A stretch of 64,000 nt of DNA from Marinobacterium sediminicola. GTDB taxonomy: Bacteria > Pseudomonadota > Gammaproteobacteria > Pseudomonadales > Balneatricaceae. Where the stretch lies: the NCBI RefSeq assembly GCF_022343685.1, contig NZ_CP092123.1:930001-994000 (forward strand), given 5' to 3'. Shown one piece after another: positions 1-64,000 of this stretch. The position numbers were made by a program, and so were the translations under genes. The notes below the pieces were generated by a model. That model was not told the origin of the DNA and did no database searches. It saw nothing but the letters and a program-made list of their open reading frames with translations. How positions within the stretch are numbered: the stretch's first letter is position 1; the number at the start of each line of letters is the position of its first letter.

Positions 1-331
1 AGCAAACCCCGGAGATAAAGACGGCCCCGAGAGCGGTTTCCCAGCTGTATCCCATCTGGCCGACGACCGTGAAGCTGAAAAAGGCGTTCAAGCCCATTCC
101 GGGAGCCAGGGCAATCGGGTAGTTGGCGCCAAACCCCATGACAAAGCAGCCGATGGCCGCTGCCAGGCAGGTGGCCACGAACACGGCACCCGAATCCATG
201 CCGGCAGCAGCCAGCATCGAGGGGTTGACGAAGATGATATATGCCATTGTCAGGAAGGTGGTCAGGCCTGCAATGACTTCCGTTTTGATATTGGTTTGGT
301 GCTCGGAGAGCTTGAAGAGCTTGTCCAGCAT
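1..331 (-). CDS. AdeP/GhxP-type purine permease (NCS2 family), 5' part only
   Basis: The gene starts at 331 and runs off the left edge, so only about 110 N-terminal residues are visible. They read MLDKLFKLSEHQTNIKTEV, then AGLTTFLTMAYIIFVNP and LAPGMGLNAFF, which match the opening of the adenine/guanine/hypoxanthine permease branch of nucleobase:cation symporters (AdeP, GhxP). The family imports purine bases with protons across the inner membrane through about 12-14 helices. The first helix and the conserved proline/glycine-rich segment are present. The exact purine specificity cannot be told from this part. Its start lies about 95 bp downstream of the tRNA genes on the same strand. Confidence 0.85.
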   Translation of the reverse strand, partial: MLDKLFKLSEHQTNIKTEVIAGLTTFLTMAYIIFVNPSMLAAAGMDSGAVFVATCLAAAIGCFVMGFGANYPIALAPGMGLNAFFSFTVVGQMGYSWETALGAVFISGVC

Positions 332-424
332 TGAAACGATCCACTGAATTACAGGAAAGGCAGTATTCTACCTTAGTCTTAAAAATTGATCAGTGGGTAA
401 TGAATGATGTGCGGGAAAAGAAAA

Positions 425-501
425 TGGTCGGGGTGACAGGATTTGAACCTACGACCCCTGCCTCCCGAAGACAGTGCTCTACCAGGCTGAGCTACACCCC
501 G
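425..501 (-). tRNA. tRNA-Pro(CGG), copy 1
   Basis: Read on the minus strand, the 77 nt fold as a complete tRNA: acceptor CGGGGTG/CACCCCG, discriminator A, encoded CCA, D arm GCTC/GAGC, anticodon stem CTGTC/GGCAG around the loop TTCGGGA, and a T arm with TTCAAAT. The anticodon CGG reads proline CCG codons. It is base-for-base identical to the copy at 525-601, with a 23-nt spacer, so the two are probably processed from one transcript started at the promoter near 675-703. Confidence 0.96.
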
Positions 502-524
502 ACGCAGTACTTAGTTTCAGCAAA

Positions 525-601
525 TGGTCGGGGTGACAGGATTTGAACCTACGACCCCTGCCTCCCGAAGACAGTGCTCTACCAGGCTGAGCTACACCCC
601 G
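525..601 (-). tRNA. tRNA-Pro(CGG), copy 2 (promoter-proximal)
   Basis: This is an identical 77-nt copy of the tRNA at 425-501, with the same acceptor, anticodon (CGG) and encoded CCA. It is nearest the promoter, so it would be transcribed first. The tandem arrangement indicates a recent duplication or gene conversion, because no base differs between the two. Confidence 0.96.
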
Positions 602-674
602 ACAAAGCTGAAGCTAAGTGCTTGTTCTGATTGGTAGAATGGCGTTATAGATGCCTCAATCAGGAACGGAGCGC

Positions 675-703
675 ATTATAGAGAGGGTTGGGCTGTTTGC
701 CAA
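675..703 (-). promoter_or_regulatory. sigma-70 promoter of the tRNA-Pro pair
   Basis: On the minus strand a TTGGCA -35 box (698-703) is separated by exactly 17 bp from a perfect TATAAT -10 box (675-680). Transcription would begin near 668, giving a leader of about 65 nt before the first tRNA. Five of six -35 bases and all -10 bases match the consensus, as expected for a stable-RNA promoter. Confidence 0.8.
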
Positions 704-779
704 GAGTAGAAGAGAAAAATGTTAAGAAAATAAGTACACTTCGCCTCTTGCCTGAATGATATACACAGGGGGATGGCTG

Positions 780-1145
780 ATGTTGGTTGGGCTTCTGCTG
801 TTGCTGATATGCCAGTTGCTGGGTGAATGGATCGTGTTGGCTTTAGGGCTTCCTGTACCGGGGCCCGTGATGGGGATGGTCTTACTGCTGACTGGACTCG
901 TCATGGCCAAGAGGGTGCCGAAAGTTGTACGAACTCCGGCAGAAGGTCTGCTACAGCACCTGGCGCTGCTCTTTGTACCTGCGGGTGTCGGGTTAATGGT
1001 GCATGCCGAATTAATCGCGGCCGAATGGCTGATCATTTTGATTGCACTGGTCAGTAGTACGGTGATCACCATTGTTGTGACGGCGCTGGTACTGAAGCGG
1101 CTGACCCGAAACCTCAGGCTGGGTGAGACGGAGGAGTCGCCATGA
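780..1145 (+). CDS. LrgA/CidA family holin-like membrane protein
   Basis: This is a small hydrophobic protein of about 121 residues with four predicted membrane helices. It carries the family signature around QLLGEWIVLALGLPVPGPV and a basic C-terminal tail. LrgA/CidA proteins pair with LrgB/CidB proteins and have been linked to murein hydrolase control and, more recently, to transport of small organic acids. I chose the ATG at 780 because a purine-rich GGGGGA sits 6 bp ahead; an upstream ATG at 756 has no ribosome site. Its stop overlaps the next start (ATGA), so the two are translationally coupled. Confidence 0.85.
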   Translation: MLVGLLLLLICQLLGEWIVLALGLPVPGPVMGMVLLLTGLVMAKRVPKVVRTPAEGLLQHLALLFVPAGVGLMVHAELIAAEWLIILIALVSSTVITIVVTALVLKRLTRNLRLGETEESP

Positions 1146-1852
1146 CGAGCTTTTGGGTTTATTTTGCTGCCAAGCCGCTCTGGTGGATCATTGTCACCAT
1201 CGCCACGTTTCTGTTCACGTCCTGGTTAAACCGTCGTGTTGGTGGAACCCCGTTACTGCACCCGGTGTTGGTGGCCTTGTCACTGATAATTCTGCTGCTG
1301 CAGATCACGGATACGGACTACGATACTTACTTTCAGGGTGCCCAATTCATCCACTTCCTGCTGGGGCCTGCAACGGTTGCCTTGGCAGTACCCCTCTATG
1401 ATCACTTTGAGCGCATCAAGAAGATGCTGCTGCCACTACTGGTTGCCTGTACCTGCGGCGCGCTGACTGCGGCTTTATCAGTTATTGCGACTGCCTGGGC
1501 ACTGGGGGCATCTGATAACACCTTGCTGTCGCTGGCGCCAAAGTCGGTAACCTCACCGATTGCCATTGGCATAGCTGAAAAGATTGGAGGCTATCCCTCG
1601 CTGGCGGCCGGACTGGTACTGATCACCGGTGCCATCGGTTGCCTGACGGCGCCGCCACTGTTTCGTTGGCTCAAAATTGAGGATGATGCAGTTAAAGGAT
1701 TTACCCTCGGTCTGTCTTCTCATGGCTTTGGAACGGCTTACGCGTTTGAGTTCAGTACTCTGGCAGGTGCTTTTGCTGGTCTGGCGATGGGATTGACCGG
1801 GTTGCTGACGGCCTTCCTGGTGCCGGTGCTGGTCCGGCTGCTCGGACTCTGA
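1142..1852 (+). CDS. LrgB/CidB family membrane protein
   Basis: This 236-residue protein is almost entirely membrane-embedded. It has the LrgB landmarks PLYDHFERIKK, LAPKSVTSPIAIGIAEKIGG and a late SSHGFGTAYAF segment. It is the obligate partner of the LrgA-like protein encoded just upstream with a 4-bp ATGA overlap. The family acts in the inner membrane as a putative anti-holin or organic acid transport partner. The length is normal (about 230). Which small molecule or process it serves here is not shown by the sequence. Confidence 0.9.
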   Translation: MTSFWVYFAAKPLWWIIVTIATFLFTSWLNRRVGGTPLLHPVLVALSLIILLLQITDTDYDTYFQGAQFIHFLLGPATVALAVPLYDHFERIKKMLLPLLVACTCGALTAALSVIATAWALGASDNTLLSLAPKSVTSPIAIGIAEKIGGYPSLAAGLVLITGAIGCLTAPPLFRWLKIEDDAVKGFTLGLSSHGFGTAYAFEFSTLAGAFAGLAMGLTGLLTAFLVPVLVRLLGL

Positions 1853-1853
1853 G

Positions 1854-1881
1854 CCTGTTTTCTGCAAAAGAACAGGATTTT
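1854..1881 (+). terminator. weak terminator after the LrgA/LrgB pair
   Basis: CCTGTT (1854-1859) pairs with AACAGG (1871-1876), with extra A/T pairing inside the loop, and ATTTTG follows. The stem is short and the T tract is poor, so this is only a possible terminator. Confidence 0.35.
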
Positions 1882-1971
1882 GAGGCTGTCGGGTTTGCGC
1901 AAAAACGCCTTCAGCAGTAAAGTTCGCCACCGTTGTGGTGTGCATAAACCGATCAGAGGTACAAACTGAAG

Positions 1972-3081
1972 ATGACTCCGCTTGAGCGATACCAGCAGGA
2001 TCTGAAACGTGACGATTTCTCCTATGATCCCACACAGGAAATGGCTGTAGGTCATCTGCAGCGCCTGTATGACGATCTGGTAGCCGCCGAACGTGCGCCC
2101 AGACCAGGCTTGATGCAGCGACTGGGGGGGAAGTTGAAGCGGCAGAAGCAGGAGCCGATCAAGGGGCTCTACTTCTGGGGCGGTGTCGGTCGTGGCAAGA
2201 CATACCTCATGGATACCTTCTATGACAGCCTGCCGTTCGAACGCAAGATGCGCACCCATTTTCATCGTTTCATGCAGCGAGTGCATCACGAGCTCAAGGC
2301 GCTTGACGGTACCAAGAATCCACTGGTGGAGATCGGTCGCAAGTATGCAGATGAAGCCCGCATTATCTGTTTCGACGAGTTTTTCGTATCGGATATTACG
2401 GATGCGATGATTCTGGGCGGGTTGATGCAGGAACTGTTCAACAACGGCGTATCCCTGGTTGCGACCTCCAACATCGTTCCGGATGGTCTCTATAAAGATG
2501 GTTTGCAACGACAGCGATTCCTGCCCGCGATTGATATGCTCAAGCGCTACACTGAGGTGGTAAACGTGGATGGCGGGATCGATTACCGTCTGCGTACGCT
2601 GGAACAGGCAGAGCTTTACCACTGGCCGTTGGACGCTGAGGCTGATAAGAGCCTGGCGCGCAGTTTTGAGAGCCTGGCGCCTGACCTCGAAGAAGAGGAA
2701 GCAGAAGCGGTAGTCGAGATCAATGGTCGAGGTATCAAGGCGCGGCGCCTCTGTGAGGATGTGGCCTGGTTCGATTTCAATGCATTGTGCGAAGGCGCCC
2801 GTTCCCAGAACGATTACATTGAACTGGGCAAGATCTACCATGCCGTGCTGCTGAGCAATGTACCTCAAATGGGACGTCACAATGATGACGCGGCTCGTCG
2901 ATTTATCAACCTGGTGGATGAGTTCTATGATTCTGGGGTAAAGCTGATCATCTCGGCCGCAGTGCCAATCCACGAGATTTATACGGAAGGGCGTCTGAAC
3001 TTCGAGATCGAGCGCACCCAGAGCCGCCTGCTGGAAATGCAGTCGCACGAGTATCTTGCCAGAGAGCACCGGGCGGCCTGA
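1972..3081 (+). CDS. zapE: Cell division protein ZapE (AFG1-like ATPase)
   Basis: This 369-residue P-loop ATPase has Walker A GGVGRGKT at residues 70-77 and Walker B IICFDEFF with D135-E136. The family-specific SNIVPDGLYKDGLQRQRFLP block follows. In E. coli ZapE associates with the division ring and affects Z-ring stability during stress; the mitochondrial relative is Afg1/LACE1. Length and domain layout are normal. The start at 1972 is preceded by AGAGGT. It lies immediately upstream of rplM, a common arrangement in gammaproteobacteria. Confidence 0.95.
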   Translation: MTPLERYQQDLKRDDFSYDPTQEMAVGHLQRLYDDLVAAERAPRPGLMQRLGGKLKRQKQEPIKGLYFWGGVGRGKTYLMDTFYDSLPFERKMRTHFHRFMQRVHHELKALDGTKNPLVEIGRKYADEARIICFDEFFVSDITDAMILGGLMQELFNNGVSLVATSNIVPDGLYKDGLQRQRFLPAIDMLKRYTEVVNVDGGIDYRLRTLEQAELYHWPLDAEADKSLARSFESLAPDLEEEEAEAVVEINGRGIKARRLCEDVAWFDFNALCEGARSQNDYIELGKIYHAVLLSNVPQMGRHNDDAARRFINLVDEFYDSGVKLIISAAVPIHEIYTEGRLNFEIERTQSRLLEMQSHEYLAREHRAA

Positions 3082-3098
3082 TTTTATTATGTTGGCCC

Positions 3099-3127
3099 TT
3101 CCCAGAGGGGAAGTCAGCGGGTATAAT
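3099..3127 (+). promoter_or_regulatory. rplM-rpsI promoter
   Basis: A perfect TATAAT (3122-3127) stands 17 bp after TTCCCA (3099-3104), which matches the -35 consensus at 4 of 6 positions. It lies about 125 bp upstream of rplM, leaving a leader long enough for autogenous control by the ribosomal protein, although I saw no specific L13-binding structure. Confidence 0.6.
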
Positions 3128-3251
3128 TCGCGCTCCCTGAAAGCAGGGTGCCGAATAAGTGTACGTTAGTGGCTGGCAAGGCCGCTAACCAATAACTATA
3201 AGGTAAGTCGGAATCTCGGATTCGAGACTTAAACTGTAAGGTGAAAAATCC

Positions 3252-3680
3252 ATGAAAACTTTTACCGCCAAACCGGCCGAAGTAAAACGCGACTGGTATG
3301 TTGTCGATGCAGAGGGTAAAACTCTGGGTCGTCTGGCTACTGAAATTGCCCGTCGTCTGCGCGGCAAGCACAAGCCGGAATACACTCCGCACGTTGATAC
3401 TGGCGACTACATAGTTGTAGTAAACGCCGAGAAAGTAAACGTGACCGGCAACAAGCGCAACGACAAGATGTACTATCGTCATTCCGGTTTCCCGGGTGGT
3501 CTGAAGGAAGCAAACTTCAACAAGATGGTACAGACCTTCCCTGAGCGCACTATCGAGCTGGCTGTTAAAGGCATGCTGCCGAAGGGCCCGCTGGGTCGCG
3601 CCATGTACAGCAAGCTGAAAGTATACGCCGGTGCTGAACACCCGCACCAGGCTCAGCAACCGAAAGAACTGAACATCTAA
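3252..3680 (+). CDS. rplM: 50S ribosomal protein L13
   Basis: The 142-residue product has the usual L13 length and sequence: [20 protein letters not shown] at the N-terminus, [12 protein letters not shown], the [10 protein letters not shown] block and [11 protein letters not shown] near the end. L13 binds 23S rRNA early in large-subunit assembly. The start is preceded by AAGGTG. It is followed 13 bp later by rpsI, the conserved L13-S9 operon. Codon use is strongly biased (CTG, CGT, GGT), as expected for highly expressed genes. Confidence 0.98.
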
Positions 3681-3693
3681 GGGGAAGGCGAAT

Positions 3694-4086
3694 ATGTCTA
3701 CTACTCAGTATTACGGTACCGGCCGTCGTAAAACCTCTACTGCTCGTGTTTTCCTGCGCCCGGGTACTGGCAAGATCATGATCAACAACCGTACTCTGGA
3801 AGAGTACTTCGGTCGCGTAACTGCGCGTATGATCGTGATGCAGCCGCTGGAGCTGACTGACAACGTTGAAAAATTCGACGCCCACATCACTGTTAAAGGT
3901 GGCGGCGGCTTCGGTCAGGCTGGTGCTATTCGTCACGGCATCACTCGTGCCCTGATGGAATACGACGAGACTCTGCGTGGTGCTCTGCGTGAAGCTGGCT
4001 ACGTGACTCGTGACGCTCGTATGGTTGAGCGTAAGAAAGTCGGTCTGCGCAAAGCGCGTAAGCGTCCGCAGTTCTCCAAGCGTTAA
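3694..4086 (+). CDS. rpsI: 30S ribosomal protein S9
   Basis: The 130-residue protein shows the S9 landmarks [38 protein letters not shown] and the basic tail ending [11 protein letters not shown], whose last residues reach the ribosomal P-site tRNA. An AGGGGAAGG ribosome site precedes the start. It is the second gene of the rplM-rpsI operon and is followed by a strong terminator at 4119-4155. Confidence 0.98.
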
Positions 4087-4118
4087 TTGCTTGCGGCCTG
4101 GCCGCTTTACGGCAATGC

Positions 4119-4155
4119 AAAAAAGCCTGCAGCCCTCGTGGTTGTGGGCTTTTTT
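4119..4155 (+). terminator. Rho-independent terminator of rplM-rpsI
   Basis: AAAAAAGCCTGCA pairs with TGTGGGCTTTTTT (two G-T pairs) around an 11-nt loop, giving a 13-bp stem that ends in a run of six T. The A-rich 5' arm means it could also work on the opposite strand. Confidence 0.85.
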
Positions 4156-4213
4156 CGTATCTGGGGTCAGGTCAATAAAAGCGTTGTTCGCCTAATGGAG
4201 TGGGGATTTTACC

Positions 4214-4242
4214 TTGTAAAAAAAGGGTATTTTCTTTAACAT
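4214..4242 (+). promoter_or_regulatory. Possible petABC promoter
   Basis: TTGTAA (4214-4219) and TAACAT (4237-4242) are spaced by 17 bp in the gap between the rpsI terminator and petA, about 100 bp ahead of petA. Both boxes are imperfect, so this is a moderate call. Confidence 0.45.
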
Positions 4243-4341
4243 TCGGCGCATTTGAACAAACCGGTTTTGTGTTTTTTCATGACTGAGCGGCCAGTCAGCC
4301 TTTTGTGCTTGTACGAAAAGCGGCAGGTCGATTGAGGGGAG

Positions 4342-4947
4342 ATGAAGTTAATGAGCAATGACGGCGTGAATAAGGGTCGACGTCGTCTCCTGATCGGTGC
4401 CACATCTGCAGTAGGTGCAGTGGGTGCTGTTGGAGCGGCCGTCCCGTTCGTGGCTTCCTGGAATCCGAGTGCCAAGGCGAAAGCCGCAGGCGCGCCTGCG
4501 AAGGCGGATATCAGCAAGCTGGAGCCTGGTCAGCAGATGATCGTCGAGTGGCGTGGCAAGCCGGTATGGGTTGTCCGTCGTGGCGAGGAAGCACTGGCCA
4601 ACCTGGAAAAGCTGAACGATCGTGTCGCTGACCCGATGTCCGAGAAGCCGCAGCAGCCGGATTACATTCCGAAAACTGCTGCACGTGCAATCCGTCCGGA
4701 AATCGCCGTTATGGTTGGTATCTGTACTCACCTGGGCTGCTCTCCGACCTACCGTCCCGAAGTGGCACCGGAAGATCTGGGCCCTGAATGGCTCGGCGGC
4801 TTCTTCTGCCCCTGTCACGGCTCCCGTTTCGACCTCTCCGGTCGCGTATACAAGTCTGTGCCCGCGCCGACCAACCTGGTTATCCCGCCGCACAAGTATG
4901 AAGATGACAACACACTGATTATTGGTGTCGATCCGGAGACTGCATAA
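4342..4947 (+). CDS. petA: Ubiquinol-cytochrome c reductase, Rieske iron-sulfur subunit
   Basis: This 201-residue subunit of the bc1 complex moves electrons from ubiquinol to cytochrome c1. A twin-arginine-type leader (GRRRLLIGA, residues 12-20) and one membrane anchor are followed by the Rieske fold. The 2Fe-2S ligands are C128 and H130 in CTHLGC and C156 and H159 in CPCHGS, with C133 and C158 placed to form the stabilising disulfide. The start has a good GGGGAG site. The stop codon shares one base with the petB start, indicating coupled translation of petABC. Confidence 0.97.
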   Translation: MKLMSNDGVNKGRRRLLIGATSAVGAVGAVGAAVPFVASWNPSAKAKAAGAPAKADISKLEPGQQMIVEWRGKPVWVVRRGEEALANLEKLNDRVADPMSEKPQQPDYIPKTAARAIRPEIAVMVGICTHLGCSPTYRPEVAPEDLGPEWLGGFFCPCHGSRFDLSGRVYKSVPAPTNLVIPPHKYEDDNTLIIGVDPETA

Positions 4948-6203
4948 TGGCTGGTACACGAAACAAAGGTAATCCGGGCCTGATGGGCTGGATTGACGAT
5001 CGCTTCCCGGCAACAGCCCTGTGGGAAGACCATCTGTCCAAATACTACGCGCCGAAGAACTTCAACTTCTGGTACTTCTTCGGCTCCCTGGCTCTGCTGG
5101 TGCTGGTGAATCAGATCCTGACCGGTATCTGGCTGACCATGAGCTACAACCCGAGCGCAGAAGGTGCGTTCGCGTCTGTTGAATACATCATGCGAGATGT
5201 GGAATACGGCTGGTTGCTGCGCTATCTGCACTCTACCGGCGCTTCTGCGTTCTTCGTAGTGGTTTATCTGCACATGCTGCGTGGCATCATGTACGGCTCA
5301 TACCGCAAGCCGCGTGAGCTGGTGTGGATTTTCGGTATGACCATCTATCTGGCACTGATGGCTGAAGCTTTCATGGGCTACCTGCTGCCTTGGGGCCAGA
5401 TGTCCTACTGGGGTGCACAGGTAATCATCTCCCTGTTTGGTGCTATTCCGGTTATCGGCCCAGATCTGCAGCAGTGGATCCGTGGTGACTTCCTGATCTC
5501 CGGCATCACTTTGAACCGTTTCTTCGCGCTGCACGTCATCGCACTGCCGATCGTGATCCTTGCGCTGGTGGTTCTGCACATCATTGCGCTGCATGAAGTG
5601 GGCTCAAACAACCCGGACGGTATCGAAATCAAGGACAAGAAAGACGAAAACGGCGTACCCTTGGACGGCATTCCGTTCCACCCGTACTACACCGTCAAGG
5701 ACATCGTCGGTGTTGTTGTCTTCCTGTTCGTTTTCTGCACCGTTGTGTTCTTCTTCCCTGAAGGTGGTGGTTACTTCCTCGAGAAGCCGAACTTTGAAGC
5801 AGCCAACGCGCTGAAAACACCTGATCACATCGCTCCGGTCTGGTACTTCACGCCGTTCTACGCCATGCTGCGTGCGATCACCTTCCCGATGTTCGGTCTG
5901 GACGCCAAGTTCTGGGGTGTTGTCGTAATGGGTGCTGCTATTGCCATCCTGTTCGTACTGCCCTGGCTGGATCGCAGCCCGGTCAAGTCTATTCGTTACA
6001 AAGGCTGGCTGAGCAAAATCGCACTGCTGATCTTCATCGTAAGCTTCGTGATTCTGGGTGTGTTGGGTGTTCTGCCGGCAACTGAAGGCCGTACCATGCT
6101 GTCCCAGCTGTGTACAGCGCTGTACTTCGCATTCTTCCTGCTGATGCCGTTCTACACACGTATGGAGCGCACTAAACCGGTTCCGGAAAGGGTTACAGGC
6201 TAA
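4947..6203 (+). CDS. petB: Cytochrome b of the bc1 complex
   Basis: This 418-residue, eight-helix membrane protein carries the two b hemes and the quinol oxidation and reduction sites. Visible signatures include WNFGSL-like NFWYFFGSLA, the GYLLPWGQMSYWGA quinone-site region, paired heme histidines in helices B and D, and PEGGG in the second half. It is a fused b6/subunit IV type of normal length. It sits between petA and petC with one-base overlaps on both sides, so the three subunits are made from one message. Confidence 0.97.
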   Translation: MAGTRNKGNPGLMGWIDDRFPATALWEDHLSKYYAPKNFNFWYFFGSLALLVLVNQILTGIWLTMSYNPSAEGAFASVEYIMRDVEYGWLLRYLHSTGASAFFVVVYLHMLRGIMYGSYRKPRELVWIFGMTIYLALMAEAFMGYLLPWGQMSYWGAQVIISLFGAIPVIGPDLQQWIRGDFLISGITLNRFFALHVIALPIVILALVVLHIIALHEVGSNNPDGIEIKDKKDENGVPLDGIPFHPYYTVKDIVGVVVFLFVFCTVVFFFPEGGGYFLEKPNFEAANALKTPDHIAPVWYFTPFYAMLRAITFPMFGLDAKFWGVVVMGAAIAILFVLPWLDRSPVKSIRYKGWLSKIALLIFIVSFVILGVLGVLPATEGRTMLSQLCTALYFAFFLLMPFYTRMERTKPVPERVTG

Positions 6204-6970
6204 TGAAAAAGTTCCTTATCACACTGATGATGGCGCTGGCTCCGATGACTGCCAGTGCCGCCGGCGGCGCCGGTGTGCCGCTGGATTCGATTGATGTCGA
6301 TCTGACCGACAAGGCGTCTTTGCAGCGCGGTATGCAGACTTTCGTCAACCGCTGCATGGGTTGCCACGAAGCTGGCTACCAGCGTTTTGAGCGTGCTGCT
6401 CAGGATCTGGGCATCCCGAATGAGCTGGTTGAGGAGTATCTGATCTTCAACCCGGAAACCAAGATCGGCGAGCACATGAAGAGTGCGATGGCGAAGCAGG
6501 ATGCAGCAGGCTGGTTTGGTGCTCCTCCGCCCGACCTGACCCTGGAAGCGCGCCTGCGTGGCCCGGACTGGATTTACACTTACCTGCGTAGCTTCTACGC
6601 GGATGAAAACCGTCCTTGGGGTGTGAACAATGCTGTTTTCCCGGATGTGGGTATGCCCAATGTCCTGGAAGATCTGCAGGGCAAGGTCGTCAACCACTGT
6701 ACTCCGGAAGAGCTGGCACACGGTCAGAATGAGATTGACCCGCTGACCGGCAAGACCATGGGTGGATGTCTGACAGTTAATGAGGCTGGCAGCCAGTCTC
6801 CTGAAGAGTTCGACAAAACCATCTACGACCTGGTTAACTTCATGACTTACATGGGTGAGCCGTCTCGCCTGGAGTCTGAGCGACTGGGCACCAAGGTTCT
6901 GATCTTCCTGGCGATCCTGTTCGTATTTGCCTTTGCTCTGAAGAAAGAGTACTGGAAAGACGTTCACTGA
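6203..6970 (+). CDS. petC: Cytochrome c1 of the bc1 complex
   Basis: This 255-residue periplasmic cytochrome has a Sec signal (MKKFLITLMMALAPMTASAA), the heme-binding CMGCH motif at C51-H55, and a C-terminal anchor helix (GTKVLIFLAILFVFAFAL). A methionine-containing VGMPN segment probably carries the axial ligand. It accepts electrons from the Rieske protein and passes them to soluble cytochrome c. It is the third gene of petABC and ends just before a strong terminator. Confidence 0.97.
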   Translation: MKKFLITLMMALAPMTASAAGGAGVPLDSIDVDLTDKASLQRGMQTFVNRCMGCHEAGYQRFERAAQDLGIPNELVEEYLIFNPETKIGEHMKSAMAKQDAAGWFGAPPPDLTLEARLRGPDWIYTYLRSFYADENRPWGVNNAVFPDVGMPNVLEDLQGKVVNHCTPEELAHGQNEIDPLTGKTMGGCLTVNEAGSQSPEEFDKTIYDLVNFMTYMGEPSRLESERLGTKVLIFLAILFVFAFALKKEYWKDVH

Positions 6971-6996
6971 TCGCCCTGGGGTGATTGAGTCCTGAA

Positions 6997-7027
6997 CTAC
7001 GCGGTCGAAAGGCCGCGTAGATTTTTT
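6997..7027 (+). terminator. Rho-independent terminator of petABC
   Basis: A 10-bp stem CTACGCGGTC / GGCCGCGTAG (one T-G pair) closes a GAAA tetraloop and is followed by ATTTTTTG. This is a textbook terminator directly after petC. Confidence 0.92.
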
Positions 7028-7060
7028 GTTTCAGCAGCATACTATTATGGGGATAGTTCG

Positions 7061-7693
7061 ATGGGCGTAGTAGCCAAGCGTTCTTCCATGACCTTTTACT
7101 CTGATGGCTCTGACCATTACAGCCACCGGGTACGCATCGTACTCTGTGAGAAGGGCGTGGCAGTTGATATTGTTGAGTGTAAAGCAAACGAGCTGCCGGA
7201 GGATGTAGCGGCGCAGAACCCCTACAACAGCCTGCCTACCCTGCTGGATCGTGAGCTGGTGTTGTATGAACCCAACGTGATGATGGAATACCTCGATGAG
7301 CGTTTCCCGCATCCGCCCCTGCTGCCGGTCTATCCTGTTGCCCGTGCCGAAAGCCGTCTGTTCATGCATCGCATTCAGCGTGACTGGTGTGTGCTGGTTG
7401 ATCGCATTCTCGAGGGTGAAGGAAGTGATGCTGAGCTGGATGCGGCCCGTAAGGAACTGCGTGACAGCCTGGTCACTATTTCTCCGATCTTTGCTGAGAA
7501 GCCTTTCTTCATGAGCGAAGAGTTCACGCTGGTAGATTGCTGCCTGGCTCCAATCCTGTGGCGTTTGCCTCAGCTGGGTATTGAGCTGCCGGAAGCACAG
7601 ACCAAGCCGCTGCAGGCGTACATGCAGCGACTCTTCGAGCGCGAGTCGTTCCAGGCCAGTCTGTCCGAATACGAACGTGAGATTCGTGACTGA
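7061..7693 (+). CDS. sspA: Stringent starvation protein A (GST-like RNA polymerase-associated factor)
   Basis: This 210-residue protein has a glutathione-S-transferase-like fold: thioredoxin-like N-terminal half ([20 protein letters not shown]), the [11 protein letters not shown] turn, then an all-helical C-terminal half. In E. coli SspA binds RNA polymerase and promotes expression of acid and stress genes; it lacks GST activity. The start at 7061 lies after a short AT-rich leader. It sits between the petC terminator and its own terminator, with sspB next, the order usual in gammaproteobacteria. Confidence 0.95.
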
Positions 7694-7721
7694 GCGCTTG
7701 TGAGCATAAGCTGATCGAAAC

Positions 7722-7750
7722 AGGGATGAAGGTGACTTCATCCCTTTTTT
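7722..7750 (+). terminator. Rho-independent terminator after sspA
   Basis: A perfect 10-bp stem AGGGATGAAG / CTTCATCCCT with a GTGA loop is followed by five T. Its position between sspA and sspB suggests sspB is at least partly transcribed on its own. Confidence 0.92.
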
Positions 7751-7856
7751 ATATGGCGAATTCTGAGCTGTTGCAGTTGCATAAACGCATTTGTAGCAGA
7801 CTCCATAAGTATTGAGCCCCTTGCAGCTGTTTTATCTGAAAGGGGCAGGAGCATTT

Positions 7857-8306
7857 ATGAGCGATATCAAACCCAGCCGTCCCTACCTGCTGAGAGCCTT
7901 GTACGAGTGGGTGCTTGACAACAACATGACCCCGCACATTGCAGTTGATGCAACCTTGCAGGGTGTGCAGGTGCCTGATCAATTTGTGCAGGATGGCCAG
8001 ATCACCCTCAATATTGCTCCATCAGCGGTACAGGGATTGATGATTGACGACCAGGGCATCAGTTTCAGTGCGCGCTTTGGTGGTGTCCCGATGAACGTCT
8101 ATGTCCCAATGGTAGCCGTGCTGGCTATCTTTACCCGTGAGAACGGTATGGGTATGGGCTTTGGCATGGAACCGGGAGTTGAGGTGCTGCTTGAGCAGGC
8201 TGAAAATGCAGCAGTGCTGCAGGAAGCTTCCGTTGAAACTTCGGTAGCTGAAGACGACACGCCGCGTAGGGATAACAAAAAGCCAACTCTGCGTGTTGTG
8301 AAGTAA
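7857..8306 (+). CDS. sspB: ClpXP protease specificity-enhancing factor SspB
   Basis: SspB delivers ssrA-tagged proteins to ClpXP. The 149-residue product starts MSDIKPSRPYLLRALYEWV, typical of the family, continues with the ssrA-binding core (HIAVDA, ISFSARFGG, YVPMVAVLAIF), and ends with a flexible acidic linker and the short XB-type tail RRDNKKPTLRVVK that docks on ClpX. I chose the ATG at 7857 with an AGGAGC site; the longer upstream reading has no support. Confidence 0.95.
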   Translation: MSDIKPSRPYLLRALYEWVLDNNMTPHIAVDATLQGVQVPDQFVQDGQITLNIAPSAVQGLMIDDQGISFSARFGGVPMNVYVPMVAVLAIFTRENGMGMGFGMEPGVEVLLEQAENAAVLQEASVETSVAEDDTPRRDNKKPTLRVVK

Positions 8307-8319
8307 CAATCTTCCATGT

Positions 8320-8347
8320 TGCCGAGCTGCGGTTCAGCAGCTCGGCA
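8320..8347. terminator. Hairpin between convergent sspB and dolP
   Basis: An 11-bp perfect stem TGCCGAGCTGC / GCAGCTCGGCA with a GGTTCA loop lies between the two convergent genes. There is no T tract on either side, so it may block or stabilise both 3' ends rather than act as a classical terminator. Confidence 0.5.
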
Positions 8348-8355
8348 CCCCCTTG

Positions 8356-8931
8356 TCAGGCTCCAATGTACTCAAAAACCTTGACGATTTTCCGTACACC
8401 GGTAACGGAGCGGGTTATTTCGACAGCAATGTCAGCCTCTGCAGGCGTGACCAGCCCCATCAGATAAACGACACCATTCTCTGTCACGACCTTGATGCGT
8501 CCACCGGATACGCGCTCATCGGCCAGCATTTGTACCTTGATGCGGCTGGTCAGATATACGTCGTTACTACGTACGATCGTAGAGGTGGGGCCGGCAACTT
8601 CCAGTTCGTTGTGAATCTTGCGTACATGGCGCACTTGGCGAGCCACGTTTTCGGCTTCCTGTTTGACTTGCTCATCAGGCACCTGTCCGATCAGGAGCAC
8701 CTGTCCGTTATAGCTGACGGCATTGATATGCGATTGAGCCAGGCGCTCTGACCCTTTACTGATGTTGACCAGAATCTTGGTCTCAATCGACTCGTCTTCG
8801 AGGTAGCGTCCCAGAGTGCGGCTTCCCTGGTCTTCCTGTATCGGCTCTTCCCGGGTTGCGCTGATGATGCTTGAGCAGCCAGTGAGTAGGGTCGATGCAA
8901 TAACCATTGCGATCAGGGGGCGTTTAAGCAT
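8356..8931 (-). CDS. dolP: BON-domain outer-membrane lipoprotein DolP (YraP)
   Basis: This 191-residue lipoprotein has lipobox LLTGC (Cys19) followed by two BON domains (about residues 45-115 and 120-190), each with the glycine-centred GxVxLxGxV pattern (NGQVLLIGQV, NGVVYLMGLV). DolP binds anionic phospholipids at the division site and supports outer-membrane integrity. It is the last gene of the lpoA-yraN-diaA-dolP operon, 5 bp after diaA, the same order as in E. coli. Confidence 0.93.
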   Translation of the reverse strand: MLKRPLIAMVIASTLLTGCSSIISATREEPIQEDQGSRTLGRYLEDESIETKILVNISKGSERLAQSHINAVSYNGQVLLIGQVPDEQVKQEAENVARQVRHVRKIHNELEVAGPTSTIVRSNDVYLTSRIKVQMLADERVSGGRIKVVTENGVVYLMGLVTPAEADIAVEITRSVTGVRKIVKVFEYIGA

Positions 8932-8936
8932 GTTGA

Positions 8937-9521
8937 TCAGCCTCCAAAGAGTTGGTATTCAATCAGGTCGCACAAACAGTGCAAAACCAGCAGGTGGGCA
9001 CCGTGGATGAGTGCATCTTCAGTGCCAGGAATGCAGATCTCGATTTCATCGGGCAGTAACAATGCGGCCATGTTGCCGCCATCGCCACCACTGAGCGCGA
9101 TGACCATCATGTCACGATCATGAGCGGCCTGTATGGCTTGCACAAGGCTGTTGGCGCGACCGTGGGTCGAGATCAGCAGCAGAATGTCACCGGGTTGCCC
9201 CAGCGCTCTTATTTGCTTGGAGTAAACGTCGGTAAACCCGGTCTCCTCGCTGATACCACTCATGGCTGCGGCATCGTTGAGAGTCAATGCCGGTAAGCCG
9301 GGGCGCTCGTGGCGAAAGCGATTCAGCAGCAGTGAGGCGAAGTGTTGTGCCAATGCTGCTGAGCCGCCATTTCCGACGCACAAAATCTTCTGTTCACTGA
9401 CAAGACATTGCAGCAGGAGTTCACCGGCTTCTGCGATCAGAGGAGTATGCTGCTCAATGGTAAGCGCATTAATCTCCATGGTGTTGTGAAACTGACTGAC
9501 AATGCGGTCTTCGAGTTCCAT
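8937..9521 (-). CDS. diaA: SIS-domain protein DiaA (DnaA initiator-associating; GmhA-like)
   Basis: The 194-residue protein is a sugar isomerase (SIS) fold close to phosphoheptose isomerase, with the core CVGNGGSAALAQHFASLLL and the second phosphosugar loop LLLISTHGRANSLV. The context (yraN upstream, dolP downstream, next to lpoA) is that of DiaA, which tetramerises and promotes DnaA loading at oriC, rather than of a heptose biosynthesis gene. A GmhA-like enzymatic role cannot be excluded from sequence alone. Confidence 0.88.
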   Translation of the reverse strand: MELEDRIVSQFHNTMEINALTIEQHTPLIAEAGELLLQCLVSEQKILCVGNGGSAALAQHFASLLLNRFRHERPGLPALTLNDAAAMSGISEETGFTDVYSKQIRALGQPGDILLLISTHGRANSLVQAIQAAHDRDMMVIALSGGDGGNMAALLLPDEIEICIPGTEDALIHGAHLLVLHCLCDLIEYQLFGG

Positions 9522-9539
9522 TAAAAGCGTTTCCGGTGT

Positions 9540-9899
9540 TCAGGGACGAAAAGCGTCTTTATACCATACTGGAGGGCTACTCTCCGAGTCTCCTTCAAAG
9601 GCAAGCACATCGAACCGACAGGTACGCTGGCTCCAGTGAGGGTTTCGGCTTAGCATGAAACGGGCTGCCCGGATCAGTTTCTGCTGCTTGCGCCAGTCCA
9701 CAGACACCGCTGCACCGCCAAAATAACGGCTGCTGCGGCGGCGCACTTCGACGAAAACAATCTGCTCACCATCCTGCATGATCAAATCGATTTCGCCCAA
9801 GCGGCAATGGGCGTTGCGTTGCAGAAGGGCTAATCCCTGCTGAGTGAGCCAATGCTCGGCCCGTTGCTCGGCATCCATGCCGATACGGTAGCGATCCAT
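9540..9899 (-). CDS. yraN: UPF0102 family protein YraN (nuclease-like fold)
   Basis: This short 119-residue protein has the conserved nuclease-like core GEIDLIMQDGEQIVFVEVRRR, matching the PD-(D/E)XK pattern (E and D, then E-V-R in place of E-x-K), and RKQQKLIRAARFML downstream. The family is nearly universal in bacteria but its role is not settled; a Holliday junction resolvase-like fold has been proposed. It is flanked 12 bp downstream of lpoA and 18 bp upstream of diaA in one operon. Confidence 0.92.
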   Translation of the reverse strand: MDRYRIGMDAEQRAEHWLTQQGLALLQRNAHCRLGEIDLIMQDGEQIVFVEVRRRSSRYFGGAAVSVDWRKQQKLIRAARFMLSRNPHWSQRTCRFDVLAFEGDSESSPPVWYKDAFRP

Positions 9900-9911
9900 C
9901 GCGATTTCCTC

Positions 9912-11744
9912 TCAATTTTCAGTGGTGGCCGTCTGAGCTGAAATCAGGCTGGCCGGCTCTCCATCGGTGAAAGTGGTGCAGCTCAATTCTCGCTGCAGGC
10001 GTTTATTCTGGTCCATTGTCAGCTGCCCGGTTTCGCCCAGCATGAAGCTGCCCGGGCGCTGCTCAAGTTGAGGCAGCCAAGGGTAAACCTTGATGGCGTC
10101 TATACCCAATGCAAACAGTCGGCCAAAGCGAGACAGTGTCTCCTCGCCGTTGCCGCTCAACAGTCTCTGGGCCTCGCTCGCAGGCTGAAGCAGCCAGGGC
10201 AGGTCGCAGAAGGTAATGCCGTTCAGGTCCACGTCACGGGTTGCATCCGGGTAGCCTACATACAGGTGCGAAGTGGCATAGACGGGCAGGTCGGCAGCAA
10301 AGTGGTAATCCAGCATCGGTTTGATCAGGCGAGCAGCGTCTGGCAAGGCGGTCATCAGAATGGCGTCGGCATCCTGGCGACGTCGCTCTTGAAACTCGAT
10401 TTTTTGTCTCAGCAACTCACGCAGCTGCTGTTCTCGCTCAGCGCTTTGGCGGGTCAAAAGCAACTCTGCAACCTGGTCGTTGTAATTATCCGTTGCTTGA
10501 TAGCGCAGCGCACCAACAACCTGCCCACCCTGCGTTTCAAGTTCTTCCTGCATGACGCTGGCTACCCTGTCACCCCATTCCGCGGCCGGGGTGATCAGGA
10601 GTACCCGCTTATGGCCGTCGGCCAAAGCGCGGCGCGCCGCCATGCGTGCCTCATGCTCGGAGGATAGCTCCAGTTGCCAAGGTCTTGAAGGACCTGGTTC
10701 GGCAGGGTTCAGAGCCAACGTTGGAATTTCCAGATCCGGTTGCGCGGCAATCTGATTGACGAGCTCAGGATTGAGAGGGCCAACCAACAAGTCAACATTG
10801 AGCTGTCGTGCCTGCTCCAGCAGAAGGCTTACATCCGTCATGCCGGTTGAGTCGAGCATGATCAGCTCAGGCGAGGGCTTGCCTTCACGGCGCATGATCT
10901 CCAGCTGTGCCTCCATGCCCTGACGAATGGCTGAAGCAGGTCTTGCAAGCTCACCGCTCAGGGGCAGGATCACCCCAATACGCTGAGCCATCAGCTGTTC
11001 ACCGTCCAGTTCAAGACCCAGCAGACCTGCAGGTGGTAGTGTCAGGGCAGGGTGTGATTCCCATAGTCGGCTCCAGTTGTCGATTGCCTGCTGACGTGCG
11101 GCAAGGTCTGAGCTGGCGCGAATCATCAAGGCCAATTCAAACCAGCCCTGTTCCTGGTAGTTGTTGTTGGCCACCGATGCGGCCTTGATGTCGGCAAGCG
11201 GGCCTTGTTGTAAAAGGCGCCAAATCTGATCGTGATAGCGCTGCTGCTCCTGAGGGTCCAGGGTCAGGAGGCTGCTGACGATCAGCTCGCGAACGGCGGC
11301 AGTGACATTGTTTTGCTGCAGCCAGGCATCTGCGCGCATCTGGCCCAGCTCGGCCTGTTGAAGTGCAGAAAGACTGTTGAAGCGCTGACGGTCCAGCGAT
11401 TGCAGGGCTGCTGCCGGATTGTCGGATTCAAGAGTGAGCAGGGCTGTCAGCTTGGCGATCTCAAATGCCAGAGTTGGCGGCAGCCGACTGATATCTGTTG
11501 CATTCAGAATCTGCAGTGCGCGCTGCTGCTCACCGGTCTGCGCCAGCATGCGAGCGGCCTGCAGCCGCAGTTCGGCAGCCGGTGTGGCCGGCAGGCTAGC
11601 GGCCTTTCGCAGCAAGCCGTCAGCGCTCTGATCATCAGTGGCCACTTTATCCACAACCTGCGGTGGAGGCACTTGGCTTGCACAGCCCGCCAACAGTGCA
11701 GTCGCCAGCAGAAGGCTGAAAGACAGCCGGTGTATATTCGTCAT
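9912..11744 (-). CDS. lpoA: Penicillin-binding protein activator LpoA (LppC lipoprotein)
   Basis: This 610-residue outer-membrane lipoprotein has signal and lipobox LLAGC (Cys21), an N-terminal TPR-like helical region (about 40-250) and a C-terminal periplasmic-binding-protein fold (about 255-600, starting QRIGVILPLSGELARPA). LpoA spans the periplasm to activate the transpeptidase PBP1A. Length is typical for the LppC family. It is the first gene of the operon and is divergent from rsmI across only 36 bp, so the two promoters share that gap. Confidence 0.94.
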   Translation of the reverse strand: MTNIHRLSFSLLLATALLAGCASQVPPPQVVDKVATDDQSADGLLRKAASLPATPAAELRLQAARMLAQTGEQQRALQILNATDISRLPPTLAFEIAKLTALLTLESDNPAAALQSLDRQRFNSLSALQQAELGQMRADAWLQQNNVTAAVRELIVSSLLTLDPQEQQRYHDQIWRLLQQGPLADIKAASVANNNYQEQGWFELALMIRASSDLAARQQAIDNWSRLWESHPALTLPPAGLLGLELDGEQLMAQRIGVILPLSGELARPASAIRQGMEAQLEIMRREGKPSPELIMLDSTGMTDVSLLLEQARQLNVDLLVGPLNPELVNQIAAQPDLEIPTLALNPAEPGPSRPWQLELSSEHEARMAARRALADGHKRVLLITPAAEWGDRVASVMQEELETQGGQVVGALRYQATDNYNDQVAELLLTRQSAEREQQLRELLRQKIEFQERRRQDADAILMTALPDAARLIKPMLDYHFAADLPVYATSHLYVGYPDATRDVDLNGITFCDLPWLLQPASEAQRLLSGNGEETLSRFGRLFALGIDAIKVYPWLPQLEQRPGSFMLGETGQLTMDQNKRLQRELSCTTFTDGEPASLISAQTATTEN

Positions 11745-11780
11745 ATAATCCCAATCCTTGCCAACAGATGGATATCCTAA

Positions 11781-12614
11781 ATGTCAGAACCAGTTCTCTA
11801 CATCGTAGCTACGCCGATCGGTAACCTGGCAGACCTGTCGGAGCGCGCGCAGGAGGTGCTGGCCAGCGTTGACTACATTGCCGCCGAGGATACCCGTCAC
11901 AGCGGGCGCTTGCTGTCTCACTTTAACATTAAAGGACAGATGATTTCAGTGCATGATCACAACGAACGTCAGCGTTGTGAGCACATTATCAATCTGTTAG
12001 GCAGTGGTCATTCGATCGCCCTGGTCAGTGATGCTGGAACCCCGCTGATTTCTGACCCTGGCTTTTATCTGGTGCGTGCGGTGAGAGAAGCCGGTTACAA
12101 GGTTTCTCCTGTGCCGGGGTGCTGTGCCTTTATTGCGGCCCTGTCAGCTTCAGGGCTGCCTTCAGATCGATTCCAGTTCATCGGGTTCCTACCGGCTAAG
12201 AGCGGCGCCCGCACTCAGGTGCTCGATGCGCTGGCTGAAAACGGCGAAACGCTGGTGTTCTATGAGTCTACCCATCGTATTGTGGATAGCCTGAAGGCGA
12301 TGCAGATGGCTTTTGGTGAAGATCGCTATGCGGTGGTCGCACGAGAGCTGACCAAAACGTTTGAAACCATCCATGGCGATACGCTGGCGGAGTTGATCCG
12401 TTGGATGGAAGCAGATGCCAACCAGCAGCGTGGAGAGTTCGTTGTACTGGTTCAGGGAGCCGACAATACTCTGGATGAAGATGCCATCGACCCCGACGCT
12501 GAGCGCATTCTGCGTATTCTGGCCAAGGAGTTGCCACCGAAAAAGGCGGCCGGGGTGGCGGCTGAAATTACTGGTTACAAGAAAAATCGCCTCTATCAGC
12601 TGTTGATCGACTGA
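11781..12614 (+). CDS. rsmI: 16S rRNA (cytidine1402-2'-O)-methyltransferase RsmI
   Basis: The 277-residue SAM-dependent methyltransferase is of the tetrapyrrole methylase fold. Landmarks are LYIVATPIGNLADLSERA, YIAAEDTRHSGRLL, the glycine-rich ALVSDAGTPLISDPG and FYESTHRI. It 2'-O-methylates C1402 of 16S rRNA in the decoding centre. Divergent from lpoA, as in most gammaproteobacteria. The promoter of rnpB overlaps its 3' end. Confidence 0.96.
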   Translation: MSEPVLYIVATPIGNLADLSERAQEVLASVDYIAAEDTRHSGRLLSHFNIKGQMISVHDHNERQRCEHIINLLGSGHSIALVSDAGTPLISDPGFYLVRAVREAGYKVSPVPGCCAFIAALSASGLPSDRFQFIGFLPAKSGARTQVLDALAENGETLVFYESTHRIVDSLKAMQMAFGEDRYAVVARELTKTFETIHGDTLAELIRWMEADANQQRGEFVVLVQGADNTLDEDAIDPDAERILRILAKELPPKKAAGVAAEITGYKKNRLYQLLID

Positions 12615-12619
12615 TTCGC

Positions 12620-12647
12620 TTGCGTAACGGGTACAGACCTATATACT
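12620..12647 (+). promoter_or_regulatory. rnpB promoter
   Basis: TTGCGT (12620-12625) and TATACT (12642-12647) are separated by 16 bp, and the -10 box ends 7 bp before the first base of the mature RNase P RNA (12655). The position relative to the RNA 5' end makes this a convincing stable-RNA promoter. Confidence 0.8.
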
Positions 12648-12654
12648 TCGCGCC

Positions 12655-13004
12655 AGAGTCTGCCAGGCAATCGCTGCTGCGTTCGCGCAGGGGAGGAAAG
12701 TCCGGGCTCCATTGGGCAAGGTGCCAGATAACGTCTGGGCGGCGTGAGCCGACGGAAAGTGCAACAGAAAGTATACCGCCTAAGCATCTTCGGATGACGG
12801 TAAGGTTGAAATGGTGCGGTAAGAGCGCACCGCGTGGGTGGCAACACTCCACGGCGATGGTAAACCCCACCCGGAGCAAGACCAAATAGGGACCCATTAA
12901 GGCGTGGCCCGCGCCGGGTCCGGGTAGGTCGCTGGAGGCCAGTGGCGACGCTGGTCCTAGATGAATGATTGTCCACGACAAAACCCGGCTTATCGGCAGA
13001 CTCT
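12655..13004 (+). ncRNA. rnpB: RNase P RNA (bacterial type A)
   Basis: The catalytic RNA of RNase P cleaves tRNA 5' leaders. Terminal helix P1 is visible as AGAGTCTGCC (12655-12664) pairing with GGCAGACTCT (12995-13004). Universally conserved elements follow in order: GAGGAAAGTCCGGGCTC (P4 5' strand region), CAACAGAAAG, GGTAAGGTTGAAA, GTGCGGTAAGAGCGCACCG, GGTAAACCCCACC, GGAGCAAGACCAAATAG and the P4 3' strand in GTCCACGACA. About 350 nt is normal. It follows rsmI. Confidence 0.97.
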
Positions 13005-13159
13005 CTCTTTCTCTCCTTTATTGCTTTCCTGTTCGCCATCAAATGGCTGTCAACATATCAGTATTGCCCTCAGTAACCTGTGTGGCCAGAATGAATCACA
13101 TGAAGCGGTGTCTGTCCCAGTCAGTGGCCTGATAAGGCCTTGATCAATGGAAGGTTGAT

Positions 13160-13498
13160 ATGGCATATGACGAAGGTCTGGCCGAGCGTGTGAATGACTA
13201 TTTTCATGGACGTCCCGGGTTTACAACCAGACGGATGTTTGGCGGTCTATGCTACATGCTCAATGGTCATATGTGCTGCGGTATTCTTGGCGACACGCTG
13301 ATGGCCCGTGTTGGGCCTGATCAGTATGCTGCCTGTCTCCAGCTGCCGTTTGCTCGTGAGATGGATTTTACCGGCAGGGCGCTGACAGGTTTTGTCTATG
13401 TTGCACCTGAAGGTATAGCGGAGGATGCCGAGCTTGATGCCTGGCTTGCGCGTTGTGAAACCTTTGTTGCGAGCTTGCCGCCCAAGTCCGCGGGTTGA
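13160..13498 (+). CDS. TfoX N-terminal-domain protein
   Basis: This 112-residue protein covers only the N-terminal domain of TfoX/Sxy, with TRRMFGGLCYMLNGHMCCGI and the MARVGPDQY motif. Full-length TfoX regulates competence genes with CRP, but many short TfoX_N proteins have no known role. The start has AAGGTTGAT ahead. It follows rnpB after a 155-bp gap in which I see no further gene, and converges with the EEP nuclease gene. Confidence 0.85.
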   Translation: MAYDEGLAERVNDYFHGRPGFTTRRMFGGLCYMLNGHMCCGILGDTLMARVGPDQYAACLQLPFAREMDFTGRALTGFVYVAPEGIAEDAELDAWLARCETFVASLPPKSAG

Positions 13499-13610
13499 GG
13501 GCAGGGTCATAGACGGACTCATTCCCGGCGTTCTCTGTTAACTGCCGATTGCGTTGTGCTCAAGCCCGGGTTGCCCGTTGCCGCTTACCGATAGGCGCAT
13601 CGAAGTCGTA

Positions 13611-14471
13611 TCAAAGGTGTTGCAGGCAGGGTGGCAGGCCGATTTCCATGGCGATGGGGCGATGGTCCGAGATGGTGTAATCCAGTACGCGGACATTGCG
13701 CAGGTCCAGGCTGGGCGAGATCAGGATGTGGTCGAGGGCATGTCGAGGCTGCCAGCTGGGGTAGGTGTGCAGGGTGTCTTCAGCGGAAACCAGTTTCAGG
13801 CCGCGCATGGCCGGTCGGTTGAGCAGGTGTTCCAGTGGATTATTCATATCGCCCATCAGTACCACATGAGGATGTGATTCAACCAGCTCACGAATATAGC
13901 GCAGCTGACGGTCCTGAGTGCGAGCGCCCAGTGCCAGGTGCAGCACAATGATCAGCAGAGAGTTGTGACCTTCGCCAAAGCGAACCAGAATGGCTCCGCG
14001 GCCGGGGATTAACCCGGGCAGTCGGTGATCTTCAACCTGGCTTGGCTGGATTCGGCTCAATACGCCATTACTGTGCTGTGCCAGTTTGCCCAGGTTGCGG
14101 TTGAGCTGCTGATACCAGTAGGGAAACTGGCCCGCATGGGCAAGGTACTCGACCTGGTTGACGAAGCCGCTGCGAATACTGCCGCCATCGGCTTCCTGCA
14201 ATGCAACCAGATCGTATTGGCGCAGCAGGCGGCCGATCTGGTCAAGTGTCTGGTTGCGGCCTCGGTGGGGCAAAATGTGTTGCCAGCCACGGGTCAGGTA
14301 ATGGTGATAGGCCTGCGTCTTGATACCCACCTGAATATTGAAGCTGAGCAGTCTCAGTGTGTCACGCCGGAGACTTTGGTCAGTTGGTTTGCCGACCAGG
14401 CGCTGGCTTTTTTCGGGGGCTGGGGTTTCCTGAACGGGTAGCGGCATGACAGTGGCTTGGGTCCCTTGCAT
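13611..14471 (-). CDS. Endonuclease/exonuclease/phosphatase (EEP) family protein
   Basis: The 286-residue protein shows the EEP metal-phosphatase fold: LRLLSFNIQVG (Asn), ALQEADGG (metal-binding Glu), HLALGARTQDRQLRYI (His), VVLMGDMNNP (Asp and Asn) and the terminal SDHRPIAMEIGL (Asp-His). Substrate may be DNA, a nucleotide or a phospholipid; the family does not tell. A proline-rich N-terminal stretch of about 35 residues precedes the domain and no clear signal peptide is seen. It stands alone, convergent with the TfoX gene. Confidence 0.85.
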   Translation of the reverse strand: MQGTQATVMPLPVQETPAPEKSQRLVGKPTDQSLRRDTLRLLSFNIQVGIKTQAYHHYLTRGWQHILPHRGRNQTLDQIGRLLRQYDLVALQEADGGSIRSGFVNQVEYLAHAGQFPYWYQQLNRNLGKLAQHSNGVLSRIQPSQVEDHRLPGLIPGRGAILVRFGEGHNSLLIIVLHLALGARTQDRQLRYIRELVESHPHVVLMGDMNNPLEHLLNRPAMRGLKLVSAEDTLHTYPSWQPRHALDHILISPSLDLRNVRVLDYTISDHRPIAMEIGLPPCLQHL

Positions 14472-14563
14472 CCGGTTATTCTCAGCCTAAGCGACCAACC
14501 CGAATGCGTCCAGCATGAACGGTGACGCGTTTTGACTTTGCGCATGATTTGACGGGAGTGTGC

Positions 14564-15085
14564 ATGCATATCGATTACTGCTGTGAAGAGAATTCGGCTG
14601 AAACGGTGCTTGAGATTTTTAATGATGCCATTCTCAATACGACGTCCATTTATGAGTATCAGGCTCGCACTCCCGAACAGATCGCTGACTGGTTTCGCAA
14701 CAAGGCTGCCGGAGGCTGGCCAGTATTGGGGGCTTTCGATGAAGAGGGCAATTTGACCGGTTTCGCCAGTTACGGCTCCTTTCGCCCCTATCCCGCCAAC
14801 CTTTATACCGTCGAGCACTCGGTCTATGTGCATCCGGCCCACCGTGGCAAGGGCATTGCCAGAACGTTGCTGTGTCGGCTGATCGAGGAGGCTCGTGCTC
14901 AGGAGCTCCACGTCATGATCGGGGCGATTGATGCGGACAACGGAGCCAGTATCCGGTTGCATGAAAGCTTGGGTTTTACGCATGCCGGCACCATTGTGCA
15001 AGCGGCCTTCAAGTTTGAGCGCTGGCTGGACCTTGCTCTTTACCAGTTGCTGCTAGAGACGCCAATACAGCCAGACGCTGGTTGA
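14564..15085 (+). CDS. GNAT N-acetyltransferase, phosphinothricin acetyltransferase-like
   Basis: This GNAT acetyltransferase of about 173 residues contains the acetyl-CoA loop VHPAHRGKGIARTLL and the Pat/MnaT-like signatures TTSIYEYQARTPEQIADWF near the N-terminus and IGAIDADNGASIRLHESLGF. Relatives acetylate phosphinothricin, methionine sulfoximine or related amino acids. I chose ATG 14564, which has GGGAG ahead, over an upstream in-frame ATG without a site. It converges tightly with rsuA (9 bp between stops). Confidence 0.88.
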   Translation: MHIDYCCEENSAETVLEIFNDAILNTTSIYEYQARTPEQIADWFRNKAAGGWPVLGAFDEEGNLTGFASYGSFRPYPANLYTVEHSVYVHPAHRGKGIARTLLCRLIEEARAQELHVMIGAIDADNGASIRLHESLGFTHAGTIVQAAFKFERWLDLALYQLLLETPIQPDAG

Positions 15086-15093
15086 GCATCCAC

Positions 15094-15783
15094 TTAGATT
15101 GCCGTGCGTTCGGAATCGGTCAGGAGGCGAAACTCACCGGGTCTGAGCTGTTCATCCAATGTAATAGGCCCCATGCGCTCACGGTGCAGCGCCGTGACCG
15201 CGTTGCCGATCGCTGCAAACATGCGCTTGACCTGATGGTGACGCCCTTCAAAGATGGTCAGTCGGCAGCAATGCTCAGACAGGCGCTCAATGGTTGCGGG
15301 CGAGGTCATAACGCCTTCTCGTGCCAGCCAGATGCCCTGCTGAAAACGGGCCTCAGCGTCAGGGCTGATCGGTTCAGCTGTCGTGACCAGATAAATCTTC
15401 GGGATTTTCTCTTCCGGTGCTGTGATCCGACGCGACCAGAGACCATCGTTGGTCAGGATGAGCAGACCGGTAGTTGCGCGATCGAGTCGTCCCGCGATGT
15501 GCAGTTTGGGGCGCAGCGTCGAGGGCAACAGCTCCAGTACGGTCTTGTGCTCAGGATCCGAAGTGGCGCTGAGATATCCGGCGGGTTTGTGCAGCATGAT
15601 GTAGTGGGGTTGCTGTTGCTGCAACAGCTGACCATCGAGCCGAATGGTACTGAAAGCGGTGACGGCATGGCGCGGGTCAGTAATGATGCAACCATCGACT
15701 TCAGCATGACCAGAGGCGACAAGGCGCCTTGAGGTTTGATGGCTGTGAGCGGTGTGTTTGCAGATGAAACGGTCCAGGCGCAC
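15094..15783 (-). CDS. rsuA: 16S rRNA pseudouridine(516) synthase RsuA
   Basis: The 229-residue protein has an N-terminal S4-like RNA-binding domain (MRLDRFICKHTAHSHQTSRR) and a catalytic domain with AGRLDRATTGLLILTND; Asp101 is the nucleophile, matching Asp102 of the E. coli enzyme. The EGRHHQVKRMFAAIGN block is typical of the RsuA/RluB/E/F family. Its length and S4 domain favour RsuA over RluE. It modifies U516 in the 30S subunit. Confidence 0.9.
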   Translation of the reverse strand: MRLDRFICKHTAHSHQTSRRLVASGHAEVDGCIITDPRHAVTAFSTIRLDGQLLQQQQPHYIMLHKPAGYLSATSDPEHKTVLELLPSTLRPKLHIAGRLDRATTGLLILTNDGLWSRRITAPEEKIPKIYLVTTAEPISPDAEARFQQGIWLAREGVMTSPATIERLSEHCCRLTIFEGRHHQVKRMFAAIGNAVTALHRERMGPITLDEQLRPGEFRLLTDSERTAI

Positions 15784-15930
15784 CTTGATCTCGTCCGGTT
15801 TCTGTTGTCAGGGGCAGTGTACCCGCTGGGTCAGAACTCTGAAAGCCATGAGGCTCAAGAGCGCCTCTTCACATCGCCCCTCGGCTGGGGTAGCGTGACA
15901 TTCCCGCTCAATGGCCAAGAAGAGGTAATC

Positions 15931-16587
15931 ATGGCGTTTAAAGTTAAGATCGATTTTGTTTCCGACGTCATGTGTCCCTGGTGTGCGGTTGGATTGCACA
16001 GTCTGCTGCAGGCACTGGATCAACTGGGTGGTGCGGTCGATGCCAACATCCATTTTCGCCCCTTTGAACTGGCACCGGATATGGAAAGCGACGGGGAGTA
16101 CATCATTCCACACCTGTGTGCCAAGTACGGCATCAGCGAGGCGCAGGTGAAACAGAATCAGGCTCAGATCGCTGCCCGCGGTGAGCAGTTGGGTTTCAGG
16201 TTCGATTTTCGTGAAGACAGCCGCAAGTGGAATACCTTTGATGCGCATCGTCTGCTGCACTGGGCCGGAGAGTTGGGGTGTGAGCAGCAGTTGGCGCTCA
16301 AGAAGGGGCTGCTCGAAGCCTACTTCACTCACAATCGTAACCCTTCAGACCCTCAGGTGTTGGGCGAGGTGGCGGCAGAAGCGGGTCTGGATAGTGCTGC
16401 TGCACAGGATGTGCTGAGAAGCGGGCGTTATGCCGATGAAGTACGTCAGGAAGAGTCTCTGTGGCAGCAGAGAGGCGTAAGGTCGGTTCCCACTATCGTA
16501 TTCAACGAGCGCTATGCACTGACGGGGGGGCAGCCGGTTGAGGCTTTTGTCGAGGCCATACTGGAATTGCAGATGAAGGAGGGCTGA
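15931..16587 (+). CDS. DsbA-family oxidoreductase, FrnE-like
   Basis: The 218-residue thioredoxin-fold protein has the redox motif C15-P-W-C18 in SDVMCPWCAVG, a helical insert, and the cis-proline region RSVPTIVFNERYALTGGQP. This is the FrnE/2-hydroxychromene-2-carboxylate-isomerase-related group. No signal peptide is present, so it probably acts in the cytoplasm as a disulfide oxidoreductase or isomerase. Start 15931 has an AAGAGGT site; a longer upstream frame would overlap rsuA and is unlikely. Its stop lies in the loop of a hairpin. Confidence 0.88.
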   Translation: MAFKVKIDFVSDVMCPWCAVGLHSLLQALDQLGGAVDANIHFRPFELAPDMESDGEYIIPHLCAKYGISEAQVKQNQAQIAARGEQLGFRFDFREDSRKWNTFDAHRLLHWAGELGCEQQLALKKGLLEAYFTHNRNPSDPQVLGEVAAEAGLDSAAAQDVLRSGRYADEVRQEESLWQQRGVRSVPTIVFNERYALTGGQPVEAFVEAILELQMKEG

Positions 16588-16594
16588 GCCCTCC
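16578..16594. terminator. Hairpin with the frnE-like stop codon in its loop
   Basis: GGAGGGC and GCCCTCC form a perfect 7-bp stem whose 3-nt loop is the TGA stop codon. No T tract follows. It lies between two convergent genes. Confidence 0.4.
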
Positions 16595-16607
16595 CGCGTC
16601 AGCCGGG

Positions 16608-17588
16608 TTATTCTCCCTTGAGCTGCTTCACCAGTGCTGAAGGCAAATCTTTCAGTGTCAGTGTTTCCGTAGAGGGGTCGAAGGTGATCGACCTGCCCAG
16701 CGACTCGTTGCTGAAGCTGATCGAGACCTCCTTGGTGCGTCCGGTATAACGGATGTATTTTTTCAGGCTGCTGCGATCCGGGATGAACTCCTCCTTCATC
16801 TCGGGGGCGCGCTCCGCTATGAATTCATCCAGCGATACTTCGGCGACCGAGTCAACGCTGCCGGCCAGTTCGCGGTAGTTGACGGCGGCGCCTTCCTTTG
16901 ACTGCTCCATGCAGAACTCGGCGACTTCCTTCTGGTAGCGTTTGGCATTCTCTTCCGGCATGGATTCGGCATAGTCACTGACCACTTCCATGAAACGCTC
17001 GGTATCGGCCTGAGTATCAACGGTATCGGTGAAACCGAAAAAAACCATCAGGGGCTGCTGCAGTGGGCGGTCGCCGAAGCCAAAGCTCAGTGTCAGGTAG
17101 CGCTTGCCATCGGGGTTGCTGAGCTCGTGCAGATCGATGCAGGCGCACAGTCCGGTCTTGGCAAAGTCGATATAGCCGGTTTCCTGCAGGTCGTTATCGT
17201 TGTTGAGCAGAAGGCCATCTTTCTGTTTTAGCTGGGCGATCCACAGTCGGTGCGCGGCTTCCAGCTCTTCTTCGACGAACAGCCAATGGCCATCGGTTTC
17301 CAGATCTTCCTGTTCCATCAGCATCGCCAGATGTTCGATCACCTTGGCTGTGAACTGGGTGAACCCAAGGTTTTGATCACGCCAGTTCACCAGCAGTCCC
17401 TTGAATACCGTGGCTTCGTCAGCAAAGCAGCCGTAGCGCTTGCTGGCGCGACGAGTAAACAGCGGCTTGAGCTCAGCCAGCAGACGGTTATTCAGCCCTT
17501 CTCGGTCAAAAGGTGCTTCACGCAGGCTGTAGGACTGGTCACCGGTACGACGTGTCAGGCGGTGAGCGATAGCGGCGGTGGCTGGCAT
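16608..17588 (-). CDS. yejK: Nucleoid-associated protein YejK/NdpA
   Basis: This 326-residue protein of the NdpA (37-kDa nucleoid-associated) family has conserved blocks at FTRRASKRYGCFADEATVFK, WLFVEEELEAAHRLWIAQL, FAKTGLCACIDL and YLTLSFGFGDRPLQQPLM. In E. coli YejK copurifies with the nucleoid and with topoisomerase IV, whose activity it alters. Length is normal. It converges with the frnE-like gene and is separated by 89 bp from the next minus-strand gene. Confidence 0.9.
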   Translation of the reverse strand: MPATAAIAHRLTRRTGDQSYSLREAPFDREGLNNRLLAELKPLFTRRASKRYGCFADEATVFKGLLVNWRDQNLGFTQFTAKVIEHLAMLMEQEDLETDGHWLFVEEELEAAHRLWIAQLKQKDGLLLNNDNDLQETGYIDFAKTGLCACIDLHELSNPDGKRYLTLSFGFGDRPLQQPLMVFFGFTDTVDTQADTERFMEVVSDYAESMPEENAKRYQKEVAEFCMEQSKEGAAVNYRELAGSVDSVAEVSLDEFIAERAPEMKEEFIPDRSSLKKYIRYTGRTKEVSISFSNESLGRSITFDPSTETLTLKDLPSALVKQLKGE

Positions 17589-17677
17589 GGTCTGGCTCCG
17601 AGCTGGGTGTGAACGGGACGAGGATTATAAACAATCCCTGTGGTAAAGCTGTACCCGGCTGGAGCCTGGAAGTGGTA

Positions 17678-18385
17678 TCAATCGAACCTTTGCAGCCGGT
17701 CGACCGCATAGTGCCAGCTTCGTTCGGCGACTTCCGGATTGTACTGCACTCCGTTTTCAGGGTTGTTGGCGTCCGGCAGCATGAAAGAGTGCTGCGTACG
17801 GCTGAAGTTGATGAACGTCAGATCCAGCTGGTGGCGTTCAAAGTAGCGCTCGGTGGTTCGAATATCCGCCTCCGGCACCATGGGATCGGCCAATCCATTC
17901 AAAATCATGAAACGGGTGGCAGGGTCGGCCGGTGGAGCGTTCAAGGGAAAGGAAAGCAGTCCGTGGAAGCTGATGGCATGTGCAAGGCCGGTCTGTGTCA
18001 GGCCCGAGAGCATTGCACACATGCCGCCCAGACAGAATCCCATCACCGAGTTGGTCATGGTCGTTTGACCGGTATGCGCCAGCACGAAGGCGTTCAGCCG
18101 GTGCAAGTGTCCCGTCATCGCCTTGAAGTCTCGCGTGTAACCCAGCATGGCCTCTCGCCGCGCTTCAATCGTGGACAGGTCGCAGTGACGGCCAAAAAAG
18201 TCCATCACAACAGCGTCCAGTCCTGACGTGTTTAACCGTTCGGCAATGTTGCGCTCGAAATCGGTAATACCTGCCCAGGTGGAATAGATCAGAACCTGAT
18301 GGGTGGCATGGTCGGTTTTGAATACTTCATGTCTGTGATGATTGTCCCCAAGAGACTGCTCAACGGTCTGTTGTCGATTTTTCAT
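17678..18385 (-). CDS. Dienelactone hydrolase family protein
   Basis: This 235-residue alpha/beta hydrolase has a cysteine nucleophile in MGFCLGGMCA (Cys118), acid Asp167 in NGLADPMVP and His199 in RTQHSFMLPDA, the Cys-Asp-His triad of dienelactone hydrolases. True DLH acts in chlorocatechol breakdown, but most chromosomal members have unknown esterase substrates. It is divergent from the aromatic catabolic operon across 251 bp; whether it belongs to that pathway is not shown, since that route uses meta rather than ortho cleavage. Confidence 0.85.
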   Translation of the reverse strand: MKNRQQTVEQSLGDNHHRHEVFKTDHATHQVLIYSTWAGITDFERNIAERLNTSGLDAVVMDFFGRHCDLSTIEARREAMLGYTRDFKAMTGHLHRLNAFVLAHTGQTTMTNSVMGFCLGGMCAMLSGLTQTGLAHAISFHGLLSFPLNAPPADPATRFMILNGLADPMVPEADIRTTERYFERHQLDLTFINFSRTQHSFMLPDANNPENGVQYNPEVAERSWHYAVDRLQRFD

Positions 18386-18576
18386 GAATACACCTATGTA
18401 TTGTTACGGTCTGGATTTTCGCGTATTTGGTGGCGCATGTCATCTGTCATGGAAGTGTTAGCCAAAAGTTTAACTTTGAACATTTATATGCATAAAAAAC
18501 AAAAAGTTATATTTATTTCTTGGGTTGTATTTCAGCTTTTGATGGTGTGGGGTTTGAATGACAGGAAGGGTTTTTG

Positions 18577-18605
18577 TTGACGGTTCTGTATGTTGTCACT
18601 AGTAT
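18577..18605 (+). promoter_or_regulatory. Promoter of the aromatic catabolic operon
   Basis: TTGACG (18577-18582) and TAGTAT (18600-18605) are spaced by exactly 17 bp, about 30 bp upstream of the first gene. The spacer contains one copy of the CTGTATGTT motif, so a bound regulator would cover the promoter. The rest of the 250-bp gap back to the DLH gene is AT-rich and has no gene. Confidence 0.7.
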
Positions 18606-18628
18606 CCGAATACACAACTGTATGTTCG
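18586..18628 (+). promoter_or_regulatory. Two direct CTGTATGTT half-sites at the catabolic promoter
   Basis: CTGTATGTT occurs at 18586-18594 and again at 18619-18627, exactly 33 bp apart (about three helical turns). The first lies inside the promoter spacer, the second just after the likely start point. The reverse complement, AACATACAG, recurs at the TRAP promoter of the same island. These are candidate binding sites for the pathway regulator, probably the TetR protein at 33.3-33.9 kb. Confidence 0.55.
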
Positions 18629-18636
18629 GAGGTGTG

Positions 18637-19461
18637 ATGAAAGAGTCAGATCGCAAGTTTGTTCAGGCGGCCGGTCATGAAACGGCGTACTTTGAATGCG
18701 GTGCCGGAGCACCTCTGTTGCTGCTGCACGGTTCAGGTCCCGGTGTATCCGGCTGGACCAACTGGAATGGTGTCATGGATCAGTTGGCAGAAAACTTCCA
18801 TGTCATCGTTCCGGATATTGCCGGCTTCGGTTTTACCGAATTCAAGGAGGATGCCCACTACGACATCAAGTTCTGGGTCAATCATCTGGTCGAGTTCATG
18901 GATGCCATCGGTCTGGATAAGGCCTCTCTGGTTGGTAACTCCTTCGGCGGTGCCGTTGGTATCGGTCTGGCGCTGTTCAACCCCGAGCGTCTGGATAAGC
19001 TGGTACTGCTGGGTACGCCGGCAGGTACGTTTGTACAGACCAAAGGATTGGCGGGTGCCTGGTTGTACGAGCCGTCAGTGGAAAACATGCGCGCTCTGAT
19101 GGAGCTGTTCCCGTACAACACGTCTCTGATCACCGATGAGCTGGTGCAATCCCGCTATGAAGCCAGCGCCCGACCCGGTGCCCAGGATGCTCTGCGCAAG
19201 CTGATTCCGCAGCCGAACACCGAAGGTGAAACCCTGGTCAAGGGCTTCCCGGAAAAGGCCATCAAGCATATTCAGGCTCCGACCCTGATCCTGCACGGGC
19301 GTGAAGATAATGTGGTGCCGGTGCAGTGTGGTCGCGTGCTGTCCGAGAACATCCCCAACAGCGATCTGTATGTGTTTGGTCAGTGCGGCCACTGGGTACA
19401 GACCGAGCAGAAGCAGAAGTTCCTCAATATTCTGAACACCTTCATCGGAGGTGTCGCATGA
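18637..19461 (+). CDS. Meta-cleavage product C-C hydrolase (MhpC/BphD-type alpha/beta hydrolase)
   Basis: This 274-residue alpha/beta hydrolase has catalytic Ser102 in LVGNSFGG, Asp224 in HGREDNVVP and His252 in GQCGHWVQ. The N-terminal GSGPGVSGWTNW and the LVGNSFGGA elbow match hydrolases that split the ring-cleavage product into 2-hydroxypenta-2,4-dienoate and a carboxylic acid. I chose ATG 18637, which has CGGAGG 4 bp ahead; an ATG at 18622 lacks a site. It is the first gene of the catabolic operon and overlaps the next start by ATGA. Confidence 0.9.
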   Translation: MKESDRKFVQAAGHETAYFECGAGAPLLLLHGSGPGVSGWTNWNGVMDQLAENFHVIVPDIAGFGFTEFKEDAHYDIKFWVNHLVEFMDAIGLDKASLVGNSFGGAVGIGLALFNPERLDKLVLLGTPAGTFVQTKGLAGAWLYEPSVENMRALMELFPYNTSLITDELVQSRYEASARPGAQDALRKLIPQPNTEGETLVKGFPEKAIKHIQAPTLILHGREDNVVPVQCGRVLSENIPNSDLYVFGQCGHWVQTEQKQKFLNILNTFIGGVA

Positions 19462-19742
19462 AGCGGGACGTGCTTGAACGCATCCTCTGGAGTCTCTCCG
19501 TGGATCGTTTCTCGAAGGAAAAATACCGCGAAGACCCGCAGAAATTCCTTGGACGATTTCCGCTCGATGAAGAAGGCGCGCGCATGATTCTCGAGTTTGA
19601 CGTCAAGGCGATGCAGGAAGAGGGCGTGAATCCGATGTTGACGCTTGGCTACTGGATCGAGATGTCGCCGGATCGCCGGGTTTCTTCCTATAACCGCAAG
19701 CTGGGCTCTGATTCCGCCCACTCCGCATCAATCAAGGGGTAA
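19458..19742 (+). CDS. Extradiol dioxygenase small subunit (LigA-like)
   Basis: This 94-residue alpha-helical protein of the LigA superfamily (KRDVLERILWSLSVDRFSKE, FPLDEEGARMILEFDVKAMQEEGVNP, TLGYWIEM) packs against and caps the active site of class III extradiol dioxygenases. Its start overlaps the hydrolase stop (ATGA) and the large subunit follows 5 bp later, so the two make one enzyme. Comparable separate small subunits occur in LigAB and in CarBaBb of carbazole degradation. No metal ligands are expected here. Confidence 0.87.
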   Translation: MKRDVLERILWSLSVDRFSKEKYREDPQKFLGRFPLDEEGARMILEFDVKAMQEEGVNPMLTLGYWIEMSPDRRVSSYNRKLGSDSAHSASIKG

Positions 19743-19747
19743 GCACT

Positions 19748-20590
19748 ATGGCAGAGATTACTGGCGGTTTTCTGGTTCCGCATGACCCGGTCATGTTCGT
19801 GGCGCCAGATGCGCCCGAGGCTGATAAAGCAAAGAAAGTGTGGGATGCCTATGAGACCTGTGCCCAGCGCCTGGCCGACAGCGCGGCTTCCAGCGTCATC
19901 ATCATCGGCAATGATCACTACATGCTGTTTGGCACCACTTGCCTGCCCAAATACTGCATCGCGACCGGTCATGTTGAAGGTCCGCTTGATCAGTTGCCGG
20001 GCTTGAAAAAGGAGCAGGTGAGCAACCACGAAGCGCTGGCGCAGCACATTGCCCAACAGGGCTCAGACAGTGGTTTTGATTGGGCGGTCGCACGCTCGTT
20101 TACCACGGATCACGCGTTCTCCATTCCCTACAAGCTGATTGTTCGCCGTGCCGAAGAGATCAGTGGTCGCAGCATTACGGCCATACCGGTGTATCTGGCC
20201 AGTGCCGTTGATCCGTTTATCACCAAGGCGCGCGCGCGTCAGTTGGGTGAGCAGATTCGCGCCGCAGTGGAGTCATTCGACAGCGATGAACAGCTCTTCG
20301 TGATCGGCAGTGGCGGCATCAGCCACTGGGTGGGGGTCAAGGAAACCGGCAAGGTCAACGAGGCGTTCGATCATCAGGTTATCGACCTCTGCTGCAATGC
20401 CGACATCGACGGGCTGGCGGCTTATACCGATGAGCAGGTGCTGGAAAACGGCGGCAACGGCGCTATGGAGATTCGCAACTTCATCTGTGCGATGGCTGCC
20501 GCAAATGCCTCCAGGGGAGAGCTGATCGAGTATCAGCCGGTGCCGGAGTGGGTGACCGGTCTGGGCTTTATTGAATTGAAGAAAGGCTGA
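19748..20590 (+). CDS. Class III extradiol ring-cleavage dioxygenase, catalytic subunit (LigB-like)
   Basis: The 280-residue protein of the LigB superfamily cleaves a catechol-type ring next to the diol using Fe(II) and O2. Expected metal ligands are His12 (VPHDP), His57 (IGNDHYMLF) and Glu241 (GAMEIRNF), with a catalytic His193 (GSGGISHW), all placed as in LigB. It pairs with the LigA-like subunit. It is unrelated to the type I (vicinal oxygen chelate) enzymes such as BphC that usually accompany this class of ring hydroxylase. The precise diol substrate is unknown. Confidence 0.9.
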   Translation: MAEITGGFLVPHDPVMFVAPDAPEADKAKKVWDAYETCAQRLADSAASSVIIIGNDHYMLFGTTCLPKYCIATGHVEGPLDQLPGLKKEQVSNHEALAQHIAQQGSDSGFDWAVARSFTTDHAFSIPYKLIVRRAEEISGRSITAIPVYLASAVDPFITKARARQLGEQIRAAVESFDSDEQLFVIGSGGISHWVGVKETGKVNEAFDHQVIDLCCNADIDGLAAYTDEQVLENGGNGAMEIRNFICAMAAANASRGELIEYQPVPEWVTGLGFIELKKG

Positions 20591-20596
20591 GCAGTA

Positions 20597-20944
20597 ATGG
20601 AAGTTATTGAAAAGGTGTTTTTGTGCAAGGTGTCAGAGCTTGCTGAAAACCAGGTCAAGAAAATCGATAACGCCGAGTTCGGTGACATCGCGGTGTACAA
20701 CCTCGGCGGCCACTATTACGCGACCGCGGATCTGTGTACGCACGCCACAGCATCCCTGGCCGAGGGAGATATCGAAGATGACATGATCACCTGCCCCGTG
20801 CACTGGGGACAGTTTCATATACCGACCGGCAAGGCGCAGGGGTTCCCCTGCGAAATCGACCTGAGAACCTATCCGGTCGAAATTGAGGGTGACGAGATAT
20901 TTGCCTTGATTGAGGCAGATCCGGCGTTAATTGCGAAAGGCTAA
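20597..20944 (+). CDS. Rieske [2Fe-2S] ferredoxin of the ring-hydroxylating dioxygenase
   Basis: This 115-residue ferredoxin has cluster ligands Cys47 and His49 (DLCTHATAS) and Cys66 and His69 (CPVHWGQF), the BphF/HcaC/CarAc pattern. It carries electrons from the reductase (29246-30235) to the oxygenase alpha subunit. The tail is slightly longer than usual. The stop codon belongs to a threefold GGCTAA repeat that gives three in-frame stops in a row. It lies between the extradiol genes and the oxygenase alpha gene. Confidence 0.93.
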   Translation: MEVIEKVFLCKVSELAENQVKKIDNAEFGDIAVYNLGGHYYATADLCTHATASLAEGDIEDDMITCPVHWGQFHIPTGKAQGFPCEIDLRTYPVEIEGDEIFALIEADPALIAKG

Positions 20945-20956
20945 GGCTAAGGCTAA
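20939..20956 (+). repeat. Three tandem GGCTAA hexamers at the ferredoxin stop
   Basis: GGCTAA is repeated three times without change. The first copy holds the ferredoxin stop codon, and the repeats place two more TAA codons in the same frame. AAAAGG, the ribosome site for the next gene, follows directly. Confidence 0.9.
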
Positions 20957-20969
20957 AAGGTGTCAGACC

Positions 20970-22316
20970 ATGGGAAATATAATTAAAACACTCGATGTAA
21001 CGGATTCATTGACCGGCCTCAAGGATGTTTGTGACCTTGAGAACGGACGTATTGCAGGCAAGATCTTCTACGATCAGGCGATCTACGAACAGGAGCTGGA
21101 AAAGGTATTCGCACGCTGCTGGCTGTTTGTGGCACACGAATCCCAGATCCCGAACACCGGAGACTACATCACCACCACCATGGGTGAAGATGAAGTGATC
21201 GTGATCCGCCAGAAGAGCGGCGGCATCAAGGTGTTCCTGAATGCCTGTCCGCACCGCGGCAACAAGGTCTGTTTTGCCGAGTCCGGCAGCACTCGAGGTT
21301 TTATCTGTAACTACCATGGCTGGTCTTTCAACGTCGAGGGTAACCTGGTCGGCCAGCATGAATCAGGGGTCTACGAAGACAGCAACTTTGACAAGTCCAA
21401 GTGGGGCCTGAAAGAAGTTGCCAAGGTCGATTCCTACAAGGGGTTGGTCTTTGCCACCTTTGATCCAGAAGCGCCAACGCTGAAGGAGTACCTGGGTCCG
21501 ATTGCCTGGTATATGGATGCTCTGTTCGACAATCAGGAGGGTGGCACCGAGTTTGTCGGCGGCTGCATTCGTTCCACTTACGAATGCAACTGGAAAATCG
21601 CGGCTGAAAACTTTGTCGGCGATATTCTGCATGCCGGTTGGACGCATGATTCTGCCGCACGTGCCATGCTTGGCGGTGCCGTGGCCAAGGTGAGTGACTT
21701 CGAAGAGTCCTACTCCGTCAACTGGAACGGTCATGGTTATGAATTTGCCCTCGATACCGTGGGCAATGTGGCGGTATTGGGTGAGAGTGCGCTGAACAAG
21801 TACCTGCATACCATCAAGCCGTCCGTTGCTGAGCGTCTGGGTGACTTCCGCTCCAACATGATCGGCTCAGTCTCCTCCTGCACCATCTTCCCGAACTTCT
21901 CCTTCCTGCCGGGCCAGAACACTGTACGTGTATGGCAGCCGCGTGGGCCGAACAAGATGGAACTGTTCACCTGGGTCGTGGTGAACAAGAGTGCTCCGGA
22001 AGAGGTAAAGGAAAAGTGGCGCAAGGGCGCGATGATGACGTTCTCTCCGACCGGTGTCTTTGAGATGGATGACGGAGAAAACTGGGAGTACTGCACCAAA
22101 ACTGCCAAGGGTCGTGTCACGGCTCAGCAGGATCTGTTTGTAGGGCTCGGAATGGACAGCCTGCTCACCGAAACACCGCTGCCGGGTAACGTTTATGAAG
22201 GTCAGTTGAACGAAGCCAACTCGCGTGCCTTCTACCAGTACTGGTACGACATGCTCAACTCTCGCAGCTGGAGTGAAGTTCCCAATCGTAACGTTGGCAA
22301 ACCGGAGGCTGAATAA
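20970..22316 (+). CDS. Aromatic ring-hydroxylating dioxygenase, alpha subunit
   Basis: This terminal oxygenase large subunit has 448 residues. The Rieske cluster ligands are Cys93 and His95 (CPHRG) and Cys113 and His116 (CNYHGW). The mononuclear iron site uses His221 and His226 in GDILHAGWTH, with the bridging Asp218, and an Asp in MDDGENW (367 or 368). The N-terminal block (WLFVAHESQIPNTGDY) is closest to 3-phenylpropionate/biphenyl-type enzymes such as HcaE. It would form the cis-dihydrodiol of an aromatic acid or hydrocarbon. I chose ATG 20970; an earlier in-frame ATG overlaps the ferredoxin. Confidence 0.94.
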   Translation: MGNIIKTLDVTDSLTGLKDVCDLENGRIAGKIFYDQAIYEQELEKVFARCWLFVAHESQIPNTGDYITTTMGEDEVIVIRQKSGGIKVFLNACPHRGNKVCFAESGSTRGFICNYHGWSFNVEGNLVGQHESGVYEDSNFDKSKWGLKEVAKVDSYKGLVFATFDPEAPTLKEYLGPIAWYMDALFDNQEGGTEFVGGCIRSTYECNWKIAAENFVGDILHAGWTHDSAARAMLGGAVAKVSDFEESYSVNWNGHGYEFALDTVGNVAVLGESALNKYLHTIKPSVAERLGDFRSNMIGSVSSCTIFPNFSFLPGQNTVRVWQPRGPNKMELFTWVVVNKSAPEEVKEKWRKGAMMTFSPTGVFEMDDGENWEYCTKTAKGRVTAQQDLFVGLGMDSLLTETPLPGNVYEGQLNEANSRAFYQYWYDMLNSRSWSEVPNRNVGKPEAE

Positions 22317-22855
22317 TGACTGCTCTGTATGATGAACTGCGTCCGGTATCTGCCGAACAGCATTACCGCATCACTCATTTTCTGAACTACGAATACCGCC
22401 TGCTGGACGATGAGCGCTTTGATGACTGGCTGGCGCTGATGCACGAGGATATCCACTACTGGATGCCGGGTATCGAAAACCGTCGCCGTGAAAATCTGCT
22501 CGAGCACGGCTTTTACGCGGCTGATCACATGGCATTCTTTGATGACCGCTTGCGTGATCTTGGACGGCGCGTCGCGCGCTTCCAGCAGCCTTCAGCCTGG
22601 GCTGAAAACCCGGCAACCCGAAACGTACACCAGCTGACCAATGTGGAGGTCTACTACGGTGAAACCGACGGGGAGTTTATCGTTTATTCCACTTTCCAGA
22701 GTGTGCGCAGTCGTGGCCTGGATGAAGAGTATGTCATCTATGGCCGCCGACAGGACCTGATCGTGGCTGATGGTGACCGCTTCAAGATCAAGAAACGCCT
22801 GATCCTGATCCCGAATGCGACGCTGACCTGCAAAAACATCAACACCTTCCTCTGA
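22316..22855 (+). CDS. Aromatic ring-hydroxylating dioxygenase, beta subunit
   Basis: The 179-residue small subunit with the cone-shaped SnoaL/NTF2-like fold shows ITHFLNYEYRLLDDERFDDWLALMHEDIHYWMP at the N-terminus and a conserved VSRFL-type stretch. It assembles with the alpha subunit, typically as an alpha3beta3 hexamer, and is structural. Its start shares one base with the alpha stop, as usual for these pairs. Confidence 0.92.
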   Translation: MTALYDELRPVSAEQHYRITHFLNYEYRLLDDERFDDWLALMHEDIHYWMPGIENRRRENLLEHGFYAADHMAFFDDRLRDLGRRVARFQQPSAWAENPATRNVHQLTNVEVYYGETDGEFIVYSTFQSVRSRGLDEEYVIYGRRQDLIVADGDRFKIKKRLILIPNATLTCKNINTFL

Positions 22856-22863
22856 GGTGCAGC

Positions 22864-23646
22864 ATGACAGCACTTGATAACAAGGTTGCTCTGGTTTCAG
22901 GCGGTGCAGACGGCATCGGTCGCGCCGTGGTCGAGCGCTATCTGGCAGAAGGAGCCAGAGTCGCGGTGTTCGACATCGATGCCGACAAGCTCGAAGCGCT
23001 CAAGCGTGATTACCCGGAGGGGCTGATCACGGTACGGGGGGATGTGACCTGCTACGAGGATAATGCGCGTGCGGTGGCCGATACGGTCGCCGCCTTTGGC
23101 AAACTCGATATTTTTGTGGGCAATGCCGCGCTGTTTGATTACTTCGTGCCGCTGCGCAAGATCGCTCCGGAAAGCCTGGCCGAAAACTTTGATCGCCTGT
23201 TTCACGTCAATGTGATGGGGTATCTCAACGGCGTTCGAGCCGCACAGGAAGAGCTGAAGAAAAGCCGCGGCAGCATCATTCTGACAGTGTCCAATTCCGG
23301 ATTCTATCCGGGCGGCGGGGGCATTCTCTATGTCACCTCGAAGCATGCAGTCGTTGGCATGATCAAACAGCTGGCCTACGAGATGGCACCGGATGTGCGC
23401 GTCAACGGAGTGTCTCCCGGGGCGACCGATACCGAAATGAAATCGGTAGAGGGGATTTCAGGACGTGCCCAGCCGCTGAACCAGATTCAAGGCTTCCATG
23501 AGAATGCGGCCAACGCCGTGCCGTTGAAGCGGATTGCATCGCCGGCGGACCACGCCGCACTTTATGTAGTGTTAGCATCCAGCGAACAGTCCCCGATGAC
23601 GACGGGAAGCGTTATCCACAGTGATGGTGGCTGGGTCGCCCGGTAA
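22864..23646 (+). CDS. cis-Dihydrodiol dehydrogenase (SDR family, BphB/HcaB-like)
   Basis: This 260-residue short-chain dehydrogenase has the NAD-binding GGADGIGR (13-20), NAA motif at 87-89, Ser143/Ser145, and YVTSK (Tyr156, Lys160). The GFYPGGGGILYVTSKHAVVGM stretch is characteristic of cis-2,3-dihydrodiol dehydrogenases that re-aromatise the diol to a catechol using NAD+. Context supports this: it follows the dioxygenase subunits by 8 bp. Confidence 0.92.
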   Translation: MTALDNKVALVSGGADGIGRAVVERYLAEGARVAVFDIDADKLEALKRDYPEGLITVRGDVTCYEDNARAVADTVAAFGKLDIFVGNAALFDYFVPLRKIAPESLAENFDRLFHVNVMGYLNGVRAAQEELKKSRGSIILTVSNSGFYPGGGGILYVTSKHAVVGMIKQLAYEMAPDVRVNGVSPGATDTEMKSVEGISGRAQPLNQIQGFHENAANAVPLKRIASPADHAALYVVLASSEQSPMTTGSVIHSDGGWVAR

Positions 23647-23683
23647 CGGGCAGGCCCAGTCATATAACTGGAGCATAACAATA

Positions 23684-24622
23684 ATGAATATTTTCCAACG
23701 TACGCGGCTGCCACTACTGGTGGCGCCGATGTTTCTGGTGTCTTCGCCAGCGCTGGTGATTGCCGGTGCCCGTGCCGGAGTGATTGGCGCACTCCCGGCG
23801 GCGAATGCCCGTACCGTCGAGACACTTGATGAGTGGCTGGCACAGATTCACGCCGAGCTGCACGAAGAGCAGCTGCCCTGGCTGCTCAATATGATCGTGC
23901 ACTCTTCCTACGATCGTTTCGATGCCGAGCTGGAGCTGGTGCGCCGTTATCAGCCTGCGATCGTGACCACCGCACTGGGTTCGCCGGCGCGGGTGACCGA
24001 TACCGTAAAAGCCTATGGCGGCCAGGTTTTCGCGGATGTGATCACCCCTGCCATGGCGAAGAAATCGATTGCGGCGGGAGTGGATGGCCTCATTCTGGTG
24101 TGCAGTGGTGCCGGCGGCCATACCGGCAGATACAACCCGCTGGCATTCATTAACGAAGTGCGAGAATTCTGGGATGGTCCTCTGGGGGTCGCAGGCTGTG
24201 TATCGCGCGGACGGGATGTGCTGGCGATGCAGGCAGCAGGGGCTGACTTTGTGGTCGTGGGTACGCGCTTTATCGCCGCACAGGAAAGCTTCGCCAGTGA
24301 CGAGTATCGCGACATGCTGGTCGCCTCCGGCCTTGAGGATATTGTTGAAACCACGGCGGTCAGCGGTGTTAATGCGACCTGGATGAAAGCCAGTCTGGAA
24401 AAGGCAGGCATTCAGCCTGAGCAGGCAGCTTCAAGCAAGCCGATCGACTTTTCGGGCAACATCTCAACGGCCAACAAGGCCTGGAAAGACGTATGGTCGG
24501 CTGGGCAAGGTGTGGGGGCAACCCGCGAAGTGGCATCAGCAAGCCAGATCATAGATGAATTGCATGAAGAGTATGTCTCAGCTCTGAAGCACATGAAAAA
24601 CCTGTCAGAGGGATACCTGTAA
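23684..24622 (+). CDS. Nitronate monooxygenase-like FMN protein (NPD/FabK-type barrel)
   Basis: This 312-residue TIM-barrel flavoprotein shows the FMN-phosphate signature with GAGGHTGRYNPLAF (His146 as the catalytic-type base) and ADFVVVGTRFIAAQES. Relatives include nitronate monooxygenases and FabK-type enoyl reductases, so the chemistry is not fixed by sequence. It is embedded in the operon; the stop directly abuts the next start. A nitro substrate is possible, but reduction of an unsaturated acyl or ring-fission intermediate is equally possible. Start 23684 has GGAG upstream. Confidence 0.82.
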   Translation: MNIFQRTRLPLLVAPMFLVSSPALVIAGARAGVIGALPAANARTVETLDEWLAQIHAELHEEQLPWLLNMIVHSSYDRFDAELELVRRYQPAIVTTALGSPARVTDTVKAYGGQVFADVITPAMAKKSIAAGVDGLILVCSGAGGHTGRYNPLAFINEVREFWDGPLGVAGCVSRGRDVLAMQAAGADFVVVGTRFIAAQESFASDEYRDMLVASGLEDIVETTAVSGVNATWMKASLEKAGIQPEQAASSKPIDFSGNISTANKAWKDVWSAGQGVGATREVASASQIIDELHEEYVSALKHMKNLSEGYL

Positions 24623-25405
24623 ATGAGTCAGGAAGAGTTCAATGCTGTAGCACAGCGCATAATTAAAGCCAGAACAGACGCGTGTGCGACCGGACCCATT
24701 TCGGCGGATTATCCCCATTTTGGCATGGATGACGCCTATGCAGTTCAGCAGCTGGTCAACCGTGAGCGACTGGAGAAAGGTGGGCGCGTAACCGGTTATA
24801 AGATCGGTTTGACCTCCGAAGCTGTTCAACGGCAGTTGGGGGTGGATCAGCCCGATTACGGTGTTCTGTTCGCCGAGATGGAGCGCCGCTCTGGTGCGCT
24901 GATCGATTGCTCGCAACTGATTGCTCCCAAGGCAGAGGGCGAGATCGGCTTCATTTTCAAGAATGATCTCGATCGAAAGGATCTGACGTTTACCGAGATG
25001 CTGGCCGAGATCGATTGTTTCATGCCCGTGGTGGAGATCGTCGATTCCGTGGTGCGTGATTGGAAAATCAATATCGTTGATACCGTTGCCGACAACGCTT
25101 CTTCGGCTCTCTACATGGTGGGTGCCAAACGGTTTGATCCTTCTGGGGTGGACTTTACCCGCCTGAGTGTGTCCATCGAGACGGAAGGCGGTGATCCCGT
25201 TCATGGAACCGGGGCGGCCTGTCTGGGTAATCCGTTGAACGCAACCTGGTGGCTGGCTCGAAAGCTGTATGATCTGGGCACCCCGATCCGAAAGGGGCAC
25301 CTTGTGCTGTCGGGTGCCATGGCGCCGATGGTCAGCATCGAGCCGGGCATGCAGCTCAGATTCAGCTTTGATCAGCTCGATGAGCTGGTGCTGAAAGCCG
25401 GTTAA
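24623..25405 (+). CDS. 2-Keto-4-pentenoate hydratase (MhpD/DmpE/BphH family)
   Basis: The 260-residue hydratase converts 2-hydroxypenta-2,4-dienoate to 4-hydroxy-2-oxovalerate with a divalent metal. Typical stretches are GGRVTGYKIGLTSEAVQRQL, DYGVLFAEM, AEGEIGFIF and VEIVDSVVRDWKINIVDTVADNA, which carries metal-binding acidic residues. The ATG follows the previous stop without a gap. It is the first of the three lower-pathway enzymes, although the aldolase and dehydrogenase are placed two genes further on. Confidence 0.93.
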   Translation: MSQEEFNAVAQRIIKARTDACATGPISADYPHFGMDDAYAVQQLVNRERLEKGGRVTGYKIGLTSEAVQRQLGVDQPDYGVLFAEMERRSGALIDCSQLIAPKAEGEIGFIFKNDLDRKDLTFTEMLAEIDCFMPVVEIVDSVVRDWKINIVDTVADNASSALYMVGAKRFDPSGVDFTRLSVSIETEGGDPVHGTGAACLGNPLNATWWLARKLYDLGTPIRKGHLVLSGAMAPMVSIEPGMQLRFSFDQLDELVLKAG

Positions 25406-25440
25406 CTGACTGATAACAATAAGATTCTAAAGGTTTTAAG

Positions 25441-27276
25441 ATGAGTGCAGATGTTTTTGCGCAGCTACCGAACACTCGTATAGCAGTCGAAAGTCGAGCT
25501 GACGGTGTCTTCATTGTCAGATCAGAGACGGAGCTGGGAACCTATGATCGTTGTGTCGGTGACTGGCTGGAAAGGTGGGCAGAAGAACGCCCGGGGCAGG
25601 TGTTTATTGCCGAGCGTCACGGCAGCACCTGGGATGAAGTCAGCTATGCCGAGTTTCGCACCCGTGTAAGGGCCGTGGCTCAGGGGCTGATTGATCTGGG
25701 GCTGGAAAGTGATGGTCAGCGGCCACTGGTCATTCTATCCGGTAACTCGGTTGATCATGCATTGATCAAGATGGCTGCCATGTATATCGGTGTACCGGTT
25801 ACACCTGTGTCAGTGGCCTATTCTCTGATGTCACGCTCCCATGATCGCTTGCAGGCGATTATCGCCAAACTCAACCCCTGCGCCGTGTTTGCGGATGATG
25901 CCGAGCTGTTCCGGGCATCCTTTGATGCGTGCAAGGGCGTCGACCTGTTCATCGCTTCACGCAATATCGAGCAGGGCAGCGGGGTTCACTGTCTCAAGGC
26001 CATGCTGGAAACCGAGGCATCTGAAGAGGTGGATCGCCGTTTTGCGGCCATTGGGCCTGATACTCACGCCAAATACATGCTGACGTCAGGCTCGACCGGG
26101 ACGCCAAAGGTCGTGGTCAATACGCAGCGCATGATGTGCTCCAACCAGCAGATGATTGCACAGTACTGGCCCTTTGTTGAAACGAAAGCGCCACGAGTGC
26201 TTGATTGGCTGCCCTGGAGTCACACCTTTGGCACCAACCACAATTTCAACCTGGTGTTGCGCAATGGTGGTTCGCTCTATATCGACAGTGGCAAGCCGCT
26301 GCCGGGTCTGATCGGCGAAACCATCCGCAATCTCCGTCATGTAAAGCCGAACCTGTTTTTCAATGTGCCCAAGGGCTATGAGGTCCTGTTGGAGCAGATG
26401 CGGGATGATCAGGCGCTATGCCAGTCCTTCTTCTCCAACCTGGACATGCTGTTTTATGCCGGAGCAGCCCTGTCCAGGCCTGTGTGGGATGAGCTCAAGC
26501 AGCTCTGTGAAGCCACGGGCAATGATGTGTTCTTTACCACCGAATGGGGCGCGACCGAAACGGCACCTGCCATCACCAACGTACATTGGCGGCTGGATCA
26601 GCCTGGCAACATCGGCGTGCCTTTCCCGGGGGTGGAGATCAAGTTCGTGCCTAACGGTTCCAAGCTGGAGATGCGCATCAAGGGACCGATAGTCTTCAAC
26701 GAATACCTCCATGACCCCGAGAAGTCAGCAGAGGCGTTTGATGAGGAAGGCTTTTATCGGATTGGGGATGCCGGCCTGTTGCAGGACCCTGATAACGCCT
26801 CAGCGGGTATCCGTTTCGATGGCCGAGTGTCCGAGGATTTCAAACTGAGCACGGGCACCTGGGTATGTGTTGCCAGTATTCGTGCTCAGGTACACAAGTT
26901 CTTCGGTGACCTGGTAACCGATGTGGTGGTGACCGGGCATGATCGTGACTATCTAGGCTTGCTCGTCATTCCGGGTCCCCGTATGCGCAAGCTGGCCGAG
27001 GACAAGGGCGGAACGATGACTGGTTCTGAATTGATGCAGGAGCCGCATGTCCGTGAAGAGCTGAATACGGCGATGACGCTGATGGCCCAGGTGGCCAAAG
27101 GATCGGCACAAAAGGTTTGCCGCTTGGTGGTGCTGGATACTCCCGCTGAAATCGAGAAGGGAGAAGTGACTGACAAGGGCAACCTGAACCAGAGAAAGAT
27201 GCTGGAAACGCGTGGCGTGGATGTCGAGCGCCTCTACGCGGAAAAACCGGATCAACTGGTTCTGAGCATTATCTGA
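25441..27276 (+). CDS. Feruloyl-CoA synthase-like AMP-forming acyl-CoA ligase
   Basis: The 611-residue ANL-superfamily ligase has its ATP loop TSGSTGTPK at 215-223, the TEWGATETAP motif and a C-terminal domain beginning near FDGRVSEDFKLSTGTW. This last segment (variant of DR-x-KD) is typical of the feruloyl-CoA synthase group (FerA/Fcs) rather than benzoate-CoA ligases. It would activate an aromatic or released carboxylic acid with CoA. Its presence inside a ring-hydroxylation operon is unusual; it may handle a side chain or the acid released by the C-C hydrolase. Confidence 0.88.
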   Translation: MSADVFAQLPNTRIAVESRADGVFIVRSETELGTYDRCVGDWLERWAEERPGQVFIAERHGSTWDEVSYAEFRTRVRAVAQGLIDLGLESDGQRPLVILSGNSVDHALIKMAAMYIGVPVTPVSVAYSLMSRSHDRLQAIIAKLNPCAVFADDAELFRASFDACKGVDLFIASRNIEQGSGVHCLKAMLETEASEEVDRRFAAIGPDTHAKYMLTSGSTGTPKVVVNTQRMMCSNQQMIAQYWPFVETKAPRVLDWLPWSHTFGTNHNFNLVLRNGGSLYIDSGKPLPGLIGETIRNLRHVKPNLFFNVPKGYEVLLEQMRDDQALCQSFFSNLDMLFYAGAALSRPVWDELKQLCEATGNDVFFTTEWGATETAPAITNVHWRLDQPGNIGVPFPGVEIKFVPNGSKLEMRIKGPIVFNEYLHDPEKSAEAFDEEGFYRIGDAGLLQDPDNASAGIRFDGRVSEDFKLSTGTWVCVASIRAQVHKFFGDLVTDVVVTGHDRDYLGLLVIPGPRMRKLAEDKGGTMTGSELMQEPHVREELNTAMTLMAQVAKGSAQKVCRLVVLDTPAEIEKGEVTDKGNLNQRKMLETRGVDVERLYAEKPDQLVLSII

Positions 27277-27291
27277 TTGGGTGTTAAATCA

Positions 27292-28203
27292 ATGAGCAAG
27301 AAACTGAAAGCGGCCATTATCGGCCCGGGTAACATCGGCACCGACCTGCTGATGAAAATGCAGCGCTCCGAGTGGATCGAGCCGGTCTGGATGGTCGGGA
27401 TCGACCCGACCTCCGAAGGCCTCAAGCGCGCCGAAGAGATGGGCATCAAGACCTGCGCCACCGGTGTGGACGGTCTGCTGCCGCACGTGATTGAAGACGA
27501 TATCCGCGTCGCCTTCGACGCCACGTCTGCCTATGTCCATGCCGAGAACAGCCGCAAGCTGAACGAGCTGGGCGTGATCATGGTCGACCTGACCCCGGCC
27601 GCCATCGGTCCCTACTGCGTCCCGCCGGTGAATCTGGAAGCGCACGCCAAGAACCTGGAGATGAACGTCAACATGGTCACCTGCGGTGGCCAGGCGACCA
27701 TCCCGATGGTCGCGGCAGTCAGCCGCGTACAGCCGGTCGAGTACGGCGAAATCATCGCCACCGTCTCCTCCCGTTCTGTCGGTCCGGGCACGCGCCAGAA
27801 CATCGACGAGTTCACCCGTACCACGGCCGGTGCCGTGGAGAAGGTTGGGGGTGCCAAGAAAGGCAAGGCGATCATCATCATCAACCCGGCCGAGCCGCCG
27901 CTGATCATGCGTGACACCATCCACTGCCTGACCGAAGGCGAGCCGGATCAGGCCGCCATCACCGAATCCGTGCACGCCATGGTGAAAGAGGTGCAGAAGT
28001 ACGTACCGGGCTACCGCCTGGTCAATGGTCCGATCTTCGACGGCAACCGCGTCTCCTGCTTCATGGAAGTGGAAGGTCTGGGCGACTTCCTGCCGAAGTA
28101 CGCCGGCAACCTGGACATCATGACCGCGGCCGGTCTGCGCACCGCCGAGATGTTCGCCGAAGAGGTGTCCAACGGCACCATTACCTTGCCTGAGCGTGGC
28201 TAA
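27292..28203 (+). CDS. Acetaldehyde dehydrogenase (acylating), MhpF/DmpF/BphJ family
   Basis: The 303-residue enzyme oxidises acetaldehyde to acetyl-CoA with NAD+ and CoA. The N-terminal [15 protein letters not shown] binds NAD; catalytic Cys lies in [13 protein letters not shown]. The C-terminal part holds the dimer and aldolase-contact region. It forms a channelling complex with the aldolase encoded 14 bp downstream. I chose ATG 27292 over an in-frame TTG at 27277. Codon use in this gene and the next is visibly richer in G/C third positions than the surrounding genes. Confidence 0.95.
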
Positions 28204-28217
28204 CGGAGGAAAGCAAT

Positions 28218-29246
28218 ATGAATCTGAACGGTAAGAAAGTCACGCTGCACGACATGTCTCTGCGTGACGGCATGCACGCCAAGCGTCACCAGATCAGTCT
28301 CGACGAGATGGTCAACATCGCCACCGGCCTGGATGAAGCGGGCATGCCGCTGATCGAAGTCACCCACGGCGATGGCCTCGGCGGCACGTCGGTCAACTAC
28401 GGTTTTCCGGCGCATAGCGACGAAGAGTATCTGGGTGCGGTCATTCCCAAGATGAAAAATGCCAAGGTTTCCGCCCTGCTGTTGCCGGGCATCGGTACCG
28501 TCGATCATCTGAAAATGGCGAAAGATCTGGGCGTGTCCACCATCCGTGTGGCGACCCACTGCACCGAAGCGGACGTGTCCGAACAGCACATCGGCATGGC
28601 CGCCAAAATGGAAATGGACACCGTGGGCTTCCTGATGATGGCCCACATGGTCAGCCCGGAGAAGATCCTCGAGCAGGCCAGGCTGATGGTCAGCTACGGT
28701 GCCAACTGCATCTACGCCACCGACTCCGCCGGTTACATGCTGCCGGATGAAGTGACCGCCAAGATCGGCCTGCTGCGCGCTGAACTGCCGAGCAATGTCG
28801 AGATCGGCTTCCACGGTCACCACAACATGGGCATGGCGATCGCCAACTCGCTGGCGGCGATCGAAGCGGGCGCGTCTCGTGTCGATGGCTCCGTCGCCGG
28901 TCTGGGGGCCGGTGCCGGCAACACGCCGCTGGAAGTGTTCTGCGCCGTGCTGGATCGCATGGGCGTCGAGACCGGTATTGATCTGTACAAGATCATGGAC
29001 GTGGCCGAAGACCGGGTGTTCCCGATCATGGATCAGCCGATCCGCGTAGACCGCGATGCGCTGACCCTGGGCTACGCCGGCGTCTACTCCTCCTTCCTGC
29101 TGTTTGCCCAGCGCGCGGAGAAGAAGTATGGCATTCAGGCCCGTGACATTCTGGTAGAGCTTGGTCGCCGCGGTACCGTCGGTGGTCAGGAAGACATGAT
29201 TGAAGACCTGGCACTGACCATGGCGAAAGAGAAGGGGCTGATCTGA
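28218..29246 (+). CDS. 4-Hydroxy-2-oxovalerate aldolase (MhpE/DmpG/BphI family)
   Basis: The 342-residue class II aldolase splits 4-hydroxy-2-oxovalerate into pyruvate and acetaldehyde. The (DmpG-like) barrel starts [18 protein letters not shown], with the metal-binding Asp in LRDG and the HGHHN metal histidines in [18 protein letters not shown]. It pairs with the preceding dehydrogenase so that acetaldehyde is passed directly. AGGAAAG precedes the start. The stop shares one base with the reductase start. Confidence 0.96.
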
Positions 29247-30235
29247 TGGGCCACGTCGTGACGGTAAATCCGGTTGGAAAAACGTATGAAGTTCAAGCAG
29301 ATACCAGCATTCTTGATGCCGGTCTCAAGGCTGGCGTTGTGCTCAAGCATGGCTGTCGAGATGGCCAGTGCGGTGACTGTCGGACCGAGCTGAAGTCAGG
29401 CCAGGTGGAATATCCTGAGGGATTGGTACTGAGTGAGACTGATATTGCGGGTACAACCGTACTGACCTGTCAGGCGAAGGCGCTCAGCGATGTGGTCCTG
29501 CACTCGCCGGAAGTCACCAGCTTTGAAGGCGTAACGGTACAGAAAGTCGCTGCCCGAGTAATGGGCAAGGAGCAGTTGGCTGATGATGTCGTCAAGCTGA
29601 CCTGCAAGCTGGCGCCGGGGGCGGTGTTCAACTATGTCCCGGGCCAGTACGTGGATTTGACCATCAAAAATGTCGTAACACGGAGTTACTCCATGGCGAC
29701 TGCTGAGGCTGTTGACGGCAGCATCGAACTGCATATCCGTCTGGTGCCGGGCGGTCAAGCGACACCGATGATCTTTGAGGACGTCCAACTCAAGAATGTG
29801 GTGACGATAGAAGGACCCTTCGGCACCTTCTATCTGCGCGACAGTGACGCACCTGCGATCTTCCTGGCCAGTGGTACCGGCTTTGCACCGATCAAGGCGC
29901 TGATGGAGCAGCTGATCGCGACTGGTAAAGGACGCAGGGTGCACCTGTACTGGGGCGGGCGTCGTGCTCAGGACCTGTACATGGATGAACTCTGCCGCCA
30001 GTGGCAGTCCGATCTGGACTGGTTTGAGTACACACCTGTACTTTCAGATGATCTGTCCGATTGGGAGGGGCGTACCGGTTTTGTCCATGCGGCGGTCATG
30101 GAGGACTACAGCGACCTGTCCGGATACCAGGTGTATGCCTGTGGCGCCCCGGTTGTGATTGACTCAGCTCGCCGTGATTTTGTGGCTGAATGCGATCTGG
30201 ATCAGAGCAACTTCTTTGCAGATGCCTTTGTTTGA
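29246..30235 (+). CDS. FeS-flavin electron transfer reductase of the dioxygenase system
   Basis: This 329-residue reductase has an N-terminal plant-type [2Fe-2S] domain (GCRDGQCGDC plus a fourth Cys in VLTCQAK), then an FAD domain (RSYSMATAE, the RxYS motif) and an NAD(P) domain (FLASGTGFAPIKALMEQL). It would pass electrons from NAD(P)H to the Rieske ferredoxin or directly to the oxygenase. This layout is like BenC or CDP-6-deoxyglucoseen reductase, and differs from the FAD-only reductase (HcaD/BphG) usually found with a separate ferredoxin. Confidence 0.93.
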   Translation: MGHVVTVNPVGKTYEVQADTSILDAGLKAGVVLKHGCRDGQCGDCRTELKSGQVEYPEGLVLSETDIAGTTVLTCQAKALSDVVLHSPEVTSFEGVTVQKVAARVMGKEQLADDVVKLTCKLAPGAVFNYVPGQYVDLTIKNVVTRSYSMATAEAVDGSIELHIRLVPGGQATPMIFEDVQLKNVVTIEGPFGTFYLRDSDAPAIFLASGTGFAPIKALMEQLIATGKGRRVHLYWGGRRAQDLYMDELCRQWQSDLDWFEYTPVLSDDLSDWEGRTGFVHAAVMEDYSDLSGYQVYACGAPVVIDSARRDFVAECDLDQSNFFADAFV

Positions 30236-30248
30236 TCGACCGGATGCC

Positions 30249-30303
30249 GGAGCAGCCCTGCTGCTCCGCATGTTTCAATCTTGCTGAGCCCCTTCGGGCT
30301 TTC
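30249..30303 (+). terminator. Tandem hairpins after the catabolic operon
   Basis: GGAGCAGC/GCTGCTCC with a CCT loop (30249-30267) is followed by AGCCC/GGGCT with a CTTC loop (30287-30300) and TTTCC. The second, with its short T run, could end the operon; neither is a strong terminator. Confidence 0.5.
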
Positions 30304-30341
30304 CTGATCCGACTTAAGTACTAGCACCGCAATGTTGCAAA

Positions 30342-30383
30342 AACATACAGGTGTGTTGAAAATACAGTACTGTACTGTATGTA
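30342..30383 (+). promoter_or_regulatory. TRAP operon promoter with a 19-bp perfect palindrome
   Basis: A perfect palindrome, arms ATACAGTAC and GTACTGTAT around a central T, covers 30362-30380. AACATACAG (30342-30350) lies just upstream and is the reverse complement of the CTGTATGTT sites at the catabolic promoter. A possible promoter TTGAAA (30356-30361), 16-bp spacer, TATGTA (30378-30383) has the palindrome as its spacer, as for a repressor site. Confidence 0.65.
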
Positions 30384-30413
30384 AGAATCATAATAACAAT
30401 TGGAGCCATAACA

Positions 30414-31451
30414 ATGTCGATGAAGACTACTAAAGTGTTCAAAGCCGGACTCGTCCTGACCGGTGCTCTCATTACATCTACCGCCAGCTGGGCCGCTGAT
30501 GTAACGCTCAGATACAACCAGTGGTTCCCGTCTCAGCACTGGTCACAGAAGGATGGCCTTTACCAGTACTTTGACGAGATCGAAAAGGTCACCGAAGGAC
30601 GTGTCAAGGTGATGCCTTCGGCCAAACCTCTGGCTCCGCCGACCCGCAACTATCAGGCTGTGGTGAACGGTATTGCCGACATTGCCTGGGGGCCTCATGG
30701 TTATGCGCCCGGTGCCTTCCCGCTGACCGAAATGGTTGAGCTGCCCTTTACCAACGAAAATGCCGGCATCAGCTCCGCTGCCTACTGGCGCCTGTTTGAA
30801 AAATACTTCAAACCGGCCGGTATGCATCAGGACGTTGTGACTCTGGCCGTCCATGTAACCTCTGGTGGCAACATCCACATGAAAGAGGATGCCATCACCA
30901 GCCCGGGCGATTTCAGCGGCAAGAAAATTCGTGTTCAGACCAGCGTCGTAGGGGATGCCCTCAAGACACTGGGCGCGGTCCCGATTGCAGGTTCTCTGTC
31001 CGAACTGCGTGAGTTTCTGTCCCGCGGCATCATTGACGGCACCACCTTGTCAGATGAGCTGCTGACCGGCTTCAAGGTCGACAATTACGTTGAAAAAATC
31101 ACTCAGATTCCGGGCGGCATTTTCACCAACAGCACCTTTGTCATCATGAACAAGGACAAGTGGAATCAGATCAGTGAAGCTGACCGCGAGGCGATTATGT
31201 CGATCTCGGGTGAGAAATTGGCCGTTCGCATGGGTAGCCTCTGGCATGAAAACGATGTCATGGCACGCGAGCAGCTGAAGTCTCGCCTCGGCGAGAATTA
31301 CATTCTGGCCGATGGTGAACTCAATGAGGCGATTGATCAGGCGTTTGAGCCTATCCGTGTCGCCTGGCTGGCCAAAGCCGAGCTGGAAGGGGTCAACGGT
31401 CAGGAGGCGATTGACTTCTACCGTCAAGAGATCGACAAGATCGCTCAATAA
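30414..31451 (+). CDS. TRAP transporter substrate-binding protein (DctP family)
   Basis: The 345-residue periplasmic binding protein has a Sec signal (cleavage near SWAADV), then the DctP fold with YNQWFPSQHW, a conserved Arg in GKKIRVQTSVVGDALKTLGA that usually grips the ligand carboxylate, and FTNSTFVIMNKDKW. It would capture the aromatic acid or related substrate of the neighbouring pathway. Start 30414 has GGAG upstream. It is the first gene of a dctPQM operon under the 30.36-kb palindrome. Confidence 0.92.
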   Translation: MSMKTTKVFKAGLVLTGALITSTASWAADVTLRYNQWFPSQHWSQKDGLYQYFDEIEKVTEGRVKVMPSAKPLAPPTRNYQAVVNGIADIAWGPHGYAPGAFPLTEMVELPFTNENAGISSAAYWRLFEKYFKPAGMHQDVVTLAVHVTSGGNIHMKEDAITSPGDFSGKKIRVQTSVVGDALKTLGAVPIAGSLSELREFLSRGIIDGTTLSDELLTGFKVDNYVEKITQIPGGIFTNSTFVIMNKDKWNQISEADREAIMSISGEKLAVRMGSLWHENDVMAREQLKSRLGENYILADGELNEAIDQAFEPIRVAWLAKAELEGVNGQEAIDFYRQEIDKIAQ

Positions 31452-31504
31452 AGGTTTGCTGTCGCGCTCCGGGTCGGGGCGCGACACTTCCCACCGAGGT
31501 TGTT

Positions 31505-31981
31505 ATGCGGATTTCACTGCTCAACTTGATGGAATACCTCTGTGCCAAAATCTCCATTCTGGCACTGATCGTCATGTCCGGAATTACATTCATGGATGTA
31601 TTCGGGCGGGTTGTTTTCAACAGTCCCATCGGGTTCTCGTACGAGGTCGTTGGGATCTGTCTGGGCATCTGTTTTTACTCCGGACTTTATCATGTGCATA
31701 AAAAGCGCAAACACGTCCGAATTGATTTATTGGAAAAACTATTTAAAGGCAAAGCGGGTGAAGTTATTGCCTGGTTTGGCTATTTAATTGAACTCGGTTT
31801 CTTTTCCACGCTTGTATATATGGTTTACAAGCAAATGGAAGAGTCAAAACAGTTTGGGGATATTTTCATGTTCCTAGGACTGGAAAAGTGGATTGTGATT
31901 GCGGCCATGTCGGTATTCGCAATCATCGCGCTGGTGAGCCTTGTGGTGGCCTATCCGGACAGAGAACAAGGAGAGGCTTGA
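31505..31981 (+). CDS. TRAP transporter small membrane subunit (DctQ family)
   Basis: The 158-residue protein has four predicted membrane helices (about 12-35, 48-66, 85-108, 120-150) and the conserved short motif GRVVFNSPIGFSYE between the first two. In TRAP systems this subunit joins the large DctM channel and helps dock the binding protein. It lies between dctP and dctM genes with short gaps. The middle of the gene is somewhat more AT-rich than its neighbours. Confidence 0.9.
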   Translation: MRISLLNLMEYLCAKISILALIVMSGITFMDVFGRVVFNSPIGFSYEVVGICLGICFYSGLYHVHKKRKHVRIDLLEKLFKGKAGEVIAWFGYLIELGFFSTLVYMVYKQMEESKQFGDIFMFLGLEKWIVIAAMSVFAIIALVSLVVAYPDREQGEA

Positions 31982-31990
31982 GGATTACCC

Positions 31991-33277
31991 ATGGAAATGC
32001 TGATTGCTTTCACAGTACTGTTGATACTGCTGTTTCTTCGTGTCCCCATCGCCATCGCGACCGGCCTGGTAGGGATTATTGGTTTGTCACACTACCAGGG
32101 CTGGAGTGCGGCCCTGAGTCAGTTGGGGATGATCGCGACGGAAACCGTACTCTCCTATGAGTTTGCCGTCATTCCCCTGTTCATTTTGATGGGCAATATC
32201 ATCAGCCGCTCCGGTCTGGCAGAGGAGTTGTACAACGCGACTCATGCGCTGGTGGGTCATCACAAGGGGGGGCTGGCGATCACAACGATTGGCGCCTCGG
32301 GAGGCTTCAGTACCTTCTGTGGTTCCAGCTTTGCAACGGCGGCAACCATGACGCGTATCGCCTATCCGTCGATGAAAAAGTTTGGCTACAGCGATGGTCT
32401 GGCAACCGGCTCAATCGCGGCAGGCGGAACCTTGGGTATTCTTATTCCACCCTCTATTGCGCTGGTTTTTTACGGCATTATTACGGAAACGGATATCGGT
32501 AAACTGTTTGTCGCCGGTGTCATTCCGGGCATCATCGGCGTGCTTTTCTACATTGCTGCCGTACTCTTTACCGTTCATGTCCTTAAGGACAAGTGCACTG
32601 ACAGCGATGAGGCGAGTTTTAAGGACAAGCTATTGGCTATCCGTCAGCTGTGGGCATTTTCACTGTTGATCGTCGTTGTGCTGGGCGGGATTTATTTCGG
32701 CTTCTTCTCTCCGACTGAGGCGGCTGGAGTTGGCTCCGTTGGCGCCATTCTGATCACCCTGATTCGTGGCAAGCTGTGCATGGAAAAAATGCAGGAAGCG
32801 CTGGAGGACTCGGCAGCCACCACGGTGTCACTGGTGGCCATCCTGATCGGCTCCCTGGTCTTCGCCAACCTGGTCAACGTATCCAATCTGCCATTCACCA
32901 TCGTGGAATGGATAGAAGGGCTGAACCTGGGCCTGATTGGAGTGCTGATGGTGATCATCCTGATCTACTTTGTGTTGGGTGCGGTGCTGGAATCGATCTC
33001 CATGCTTCTGTTGACAGTACCGGTGTTCTATCCGGTGGTGCAGGGAATGGGTATGGATCTGATCTGGTTTGGGATTATCGTGGTTATTGCCACTGAAATC
33101 AGCCTGATCACGCCTCCAGTTGGACTCAACGTGTTTGTCTTGAAGTCAGTGGTGCCCGAGGTTGACCTTAAGGTCATCTTCAAAGGGGTCTTTCCCTTCC
33201 TGATAGCGGATATTTTCCGCCTCATGCTGATTATTGCGTTCCCTGCGTTGTCTTTGGTTCTCGTTGACATGATGTAA
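31991..33277 (+). CDS. TRAP transporter large permease subunit (DctM family)
   Basis: The 428-residue permease has about 11-12 membrane helices and the family motifs: RVPIAIATGLVG, GNIISRSGLAEELYN, AAGGTLGILIPPSIALVFYG and ITPPVGLNVFVLKSV. It carries the substrate across the inner membrane using a sodium gradient. It completes the dctPQM operon and is followed by a strong terminator. In a typical catabolic island this transporter brings in the carboxylated substrate. Confidence 0.94.
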   Translation: MEMLIAFTVLLILLFLRVPIAIATGLVGIIGLSHYQGWSAALSQLGMIATETVLSYEFAVIPLFILMGNIISRSGLAEELYNATHALVGHHKGGLAITTIGASGGFSTFCGSSFATAATMTRIAYPSMKKFGYSDGLATGSIAAGGTLGILIPPSIALVFYGIITETDIGKLFVAGVIPGIIGVLFYIAAVLFTVHVLKDKCTDSDEASFKDKLLAIRQLWAFSLLIVVVLGGIYFGFFSPTEAAGVGSVGAILITLIRGKLCMEKMQEALEDSAATTVSLVAILIGSLVFANLVNVSNLPFTIVEWIEGLNLGLIGVLMVIILIYFVLGAVLESISMLLLTVPVFYPVVQGMGMDLIWFGIIVVIATEISLITPPVGLNVFVLKSVVPEVDLKVIFKGVFPFLIADIFRLMLIIAFPALSLVLVDMM

Positions 33278-33292
33278 GAGGGGTCTTGAACC

Positions 33293-33331
33293 ACGGCTAC
33301 CATTCAGTGCCCTGATGGTAGCCGTTTTTTT
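33293..33331 (+). terminator. Rho-independent terminator of the TRAP operon
   Basis: ACGGCTACCA pairs perfectly with TGGTAGCCGT and the inner TCAG/CTGA extends the stem around a TGCC loop; seven T follow. The stop codon of the convergent tetR gene (33330-33332) falls inside the T tract. Confidence 0.92.
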
Positions 33332-33926
33332 ATGCCTGTCCTCTGAACTTGCACTCCGAAAGAGGGCAGTTGTCAGCAAGAAAGTTGGCGATACGCTGTG
33401 CGCGCTCTCGGCGAACGTCCTCTGAGGCTTCTGGCTCAACCAGCGATGAGGCGATCAGGAAGGAATACATCAGATGCGCCAGATCCTTGGCCTGCTGGGG
33501 AGAGTGCCCCATATCCTTGAACAAATCCTCAATGAAACTGATACGGTAGCTGTCGACTTCATCGACGGTGGCTCGCGCAATCTCGTCACGACGAGCCCAT
33601 GCGCGCAGCGAAATCTCGATGGACGCGGCTTTCTGGGCCTTGTCACCTTTCAACGGCAAAGCAATCAGCTCCAGCAGCTGTTCCTTGCTGTCGGAAGATC
33701 TCATCTTGAGACTTTCAATCACCGCTTCCGTGGCCTTAAGGCGCCAGCTGTCGAGAACCGCCTGTAACAGCTCTTTGCGGCTGTCAAAATGGTAATAGAA
33801 GCTGCCGCGAGTTATTTTCAATTTCTTGGCCAGGTTATCAACGCGGACCATATCAATACCACTGGTGGCCAGAACTTGAGTGGCCGCATTAACCCAGTCG
33901 GCACGTGATAGGCGTTTGTTAGCCAT
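33330..33926 (-). CDS. TetR/AcrR family transcriptional regulator, probable island regulator
   Basis: The 198-residue regulator has an N-terminal helix-turn-helix (about residues 8-55: WVNAATQVLATSGIDMVRV, LAKKLKITRGSFYYHF) and a C-terminal ligand domain. Start ATG 33926 is preferred to an in-frame TTG at 33935. A large palindrome lies 20 bp upstream, implying autoregulation. Its position convergent with the TRAP operon and the recurrence of related sites at the catabolic promoters suggest it controls the whole island, most likely as a ligand-released repressor. Confidence 0.9.
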   Translation of the reverse strand: MANKRLSRADWVNAATQVLATSGIDMVRVDNLAKKLKITRGSFYYHFDSRKELLQAVLDSWRLKATEAVIESLKMRSSDSKEQLLELIALPLKGDKAQKAASIEISLRAWARRDEIARATVDEVDSYRISFIEDLFKDMGHSPQQAKDLAHLMYSFLIASSLVEPEASEDVRRERAQRIANFLADNCPLSECKFRGQA

Positions 33927-33945
33927 AATTGACAATATCGCTCCA

Positions 33946-33970
33946 TATATTGATCGGTGCGACCAGTATA
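33946..33970 (-). promoter_or_regulatory. 25-bp imperfect palindrome at the tetR promoter
   Basis: Symmetric positions read TATA-n-TG-n-TCG on the left and CGA-n-CA-n-TATA on the right, 9 of 12 paired positions matching. Size and position 20 bp ahead of the start codon are those of a TetR autoregulatory operator. The flank also holds ATACAG (33968-33973), the core of the half-site seen at the two catabolic promoters. Confidence 0.6.
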
Positions 33971-34025
33971 CAGCTAAACAATATGCAAGTTGACTCAGTT
34001 TGTCCGAGTTTATGGGGTGACAGGC

Positions 34026-35357
34026 TTATTGGTAATACCGGCCCGGTATGATGGGCCAGTCCGCTGCATCGACATGGTCCGTTGCCAGTTGCTGTGAGCG
34101 CCCATGCCAATGCTCGATAAAGGCATGGTCTGGATCATACAGTTGTGTCTGTTTGTCGATGTTGAAATGGCGTTTACCCTTGGGATCGGCTCCCACACCG
34201 GCCAGATATTGCCAGTTGCCCCAGTTGCTGGCGACATCGTAGTCAATCAGTTCCTGCTCGAACCAGGCCGCGCCATAGCGCCAGTCCAGTTGCAGCTCGT
34301 TGACCAGGCAGCTGGCGACAATCTGACGGCCGCGATTGGACATCCAGCCGGTTTGCCGCAGCTGATGCATGCACGCATTGATCAGGGGCCAGGGCGTTGA
34401 GCCTTCGCACCAGGCTTTGAAGCGCTGTGGATAAAAACTCGTCAGGGTGGGGCTGGATTTGATGCCGCGCGGATGAAACAGGCGGTAACCATGTTCTCGG
34501 GCGTACCACTGGAAAAACTCCCGCCATAAAAGCTCAAAGAAAATCCAGTAGGTAGAATCATTGGCACCATGTTGCTGCTCATAGCGCTTCAACTGATGAA
34601 CAACACGGCGGGGTGACAGGCTGCCCTGTGCCAGCCAGGGGGAAAAGCGGGTGCCCTTTTCCAGGCCGTCCAGCTCATTGCGAACCTGCTTGTAGTGAAG
34701 CGGTAGATCCGAAGTGAAATAGCGGGCCAGATGGGCCTGTGCTGCCAGCTCGCCTCCGGTAAACCAGTCGTCTGAATTGCGCGGGGCAGGGTTAGGCAGG
34801 GTCGCTATGACTTCGTTGTCGACCACGGGCATTGGAGGAAGCCGTTGGATACGTGGCAAGGGGGGGCTGACCTGCAACGGCTCAACCGCACGCCGGAATT
34901 TGGAAAAGCTGGCTGGAAACGTCTCCCACACGTTGCGCATTTGATCCCGGGTATACAGGGTGTAGCTGTCATCAAGTTCAACCTTCATGAACGGGAAACG
35001 TTTGGACAAGATAGCGAGCTGTTTACTCTCATACAGGCCCGAGGGGCGCGACAGGTGAAGACTGCCTGGATGATGACGAATGATGAGTTGGGACAGTTGC
35101 TCAACTGGATCCCCTTTTAGCAGCAGCAACCGCTGTCCCAGGGACTGCAGTTGTTGCTCAAGGTCCCAAAGCGCTTCATGCAGAAATCGTTGGCGCTTGC
35201 TCCCCATGCGCACACTGTTGAAGTGCGGTCGTGATTCAAGCGATGGATCCATAATGTAGACGCACAGCAGATGATCACAGCTGTTCGCCGCATGGGCGAG
35301 GACCGGGTTGTCGTCCAGGCGCAAATCCTGCGTAAGCCAATAAAGTCCTGTGTTCAT
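34026..35357 (-). CDS. DASH-family cryptochrome / photolyase
   Basis: The 443-residue flavoprotein has an N-terminal photolyase alpha/beta domain (LYWLTQDLRLDDNPVLAHAA) and a helical FAD domain with LWREFFQWYAREHG, WCEGSTPWPLINACMHQLRQTGWMSNRGRQ (split for length: WMSNRGRQIVASCLVNEL) and GNWQYLAGVG. The MGSKRQRFLHEALWDLEQQL block and the FSKFRRAVEP region point to the DASH group, which repairs pyrimidine dimers in single-stranded or loop DNA under blue light. Length is normal for a bacterial DASH protein. It stands alone on the minus strand. Confidence 0.88.
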   Translation of the reverse strand: MNTGLYWLTQDLRLDDNPVLAHAANSCDHLLCVYIMDPSLESRPHFNSVRMGSKRQRFLHEALWDLEQQLQSLGQRLLLLKGDPVEQLSQLIIRHHPGSLHLSRPSGLYESKQLAILSKRFPFMKVELDDSYTLYTRDQMRNVWETFPASFSKFRRAVEPLQVSPPLPRIQRLPPMPVVDNEVIATLPNPAPRNSDDWFTGGELAAQAHLARYFTSDLPLHYKQVRNELDGLEKGTRFSPWLAQGSLSPRRVVHQLKRYEQQHGANDSTYWIFFELLWREFFQWYAREHGYRLFHPRGIKSSPTLTSFYPQRFKAWCEGSTPWPLINACMHQLRQTGWMSNRGRQIVASCLVNELQLDWRYGAAWFEQELIDYDVASNWGNWQYLAGVGADPKGKRHFNIDKQTQLYDPDHAFIEHWHGRSQQLATDHVDAADWPIIPGRYYQ

Positions 35358-35513
35358 GATATCTCCTCGGATATACCGTTGTTACGATGATGAGGAGACT
35401 TCGGTTTGCCATTCAGTTCGGGCGAGGTAGTCTTCAGATTGTTGGAACCGGCGCAGGGAGGCCGACCTGGCCGGGGCTGTGCGTCATCATTTCATGCCAG
35501 GGGGGCCAGAATT

Positions 35514-35972
35514 GTGTCATCACTCGAGTTGAAACTCCCGCCTCCTGCGATTGCCACGCTGGTGGCTTTGTTGATGTATGCAGGGGATCAAGTCTCTCCG
35601 GCGTTCATGCAGGTGCCGCTGGACCCCCGATGGGCCATTATCGTCATGGTCCTGGCAATGCTTTTGGGCATGATGGCGGTTGCCCACTTTGTCAGGGTCG
35701 GTACCACCGTGCATCCGCACTGTCCTGAGAAAAGCAGCCATCTGGTGGTGCGAGGTATTTACCGATACAGCCGAAATCCCATGTACCTGTCACTGGTGCT
35801 GATGCTCGTTGCCTGGGCGCTGTATTTGGGGTGGGTCCTGTCCCCTCTGGGATGGGCTCTATTCGTATTGTGGATGACCCGTTTCCAGATCCGCCCTGAA
35901 GAGCGGATACTGGCACGGCTGTTTGGAGATGAGTATCGTGATTACTGCCGCCGCGTCAGGCGCTGGCTCTAG
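35514..35972 (+). CDS. Isoprenylcysteine methyltransferase-like membrane methyltransferase
   Basis: This small protein of about 152 residues has three to four membrane helices followed by the ICMT/PEMT signature VRGIYRYSRNPMYLSLVL and the SAM-contact region RIQPEER-like RFQIRPEERILARLFGDEY. Bacterial members are broadly distributed and their substrates are mostly unknown. I chose a GTG start at 35514 with a GGGGGG site, since the longer frame begins at a TTG with no support. It converges with the SulP gene, their 3' ends overlapping by 17 bp. Confidence 0.8.
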   Translation: MSSLELKLPPPAIATLVALLMYAGDQVSPAFMQVPLDPRWAIIVMVLAMLLGMMAVAHFVRVGTTVHPHCPEKSSHLVVRGIYRYSRNPMYLSLVLMLVAWALYLGWVLSPLGWALFVLWMTRFQIRPEERILARLFGDEYRDYCRRVRRWL

Positions 35973-37704
35973 TTTCAATACCGTGGTTGCAACCGGTCTG
36001 GCGGCCCAGTGTTTCCCAGGCTGCATACTGACTGAGAAAAACCTGCCCCGTTAACTCATCAAGAAAATGGGTCCGTTTGAGGCTGTCCATTACGGGCCCC
36101 TTGACCTCTGAAAGGTGGAAGGTCACGCCGCTGTCCTTGAGTCGGTGGTTGATCGCCTCCAGGCTCTCCAGTGCCGAAGCGTCAATAAGGTTAACCGCCG
36201 GGCACATCAGTACCAGGTGCTTTACGTCCGGCTTCTGGGCCACCAGGTCGTATACCCGATCTTCCAGATAGCGGGCGTTGGCAAAATACAGGCTTTCATC
36301 CACGCGCAGGGTCAGGATCTGACGGCAGGTCTCAACATTGAAACGGTCCACGTTGCGGAAATGTTCGGTGCCCGGCACCCGGCCCACGATGGCACTGTGC
36401 GGTTTGCTGGTACGGTAGAGGTAAAGCAGGATCGACAGGCCGACACCAGCGATGATGCCCAGTTCGACGCCCTCTACCAGCGTTAGCGCAATGGTCGCCA
36501 GCATGGCGGCAAAGTCGCTGCGGGAAAAGTCCCAGGTTCGTTTCAAGGCCCCCAGGTCGACCAGAGACAGCACTGCCACAATGATGGTGGCTGCCAGTGT
36601 GGCCTTGGGCAGGAAGAAGATCAGCGGTGTCAGTACCAGTGTTGCGATGGCGATGCCTGCCGCCGTGAATGCACCTGCTGCAGGCGTTTCGGCACCTGCA
36701 TCGAAATTGACCACGGAGCGAGAAAACCCCCCCGTGACCGGAAAGCCACCCGATACGGCCGACGCAATGTTGGAGCTGCCCAGGCCGATCAACTCCTGAT
36801 CCGGAGATATTCGCTGGCGGCGTTTGGATGCCAGTGTCTGGGCCACGGATACCGATTCGACAAAGCCGACAATGCTGATCAGCAGTGCGGATATCAGCAG
36901 CTGTTGCCAGAGGTCGGCATCAAAACCGGGTAGCTGTAACCCCGGCAGGCCACTCGGGACCTCGCCGACAACCTTGACGCCACGACTCTGCAAATCCATC
37001 CCCCAAGTGGCCAGTGTGGTTACAGCGACGGCCAGTACCGGACCCGCCTTGGCGAGGATATCGGCCAGCCGTTCGGGCAAACCCAGACCGATCAGTAGCG
37101 GCTTCAGCTGTTTGCGTACCCAGAACAGGAAGGCGGTGGCACTGATGCCGATGATCAACGTCGGCAGGTTGATTTGCCCCAGGTTGGCGGTGATCGACAT
37201 CAGGATTTCCAGCAGATTATGACCACTGGCATCGACACCCAGGATGTGCTTCAGCTGACTGGCGGCAATGATGATGCCCGAGGCGGTGATAAAGCCGGAG
37301 ATCACCGGATGACTGAGAAAGTTGGCCAAAATGCCAAGGCGCAGCAGGCCCATCAGAATCAGGATCACCCCGGACAGAAAGGCAAGGGCGATAGCCGCGG
37401 TGAGGTATTCTGCGGTACCTTGCAGTGCCAGGTTGCCGACAGCCGCGGCGGTCATCAGCGAGACCACCGCGACAGGCCCTACGGCAAGCGTCCGGCTGGT
37501 GCCGAACACGGCATAGGCCACCAGAGGCAGGATGCTGGCGTAGAGGCCAACCTCAGCCGGCAGACCGGCAAGCAGGGCGTAGGCCAACGATTGCGGGATC
37601 AGCATGATGGTGACGATCATGGCCGCAATAAGGTCGCTGGTCAGCGTGCTGCGGTTGTAGACCTTCAGCCACTGCAGTATCGGGAGGTAGCGTTCCAACA
37701 TCAA
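35956..37704 (-). CDS. SulP family anion permease with C-terminal STAS domain
   Basis: The 582-residue transporter has about 12-14 helices (LTSDLIAAMIVTIMLIPQSLAYALLAGLP at the start carries the SulP signature; quoted region spans residues 20-48) and a STAS domain (about 450-560). Members move sulfate, bicarbonate or other anions. It is the last gene of a three-gene operon with the phosphatase-SQR fusion and the MBL protein, which suggests a role in exporting or importing sulfate, sulfite or thiosulfate during sulfide oxidation. Substrate is inferred from context only. Confidence 0.88.
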   Translation of the reverse strand: MMLERYLPILQWLKVYNRSTLTSDLIAAMIVTIMLIPQSLAYALLAGLPAEVGLYASILPLVAYAVFGTSRTLAVGPVAVVSLMTAAAVGNLALQGTAEYLTAAIALAFLSGVILILMGLLRLGILANFLSHPVISGFITASGIIIAASQLKHILGVDASGHNLLEILMSITANLGQINLPTLIIGISATAFLFWVRKQLKPLLIGLGLPERLADILAKAGPVLAVAVTTLATWGMDLQSRGVKVVGEVPSGLPGLQLPGFDADLWQQLLISALLISIVGFVESVSVAQTLASKRRQRISPDQELIGLGSSNIASAVSGGFPVTGGFSRSVVNFDAGAETPAAGAFTAAGIAIATLVLTPLIFFLPKATLAATIIVAVLSLVDLGALKRTWDFSRSDFAAMLATIALTLVEGVELGIIAGVGLSILLYLYRTSKPHSAIVGRVPGTEHFRNVDRFNVETCRQILTLRVDESLYFANARYLEDRVYDLVAQKPDVKHLVLMCPAVNLIDASALESLEAINHRLKDSGVTFHLSEVKGPVMDSLKRTHFLDELTGQVFLSQYAAWETLGRQTGCNHGIETRASA

Positions 37705-37731
37705 TTCGCATCCTGTTCGGGGCGTTCAGCG

Positions 37732-39471
37732 TTACTTTTTATCGGCGAAGTCACAAGCCGCAGAGGCTTCGTGCTCTGCCGGGCGATGGTGCAGAATCTC
37801 CGGCCCGGCCAGCCATTCTTTTCCTTTGAGCATGGCGTTCCAGTAGATCCAGGGCAGCATCTTTTCCTTCAGCAGCCAGGAAAAACGGCTGGGGCGGGTG
37901 CCTTCGACCAGCCAGGTCGGGAAGCTGGGCAGCAACTTGCCGCCATAACCAAATTCGGCCAGCACGATCTTGCCGCGCTCTACTGTCAACGGGCAGGAGC
38001 CGTAGCCATCGTAGACGGCTCGCGGTGCCTTGCCATCAAGGGCCATCAACACATTTTCGGCCACGACCGGGGCCTGCTTGCGGACTGCTGCCGCTGTTTT
38101 GGCATTGGGCGTGTTGCCTGCATCTCCGAGACCGAAAATGTCACCATAGCGGCTGTGCTGCAGCGTTTCCGGATTCAGTTCTATCCATCCGGCCTCATCA
38201 GCGAGGGGGCTGTCGCTGATAAAGCGGGGGGCTCGCTGAGGTGGACAGACATGAAGCATATCGAAGGACTTTTCCACTTCTTCGGTTTCACCGTCCGCTC
38301 GGGTGACCTTGAACCGGGCCAGTCGCTTGTCACCCTCGACTGCGATCAGGTTGTGCTGGTAATTAAGGTGAATGCCATAGCGCTCAACATATTCCATCAG
38401 TGCAGGCACATAGTCGGCGACACCGAACAAAGCAGCACCGGCGGTACAAAACTCGATATTAAGATCCTTGAGATTGCCCTTCTGCTGCCAATGGTCGCAG
38501 GCCAGATACATCGCCTTTTGCGGAGCGCCGGCACATTTGATCGGCATCGGCGGTTGAGTAAACAGCGCCTTGCCTTTGCGCGTGCTTTGCACCAGCTCCC
38601 AGGTATATGGAGCGAGATCAAAACGGTAATTGGAAGTGACACCGTTTCGGCCCAGAGTTTCTCGCAGGCCCGGAATGGCATCCCAGTCCAGCGTCAGTCC
38701 CGGGGCGACAATGAGGATTCGATAGCCCAGATGCTCACCGTCTTCGAGCACAACCTGCTGCTGTTCAGGAAGAAAGGATGCTGCAGCGGCCTGGTACCAT
38801 TTGACCTGTTGCGGCATGACTTCCGCCATGGGGCGGACGGTCTGCTTGCGCTCGAAAACGCCGCCGCCTACCAGCGTCCAGCCGGGCTGATAATAGTGTT
38901 CCTGACGGGGTTCGATGATAGCGATATCCAGATCAGGTCGGCGTTTGAGCAGGCTGCCGGTGACGGCCTGTCCGGCTGCACCGCCGCCGATAATCAGAAC
39001 GTCGTGGCGTTTGGCGGCAACCCGGATTTTCTGGTTTGCCGGCTGAGAGCTGGCGGCCAGTTGTTCAATGCGTTCACGCTGAGCACCGAGATCGTAGCCA
39101 GCTGCTGCGCAGGCTCTCAGGATGGCTTCCACGTCCAGTCGCGGCGCTTCGGAAAGGGCCCAGAGAGTGCTGCAGCGGGTGCCGGTGCGACAGAAGGCCA
39201 ATACAGGGCCCTTGAGCTGGTTCATCAGCTCGCCAAAGCGGACGACATCGGCGTCAGTAATTTGACCCGACACAACCGGCTGATAGTGCCACTCCAGTCC
39301 ATGGCGTTTGGCGGCTTCACGGATCGCCTGCATATCAGGCTGGTCCTGACTCTCCTTTTCAGGTCGGTTGCAAATGATCGCCTTGAAGCCCATGGAGGCG
39401 GCGACGCCGACATCGGCGGCGGTTATCTGCGGACTGACACTGAGGAAGGGGGTTAGCTGATGAATTTCCAC
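37732..39471 (-). CDS. Phosphatase (DUF442)-sulfide:quinone oxidoreductase fusion
   Basis: The 579-residue fusion has two parts. Residues 1-130 are a DUF442/TIGR01244 phosphatase-like domain with a P-loop Cys94-x5-Arg (CRTGTR). Residues 155-579 are a sulfide:quinone reductase or flavocytochrome-c-like FAD domain (IIGGGAAGQAV) with conserved KCAGAPQKAM and other cysteines. It would oxidise sulfide to polysulfide or persulfide and reduce quinone; the role of the front domain is unknown. An MBL persulfide-dioxygenase-like gene precedes it and a SulP gene follows. Confidence 0.9.
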   Translation of the reverse strand: MEIHQLTPFLSVSPQITAADVGVAASMGFKAIICNRPEKESQDQPDMQAIREAAKRHGLEWHYQPVVSGQITDADVVRFGELMNQLKGPVLAFCRTGTRCSTLWALSEAPRLDVEAILRACAAAGYDLGAQRERIEQLAASSQPANQKIRVAAKRHDVLIIGGGAAGQAVTGSLLKRRPDLDIAIIEPRQEHYYQPGWTLVGGGVFERKQTVRPMAEVMPQQVKWYQAAAASFLPEQQQVVLEDGEHLGYRILIVAPGLTLDWDAIPGLRETLGRNGVTSNYRFDLAPYTWELVQSTRKGKALFTQPPMPIKCAGAPQKAMYLACDHWQQKGNLKDLNIEFCTAGAALFGVADYVPALMEYVERYGIHLNYQHNLIAVEGDKRLARFKVTRADGETEEVEKSFDMLHVCPPQRAPRFISDSPLADEAGWIELNPETLQHSRYGDIFGLGDAGNTPNAKTAAAVRKQAPVVAENVLMALDGKAPRAVYDGYGSCPLTVERGKIVLAEFGYGGKLLPSFPTWLVEGTRPSRFSWLLKEKMLPWIYWNAMLKGKEWLAGPEILHHRPAEHEASAACDFADKK

Positions 39472-39509
39472 GTTGACTGCTCCTGTATTGTTATTTTTGG
39501 CTGGAGGGT

Positions 39510-40373
39510 TCAGAACAGGTTGATCGGGACTTTCAGGTAAACCTGCCCGTTGTTCTCGGCCGGCGGCATCTGGCCGGCACGCATGTTGACCTGAACCGAC
39601 GGCAGGATCAGGCGTGGCATGTCGAGAGTGGCATCACGTTCAGTACGCATCCGTACGAAGTCTTCCTCGCTGATCCCGGTTTTGACATGAACGTTATGTT
39701 TTCGCTCTTCGGCTACGCTGGTCTGGTAGGCGTATTCTTCACGACCGGGTGCCTTGTAGTCGTGGCACATGAACAGGCGGGTTTCGTCGGGCAGGGTGAA
39801 CACTTTCTGGATCGACTTGTACAGGACGCGGGCATCACCGCCCGGGAAGTCGCAGCGTGCGGTGCCATAGTCCGGCATGAACAGGGTATCGCCGACAAAC
39901 GCAGCATCGCCGAAAACATACGTCATGCAAGCTGGAGTGTGACCCGGGGTATGCATCGCCAGGCCTTCGAGATTGCCGATGCGAATGCTGTCGTTGTCAT
40001 TGAAAAGAGCATCGAACTGGCTGCCGTCACGGGCAAATTCGGTACCGGTATTGAACGCCTTGCCGAAGGTTTCCTGCACTGTGGTGATGTGAGCGCCAAT
40101 GCCAAGCTTACCGCCGGTGCGTTGCTGCAGATAGGGAGCGGCCGACAGGTGGTCGGCATGGACGTGGGTTTCCAGAATCCAGTCCACGGTCAGGCCCTTG
40201 TTTGCCACGAAATCAAGGATAGCGTCGGCCGAATCCGTGGACGTCTTGCCGGCGGCGTAGTCGAAGTCGAGTACTGAGTCGATGATGGCGCAGTGGTTTG
40301 AGCTCGGGTCCTGAACCACGTAGCTGTAGGTAAAAGTAGGCTCGTCAAAGAAAGCAGTAACGGTCGGTTGCAT
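39510..40373 (-). CDS. MBL-fold persulfide dioxygenase-like protein (ETHE1/Blh-type)
   Basis: The 287-residue metallo-beta-lactamase-fold protein has the metal motif THVHADH (70-75) and later His and Asp (HTPGHTPACM, VGDTLFMPD), consistent with the single-iron persulfide dioxygenase group. It would oxidise the persulfide produced by the SQR to sulfite. It is the first gene of the operon with SQR fusion and SulP. A clear inverted repeat lies in its promoter region. Blh/ETHE1 assignment is by motif and neighbourhood. Confidence 0.88.
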   Translation of the reverse strand: MQPTVTAFFDEPTFTYSYVVQDPSSNHCAIIDSVLDFDYAAGKTSTDSADAILDFVANKGLTVDWILETHVHADHLSAAPYLQQRTGGKLGIGAHITTVQETFGKAFNTGTEFARDGSQFDALFNDNDSIRIGNLEGLAMHTPGHTPACMTYVFGDAAFVGDTLFMPDYGTARCDFPGGDARVLYKSIQKVFTLPDETRLFMCHDYKAPGREEYAYQTSVAEERKHNVHVKTGISEEDFVRMRTERDATLDMPRLILPSVQVNMRAGQMPPAENNGQVYLKVPINLF

Positions 40374-40406
40374 AACGCCTCCAGGGTGAAATTTCTTTTT
40401 ATTATA

Positions 40407-40433
40407 TGCTTATAACGTAATTGGATATAAGCA
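40407..40433 (-). promoter_or_regulatory. Inverted repeat upstream of the sulfide operon
   Basis: TGCTTATA and TATAAGCA form perfect 8-bp arms separated by 11 bp in an AT-rich stretch about 35 bp before the MBL gene. Symmetry and position are those of an operator for a sulfide-responsive ArsR-type (BigR/SqrR) or other repressor, but no such regulator gene is visible nearby. Confidence 0.55.
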
Positions 40434-40440
40434 ATCCTAA

Positions 40441-40469
40441 TCCCTATTCGACAAAGTGCCAAATAGGGA
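40441..40469 (-). terminator. Hairpin after the LysR gene
   Basis: TCCCTATT and AATAGGGA form perfect 8-bp arms around 13 nt between the LysR stop and the MBL operon promoter. A few T follow on the minus strand, so it is a weak terminator at best. Confidence 0.4.
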
Positions 40470-40506
40470 AAGGTTATAAACGAGCCATTTTTCATGCAGA
40501 AAGTGG

Positions 40507-41424
40507 CTAGAGAATGCCCGCCAGTTGCATCTCTTCAATGACGATACGGTGAACCTGTTGCAACGCTTTGTCGGTGTGGCTGTGCGGCTTGTTCGGGGAC
40601 GAGAGCGGGGCGCGGCTATACGCCAGATAGGGATACCAGGCGGTGTTCAGACCGTGGTTAAGCACACGCAGTCCGGCGGAATCTTCCTCTTCCATGATCA
40701 GCAGCGGCTCGGGCACATAACCCCATCCCAGCCGGTCCTTGATGGCATCCCGGATCAGCTCGAAGCTGCTGAGCGCAAGGCTGGCAGTACCCAGATTGGC
40801 AAGCCAGAAACGCTCCTGCTGATCACTGTCCAGGTAGGTGATCTGGGTAGAGCCGGAGAGGTCCGCATTGTTCAGGTGCGTCAGACGCGCGAGGCGGTGT
40901 TGATCGGATGCCATCATCTGCATCCGGATCTTGGTGATGATCTGCTGGTACAGGCTGTCTCCCGAGTAGTCCGGGTTGAAGGCCATTGCATAGGCCAGAT
41001 CCAGCTGACCCTGTCGCACCAGTTCGGGCAACTCGTCGGCGCCGGCAAACCTCATGCTCAGGCGAATATCAGGCAGCGAGGTCCGGATACGGGTGATCAC
41101 CCGGCGCCAGAACGACTCGGTCAGCACATCATCGCGGCCAATGCTCAGTTCGCACAGCGCCTCACCGGGAGGATTGGCGCACTGATAGAGGATTTTTTCT
41201 TGCAGCGTCAGCAACCGCTGGCAGTCGTCCAGAATCAGTTCACCGACGGGCGACAACGCCAGGCTGTTGCCTCGGCGCATGAACAGTCGTGTGTTCAGAT
41301 CATCCTCAAGTGCACTGATCGCCATGCTGAGGGTGCTTCGATTACGCCCCAGCTCGGCTGCGGCGGCGGCAATCGAGCCTTTTTCCGCAACGGTGACGAA
41401 ATAGAGCAGGTGTTCGGTACGCAT
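40507..41424 (-). CDS. LysR family transcriptional regulator
   Basis: The 305-residue regulator has the LysR winged helix (RTEHLLYFVTVAEKGSIAAA, RNRSTLSMAISALEDDL) and a C-terminal substrate-binding domain of normal length. I chose the ATG at 41424, which makes the HTH start as in the family; the ORF could extend further but without support. It is divergent from the SMR pair across 130 bp and lies next to the sulfide operon. Which of the two it controls is not shown, but a 25-bp palindrome covers its own promoter. Confidence 0.88.
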   Translation of the reverse strand: MRTEHLLYFVTVAEKGSIAAAAAELGRNRSTLSMAISALEDDLNTRLFMRRGNSLALSPVGELILDDCQRLLTLQEKILYQCANPPGEALCELSIGRDDVLTESFWRRVITRIRTSLPDIRLSMRFAGADELPELVRQGQLDLAYAMAFNPDYSGDSLYQQIITKIRMQMMASDQHRLARLTHLNNADLSGSTQITYLDSDQQERFWLANLGTASLALSSFELIRDAIKDRLGWGYVPEPLLIMEEEDSAGLRVLNHGLNTAWYPYLAYSRAPLSSPNKPHSHTDKALQQVHRIVIEEMQLAGIL

Positions 41425-41446
41425 GGTTGTTTTGCCTGTGGAAAAG

Positions 41447-41471
41447 TCAGCGTCATTATAGTTGACGCTGA
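41447..41471. promoter_or_regulatory. 25-bp palindrome between lysR and the SMR pair
   Basis: TCAGCGTCA and TGACGCTGA form perfect 9-bp arms around a 7-bp centre. The centre read on the minus strand includes TATAAT, a likely -10 box of the LysR gene, so binding would block its own promoter. The site is 23 bp ahead of the LysR start codon and about 80 bp ahead of the first SMR gene. Confidence 0.7.
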
Positions 41472-41553
41472 GCGACTCGCGACACTTTCGGTGCATCGAT
41501 AAAGTGGCGTTATTAGGGGCGAGGCATCTTCAGGGATGCAAGTTGAGGTATAT

Positions 41554-41901
41554 ATGCATTGGATGTTCTTGATTCTGGCGGTTGTCGGGGAAGTGTTGGG
41601 TACGACTCTGATGAAGCTGATAGTGGAAGAGGGCTACCTGCTCTACGGTACTCTGGTTGCTGTTGCGATGGTCGGGTTGTCCTACCTGTTATTGAGCCGA
41701 GCAACCCTGCGCATCCCGATTACCCTGGCCAACGCCTTTTGGGAAGGCATGGGAATGGTACTCATTGCTCTGATGTCCCTGCTGTGGCTGGGAGAGCAGA
41801 TCACTGGGTATCAGGCCGCAGGGCTGTTGCTGGCGTTGATTGGCGTGGCCCTGACCAACTATGGCCATTATTGCCGGCAGGATGCCGAGGAGGTCACATG
41901 A
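41554..41901 (+). CDS. SMR efflux subunit, MdtJ-like
   Basis: This 115-residue protein has four membrane helices. The first carries the conserved Glu of small multidrug resistance proteins (MHWMFLILAVVGEVLGTTLMK, Glu13). LANAFWEGMGMVL is close to the AYALWEGIGIL region of MdtJ. MdtJ pairs with MdtI to export spermidine in E. coli. I chose ATG 41554 with GAGG 5 bp ahead. It overlaps the next gene by ATGA, so the two subunits are coupled. Confidence 0.85.
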   Translation: MHWMFLILAVVGEVLGTTLMKLIVEEGYLLYGTLVAVAMVGLSYLLLSRATLRIPITLANAFWEGMGMVLIALMSLLWLGEQITGYQAAGLLLALIGVALTNYGHYCRQDAEEVT

Positions 41902-42218
41902 GTATAGGCCTGTTCTATCTGTTGGGCTCGGTGGTACTGGATATCATGGCCAACCTGTCGCTGGAGCATTCGGACGGTTTTCGTCGCCGTCGCTGGGGTG
42001 CGCTGGCAGTAGTGGCCATTATGTCGGCTTTCGCATTGCTGGCGTTGGCCGTTCAAACACTGGACCTGTTTATGGCCTATGCGATCTGGGGAGTGCTGTC
42101 GATCACCGGGACAGCACTGGCGACCTGGATGGTTTTCGGCCAGCGCCTGAACTGGATCAGCTGGCTGGGGATCAGTCTGCTTATTCTGGCGATCCTGCTG
42201 ATGCGTCTGGGAGGCTAG
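41898..42218 (+). CDS. SMR efflux subunit, MdtI-like
   Basis: The 106-residue partner has four helices and an MdtI-like core with SDGFRRR between helices 1 and 2, MAYAIWG, and VFGQRLNWISWLG. Where the family has the essential Glu in helix 1, this protein has Asp15 (SVVLDIMANLSL). The pair therefore has one Glu and one Asp, so its proton coupling may differ between subunits. Its stop is in the loop of a short GC hairpin that separates it from the convergent aldehyde dehydrogenase. Confidence 0.85.
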   Translation: MSIGLFYLLGSVVLDIMANLSLEHSDGFRRRRWGALAVVAIMSAFALLALAVQTLDLFMAYAIWGVLSITGTALATWMVFGQRLNWISWLGISLLILAILLMRLGG

Positions 42219-42226
42219 CGCCTCCC
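42209..42226. terminator. Hairpin with the mdtI-like stop codon in its loop
   Basis: GGGAGGC and GCCTCCC form a perfect 7-bp stem around TAGC, which contains the TAG stop codon. No T tract follows. It separates two convergent genes. Confidence 0.4.
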
Positions 42227-42254
42227 TGCGCTACTCCACACACGTGCAACTACA

Positions 42255-43625
42255 CTACTCCTGCTTCGGGCCTACCCAAACCTGCTGCACATTGACGAAT
42301 TCCATAATGCCGTGAGGGCCCAGTTCGCGACCGTAGCCTGAACGTTTGATCCCGCCACTGGGGAGGCGCGGGTCGGTCTTGACCAGCCCGTTGACGACCA
42401 CTTGTCCGGCCTCTATCTCTTGTGCGAGAGCTTCTCCACGCTGTCGGTTGGTCCATATGGAAGCGGCCAGGCCGTACTCGGTATCGTTGGCAATCTGAAG
42501 CGCGTGCTCGGCGCTGTTCGCTCTCAGTACTACGGCGACAGGGCCGAAGGTTTCCTCTCGGCAGGCGGTCATCTGGTTATTGACCTCGGTGAGCAGCGTG
42601 ACCGGATAGAAGAATCCCTCGCCTTCGGGCATTTGGCCACCCAGCAGGCATTCGGCTCCAGCGGCGATGGTTTCATCCACTTGCCGGGCCAGCTCGGCAC
42701 GCAGATCTTCACGGGCAATCGGGCCGATATCCGTTTCCACCGATGAGGGGTCACCAAGGCGCAGCTTCTCAAGCCTGTCCTTGAGCAGTTCGACAAACCG
42801 CTCATGCACCGGGGCTTCCACGATGATCCGCTTGGCTGCGATGCAGGACTGGCCCGCATTGATGATGCGTGACAGCACGATGGCATCGGCAGCAGCTTCC
42901 AGGTCCGCATCCTTGAGGACGATGGCCGGATCGGACCCACCCAACTCCAGCACGGCAGGCTTGAGCTCAGCCGCGGCCAGGGCTGCAACTCGACTGCCAG
43001 CGGCGCTGGAACCGGTGAAGGAGACGGCTCTGACGGCCCGATGGCGAATGGCACTTTCCACGGATGAAGTTGTTAACGGCAGGTTCTGCAATATGCCCGC
43101 CGGCGCCTCTGCCTGTACGAACAGGTCAGCGATCGCTTCAGCGCAGGCCGGGACATGGGGATCATGTTTCATCAGGCACGTGTTGCCGGCCATTAACGCC
43201 GGAGCGCAGAAACGGAATGCCAGCCAGAAGGGGGCATTCCACGGCAGAATCCCAAGCACGGGCCCCAATGGGAGGTGCTGCACGTAGCTGCTGCTGGCAT
43301 CGGAATTGAGTGTAACGGACGCCAGGTAATCAGCGGCATGAGCGGCATAGTGCTCGGCACACCAGGCGGCCTTCTGGACTTCACCTCGTGCTTCCTTGAC
43401 CGGCTTGCCCATCTCCAGCGTCATCAACCGGGCCAGCTCTGTTTCCTGATCTCTCATCAGTGTCGCCACGCGGTTTAACACTTCGGCGCGCTGTGCAATC
43501 GATTGTTGCCGCCAATGCCTGAAGGCGTTTTCCGCGGCCGCGATGCGAGCATTCATGTCAGCCGGGTTAAGTGCCGGATACTCATGCAGCCGTTGCCCGG
43601 TGGTGGGATTGATTACTTTCAGCAT
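42255..43625 (-). CDS. Aldehyde dehydrogenase (DoeC-type / succinate-semialdehyde dehydrogenase-like)
   Basis: The 456-residue NAD(P)-dependent dehydrogenase has Asn130 in PWNAPF, Glu227 in LELGGSDP and catalytic Cys261 in INAGQSCIAAKR. It is shorter than usual ALDHs but of the Sad/GabD-like type. As the last gene of the ectoine cluster, sharing one base with the DoeA-like stop, it probably oxidises aspartate-semialdehyde to aspartate. Sequence alone would also fit succinate-semialdehyde. Confidence 0.85.
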   Translation of the reverse strand: MLKVINPTTGQRLHEYPALNPADMNARIAAAENAFRHWRQQSIAQRAEVLNRVATLMRDQETELARLMTLEMGKPVKEARGEVQKAAWCAEHYAAHAADYLASVTLNSDASSSYVQHLPLGPVLGILPWNAPFWLAFRFCAPALMAGNTCLMKHDPHVPACAEAIADLFVQAEAPAGILQNLPLTTSSVESAIRHRAVRAVSFTGSSAAGSRVAALAAAELKPAVLELGGSDPAIVLKDADLEAAADAIVLSRIINAGQSCIAAKRIIVEAPVHERFVELLKDRLEKLRLGDPSSVETDIGPIAREDLRAELARQVDETIAAGAECLLGGQMPEGEGFFYPVTLLTEVNNQMTACREETFGPVAVVLRANSAEHALQIANDTEYGLAASIWTNRQRGEALAQEIEAGQVVVNGLVKTDPRLPSGGIKRSGYGRELGPHGIMEFVNVQQVWVGPKQE

Positions 43626-44905
43626 TATTGGGCACCTCCCTGCTTCTGTGTCTTCTTGGGCTTGTCGGCATTGGCTGACGTAATGGGCACAGGTGCCCTG
43701 TGTTCTGGCGCAGGTGACGGTTGTGTCTTCATGCCGGTTTCGGGTTTAAGGGCAAAATCCTGGGGCACATCCTCGAAGAAAGAGCCGCAGCCGCGCTCGG
43801 TAATGTAAAAGGTATCCGATATCCCGCAGGTCTTGTCGCCGTCCACGCCCCACATCCAGGGAATGACATGGAAGGTCATGCCGGGCTCCAGAACCGAGCT
43901 GTCCCCGCCTTTAAGGCTGAGGATGTAACCTTCATCCCAGCTGGGTGGAAAGGCGATACCGATAGAGTATCCCGAGCGAGTGATCAGGCGGGCACCGACC
44001 TCGTTGTCGGTAATGATTGACCGTACCAGGTGGTCGGCATCCGATACGGTCAGTCCAGGTCTGAGCTCATGTCGCAACTGGCGCAGGGCCAATTTCATGG
44101 TTTCCTGGGCCTTGTACATGGAGTCACTGAGTTCGCCGCAGACCACGGTACGCATTAACGCTGTGTGGTAGCGCCGATAGCAGCCGCCCACTTCAAGAAA
44201 GACATGTTCACCGGGTTGAACGGTTCGGCCTTCCCAGGTGGCGTGGCCGATCATGGTGCGCGGGCCGGAAGTGACATAGGGCATGACCGCCGGGAAATCG
44301 CCTCCGGCCTTGAACATGGCGGCGCTGATGGCGCCACCGATTTCGTTCTCGGTCACGCCCGCCTGGCAAATCTCGATACCAGCCTCCATGCCGGCACGAG
44401 CCGCACGGGCCGCGATGCGCATCACATCCAGTTCAGCCGCCGATTTGCATTTGCGTCCCTCTTCGACAATGCCAAAGCAGTCCATCAGGCGACCGCCCTT
44501 GAACGCGGTCTTGAAGTAGTCCTGATGGTAGGCCGGGAAGAAGTAACTGTTACGCTCATACCCCAGGACCTTGTCCGACAGGTTGAACTCGCGCAGTGAC
44601 TCAATCAGCATCTGGATGGCATCACCGGTATCGGAGTAGGGGCGCGTTTTTTCCACCCAGGTTCGCGCGTGAACGTTGGACTCCTCCATCATTCGCGTGA
44701 TCATGAAGGGTTCGTCGTCGAGGGGGACTACCAGTGCCTGAAAGTAGGAATAGCCCGTGGTCTGGTAGTCGGTCAGATACATCAGGTTCTCAGGGTCGGT
44801 GATAATCACCGCATCGAGCAGTCGCTTCTCCATGCGCTGGCGCAGCTCGCCAAGGCGGCGCTGATACTCCTCGATGGGAAAGGTCATGTCATCGCGTTCA
44901 CGCAT
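43625..44905 (-). CDS. doeA: Ectoine hydrolase DoeA (M24 peptidase-like)
   Basis: The 426-residue M24 (pita-bread fold) enzyme has an N-terminal creatinase-like domain (about 1-160, with DAVIITDPENLMYLTDYQ) and a catalytic half (about 165-400, GPRTMIGHATWEGR, FHVIPWMWGVDG). DoeA opens ectoine to N-alpha-acetyl-diaminobutyrate. The C-terminal 30 residues are a proline- and lysine-rich tail absent from most relatives. ATGCGTGA at 44898-44905 overlaps the aminotransferase stop. A proline dipeptidase role is the alternative, less fitting here. Confidence 0.82.
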   Translation of the reverse strand: MRERDDMTFPIEEYQRRLGELRQRMEKRLLDAVIITDPENLMYLTDYQTTGYSYFQALVVPLDDEPFMITRMMEESNVHARTWVEKTRPYSDTGDAIQMLIESLREFNLSDKVLGYERNSYFFPAYHQDYFKTAFKGGRLMDCFGIVEEGRKCKSAAELDVMRIAARAARAGMEAGIEICQAGVTENEIGGAISAAMFKAGGDFPAVMPYVTSGPRTMIGHATWEGRTVQPGEHVFLEVGGCYRRYHTALMRTVVCGELSDSMYKAQETMKLALRQLRHELRPGLTVSDADHLVRSIITDNEVGARLITRSGYSIGIAFPPSWDEGYILSLKGGDSSVLEPGMTFHVIPWMWGVDGDKTCGISDTFYITERGCGSFFEDVPQDFALKPETGMKTQPSPAPEHRAPVPITSANADKPKKTQKQGGAQ

Positions 44906-46160
44906 CTTCAGCCTCCATCACATGGTGTACGGCATCTTCCAGCAGGCGCAGTCCCTGCTCCAGATCGTCATCGGGGATGGTCAGGGGCGGAATCAGTTTG
45001 ACGACGCGGCCTCCCACGCCACAGGGACCCACCAGCAGGCCGCGCTCAAAGCACTCACGGGCAATGGCTTTGGCACGGGTGCCCTCAACGACATCCAGTG
45101 CCTGCATCATGCCCTTGCCGCGAGCTTCGAAGCCGGCGGCAGTATAGGTTTCAGCCAGTGCTTTCAGGCGGGCATGAACCGACTCGCCACGTTCGCGGGT
45201 TTGACGCATCAGTGCATCATCCTCGAAGTAACGCAGGGCTTCGCGGCCCGCGACAAAGGAAAACCCCTGTCCGCGGAAGGTGCCGGTGTGCTCACCCGGC
45301 TGCCAGTGGGCATCATGCTCCGGCTTGACCAGATTCATCGCCAGCGGTGTGCCATAGCCGCCGATCCCCTTGGCCAGGCAGATGATGTCGGGATCAAGCC
45401 CCATGCCGTCGAAACTGAAATACTGACCGGTGCGACCGCAGCCGGCCTGAATGTCGTCGAAGATCAGCAGAGCGCCGGTATCACGGGCCAGTTGCTGCAG
45501 CTGCAGCAGCCACTCGCGGCTGGCGATATTGACACCACCTTCGGCCTGCAGTGGCTCGACGATAAAGGCGGCAGGGGCGTCGACGCCGCTGGAACTGTTC
45601 TCCAATGTTTCACGCAGCGTATTCAGGCATCCCATGCCGCATCCATTGGGCGTTTCAAAGGGCACGTGGCTGACATGGTTGAGTGGCACCCCGGCGGCGT
45701 TGCGGAAGTACTGGTTGGCAGTACAGGCCAGTGAGCCAAGGGTCATACCGTGAAAGCCCTGGCTGAAGGCGATGACGTGGCTACGGCCAGTGACTCGCCG
45801 GGCCAGCTTCAGCGCCGCTTCCACCGCATTGGTGCCGGTCGGGCCCATGAACTGCAGCCTGTAGTCCCAGTTGCGCGGTTTGATGATGGTGTCTACGAAG
45901 GCACGGATAAACTCGCGTTTCACATCGGTTGCCATGTCGAGGCTGTGGGCTACGCCATCGGCTTCGATGAAACGGATCAGGGCTTCTTTCATACGTGGAT
46001 TGTTATGACCGAAGTTGAGGACGCCTGCACCGGCGAAGAAATCGATATAGCTGCGTCCCTGTTCGTCGAACTGACGGGCATTGGAGGCCTTGGTAAAGAC
46101 CGTCGGATAGGCTCTTGAATAACCGCGAATTTCGGATTCCCAGCGTTCAAACAGTTCCAT
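44898..46160 (-). CDS. doeD: Diaminobutyrate-2-oxoglutarate aminotransferase (DoeD/EctB-like)
   Basis: This class III aminotransferase of 420 residues has PLP-binding Lys264 (CLAKGIGGYG), Asp235 in LLIFDDIQAGCGRTG, and the GPTGTNAVEAALKLAR and FSQGFHGMTLGSL segments typical of the EctB/DoeD group. In this order it would convert diaminobutyrate to aspartate-semialdehyde. The start at 46160 has AAGGAGAT; an upstream in-frame ATG (46283) has no site. No ectA or ectC is adjacent, which argues for catabolism (DoeD) over synthesis (EctB). Confidence 0.85.
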   Translation of the reverse strand: MELFERWESEIRGYSRAYPTVFTKASNARQFDEQGRSYIDFFAGAGVLNFGHNNPRMKEALIRFIEADGVAHSLDMATDVKREFIRAFVDTIIKPRNWDYRLQFMGPTGTNAVEAALKLARRVTGRSHVIAFSQGFHGMTLGSLACTANQYFRNAAGVPLNHVSHVPFETPNGCGMGCLNTLRETLENSSSGVDAPAAFIVEPLQAEGGVNIASREWLLQLQQLARDTGALLIFDDIQAGCGRTGQYFSFDGMGLDPDIICLAKGIGGYGTPLAMNLVKPEHDAHWQPGEHTGTFRGQGFSFVAGREALRYFEDDALMRQTRERGESVHARLKALAETYTAAGFEARGKGMMQALDVVEGTRAKAIARECFERGLLVGPCGVGGRVVKLIPPLTIPDDDLEQGLRLLEDAVHHVMEAEDA

Positions 46161-46340
46161 ACCGATCTCCTTCTGCATCGGGTTGTGACAAGGTGTCTGC
46201 AGGACGTACCCACAGGGGTGATCAGGGTGTGTTGGCCGGCGTGTGGCCGGAAGATGTACAGCTGAAATAAAGCAGCAGCCCAAGGGCCGATTTGATGTTG
46301 TTTCCCCTTCAACGTAGGAGACAAAAAGCGGGTCAGCAAG

Positions 46341-46369
46341 CCGGAAGGGAAAATTCTTTCCACTTCCGG
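46341..46369 (-). terminator. Interrupted hairpin between doeB2 and doeD
   Basis: CCGGAA pairs with TTCCGG, and GGAAA with TTTCC inside, with a small bulge. The T stretch comes about 15 bp later on the minus strand, so termination would be partial. The 216-bp gap between the two genes holds nothing else that I can identify. Confidence 0.35.
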
Positions 46370-46376
46370 AGGGGGC

Positions 46377-47537
46377 TCAGTCGGCGAGCGGTGCGCCGGC
46401 CAGGCGGGCGAAGACTTCCACGACCTTGGGGATGAGGTCGTCGTTAAAGACGTAATGGGGGCTGTGGCAGGAGTGTCGATAGTTATCCTCACGCCCCATG
46501 CCGATCAGCGCGAAGGCGCCGGGGACATGGTTGAGGTAGTAACTGAAATCCTCCGAAGCCATGATGGGGACGTGGATGCTGTCACACTGCCACTCACTGC
46601 CCAGACTGGCTTCAAGGGCCTCGCGGTAACGGGTGGCGGCATCGGCATGGTTGATGGTCGCTTCGTAGCGTTTGGCGGTTTCCACCTGTGCGCTGACGCC
46701 GTAACTGCGTGCGGTGTCCTCGGTGATCTCCCTGATCAGTTGATTGATGGTATCGCGCAGCTCCGGCTGGCTGAGGCGGATGCTGCCGCCCAGCTTGACG
46801 GTCTGGGGAGTTACGTTGGCGGCGCTGGTTGCATTGATCCAGGTGACACTGATCACGCAGGCTGCCTGTGGCGGCAAGCGTCGGCTGACAATCTGCTGCA
46901 GGTTCAGCGTGACGGCAGCGGCGGCCAGTACCGGGTCGCGACAGAGCTCGGGCTGGCTGGCATGGCCCCCCCGTCCATGGAGTTCGATCTCGAAGGTACC
47001 GTTGCCTGACATCACCGGCCCATCCGGGCAGATCGCCTGACCGTAGGGGATGGCAGGCCAATTGTGCCAGCCATAGATACACTCCACACCATCGAGCGCG
47101 CCTTCTTCAATCATGGCGCGGGCACCATGACCGCCTTCTTCTGCAGGTTGAAACAACAAGGTGACGGGGCCCGGCAATTCGTCTTCATGGACTTTCAGCC
47201 AGGCGGCGGTGGCCCAGAGTGCAGCGGTATGACCGTCGTGGCCGCAGGCATGCATGCACCCCGGGTGCTCGGAGCGATAGGGCAGGTCGGTCAGCTCTTC
47301 AATCGGCAATGCATCTATGTCACCACGCAGCGCGATGTGTGGGCCTGTGGCATCTGGCGCCAGAGTAGCAACTGTGCCGTAACGCGCACAGCTGCGCCAG
47401 GGGATCTGCAGCTGGTCCAGCTGCTCCCGGATCAGGTGGCTGGTATTTTCTTCCTGCCAGGTCAGTTCAGGATGGCGATGCAACTGATGACGAAACCGCA
47501 CGGCTGCCTTGATGATGTCATTCCACCGATTCTTCAT
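46377..47537 (-). CDS. M20 amidohydrolase, DoeB2-type N-acetyl-diaminobutyrate deacetylase
   Basis: The 386-residue dinuclear metallohydrolase of the M20D group has metal-binding HACGHDGHTA (His100, His103), GDIDALP, and PAEEGGHGAR (Glu133-Glu134). It resembles hippurate hydrolases and the DoeB2 class that replaces the unrelated DoeB deacetylase in ectoine pathways. It would remove the acetyl group from N-alpha-acetyl-diaminobutyrate. It follows the glcC gene by 81 bp on the same strand and precedes doeD. Confidence 0.8.
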   Translation of the reverse strand: MKNRWNDIIKAAVRFRHQLHRHPELTWQEENTSHLIREQLDQLQIPWRSCARYGTVATLAPDATGPHIALRGDIDALPIEELTDLPYRSEHPGCMHACGHDGHTAALWATAAWLKVHEDELPGPVTLLFQPAEEGGHGARAMIEEGALDGVECIYGWHNWPAIPYGQAICPDGPVMSGNGTFEIELHGRGGHASQPELCRDPVLAAAAVTLNLQQIVSRRLPPQAACVISVTWINATSAANVTPQTVKLGGSIRLSQPELRDTINQLIREITEDTARSYGVSAQVETAKRYEATINHADAATRYREALEASLGSEWQCDSIHVPIMASEDFSYYLNHVPGAFALIGMGREDNYRHSCHSPHYVFNDDLIPKVVEVFARLAGAPLAD

Positions 47538-47618
47538 GAGATCTCCTTGCCCGAAAAGGAATCTGTTCAGCCTAGTTGATGGCTGACGGCCTGCTCAAGT
47601 GACAGGCACCATAGCGGA

Positions 47619-48392
47619 TTATTGAAGGCTGCGGGAGATGGGGGGCGTGTCATCGGTGGCGTCGTCAAGCGCGTGGCGAATCAGGTGGTGTTCGGCTTCT
47701 TCAATCTGGCGCAGGGCTTCGCTGACATGGCGTACGTGTGCCATGGCGGCCTTGCGAGCCCAGCGTGCCTGGCGGCTGATGACAGCGTGGTAAATCTGAC
47801 GATGGTGCTTGTCGATCTGTTGTTTGAAGGCCTGACGGTGATTGAGGTTCATCACGGATGCCTGAACCGACCCCAGCATCAGTTCCTTGAGACTGCTCAG
47901 GATGTGGACCAGGATCGGGTTGTGAGAGGCTTCCACGATGGCGCTGTGGAAGGCGTGATCAAGATTGGCGTTACTGAGCGGGTCTGCCGCTTCCATCGCC
48001 TCAAACGCCCGGGTAATCCGAACCTGATCCATTTCGGTGGCGCGCTCGGCTGCCAGCGCCGCGGCCTGACCTTCCAATTGCTCACGGACCTCGAAAAGAT
48101 CGTACAGAGTGCGTGTATGGCCGGAAAAGGCCTGCATCAACGGGCTGCTCTCTTCCAGTTGTGGCAGCGCGCAGGTGACAAAAGAGCCTTTGCCATGTCG
48201 GGTTTCGATCATGCCTCGGCCATGCAGCTCATGCAGCGCTTCACGCACAATGGCACGGGACACGCCCAGTCGGCTGGACAATTGGCGTTCGGAAGGGATC
48301 TTGCGGTCAGGTGCAAGGCTGCCGTCGATGATCATCTTTTCCAGATGATGGGCGATCGACTGAGCCGTCGAGCATGATTGTTTGTTAGGCAT
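47619..48392 (-). CDS. glcC: GntR/FadR-type regulator GlcC
   Basis: The 257-residue protein has an N-terminal winged helix (HHLEKMIIDGSLAPDRKIP, SRAIVREALHELHGRGMIE) and an all-helical FCD ligand domain. The stretches TLYDLFEVREQLEGQAA, LDHAFHSAIVEASHN and SVQASVMNLNHR closely follow E. coli GlcC, which activates the glycolate operon. ATG 48392 is preferred to an upstream in-frame GTG. A TGGT-n3-ACCA palindrome lies 8 bp ahead. It is divergent from the TRAP/glc operon and leads into the ectoine genes. Confidence 0.92.
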   Translation of the reverse strand: MPNKQSCSTAQSIAHHLEKMIIDGSLAPDRKIPSERQLSSRLGVSRAIVREALHELHGRGMIETRHGKGSFVTCALPQLEESSPLMQAFSGHTRTLYDLFEVREQLEGQAAALAAERATEMDQVRITRAFEAMEAADPLSNANLDHAFHSAIVEASHNPILVHILSSLKELMLGSVQASVMNLNHRQAFKQQIDKHHRQIYHAVISRQARWARKAAMAHVRHVSEALRQIEEAEHHLIRHALDDATDDTPPISRSLQ

Positions 48393-48399
48393 CTTGTCC

Positions 48400-48414
48400 A
48401 CTGGTTCGACCAGT
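48400..48414. promoter_or_regulatory. GlcC operator candidate 1 (next to glcC)
   Basis: ACTGGTTCGACCAGT has TGGT and ACCA arms around 3 bp, the pattern of FCD-type GntR operators, and is almost identical to the second site at 48509-48523. It lies 8 bp before the glcC start, so binding would regulate glcC itself. Confidence 0.75.
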
Positions 48415-48506
48415 TGTTGTTATTGTTTCTCAAAAACCGGTGGGGGCAGGTTTTGCTCAAGTAAATATCGATCATTCAGCCGTCAGCGTCCACGAATGAA
48501 GACAAA

Positions 48507-48525
48507 AAACTGGTCCGACCAGTTT
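48507..48525. promoter_or_regulatory. GlcC operator candidate 2 (upstream of the TRAP/glc operon)
   Basis: AAACTGGTC and GACCAGTTT form a perfect 19-bp palindrome around a central C. Its core differs from site 1 by one base. It is about 140 bp ahead of the TRAP binding protein gene and 109 bp from site 1, centre to centre. Confidence 0.78.
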
Positions 48526-48666
48526 GGCATTCGCTGGACGTACCTTCAGCCCTCGCCAATTATTCTTCGCGCACGCCACGGCTGTCTGACCACGCTGCCC
48601 AAGCGCTGTGGATATGCCGCCACGTTCTGTTTTCCGCTCGAACAATAACAATCATGGAGAACCAAC

Positions 48667-49791
48667 ATGAGCAAAGAAAATCTGCATGTTTCCGTGGAAG
48701 GGCTCAAGCCCAGACGCGGATTTCTGAAATCTGTCGCGCTGGCCGGCGCGCTGGTGGCTGGCACCTCGATGCTGGCAGCGACACCGGCGCATGCCGCCCA
48801 GACCTGGAAAATTCAGTCGGTCTGGGATGCCGGTACCGTGGGCTACAGCCTGTTTGAGGAATGGTGTAACGAAATGGAAGAGAAGACCAACGGTGAGTTG
48901 ATCTTCAAACCCTTCCCGGCCAAATCAGTGGCTGCCGACAACAATGCGCTGTTTGATGCGGTGCGTAACGGTGTCATTCAGGGGATGAACCCGTTTACTC
49001 TTTACTGGTCTGGCAAGATTCCGGCCTCTGTTTTCCTGTCATCCTACCCGGCCGGCCCCGACCAGCCTCATCAGTGGGACACCATGTTCTACTCGATGGG
49101 CATGCTGGAAAAAACCCGAGAGATCTACAAGAAGTTCGGCCTCTTTTACGTCGGTCCGATCCAGCATGACGCCAATATTATCCACTCCAAAAAGCCGGTC
49201 AGCAGCCTGGATGACCTCAAGGGCATGAAGATCCGCCTGCCCGGAGGCATGGTGGCAGAAGTGTTCCAGCAGTTCGGTGTATCGACCGTGAGTCTTCCAG
49301 GCTCGGATATCTTCCCGGCACTGGAGAAGGGCACCATCGATGCGGCTGACTATGTAGGACCGGCCGTGAACTGGGAGCTGGGCTTTTCCCAGGTGACCGA
49401 TTACATCCTGTTTGGTCCTCCGGGGGTCATGTCGGTGTATCAGCCGGTGGACCTGATGGACCTGACCGTTAACCTGCGAGCCTGGAACAAGCTGGATCCC
49501 AAGATTCAGAAAATCGTCGAAGAGGAGGTGCGCAACTACTCGCAGCGGCATTACCTGGCGATCCAGAAGCGCAATATCGAAGCGATGGAAAAGTTCAAAG
49601 CCGCTGGCGATCAGGTTTCACGGCTGAGTCAGGAGGACATGATGCGCTTCCGTAAGGCAGCGATTCCGATCTGGTACAAGTGGGCCAACAAGGATGCGGA
49701 TGCTCGTGCCATCTTCGACCTGCAGCTCAAATTCATGATGAATGACACCGTTGGTTACGTTTCCGAAGAGGACATCAAGGGGATGGAGTGA
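48667..49791 (+). CDS. TRAP transporter binding protein, TakP-like, with twin-arginine-type signal
   Basis: The 374-residue periplasmic protein starts with a twin-arginine-type signal (KPRRGFLKSVALAGALVAGT, residues 14-33, cleavage near PAHAA). The mature part follows the TakP group, which binds small 2-oxo acids: DQPHQWDTMFYSMGM, MKIRLPGGMVAEVFQQFGV and AADYVGPAVNWELGFSQV. It is the first gene of the glc operon, so glycolate or glyoxylate is the probable ligand. GGAG precedes the start. Confidence 0.9.
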   Translation: MSKENLHVSVEGLKPRRGFLKSVALAGALVAGTSMLAATPAHAAQTWKIQSVWDAGTVGYSLFEEWCNEMEEKTNGELIFKPFPAKSVAADNNALFDAVRNGVIQGMNPFTLYWSGKIPASVFLSSYPAGPDQPHQWDTMFYSMGMLEKTREIYKKFGLFYVGPIQHDANIIHSKKPVSSLDDLKGMKIRLPGGMVAEVFQQFGVSTVSLPGSDIFPALEKGTIDAADYVGPAVNWELGFSQVTDYILFGPPGVMSVYQPVDLMDLTVNLRAWNKLDPKIQKIVEEEVRNYSQRHYLAIQKRNIEAMEKFKAAGDQVSRLSQEDMMRFRKAAIPIWYKWANKDADARAIFDLQLKFMMNDTVGYVSEEDIKGME

Positions 49792-49860
49792 CGACCTCCC
49801 CTGAAGATGAAACCGACATGGGGGAGGGCACTCCCCCGCAGTGTGATGAGGTAGTCAATC

Positions 49861-50556
49861 ATGTCTGATTTGGAAGGTTTTGGCTTTGTTCTGCCCCACT
49901 GGCTCTACTGGGGTTGGCTGGCAGTGATGCCACTGGTTCTAATGGCACTCAGCAGAAGTACAAAAGCGGATGAGGCCGAAGAGCCGCACCCTGTGATGGG
50001 GGAGCTGCAAGCCGACGAGGATCCGGTGATTCGTTTGCACTTCGAAGGCAATGCTTTCACTCGGGTCGTGGACTGGATCAGTGAAAAGTCGGGAGTGTTT
50101 GTCGCTTTCTGGACCGTGAATGCCGTGTGCTTCTACTTCTATGAAGTGGTCATGCGTTACTTCTTCAATATGCCGACCATCTGGGTCCACGAGGCCAGTT
50201 TCCTGCTGCTGGGGATGCAGTACCTGTTGGCGGGGGCCTATGCCTTGCTGCATGGCGCGCACGTGCGCGTGGATGTGATGTACAACCTGCTGCCGGAACG
50301 GGGCCGAGTGGGCATGGATATCTTTACGTCGATGTTCTTTTTTATTTTCGCCATGGCGCTGGCCGGGACGTCCTGGACCTTCTTCAACGACGCCTATCAG
50401 ATGGGTGAAACGACAGTTGAAACCTGGGGAATTCAGTACTGGCCGGTGAAAGGAATGATGCTGCTGGGCTCGGTGCTGATCCTGCTGGCGGGTATTTCGC
50501 GACTCATCAAGGATATCGTGCTCTTTGTGCGCATGGGACGGGAGGCTGCTAAATGA
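49861..50556 (+). CDS. TRAP transporter small membrane subunit (DctQ-like, extended)
   Basis: The 231-residue protein is longer than the usual 150-180 residues because of an N-terminal extension: one extra helix (about 12-32) and a charged loop (about 33-65) before the four-helix DctQ core, marked by FYEVVMRYFFNMPTIWVHEAS. The TakP-linked TRAP systems often have such long small subunits. Its stop overlaps the start of the large subunit (ATGA at 50553-50556). Confidence 0.85.
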   Translation: MSDLEGFGFVLPHWLYWGWLAVMPLVLMALSRSTKADEAEEPHPVMGELQADEDPVIRLHFEGNAFTRVVDWISEKSGVFVAFWTVNAVCFYFYEVVMRYFFNMPTIWVHEASFLLLGMQYLLAGAYALLHGAHVRVDVMYNLLPERGRVGMDIFTSMFFFIFAMALAGTSWTFFNDAYQMGETTVETWGIQYWPVKGMMLLGSVLILLAGISRLIKDIVLFVRMGREAAK

Positions 50557-52100
50557 ACGCTCAATCCGCAGAAACGACCCGTGCTCGTGGGCACAATCCC
50601 GTGGTCGGCAAGCTGGGAACCTGGCTTATGATCGTCGCCACCATCGGGCTGGGCTTCGTCATCCTGGTTGAAACCATCAACACCCTGTTCTATGACCCCT
50701 ACGGAGACGAATACTTCCTGTTTCGATTGGCGGGTGTGCTGGAAAACGTCGCCATTGGTCCGCTGACCTATCTGATGTTCGGCTCCCTTCTAGTGGCCCT
50801 GATGATGGGGTTGCCGCTGGCGTTCGTGACCGGTGGTCTGGGCGTTATGTTCATCTACCTGGTGGGTGACGCCAACATGCTCAATATCATCCCGGGACGT
50901 ATTTTCCCGATGATGACCAACTCGGATTTGGCGGCTATTCCACTGTTCATCTTCATGGCATCGATGCTGGAGCGCGCAGGCCTGATAGAGGAGATGTTCA
51001 ATGTGGTCTACAAATGGATGGGCGGCCTCAGTGGTGGTCTGGCAACGGCGACCATCATTGCCTCCACGATCCTTGCTGCCATGGTCGGAGTCATTGGTGC
51101 GGCAGTCGTGACCATGGGAATTATTGCTCTGCCGGCCATGCTCAAGCGCAATTACGATCACCAGATTGCATTGGGGTCGATCATGGCGGGCGGCACCCTG
51201 GGGATTCTGATTCCGCCCTCCATTCTGGCCATCCTTTACGCTGTTGTGGCCCAGCAATCAGTGGGGGAACTGTATCTTGGGGCCGTGGTGCCGGGATTGC
51301 TGCTCTCCGGCATGTATATCGCCTATGTATTGGTCCGCACCATGCTCAACCCGAAGCTGGGGCCGCCTGTGCCGGTGGAGGAGCGCATCTCCTTCTCGCA
51401 GAAACTGATGCTGCTGAAAGACCTGATTGCTCCGATCATTCTGGTGATGCTGGTGCTTGGGCTACTGTTCGGCGGTGTCGCTACGCCGGTTGAAGCGGCA
51501 GGCATAGGCTCCTTCGGTGCGATGCTGGTGGCCTGGAAACATGGATCCTTCTCGGTGCAGACGCTGCGCGAGGCTTCGATCACCACTGCCAAGGCTTCTG
51601 CGATGGTGCTCTGGATCATGTTCGGTGCCTCGGTCTTCGTCGGTTTCTACATCCTGCAGGGTGGCCAGAGCTTTATCACCGAGACCATTCTGGGCACAGG
51701 CCTGTCCCCCTATGGCATCCTGTTCCTGTTGATGGTGTTGCTGGTCATTCTGGGCATGTTCCTCGACTGGGTAGGCATTCTGTTGCTGGCAGTGCCGATC
51801 TTTATCCCGATCGTGCAGGCACTCGAGTTTGATGGGCTGTTTGGGCTCCCGGCAGTGCCGGGGGAGGATGTGGTGCTCTGGTTCGGCGTGCTCTATCTGG
51901 TGAACATGCAGATGTCCTTCCTGAGTCCGCCTTTCGGCTACGCACTCTTCTACATCCGTGGCGTTTGTCCGCCGGAAATTTCCATGGGAACCATTTTCCG
52001 TTCTTCACTGGTCTTCCTGGCGTTGCAGGCTGTTGGACTAATGCTTTGCATCCTGTTCCCGGGACTGATCACCTGGCTGCCCAATCTGGTGTACGGCTGA
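50553..52100 (+). CDS. TRAP transporter large permease subunit (DctM-like)
   Basis: The 515-residue permease is longer than the 430-residue norm, with a first helix and a loop before the usual core (GLPLAFVTGGLGVMFIYLVG). The core motifs AGGTLGILIPPSILAILYAV and LSPPFGYALFYIRGV are present. It shares 4 bp with the small subunit gene. The position between the TakP-like protein and malate synthase G suggests uptake of glycolate or a related 2-hydroxy or 2-oxo acid. Confidence 0.9.
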   Translation: MNAQSAETTRARGHNPVVGKLGTWLMIVATIGLGFVILVETINTLFYDPYGDEYFLFRLAGVLENVAIGPLTYLMFGSLLVALMMGLPLAFVTGGLGVMFIYLVGDANMLNIIPGRIFPMMTNSDLAAIPLFIFMASMLERAGLIEEMFNVVYKWMGGLSGGLATATIIASTILAAMVGVIGAAVVTMGIIALPAMLKRNYDHQIALGSIMAGGTLGILIPPSILAILYAVVAQQSVGELYLGAVVPGLLLSGMYIAYVLVRTMLNPKLGPPVPVEERISFSQKLMLLKDLIAPIILVMLVLGLLFGGVATPVEAAGIGSFGAMLVAWKHGSFSVQTLREASITTAKASAMVLWIMFGASVFVGFYILQGGQSFITETILGTGLSPYGILFLLMVLLVILGMFLDWVGILLLAVPIFIPIVQALEFDGLFGLPAVPGEDVVLWFGVLYLVNMQMSFLSPPFGYALFYIRGVCPPEISMGTIFRSSLVFLALQAVGLMLCILFPGLITWLPNLVYG

Positions 52101-52172
52101 TGAATTGAATGTCCCGTCGCGGGGCTGTCGCCCCGCCAGACCCAAAACAATAATCAGAAAAGAGATCTGGAT

Positions 52173-54362
52173 ATGAATAATCGAGTCCAGGCGGGTGGCC
52201 TGCAGGTCGACTCGGCCCTTTATAGCCTTGTTAAAGATGAAATAGCCCCCGGAACAGGAATTGATCCCGTCGAATTCTGGCGAGCGTTTGAGCAGATATT
52301 GAACGACCTCGGTCCAGAAAACCGGGCTCTTCTGCTGAAACGGGATCGTCTTCAGGCTGAAATCGATGCCTGGCACAAGGCGCACAAGAACACCGCTTTC
52401 AATGTTAACGAATACATGCAGTTCCTGAGGGATATTGGCTATCTGGTTCCGGAGGGGGAGCCTTTCCGGATCGGTACCGAAAACGTGGATGACGAAATTG
52501 CCCGAGTGGCGGGTCCTCAGCTGGTAGTGCCCTGCAGCAACGCGCGCTTCGCCCTGAATGCCGCCAATGCGCGCTGGGGAAGTCTCTATGATGCGCTGTA
52601 CGGTACCGATGTCATTGATGAAGCTGACGGCTGTGAAAAGGGCAGCCAGTTCAACCCGGAACGGGGACGCCGGGTGATCGCCTGGGCATCCGCGTTTCTG
52701 GATACCGTGGCGCCACTGGCGCAGGGGGCTCACGCCGATGTGACTGAGTACCGGGTGCAGAAGGGACAGGGCAAAGCGATCAGCCTGAGCGTGCAATTGG
52801 CGGATGGTACCCTGACAGGACTCCAGCACCCGGACCGTTTCGTCGGCTATCACGAGGAGGGTGCAACCTGCGGCGTGCTGTTGCGCAATAACGGTCTGCA
52901 TGTGGAGCTGCAAATTGACCCTCAGCACCCGATAGGGCAGTTGTCCCCGGCTGGCGTACGCGATGTGCTGATGGAATCGGCGATGAGCACCATTATCGAT
53001 TGCGAGGACTCGGTGGCGGCCGTCGATGCCGAAGACAAGGTCGGGGTCTACCGCAACTGGCTGGGGCTGATGCGTGGCACGCTGGAAGATAGCTTCGTCA
53101 AGGGGGGGCGGGAACTGACCCGACGCCTGCATGCAGACCGCACCTACACGGCTCCCGATGGCAGCAGTCTGACCCTGCATGGCCGCAGTCTGCTGCTGGT
53201 GCGCAATGTGGGGCACCTGATGACAACGGATGCGGTGCTGGATGCACATGGCCAGGAGGTGCCGGAAGGGTTCCTGGATGCCATGGTCACCACTTTCTGT
53301 GCCCTTCATGATCTCAAGGGGCTCGGACGCTATTGCAACAGCCGCACCGGCAGCATCTATATCGTCAAACCGAAGATGCACGGGCCGGAAGAGTCGGCGC
53401 TGACTGACAAACTGTTTACCTGGGTGGAGCAGGCCTTGGGGTTGCCCGCCAATACCCTGAAAGTCGGGGTCATGGATGAAGAGCGACGCACCTCGGCTAA
53501 CCTCAGGGAAACCATCCGTTCAGTGCGCAACCGCCTGATGTTCATCAACACCGGTTTCCTCGACCGCACGGGCGATGAGATCCATACCTGCATGGAAGCC
53601 GGTCCCGTGTTACCCAAGGAAACGATCAAGGCCCAGCCCTGGATTCAGGCGTATGAAGACCGCAACGTCGATATCGGACTGGCCTGTGGGTTGGAAGGTG
53701 TCGCCCAGATCGGCAAGGGCATGTGGCCGATGCCGGACGAGATGAAAAAGATGATGAGTGCCAAGCTGGCACATCCCCGTGCCGGAGCCAACTGTGCCTG
53801 GGTGCCTTCACCTACGGCGGCCACTTTGCACGCGACTCACTACCATCAGATCAGTGTACAGGCTCGCCAGAAGGAGCTGATGACGCGTCAGCTGGCACCG
53901 CTGGAATTGCTGCTGACCCCGCCGTTACTGGGGGATACCGCTTTGAGCCCCGAACAGATCCAGGCAGAGTTGGACAACAACGTGCAGGGGATTCTGGGGT
54001 ATGTGGTGCGGTGGGTCGGACAGGGCATTGGCTGCTCGAAAGTGCCTGATATCCACAATGTCGGTCTGATGGAGGACCGTGCCACACTGCGTATCTCCAG
54101 CCAGCATCTGGCCAACTGGCTGCAACACGGGATCTGTACCGACGATCAGGTGATGGAAACGCTGAAACGGATGGCCGAGGTGGTGGACCGACAGAATGCG
54201 GGGGATCCGGCCTATACCAATATGGCGTCTGACTTCGATGCCAGTATTCCGTTCCAGGCCGCCTGCGACCTGATCTTCAAGGGGTGTGAGCAGCCCAACG
54301 GTTATACGGAGCCCCTGCTGCACCATCACCGTCGTATGCTGAAACAGGCGGCGGGGCGATGA
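52173..54362 (+). CDS. glcB: Malate synthase G
   Basis: The 729-residue monomeric malate synthase (E. coli GlcB 723 residues) condenses glyoxylate with acetyl-CoA to malate. Characteristic blocks are [37 protein letters not shown] (active-site Arg region), [14 protein letters not shown] (metal Glu), [12 protein letters not shown] (metal Asp) and [20 protein letters not shown] (catalytic Asp). It removes the glyoxylate made by GlcDEF. It follows the TRAP genes by 72 bp. Confidence 0.97.
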
Positions 54363-54405
54363 GCCCCGTCGTATTGCTGAATCCATTATTGAAGGTATCC
54401 AGAGC

Positions 54406-54831
54406 ATGTTAACCGTCAATCGATTGGACCAGCAGGATGCCCGCCTGCTGATCGAAGGTGCCCGGCAGAAGGCTGATGAAATCGGGGTGCCCATGTGCAT
54501 CGCGATCGTGGATGAATCCGGTAATCTCGTTGCATTCGAACGCATGGATGGCGGCAAGATTACCAGCGTCACCATCGCCCAGGACAAGGCATTCACCGCC
54601 GCAGCGGCGCGCAAGGCGACCCATGAGTACAACGAAAAGTGTGTGCCGGGCAGTCTGGTGTTCGGCATTCATACGGCAATGGGAGGACGACTCTGTGTGG
54701 TGGGTGGCGGCCTGCCTGTCAGTGTCGAGGGTGAGGTGGTCGGCGGTATCGGATTGAGCTCAGGAACGCCGGATCAGGATATGGTCTGTGCCCAGGCCGG
54801 TATCGATCATTTCCTCACGATCAGAGGCTAG
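54406..54831 (+). CDS. glcG: GlcG/HbpS family protein
   Basis: The 141-residue single-domain protein is of the GlcG/HbpS family, with DEIGVPMCIAIVDESGNLVAF-type start (residues 22-45), AFTAAAARKATHEY and a glycine-rich VGGIGLSSGTPDQD near the end. HbpS relatives bind heme or sense redox changes; the role of GlcG in glycolate use is still unknown. It is conserved within glc operons between glcB and glcDEF, as here. A GAAGG site precedes the start. Confidence 0.9.
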   Translation: MLTVNRLDQQDARLLIEGARQKADEIGVPMCIAIVDESGNLVAFERMDGGKITSVTIAQDKAFTAAAARKATHEYNEKCVPGSLVFGIHTAMGGRLCVVGGGLPVSVEGEVVGGIGLSSGTPDQDMVCAQAGIDHFLTIRG

Positions 54832-54855
54832 CCTGAACCGACACGGAGAATGCGT

Positions 54856-56364
54856 ATGACTCAGGTAAACAGTGCCGGACGCGAGGCGCGACGACGCGAC
54901 CTGGTAGAGCGTTTTCGGGCGTTCATCGAGCCCGAGTATGTGATCAGTGATGACGAAACCCTGCGTCCCTATGAGTGCGATGGCCTGTCGATGTACTGCG
55001 AGATGCCTTTGCTGGTCGTGCTGCCGGGGACCGTCGAACAGGCACAACAGGTCTTGAAAATCTGTCATCAGCAGGCGATCCCGGTGGTGGCTCGAGGAGC
55101 GGGCACCGGGTTGTGCGCGGGTGCCATGCCGCATGCAGAGGGTGTCGTGCTGTCGATGGCGCGTTTTGACCGGATTCTCGAGATTGATGCCCCGTCACGA
55201 TCGGCTCGGGTGCAGCCCGGGGTACGCAATCTGGCGATCAGTGAGGCGGCGGCCGAGTTCGGTCTTTACTACGGGCCCGATCCCTCGTCACAGATCGCCT
55301 GCACCATCGGCGGTAACGTGGCGGAAAACTCGGGCGGCGTGCATTGCCTCAAGTACGGCTTGACGGTGCATAACCTGCTCAGCATCGATCTTTTGACGGT
55401 AGAAGGCGAAAAGCTGACGTTGGGCAGTCAGGGGCTCGATAGCTGCGGTATGGACTTGATGGCGTTGATGACCGGCTCCGAGGGGTTGTTGGGCATCGTC
55501 ACTGAGGTGCGGGTCAAACTGTTGCCGAAGCCGGAGGTGGCACAGGTGGTGATGGCCGGATTTGATTCCGTGCAGACCGCCGGTGATGCAGTGGGACGGA
55601 TTATCGCCGAAGGGATTATCCCGGGTGGTCTGGAAATGATGGACAGTCATGCCATTGTCGCTGCCGAAGCCTTTGCTCAGGCTGGCTACCCGGTGGAAGC
55701 CGAAGCGCTGTTGCTGTGTGAAGTGGACGGTACCGAAGAGGAAGTTCACGAACATATTGAGGCAGTGGAAAACCTGTTTCGCAGCCTCGGCGCTACCTCG
55801 GTGAGGACGTCTCATTCCGAGGAGGAGCGGGCGCGGTTGTGGAAGGGACGCAAGTCGGCCTTTCCGGCCGTGGGCCGAATATCGCCCGATTATTACTGCA
55901 TGGATGGCACCATTCCCCGAGGTCAGCTGGCGCATGTGCTGACCGAAATGCAGAAAATGTCTCAGCAATATGGTCTGCGTGTGGCCAATGTTTTCCATGC
56001 CGGTGACGGCAATCTGCATCCGTTGATTCTGTTTGATGCCAATACCCCGGGCGAATTTGAGAAAACGGAAGAGTTTGGCGGCCGGATTCTGGAACTTTGT
56101 GTGGAAGTCGGCGGTTGTATTACCGGTGAGCACGGGGTCGGTATTGAGAAAATTCGACAGATGCCGGTGCAGTTCAATGAGCAGGAGATTGCCCAGTTCC
56201 ATCGCATCAAGGAAGCGTTCGATCCTCCGGGAACGCTGAATCCGGGCAAGGGTATTCCGACCTTGCGCCAGTGTCAGGAATACCGGTCGCTCAACCCCAG
56301 GCTGGAACCCAATAGTTCGGTTGCGGCTCAGGCCCATTCTCATCTGGAGGAAGGACATGGCTGA
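54856..56364 (+). CDS. glcD: Glycolate oxidase FAD-linked subunit GlcD
   Basis: The 502-residue FAD-binding subunit has a PCMH domain (VPVVARGAGTGLCAGAMP; quoted at about residues 76-93) and a C-terminal catalytic domain with FHAGDGNLHP and GEHGVGIEKI. It oxidises glycolate to glyoxylate as part of GlcDEF. Two in-frame ATGs exist; I chose 54856 because GGAG stands 7 bp ahead, versus 3 bp for ATG 54850. ATGGCTGA at 56357-56364 overlaps glcE. Confidence 0.96.
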   Translation: MTQVNSAGREARRRDLVERFRAFIEPEYVISDDETLRPYECDGLSMYCEMPLLVVLPGTVEQAQQVLKICHQQAIPVVARGAGTGLCAGAMPHAEGVVLSMARFDRILEIDAPSRSARVQPGVRNLAISEAAAEFGLYYGPDPSSQIACTIGGNVAENSGGVHCLKYGLTVHNLLSIDLLTVEGEKLTLGSQGLDSCGMDLMALMTGSEGLLGIVTEVRVKLLPKPEVAQVVMAGFDSVQTAGDAVGRIIAEGIIPGGLEMMDSHAIVAAEAFAQAGYPVEAEALLLCEVDGTEEEVHEHIEAVENLFRSLGATSVRTSHSEEERARLWKGRKSAFPAVGRISPDYYCMDGTIPRGQLAHVLTEMQKMSQQYGLRVANVFHAGDGNLHPLILFDANTPGEFEKTEEFGGRILELCVEVGGCITGEHGVGIEKIRQMPVQFNEQEIAQFHRIKEAFDPPGTLNPGKGIPTLRQCQEYRSLNPRLEPNSSVAAQAHSHLEEGHG

Positions 56365-57421
56365 TCTGAGTGAACAATTGCAGCAACAGGTGCTCGCTGC
56401 TCGAGCAGACCGCCGCCCTCTATCGATTGTGGGGGGCGATACCAAAGCTTTCATGGGCAGGTCCACGCATGTGGAGTGTGAACGCCTGGTGTTGTCGGGG
56501 CACAGCGGAATTCTGACCTATCACCCGGTTGAGCTGGTGTTGACGGCGCGGGCAGGTACCCCTCTGACTGAACTGGAGGCGGCGCTGGCCGAGCAGAACC
56601 AGATGTTGTCGTTCGAGCCGCCCCGGCTGGGGCCAGCGGCGACCATCGGGGGCACTCTGGCTTGTAACCAGTCCGGGCCCGGTCGTCCCTGGTGGGGCTC
56701 GGTGCGGGATCAGGTGCTGGGCATCCGCATGATCAACGGGTTGGGGGAGCACCTGCGTTTTGGTGGTCAGGTGATGAAAAACGTGGCCGGTTATGACGTA
56801 TCCCGGCTACAGGCGGGCGCCATGGGGACGCTTGGGGTGATTACGGAAGTCAGTCTCAAGGTACTGCCCAAACCGGCCGCGAGCCGCACGCTCAAGCTGG
56901 CCGTGGGGCCTGAAGAGGCGATCGAAATCATGAATCGTCGCGCACTGGAGTCCCGGCCCCTGACCGCGGCCTGCTGGTATCAGGGCAACCTCTACCTGCG
57001 GCTCAGCGGAGCGCATTCGGCAGTGGAGGCAACTCTGTTGCGCTGGAACGGCGAAGTTGACGAGGCCGGAGATCGGTTCTGGCAGCAGCTACGCGATCAG
57101 CAGCTGGCGCTGTTCGACGACGACCAGCCCCTGTGGCGTTTTTCGGTTAACCCCTGTGCACCTCTGGCTGATCTGGATGGCGAATGGCTGCTGGACTGGG
57201 GCGGGGCTCAACGCTGGTATCGGGGGGATGCCGATCAGGCTCGCATGGAGGCGATCGCAGCGGCGGCGGGGGGGCAGGTCAGCCGCTATCGTGGTGGTGA
57301 TCGTCAGCAGGAGGTGATGCACGCCTTGTCACCTGCCATGCAACAGCTGCAGCAGCGGCTGAAGCGGGCATTTGACCCTGACCATCTGTTCAATCCCGGA
57401 CGTGTCTATAGCTGGATGTAA
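56357..57421 (+). CDS. glcE: Glycolate oxidase FAD-binding subunit GlcE
   Basis: The 354-residue second FAD-type subunit has a PCMH-like domain with PLSIVGGDTKAFMGR, LSFEPPRLGPAATIGGTLAC and RVIGDQ-like VRDQVLGIRMINGLGEHLRFGG. It is shorter than GlcD and lacks the full catalytic C-terminal domain, as in the family. It is needed for activity of the three-subunit enzyme. The start overlaps glcD by 8 bp and has AGGAAGGAC ahead, so the genes are coupled. Confidence 0.95.
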   Translation: MADLSEQLQQQVLAARADRRPLSIVGGDTKAFMGRSTHVECERLVLSGHSGILTYHPVELVLTARAGTPLTELEAALAEQNQMLSFEPPRLGPAATIGGTLACNQSGPGRPWWGSVRDQVLGIRMINGLGEHLRFGGQVMKNVAGYDVSRLQAGAMGTLGVITEVSLKVLPKPAASRTLKLAVGPEEAIEIMNRRALESRPLTAACWYQGNLYLRLSGAHSAVEATLLRWNGEVDEAGDRFWQQLRDQQLALFDDDQPLWRFSVNPCAPLADLDGEWLLDWGGAQRWYRGDADQARMEAIAAAAGGQVSRYRGGDRQQEVMHALSPAMQQLQQRLKRAFDPDHLFNPGRVYSWM

Positions 57422-57432
57422 GCAGGCCTAAC

Positions 57433-58647
57433 ATGAAGACAGATCTGATCGAACATTACCGGGTTCGGCCCGAAGGGCAGGAAGCAGAAGCCATACTGCG
57501 AACCTGTGTCCATTGCGGCTTCTGTACCGCCACCTGTCCGACCTATCAGGAACTGAGTGATGAGCGTGATGGCCCCCGCGGACGCATTTACCTGATCAAG
57601 CAACTGCTGGAAACCGGCGAAGTCACCGACAAGACGCGCACCCATCTGGATCGTTGCTTGACCTGTCGCAGCTGTGAAACCACCTGTCCCTCAGGCGTCC
57701 AGTATGGCCGACTGATCGATATCGGCCGTGGGCTGGTTGAGGAGAAGCTGGATCGTCCTGCCGGCGAGAAATGGAAGCGATGGGCGATCCGCAAGGTTTT
57801 GCCCTTTCCGGGTCGGTTTGCACCACTGCTGAAGTTGGGACAATGGGCTCGGCCCTTGCTGCCGGAGGCCTTGAGACGCAAGGTGCCTGAACATAAGCCT
57901 GCATCCCCTTGGCCGGCAAAGCGGCACGCGCGAGTGATGCTGGCACTGGCCGGTTGTGCCCAATCGGTGTCAACCCCCAACACCAATGCGGCAGCGGCAC
58001 GGGTATTGGACCGGCTGGGAATTACCCTGGTGGAAGCACCCGAGGCCGGTTGTTGTGGTGCCATCAGCTATCACCTGTCGGCGCATGAGGAAGGACTGGA
58101 TTTCATGCGCCGCAATATTGATGCCTGGTGGCCGGCGGTTGAGTCAGGTTGCGAAGCGATTGTGATGACCGCCTCCGGCTGTGGGGCCATGGTTAAGGAG
58201 TATGGTCATTTGCTCAGGCATGATGCCGAATACGCCGACAAGGCGCAGCGAATCAGTGAGCTGTCCAAGGACCTGAGTGAAGTGTTGCTGCAAGAGAATC
58301 TTGGTCTGCTTAAACCGACCATCGACGAAGGTAAAGTTGCGGTGCATTGTCCCTGTACGCTTCAGCATGCGCTGAAACAGGGCGGGACGGTAGAAAAAAT
58401 ACTTGCGGAAGCAGGGTTCAAGCTGGCGAAAACCCGAGAGGGTCATCTGTGCTGTGGTTCGGCGGGGACCTATTCCATTCTTCAGCCGGACATGAGCCAG
58501 CGATTGTTGAATAACAAGTTGAACGCACTGACGGGTGATAACCCCGAGCGCATCGTAACGGCCAACGTCGGTTGCCAGCTGCACCTGGGATCTAAAGCAA
58601 GGGTTCCCGTTCAGCACTGGATTGAACTGTTGGATGCCGGAGAGTGA
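57433..58647 (+). CDS. glcF: Glycolate oxidase iron-sulfur subunit GlcF
   Basis: The 404-residue electron-transfer subunit has two 4Fe-4S motifs: C25-x2-C-x2-C-x3-C35 (CVHCGFCTATCP) and C75-x2-C-x2-C-x3-C85 (CLTCRSCETTCP). Two CCG domains follow (GCCGAISYH, LCCGSAGTYS). It passes electrons from GlcDE to the quinone pool at the inner membrane. It is the last gene of the glc operon; I see no clear terminator behind it. Confidence 0.96.
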   Translation: MKTDLIEHYRVRPEGQEAEAILRTCVHCGFCTATCPTYQELSDERDGPRGRIYLIKQLLETGEVTDKTRTHLDRCLTCRSCETTCPSGVQYGRLIDIGRGLVEEKLDRPAGEKWKRWAIRKVLPFPGRFAPLLKLGQWARPLLPEALRRKVPEHKPASPWPAKRHARVMLALAGCAQSVSTPNTNAAAARVLDRLGITLVEAPEAGCCGAISYHLSAHEEGLDFMRRNIDAWWPAVESGCEAIVMTASGCGAMVKEYGHLLRHDAEYADKAQRISELSKDLSEVLLQENLGLLKPTIDEGKVAVHCPCTLQHALKQGGTVEKILAEAGFKLAKTREGHLCCGSAGTYSILQPDMSQRLLNNKLNALTGDNPERIVTANVGCQLHLGSKARVPVQHWIELLDAGE

Positions 58648-58721
58648 TACACATCCAGTGGCCCCCGGCCTGATCGAAGCGGCTAGACTGAAAGTGATCG
58701 ACCCGGATAAGGAGAATGAAG

Positions 58722-59054
58722 ATGTCTTTGGCAGACAAGCGTTGCGTACCGTGCAGGGGGGGTGTGCCGACCCTGTCACGGGAAGAGATTGCACCCTATC
58801 TGGAGCAAGTGGAAAACTGGCAGCTGTCAGAAAATGCTAGCCGCATCCGGCGTGAATTCAGCTTTCCCGATTTCAACACGGCCTTGACCTTTGTGAACCA
58901 CGTAGGGCGTTTGGCAGAGGAGATGGGGCATCATCCGGAAATCTGTTTCGGCTGGGGCTACGCCAGTGTCGAGATCTGGACCCACAAGATTGGCGGGCTG
59001 CACGAGAATGATTTTGTTTTGGCGGCAAAGATCGACCGCTTGCCGGAGGTTTGA
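58722..59054 (+). CDS. phhB: Pterin-4a-carbinolamine dehydratase PhhB
   Basis: This 110-residue protein has the PhhB signatures VPTLSREEIAPYLEQVENW and MGHHPEICFGWGYASVEIWTHK, whose His-His and Trp-Thr-His residues form the active site. It recycles the pterin cofactor of phenylalanine hydroxylase. No phhA gene lies in the window. I chose ATG 58722, 7 bp after AAGGAG; an ATG at 58716 is only 1 bp from it. It is 68 bp downstream of glcF. Confidence 0.92.
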   Translation: MSLADKRCVPCRGGVPTLSREEIAPYLEQVENWQLSENASRIRREFSFPDFNTALTFVNHVGRLAEEMGHHPEICFGWGYASVEIWTHKIGGLHENDFVLAAKIDRLPEV

Positions 59055-59203
59055 CGTCAGCGCTGCAGTGGAGGCATATAAGCAGTTGCTGGTTTGGAGG
59101 TGTCTTAATTAGATATACCTTAATAACAAAACAATATTTATTTTTTATAACCTAATTGAATAAAATGCGCGTGTCTTAATAACCAAGATCCAAGGAGATC
59201 GAG

Positions 59204-60451
59204 ATGACACCCGCGCTGCGTTCCACCCTGGTTTTGACCCTTGCCTCCCTGCCGCTGACCGCTCTGGCGACCAACGGCTATTTCATGCATGGCAGCAGCG
59301 TCAAGGCACAGGGCATGGCGGGTGTCAGCCTGGCATTGGCCCATGACAGCATCAAGTCTGCCAGCAACCCGGCGTCCCTGATCGCGTTGGGCAGCCAGTA
59401 TGATGCGGGTCTCACCTTTTTTGATCCCAAGCGCAGTGCCGACATCAACGGTAGCGGGTTCGGGTTAGATGGTCACTATGACGGCAATGCGGACGGTCCC
59501 TTCTGGATCCCCGAAGCCGGCTTCGCCCGTCGCCATTCGGATCGCCTGGCTTATGGTGTCGCTCTGTATGCCAATGGCGGCATGAACACCTCTTACACCA
59601 ATAACCCCTTTGCCAACTTCGGCTCCAGTGGTGCTGCCGGGGTTGATCTGAGCCAGATGTTCGTCACCGGCTCACTGGCCTATAAGCTGAGTGAACGTCA
59701 CAGCATCGGTGCCGGTGTAACCTACGTATACCAGCGCTTTTCCGCTGAAGGGCTGCAGGCGTTTGATAACCCCATCTGGAGTGCGTCCCCGGGTTCCGTA
59801 ACCAATAACGGCTATGACAGTGCCGATGGTTGGGGGATCAAACTGGGCTGGCAGGGCCAGGTGACGGATACGCTGACACTGGGTGTCAGCTGGTCATCGC
59901 GCATCGAGACTGACCGCTTCGACAAGTACAGCGGTCTGTTTGCCGAGCAGGGCGGCTTTGATGTACCGGAAAGTTACGGTATCGGCTTTGCCTGGCAGGT
60001 GAACCCACGCTGGACTTTGGCCGGTGACTGGGAGCGTATTGAGTACAGCAAGATCAAGTCTGTCGGCAATCCCCTGGCCTTTGATGCACCTCTGGGAGCT
60101 GCGGAAGGTGCCGGTTTCGGTTGGCAGGATATTGATGTCTTCAAGCTGGGCGTGATCTACGCCGCCAGCCCGCAACTGACCCTGCGTGCCGGCATCAGTC
60201 ACAGCGACCAGCCGATCCCGGCAAGCCAGACCTTCCTCAATATTCTGGCACCCGGTGTGATTCAGAACCACGCCAGTATCGGTGCCAGCTGGCAGCTGAG
60301 TCCTGAGCAGTCGATCAGCTTCTCATACACCCGTGCACTGGAGGAAAAGGTCAGTGGACAGAGTTCAATTCCGGGTGCTCTGGGCGGTGGCGAAGCCAAT
60401 TTGGAAATGAGCCAGAACATTCTGGGTGTGGCCTGGCAATATCGTTATTGA
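59204..60451 (+). CDS. OmpP1/FadL/TodX family outer membrane transporter
   Basis: The 415-residue outer membrane beta-barrel has a signal (about 1-22), a mature N-terminus NGYFMHGSSVKAQGMAGVSLAL that matches the FadL hatch, and aromatic C-terminus WQYRY. Family members import long-chain fatty acids or hydrophobic aromatic compounds through a lateral opening. The promoter region is unusually AT-rich. It follows phhB by 149 bp. Whether it brings in an aromatic substrate for the catabolic island is only speculation. Confidence 0.9.
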   Translation: MTPALRSTLVLTLASLPLTALATNGYFMHGSSVKAQGMAGVSLALAHDSIKSASNPASLIALGSQYDAGLTFFDPKRSADINGSGFGLDGHYDGNADGPFWIPEAGFARRHSDRLAYGVALYANGGMNTSYTNNPFANFGSSGAAGVDLSQMFVTGSLAYKLSERHSIGAGVTYVYQRFSAEGLQAFDNPIWSASPGSVTNNGYDSADGWGIKLGWQGQVTDTLTLGVSWSSRIETDRFDKYSGLFAEQGGFDVPESYGIGFAWQVNPRWTLAGDWERIEYSKIKSVGNPLAFDAPLGAAEGAGFGWQDIDVFKLGVIYAASPQLTLRAGISHSDQPIPASQTFLNILAPGVIQNHASIGASWQLSPEQSISFSYTRALEEKVSGQSSIPGALGGGEANLEMSQNILGVAWQYRY

Positions 60452-60553
60452 TATGACTGACAGGAAAGCATCAAGAGACAACCAGAAAGGACCAATACCG
60501 CCTCGTTGAGAGCGGGCAGGGCATGCTAATGTCAGCAGCCAGTTGGTAGGATG

Positions 60554-60584
60554 AAGGCCATGAGCAGTGCTCATGGCCTTTTTT
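60554..60584 (+). terminator. Rho-independent terminator after the FadL-type gene
   Basis: A perfect 12-bp stem AAGGCCATGAGC / GCTCATGGCCTT with a 3-nt AGT loop is followed by further T. It is about 100 bp downstream of the stop codon. Confidence 0.9.
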
Positions 60585-60927
60585 ATTCATGGAACGACGG
60601 AAATGCAACGATTAGTGAGACGCTGGAGTTTCGTTTTGTAAGACAGACTTCAGATGATATCTGACTTACGTTTTGACAATAATTATCCAGGACAGCATCG
60701 GTTAAGAACGCCGTACACGCCTTGGTGGGTGGTTATTGATATCTGTCAACAGGGATGTCAGGAAATGTCAGCTTTTGGTGTCAATAGATTGATACACTTC
60801 AGCGTTGATCCGCCAGTCGTCAAGTGCCAGTCATTTGCCATACCTTTGTAGTCTGGTATCGATGATTTATGGCTTCATTAGGATAGTGATCTTAATAAAA
60901 TTACACCTCTTCAAATAGGATAAGACG
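60585..60927 (+). other. AT-rich noncoding stretch before the autotransporter
   Basis: I see no credible gene here; a 65-codon open frame at 60654-60851 lacks a ribosome site and family features. A long inverted repeat at 60638-60669 (GTAAG-n-CAGA against TCTG-n-CTTAC, one mismatch, with CAGAT-n3-ATCTG inside) could be an operator. The base composition drops here and stays low into the next gene, marking the start of an accessory segment. AGGATAAG precedes the gene start. Confidence 0.5.
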
Positions 60928-62793
60928 ATGTTGTTCCGTAAGAAACTTTCTAGCGTAATACCAGTGATGATTCTGGGGCTTGGTGGCTTGCATCTGCCAT
61001 CAGCTAATGCGGATGTTTACTTGATTAGTCAATCCCCATGGGGGAAGACGTACGATAAAGATGCAATGAATGTGGTTTTTGGAAGTGATGGCTGGAGTTT
61101 ATATGATAATTATACTACCGCTGGCCTAAATGTTGATTCAATATTTTCAGCATCAACAGAATTTGTATATCTTCAGGGAAGTGATAGTTATGATACATCC
61201 TTGAATCATTTTATTAATCTTTACGAAGATTCGGTGTTAGATTGGGTTTCAAATGGGGGAAGCTTGCTGGTTGAGTCAGCAGGAACTAATGGTTCTGTTA
61301 GGCTTGGTGATGCTGAGCTGTTTCTTAATAGATGGCCAGAAAATACTACTGCTGCTGCTAGTGGACAGATAACAGATGTTGGTAAAACAGTTTTTACTGA
61401 CTATGAAATAATCTATTATGAAAGAGCTGGCTATGATCTTTCTCACAATTATGTTGTGGCAGATGATGGTGTAGAGCTGATAATCTTCATCGAAGGAAAT
61501 ACTAACTATGATAACTCTGTAGTCCCTATAGTGGCCGGGTATAAATACGGAGATGGCTATATCATATACAGCAGTCTTACAGCAGATGAATGGCATACTC
61601 AAACGGACTATTCATCACTGGGTGATGATAGAAACAGTTGGCTACTTAATATTATTGGTGGTTTATGGAATTCAGATGTCCTTACACAGAAGTTGAATCC
61701 GTCCGTCTATAATGCAGCACTCAGCCAGGTCAATAGCCCCGCATACAACGCTGGCAAAGTCATTGATGCAACTCCCGAGCTGTTAGATCTGTTTGCTGGA
61801 ATGAGCGGAAACATGGAAATGTCGGATGCGGCAACTCAAACCCTTCCGCTGTTGACCGGTGGTGGTTTCTTCGCGGCCCGTACCGCGCTTTACGGTATCA
61901 ATGGTGCCGTGCTTGCACGTCAGAACGCCAACCTGGGCAAGTCTTCTGGCGATGTGATGTTGAGCGACAAGCATTTCTGGATCAAACCGTTCGGCACCTG
62001 GACCGAGCAGGATGATCGCAATGGCGTGTCTGGTTATGACGCCAACACCGGTGGTCTGGTCATCGGTCTGGACAGCGAGATCAACGACACAACCCGCCTG
62101 GGTGTGGCCTTCGCCTACGCCACCACCAACGTGGACGGCAACTCGTCAATTGCGCCGCACAATCTGGATATCGACAGCTATCAGTTGATCGGTTACGGCT
62201 CTCGCTCGCTGGATGAAAACACGGATCTGACCTTCCAGGTCGACTTCGGCCAGAACCAGAACGAAGGCAAGCGTCAGATCGCCTTCACCAGCAGCGTTGC
62301 GGACTCCGACTATGACAGCTACTCGGCCCATTTGGGCATGGGGATTGTCCGTGGCTACGCCATCAACGACACCAGCCGTGCAACGGCAACCCTTAAGGCT
62401 GACTACACCTGGATCAAGGATGAGTCCTACACCGAGACGGGTGCGGGCCTGCTGAACCTGGATGTGGACAGCAATACCACCGAAGCGCTGGTTGCGGGTG
62501 TTGAAGGTCAGCTGATTCATACCCTGAATCCGACCACCGACCTCACCGCCAAGCTGGGTGTGGGCTATGACCTGATCAATGAACAGGCCAGCATCACTTC
62601 CGCCTTTGCCGGCGCGCCGGGTGCACAGTTCATCACTAAGGGTATCGATCCCAATCCCTGGATCGGTAATGTCGGCCTGGGCCTGCTCCACACCACGGAG
62701 AGCGGTGCCGAAATCAGTGCTGACTACAACGCCGAATACCGCTCGGACTACCTGAGTCATACCGCTTCACTGAAGCTGCGTATGGCATTCTAA
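60928..62793 (+). CDS. Autotransporter with a glutamine-amidotransferase-like passenger
   Basis: This 621-residue protein has a Sec signal (about 1-28), a passenger of about 29-260, a linker, and a C-terminal autotransporter beta-domain (about 340-621) that ends in the canonical Phe (KLRMAF). The passenger (VYLISQSPWGK, VLDWVSNGGSLLVE, GDGYIIYSSLTADEW) looks like a class I amidotransferase or ThuA-like fold, not the usual beta-helix; no nucleophile Cys is seen. The 5' half is AT-rich and the barrel half GC-rich, so it is a mosaic gene. Function is unknown. Confidence 0.75.
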   Translation: MLFRKKLSSVIPVMILGLGGLHLPSANADVYLISQSPWGKTYDKDAMNVVFGSDGWSLYDNYTTAGLNVDSIFSASTEFVYLQGSDSYDTSLNHFINLYEDSVLDWVSNGGSLLVESAGTNGSVRLGDAELFLNRWPENTTAAASGQITDVGKTVFTDYEIIYYERAGYDLSHNYVVADDGVELIIFIEGNTNYDNSVVPIVAGYKYGDGYIIYSSLTADEWHTQTDYSSLGDDRNSWLLNIIGGLWNSDVLTQKLNPSVYNAALSQVNSPAYNAGKVIDATPELLDLFAGMSGNMEMSDAATQTLPLLTGGGFFAARTALYGINGAVLARQNANLGKSSGDVMLSDKHFWIKPFGTWTEQDDRNGVSGYDANTGGLVIGLDSEINDTTRLGVAFAYATTNVDGNSSIAPHNLDIDSYQLIGYGSRSLDENTDLTFQVDFGQNQNEGKRQIAFTSSVADSDYDSYSAHLGMGIVRGYAINDTSRATATLKADYTWIKDESYTETGAGLLNLDVDSNTTEALVAGVEGQLIHTLNPTTDLTAKLGVGYDLINEQASITSAFAGAPGAQFITKGIDPNPWIGNVGLGLLHTTESGAEISADYNAEYRSDYLSHTASLKLRMAF

Positions 62794-62850
62794 TGTCATA
62801 AAGCGGTTGTATGGATAATTCCGTGTGTTTTCCGGGTAAATTGGGACCCA

Positions 62851-62944
62851 CCCTCAACGGCCATTGAGGGCCTTCATGCAGCAGCTCGGTGTAGCGCCGG
62901 CTCCTCTTGCGAGAGACCGATAACAAGTGTGTAGCGCTGCATGA
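62851..62944 (+). ncRNA. Candidate IS110 bridge RNA region
   Basis: Two hairpins are clear. CCCTCAA/TTGAGGG encloses CGGCCA at 62851-62870. TCATGCAGC (62874-62882) pairs perfectly with GCTGCATGA (62936-62944) around a 53-nt loop that holds a GTGTAGCGC repeat. A structured RNA encoded upstream of the transposase, whose internal loops specify target and donor, is the known arrangement for IS110-group bridge RNAs. RNA ends are not known. Confidence 0.45.
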
Positions 62945-62958
62945 CTCTTTAGCGATAA

Positions 62959-63966
<1,008 letters not shown>

Positions 63967-64000
63967 TTATTTATGCTGGACACCACAGTCACTTGTTAGG

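Follow-up and report, generated by a model that had tools for sequence, protein, structure and literature searches.

Among described systems, the hca-mhp route (E. coli hca; a Vibrio pVPH2 copy with both halves) joins a Rieske dioxygenase, ferredoxin and short-chain dehydrogenase (SDR) to a LigB-superfamily enzyme, a C-C hydrolase and a hydratase-aldolase-dehydrogenase trio, and all of these recur in an operon from the marine bacterium Marinobacterium sediminicola that we analysed within a 64,000-nucleotide stretch of contig NZ_CP092123.1 (hereafter the window). The operon differs from hca-mhp in the clade and pocket of its oxygenase alpha subunit, in having a two-chain LigA/LigB enzyme rather than one-chain MhpB, and in its CumD-like hydrolase, BenC-like reductase (instead of HcaD) and TetR protein (instead of HcaR); it also adds an acyl-CoA synthetase, a FabK-like enzyme and TRAP uptake genes. 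Among alpha lineages whose role is presumably known, the nearest (~50% identity) is that of the alkylbenzene dioxygenases of Rhodococcus RHA1 plasmid pRHL2, presumably named EtbAa/AkbA1; the neighbours in the pRHL2 locus include a bphC-annotated extradiol enzyme, and the operon's cassette is absent there. The LigAB protocatechuate 4,5-dioxygenase family and the enzymes of pCAR3 and pXWY resemble the operon's extradiol enzyme in combining a small with a catalytic subunit and in keeping the active-site residues, but the operon's LigB forms its own clade (SH-aLRT 99). The CouPSTU/TarPQM locus of R. palustris, whose catabolic genes are presumably of a different kind, provides a parallel for uptake. 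CouP (ABC) and TarP (TRAP) both bind cinnamates with nanomolar Kd (PMC3610893), so that a single aromatic-acid locus there uses the two transporter classes seen beside the operon in different loci. Set beside these systems, the operon is a variant of a well-known pathway kind and is not wholly new.

Gene content and conservation

All genes of the operon (18637–30235) lie on the plus strand, and the set is complete as claimed in the first-pass annotation, every named component being present with family support; gaps of −4 to 37 bp between the genes give the arrangement of a single operon. It opens with a meta-cleavage-product (C-C) hydrolase (18637–19461), CumD-like by best solved match and aligned motifs, followed by the LigA-like small subunit (19458–19742; Pfam LigA 26.3 bits, marginal at a cut-off of 25.3) and LigB-like catalytic subunit (19748–20590; Pfam LigB 120.8 bits and an active-site alignment) of an extradiol dioxygenase. 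A Rieske ferredoxin (20597–20944; family profile matches) precedes the Rieske dioxygenase alpha subunit (20970–22316; profiles, identities and tree), for which searches were run with the start at 20931 or 20976 and the ATG was read at 20970, and the beta subunit (22316–22855; Pfam Ring_hydroxyl_B 124.2 bits; NF007479 174.1 bits, cut-off 145). These are followed by a cis-dihydrodiol dehydrogenase of the SDR type (22864–23646; NF004849 350 bits, cut-off 330), an FMN-type, enoyl-reductase-like enzyme of the NMO/FabK/PA1024 fold (23684–24622; profile, sequence and fold searches run with the start at 23621 or 23672, ATG read at 23684) and a probable 2-hydroxypenta-2,4-dienoate hydratase (24623–25405; NCBIfam DmpE 226.5 and MhpD-type 225.9 bits, both below their cut-offs). 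The remaining genes encode an acyl-CoA synthetase of the PRK12582 subfamily (25441–27276; NF009232 705.1 bits, cut-off 777), an acylating acetaldehyde dehydrogenase (27277–28203; TIGR03215 472.6 bits, cut-off 282.25), a 4-hydroxy-2-oxovalerate aldolase (28218–29246; TIGR03217 551.6 bits, cut-off 286) and a BenC-like FeS-flavin reductase (29246–30235; NF040810 194.2 bits, below its cut-off of 430, with Fer2, FAD- and NAD-binding domains above cut-off). All genes named at first pass were found, but that list missed the acyl-CoA synthetase and the NMO/FabK-type gene inside the span, and the TRAP system and TetR gene outside it.

Of 71 alpha-subunit loci taken from named genomes, 56 contained seven cassette genes together, and in 55 of these 56 the gene order was the same, which excludes chance for the grouping. 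Hosts include Marinobacterium, Nitrincola, Pseudomonas, Azotobacter, Burkholderia and Stappia, with copies on chromosomes and plasmids. Calling the cluster a new assembly was apt in so far as the excerpts of open-licence literature consulted held no described cluster of equal gene order with a known substrate, but the cassette is common to gamma-, beta- and alphaproteobacteria. In 49 of the 56 loci, tblastn matched a CoA synthetase, which belongs to one or the other of two distantly related types; it lies upstream in alpha-type loci, near transporter genes or the hydrolase, and the pBcn842-1 orthologue, in the equivalent position, is annotated as a feruloyl-CoA synthase. Among the seven loci with no tblastn match, contig ends truncate L052, L057 and L077, L072 carries a gene annotated as AMP-binding, and L068, L071 and L082 lacked a match within the stretches covered. 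The flavoenzyme was present in 56 of the 58 loci possessing hydrolase, LigA and LigB.

Uptake genes, palindrome and TetR regulator

On the plus strand beyond the operon lie genes for a TRAP solute-binding protein, DctP (30414–31451; Pfam DctP; best solved match 4p56, E 9.4e-54), a small permease, DctQ (31505–31981; Pfam DctQ), and a large permease, DctM (31991–33277; TIGR00786 298.5 bits, cut-off 268.45), and from this gene neighbourhood we infer a role in uptake. TRAP genes were seen in the window and in at least 18 of the 56 loci, of which 7 are from marine gammas and 11 are of the alpha type, with more hidden by contig ends. Liv-type ABC proteins lie beside the operon in L046 and L047 (and, by eye, L050), and an aromatic acid/H+ symporter-like protein scoring below cut-off was found in L066. 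The neighbouring transporters differ among loci, yet all suit organic anions.

A predicted sigma-70-like promoter, TTGACG-17-TAGTAT, was read directly in the sequence ahead of the operon (18577–18605, plus strand). Just 3' of its −10 box lies an operator-like element identified by a palindrome scan, AATACACAACTGTATG (18609–18624; first base 28 bp 5' of the hydrolase start); a second, AATACAGTACTGTACT (30361–30376; 1 mismatch), has its first base 53 bp 5' of dctP. Palindrome matches with at most 2 mismatches numbered 7 in the window against 0.87 expected, and 0 of 100 shuffles got 7. Across loci, an exact ATACA-N4-TGTAT preceded the operon in 37 of 48 gamma/beta cases, against 9 of 48 for the best alternative half-site, and of the 10 distinct marine gamma loci with dctP in range, 8 had a palindrome 5' of that gene (present in the window, L020, L028, L029, L031, L033, L036 and L039; absent from L017 and L037). 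A third element, AATACACCTATGTATT (18387–18402; both 6-base arms palindromic, 0 mismatches), lies immediately 5' of the predicted start of a divergent dienelactone-hydrolase-family (DLH) gene (17678–18385, minus strand; Pfam DLH 81.6 bits), which possibly belongs to the operon's regulon; a homologue occupies the equivalent position in part of the marine gamma loci and is absent from others. A TetR-family regulator is encoded at 33330–33926 on the minus strand (Pfam TetR_N 42.3 bits, cut-off 24). Such a gene and a kept palindrome at the promoter, both observed here, are features of TetR-controlled catabolic operons, and going by protein family the operon is probably inducible and repressed by its TetR protein. 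Look-alike regulators adjoin the operon in L041, L046, L047, L050, L055 and L063 (translations read by eye only).

Candidate pathway and substrate

Building on the genes observed, their conserved order, the alignment of key catalytic residues and the promoter palindrome, and ordering the reactions by enzyme family, we favour with moderate confidence an inducible, probably TetR-repressed operon that would take up a monocyclic aryl-alkanoic (phenylpropanoid-like) acid with high affinity and degrade it completely under aerobic conditions. Its most likely use is uptake, ring dihydroxylation and meta-cleavage of such an acid, with one CoA-activation step. The TRAP system would import the acid anion, and a three-component Rieske dioxygenase (NADH, BenC-like reductase, Rieske ferredoxin, alpha-beta oxygenase) would 2,3-dihydroxylate the ring. 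The SDR would rearomatise the product, the LigA/LigB pair would perform proximal extradiol cleavage, and the CumD-like enzyme would hydrolyse the C-C bond to 2-hydroxypenta-2,4-dienoate and a side-chain acid. From the dienoate, the hydratase, aldolase and acylating dehydrogenase would then yield pyruvate and acetyl-CoA. Our guess is that the acyl-CoA synthetase activates either the substrate or the freed side-chain acid, and that the FabK-like flavoenzyme acts on the resulting CoA ester. A phenylpropanoid-type substrate is likewise a reasonable guess, compatible with the transporters; phenylacetate is less likely, since the genome carries its own PaaA.

Several points count against this proposal. 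The alpha subunit is nearest to an alpha presumably of the hydrocarbon type, the hydrolase is nearest to CumD, and neither Arg nor Lys occupies any of the listed pocket positions. With succinate or fumarate as the side-chain acid, which is the case for phenylpropionate or cinnamate, the CoA synthetase would not be needed, and 7 of the 56 loci gave no synthetase match.

Enzyme relationships and alternative readings

The alternative that survives best, though we hold it unlikely, narrows the proposal to the ordinary hca-mhp pathway, in which free 3-phenylpropionate and/or cinnamate would yield succinate or fumarate and the CoA step would be roleless. The SDR and beta subunit exceeded the cut-offs of two broad phenylpropionate-named models (NF004849 and NF007479), an MhpT-like symporter (below cut-off) adjoins one locus, the Ignatzschineria locus has an HcaD-like reductase (below cut-off) with a palindrome 5' of it, and sucCD lie near the pBcn842-1 copy. 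However, the operon proteins stayed below the cut-offs of the strict HcaE, HcaF and HcaB equivalog models in the profile search, the same broad names also turn up at the pRHL2 and pNL1 loci, and the CoA synthetase and flavoenzyme would be left without a role. The alpha subunit is 50.2% identical to the pRHL2 alpha, which we take to be EtbAa and of the hydrocarbon type, against 38.8% to E. coli HcaE and 37.1% to RHA1 BphA1. In a quick tree its family forms a separate branch (SH-aLRT 93) beside that of the pRHL2, pNL1, L093 and Cycloclasticus rows, and HcaE pairs with BphA, apart from the operon family; the first-pass label of a BphA/HcaE-type oxygenase must therefore be abandoned. Membership of the HcaE clade was rejected on identity, tree and score (NF042946 397.7 bits, cut-off 830), and placement inside the EtbAa clade was rejected on the family's own neighbouring branch. 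The alpha pocket is nearly invariant within the family and differs from those of the references, which suggests one substrate class. It differs from HcaE at 9 of 16 compared positions, including 226 (Q to N), 231 (Q to I), 287 (W to L), 321 (H to S) and 334 (T to Q) in B-356 numbering, and from the pRHL2 EtbAa-like alpha at 231, 277, 283 and 334, with Asn and Gln at sites of Asp and Ile; no Arg or Lys occurs at the listed pocket positions.

The hydrolase also departs from hca-mhp: its best solved match is CumD, 2-hydroxy-6-oxo-7-methylocta-2,4-dienoate hydrolase (E 1e-73; next 3e-44), and MhpC-type structures reach only ~1e-35. Its Ser, Asp and His motifs align with those of CumD and are invariant in 27 aligned rows, and this triad and closest match are those of CumD-type meta-cleavage-product hydrolases. 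CumD presumably serves a cumene route, with an uncharged isopropyl group as natural side chain; residues around its position 129 (a numbering we assume) differ in the operon hydrolase.

The active-site His/Glu positions of LigB align with LigB 1b4u chain B and presumably correspond to the two His and one Glu that bind iron and to the catalytic His; together with a separate small LigA, they characterise a two-subunit LigAB (class III) extradiol dioxygenase. LigA accompanies LigB in 58 of 71 loci. In the LigB tree the nearest rows are pXWY, L019 and US6-1 proteins, with the pCAR3 protein on a long branch and Vibrio MhpB on a very long separate one, and the LigB-type NCBIfam models matched all scored below their cut-offs. 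A one-chain MhpB identity was rejected, since LigA and LigB are separate genes and the Vibrio MhpB branch is distant. The operon does combine a biphenyl-superfamily Rieske oxygenase with a two-chain LigA/LigB enzyme, as first proposed, but the pairing is less unusual than claimed. Comparable cases are pCAR3, where a two-gene meta-cleavage enzyme (presumably of a carbazole route) adjoins a Rieske gene, pXWY, where a LigB-like gene with a small gene 5' of it lies near a carbaryl hydrolase, and the Rieske loci L019, L022, L023 and L093 with LigA/LigB pairs. The 2,3-dihydroxyphenylpropionate dioxygenases (MhpB) themselves belong to the LigB superfamily (AromaDeg). There is precedent for joining a Rieske oxygenase to a LigB-superfamily enzyme.

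The flavoenzyme carries a Pfam NMO domain, and its best solved sequence matches are FabK enoyl reductases (E 2.7e-21); class I nitronate monooxygenase was rejected as closest kin at 3.8e-9. It could instead stand outside the carbon route as a protective NAD(P)H:quinone reductase recycling o-quinones from the catechol intermediate, a role we consider improbable. PA1024 NADH:quinone reductase is among its fold matches (6e2a, TM 0.81), and its gene comes after that of the catechol-forming cis-diol dehydrogenase in the window and in other loci having both; against this, sequence favours FabK, PA1024 is not among the listed solved sequence matches, and fold scores do not separate the FabK, nitronate monooxygenase and PA1024 subfamilies.

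Very doubtful is an upper pathway running wholly on CoA thioesters, to which the frequency of synthetase and flavoenzyme among loci points: the synthetase would form an aryl-propenoyl- or aryl-alkanoyl-CoA, the FabK-like enzyme would reduce the side-chain double bond, the Rieske dioxygenase and LigA/LigB would attack the thioester's ring, the CumD-like hydrolase would free an acyl-CoA (succinyl-CoA for a C3 side chain) and TetR would sense the CoA ester. If true, this would be a CoA-tethered counterpart of hca-mhp. Equally hard to credit is an uncharged, cumene-like alkylbenzene or related hydrocarbon whose freed short fatty acid the acyl-CoA synthetase would activate: an alpha nearest to EtbAa-like ones, the CumD-like hydrolase and the synthetase agree with it, but a TRAP transporter with a palindrome 5' of it, the Liv-ABC or aromatic-acid-symporter-like genes of other lineages and the pocket Asn and Gln do not.

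The operon is a tractable annotation problem and no conceptual surprise. It also calls for caution over automatic names such as '3-phenylpropionate/cinnamic acid dioxygenase', which spread over enzymes of other clades. The spread of this compact cassette points to an environmental aromatic acid being broken down by a route that goes unnamed in the portion of the literature covered, and the near-invariant pocket, palindrome and solute-binding protein make the question of its substrate directly testable.

Composition and distribution of the operon

A complete 3.55-Mb genome contains the window, in which sixteen plus-strand genes stand in a row (18637-33277). The first half of the enzyme block encodes, in order, a CumD-like C-C hydrolase, LigA-like and LigB-like extradiol dioxygenase subunits, a Rieske ferredoxin and the alpha and beta subunits of a Rieske dioxygenase; the second half encodes a cis-diol dehydrogenase, an NMO/FabK-fold flavoenzyme (23684-24622), a hydratase, an acyl-CoA synthetase, an acylating acetaldehyde dehydrogenase, an aldolase and a BenC-like reductase. 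Neighbouring genes of this block are spaced by -4 to 37 bp; a wider gap of 178 bp lies between the reductase gene and the plus-strand TRAP transporter genes dctPQM that lie 3′ of it, after which comes a minus-strand TetR-family gene (33330-33926). Every component named in the first-pass annotation is present here, in a set that is complete and conserved; missing from that list were the flavoenzyme and the acyl-CoA synthetase of the enzyme block, along with the TRAP transporter and the TetR-family gene.

A single alpha-subunit pattern scan of 84,980 species genomes gave 71 loci; the scan matched exact peptide patterns from a single protein, and its yield is not a census. The hydrolase, LigA, LigB, alpha, beta, dehydrogenase and flavoenzyme were all found in 56 of these, and best hits kept the window's gene order in 55 of the 56; the remaining 15 include distant alpha subunits (several from Cycloclasticus, for example), contig-end fragments and partial loci. 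By alpha subunit, the closest named relatives are Marinobacterium iners (97%) and M. halophilum (93%). Plasmids also carry the cassette: Burkholderia cenocepacia pBcn842-1 has a complete copy, Tistrella pTM2 a copy with a different ferredoxin reductase and Pseudomonas putida pTTS12 a broken copy adjoining mercury-resistance and Tn3-family genes. At the cut-offs used, the cassette is rare in random genome draws: LigB (E ≤ 1e-40) was found in 4/8 genus, 7/293 order and 5/369 class genomes (the window's own counted in each), the other class-level matches being only 42-46% identical, and alpha (E ≤ 1e-120) in 1/398 genomes drawn across the phylum, which was the window's own. A search of open-licence papers found no description of this cluster.

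Several loci depart from this plan in detail. Matches to alpha, beta and the flavoenzyme are in pieces in the Pseudomonas loci L067 and L094, as are those to the hydratase and others in L049 (also Pseudomonas) and to the hydratase in L020 (from the window's genus), which suggests frameshifts or sequencing errors. The Ignatzschineria locus (L041) yielded no BenC-like reductase at the position where other loci have it; an HcaD-like ferredoxin reductase that scores below cut-off lies at 19509-20711, with a copy of the palindrome described below 5′ of its gene (20947). On pBcn842-1 (L099:1-12654), a block annotated as acyl-CoA dehydrogenases, enoyl-CoA hydratase, lipid-transfer-protein-type thiolase, AMP-binding protein and ETF stands directly before the operon's TetR gene, and sucCD follows the operon.

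Affinities of the enzymes

The oxygenase had been assigned to the HcaE/BphA type, and it falls on the EtbA side instead. Its alpha subunit is 50.2% identical to the alpha of RHA1 pRHL2 (which we take to be EtbAa; the record itself reads SRPBCC family protein) and 50.8% to that of pNL1; for E. coli HcaE and RHA1 BphA1 the values are 38.8% and 37.1%. In a quick tree of 49 rows, 32 family alphas, hand-picked to thin near-copies, were set apart together by one branch (SH-aLRT 93), next to the pRHL2, pNL1, L093 and Cycloclasticus rows, and HcaE joined BphA (99), with long-branch warnings for distant rows. None of the operon proteins was recognised by the strict HcaE, HcaF and HcaB models; the broad NCBIfam names of the beta subunit and the dehydrogenase are uninformative, since the pRHL2 and pNL1 loci carry them too.

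A paper on B-356 biphenyl dioxygenase (PMC3536784) supplied the pocket positions, which were transferred via RHA1 BphA1; the five RHA1 residues quoted there matched, and the other positions were placed with the same offsets. The family pocket reads N F D I H A/G H A/N N L V/I S L Q F F in nearly every row (A or V at 231, G at 277 and F at 287 each turn up in isolated rows, and L067 is incomplete), in a comparison that includes the same contigs twice as L014/L027, L015/L028, L016/L030 and L018/L058. The HcaE pocket (Q F D Q H A H F D W - H L T F L) differs from it at 9/16 positions and that of the pRHL2 alpha (N F D A H A H G D L V S L I F F) at 4/16. One shared pocket, distinct from both, argues that the family serves a single class of substrate and that it should not be assigned to HcaE.

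The LigB tree (43 rows, with 30 family LigBs hand-picked to thin near-copies) placed these 30, the pTTS12 copy and a second copy from Pseudomonas linyingensis in one clade (SH-aLRT 99), with proteins of pXWY, L019 and US6-1 as neighbours and the pCAR3 protein and Vibrio MhpB on long branches. The hydrolase matched CumD at 1e-73, versus 3e-44 or weaker for all other matches, and carries all three catalytic motifs, which were invariant among the 27 rows aligned. The cluster had been proposed as a new assembly. It is indeed an unassigned hybrid of an EtbA-side Rieske oxygenase and a LigA/LigB enzyme, but it is not unique, and Rieske oxygenases had been joined to LigB-superfamily enzymes before.

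Related gene sets were seen elsewhere. LigA/LigB pairs beside distant Rieske alphas occur at L019, L022, L023, L025, L026 and L093, none of this operon type, and two genomes (G445 and G556) have two LigA/LigB copies about 4.5 kb apart. In P. linyingensis, a second TetR-LigA-LigB-alpha-beta set, with no hydrolase, directly precedes the complete operon (L046:3276-7317), and its LigB groups with that of pTTS12. The plasmid pTTS12 of P. putida S12 (L098:16700-17846, L115) has sister-lineage LigA and LigB genes with a TetR gene before them, followed by an unannotated stretch that matches about half of alpha and is cut off beside the mer and Tn3-family genes. This fragment lies about 10 kb from the styrene genes. 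Separately, the pTTS12 paper names a cluster for phenylpropionic acid next to the srp pump.

The flavoenzyme was found in 56 of the 58 loci having hydrolase, LigA and LigB, and 25 were aligned. By sequence, FabK enoyl reductases came first (2.7e-21), then class I nitronate monooxygenase (3.8e-9); by structural model (mean pLDDT 88.8), FabK, nitronate monooxygenases and quinone reductase PA1024 were about equal (TM 0.7-0.8). A nitronate or nitroalkane substrate, such as 3-nitropropionate from a nitro side chain, was rejected because the sequence favours FabK over the class I enzymes.

An operator-like palindrome

The palindrome AATACA-N4-TGTATT occurs exactly at 18387-18402, before a divergent dienelactone-hydrolase-family gene (17678-18385, minus strand), and with one mismatch at 18609-18624, just after the operon's -10 box, and at 30361-30376, before dctP. 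The first site is so close to the predicted start of the divergent gene that this start may be wrong. At up to two mismatches the window holds seven matches, four of them outside these three sites.

The palindrome was noticed in the window before it was counted in relatives, and the loci are related, so the counts below do not stand for 48 independent events. The core ATACA-N4-TGTAT was exact within 400 bp upstream of the hydrolase gene in 37/48 gamma- and betaproteobacterial loci (16/16 marine gammas, 21/32 others), with the runner-up among all 1024 half-sites exact in 9/48. With one mismatch allowed, it was present in 47/48, L066 being without it; the permuted half-site ACATA then reached 36/48 (10/16 and 26/32) but only 3/48 exactly, so the operator claim is based on the exact count only. 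Upstream of the operon in alphaproteobacterial loci, ATACA-N4-TGTAT was absent (0/13 rows, L077 left out), and other half-sites occurred in at most 8 rows (AGCAT, spacer 7). Of 10 separate marine gamma loci whose dctP fell within range, 8 also had a palindrome 50-70 bp before that gene.

Genome-wide, AATACA-N4-TGTATT with at most one mismatch was found at 10 places (20 strand hits, versus 2 per strand for a backward-pattern control), three of them in this cluster. Six of the seven others lie inside reading frames and the seventh (L103) falls within a predicted frame that is overlong, yet is also 26 bp 5′ of a different gene; no convincing further regulon member was found among these seven. Regulators that look alike by eye stand beside the operon in Pseudomonas, Azotobacter, Pantoea Ap-967 and Ignatzschineria.

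Probable CoA ligation, uptake and substrate

The acyl-CoA synthetase scored 705 bits against PRK12582 (cut-off 777), and its positional counterpart on pBcn842-1 bears the annotation feruloyl-CoA synthase. In 39/56 loci a synthetase shared at least 40% identity with that of the window; 10 had only a distant AMP-binding protein (24-27%) and 7 no synthetase match. Of these seven, L052, L057 and L077 are truncated at contig ends, and in Tistrella L072 a gene annotated as AMP-binding precedes the TRAP genes. The alphaproteobacterial loci carry a distantly related AMP-binding enzyme instead of the PRK12582-type synthetase, before the TRAP genes or (L075) before the hydrolase gene. A CoA ligation thus appears to be part of the pathway, and it may activate either the substrate or the acid that is released. 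Amphritea atlantica has a second PRK12582-type synthetase (2657-4531) and a 591-aa frame upstream of its operon (L035:845-4531).

Transport genes vary by lineage, with TRAP genes in the window and 18/56 loci, Liv-type ABC genes in Pseudomonas and an aromatic acid symporter-like gene (below cut-off) in Burkholderia OK233; an OprD porin gene stands at the Pseudomonas ERMR1:02 locus. All of them suit an organic acid. A phenylpropanoid-type acid, the substrate guessed originally, is kept as our first guess, mainly because of a precedent in R. palustris, where ABC and TRAP systems both serve the same cinnamates (PMC3610893).

Phenylacetate is less likely, as a PaaA gene is present in the same genome (500.5 bits, over cut-off). 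The cmt pathway for p-cumate needs a decarboxylase, and none was recognised among the operon genes scanned, which speaks against a p-cumate-type route. The boldest reading, a route running wholly on CoA thioesters, we consider improbable. Most likely, the operon is a dedicated route for an aryl-alkanoic acid that includes one CoA step.
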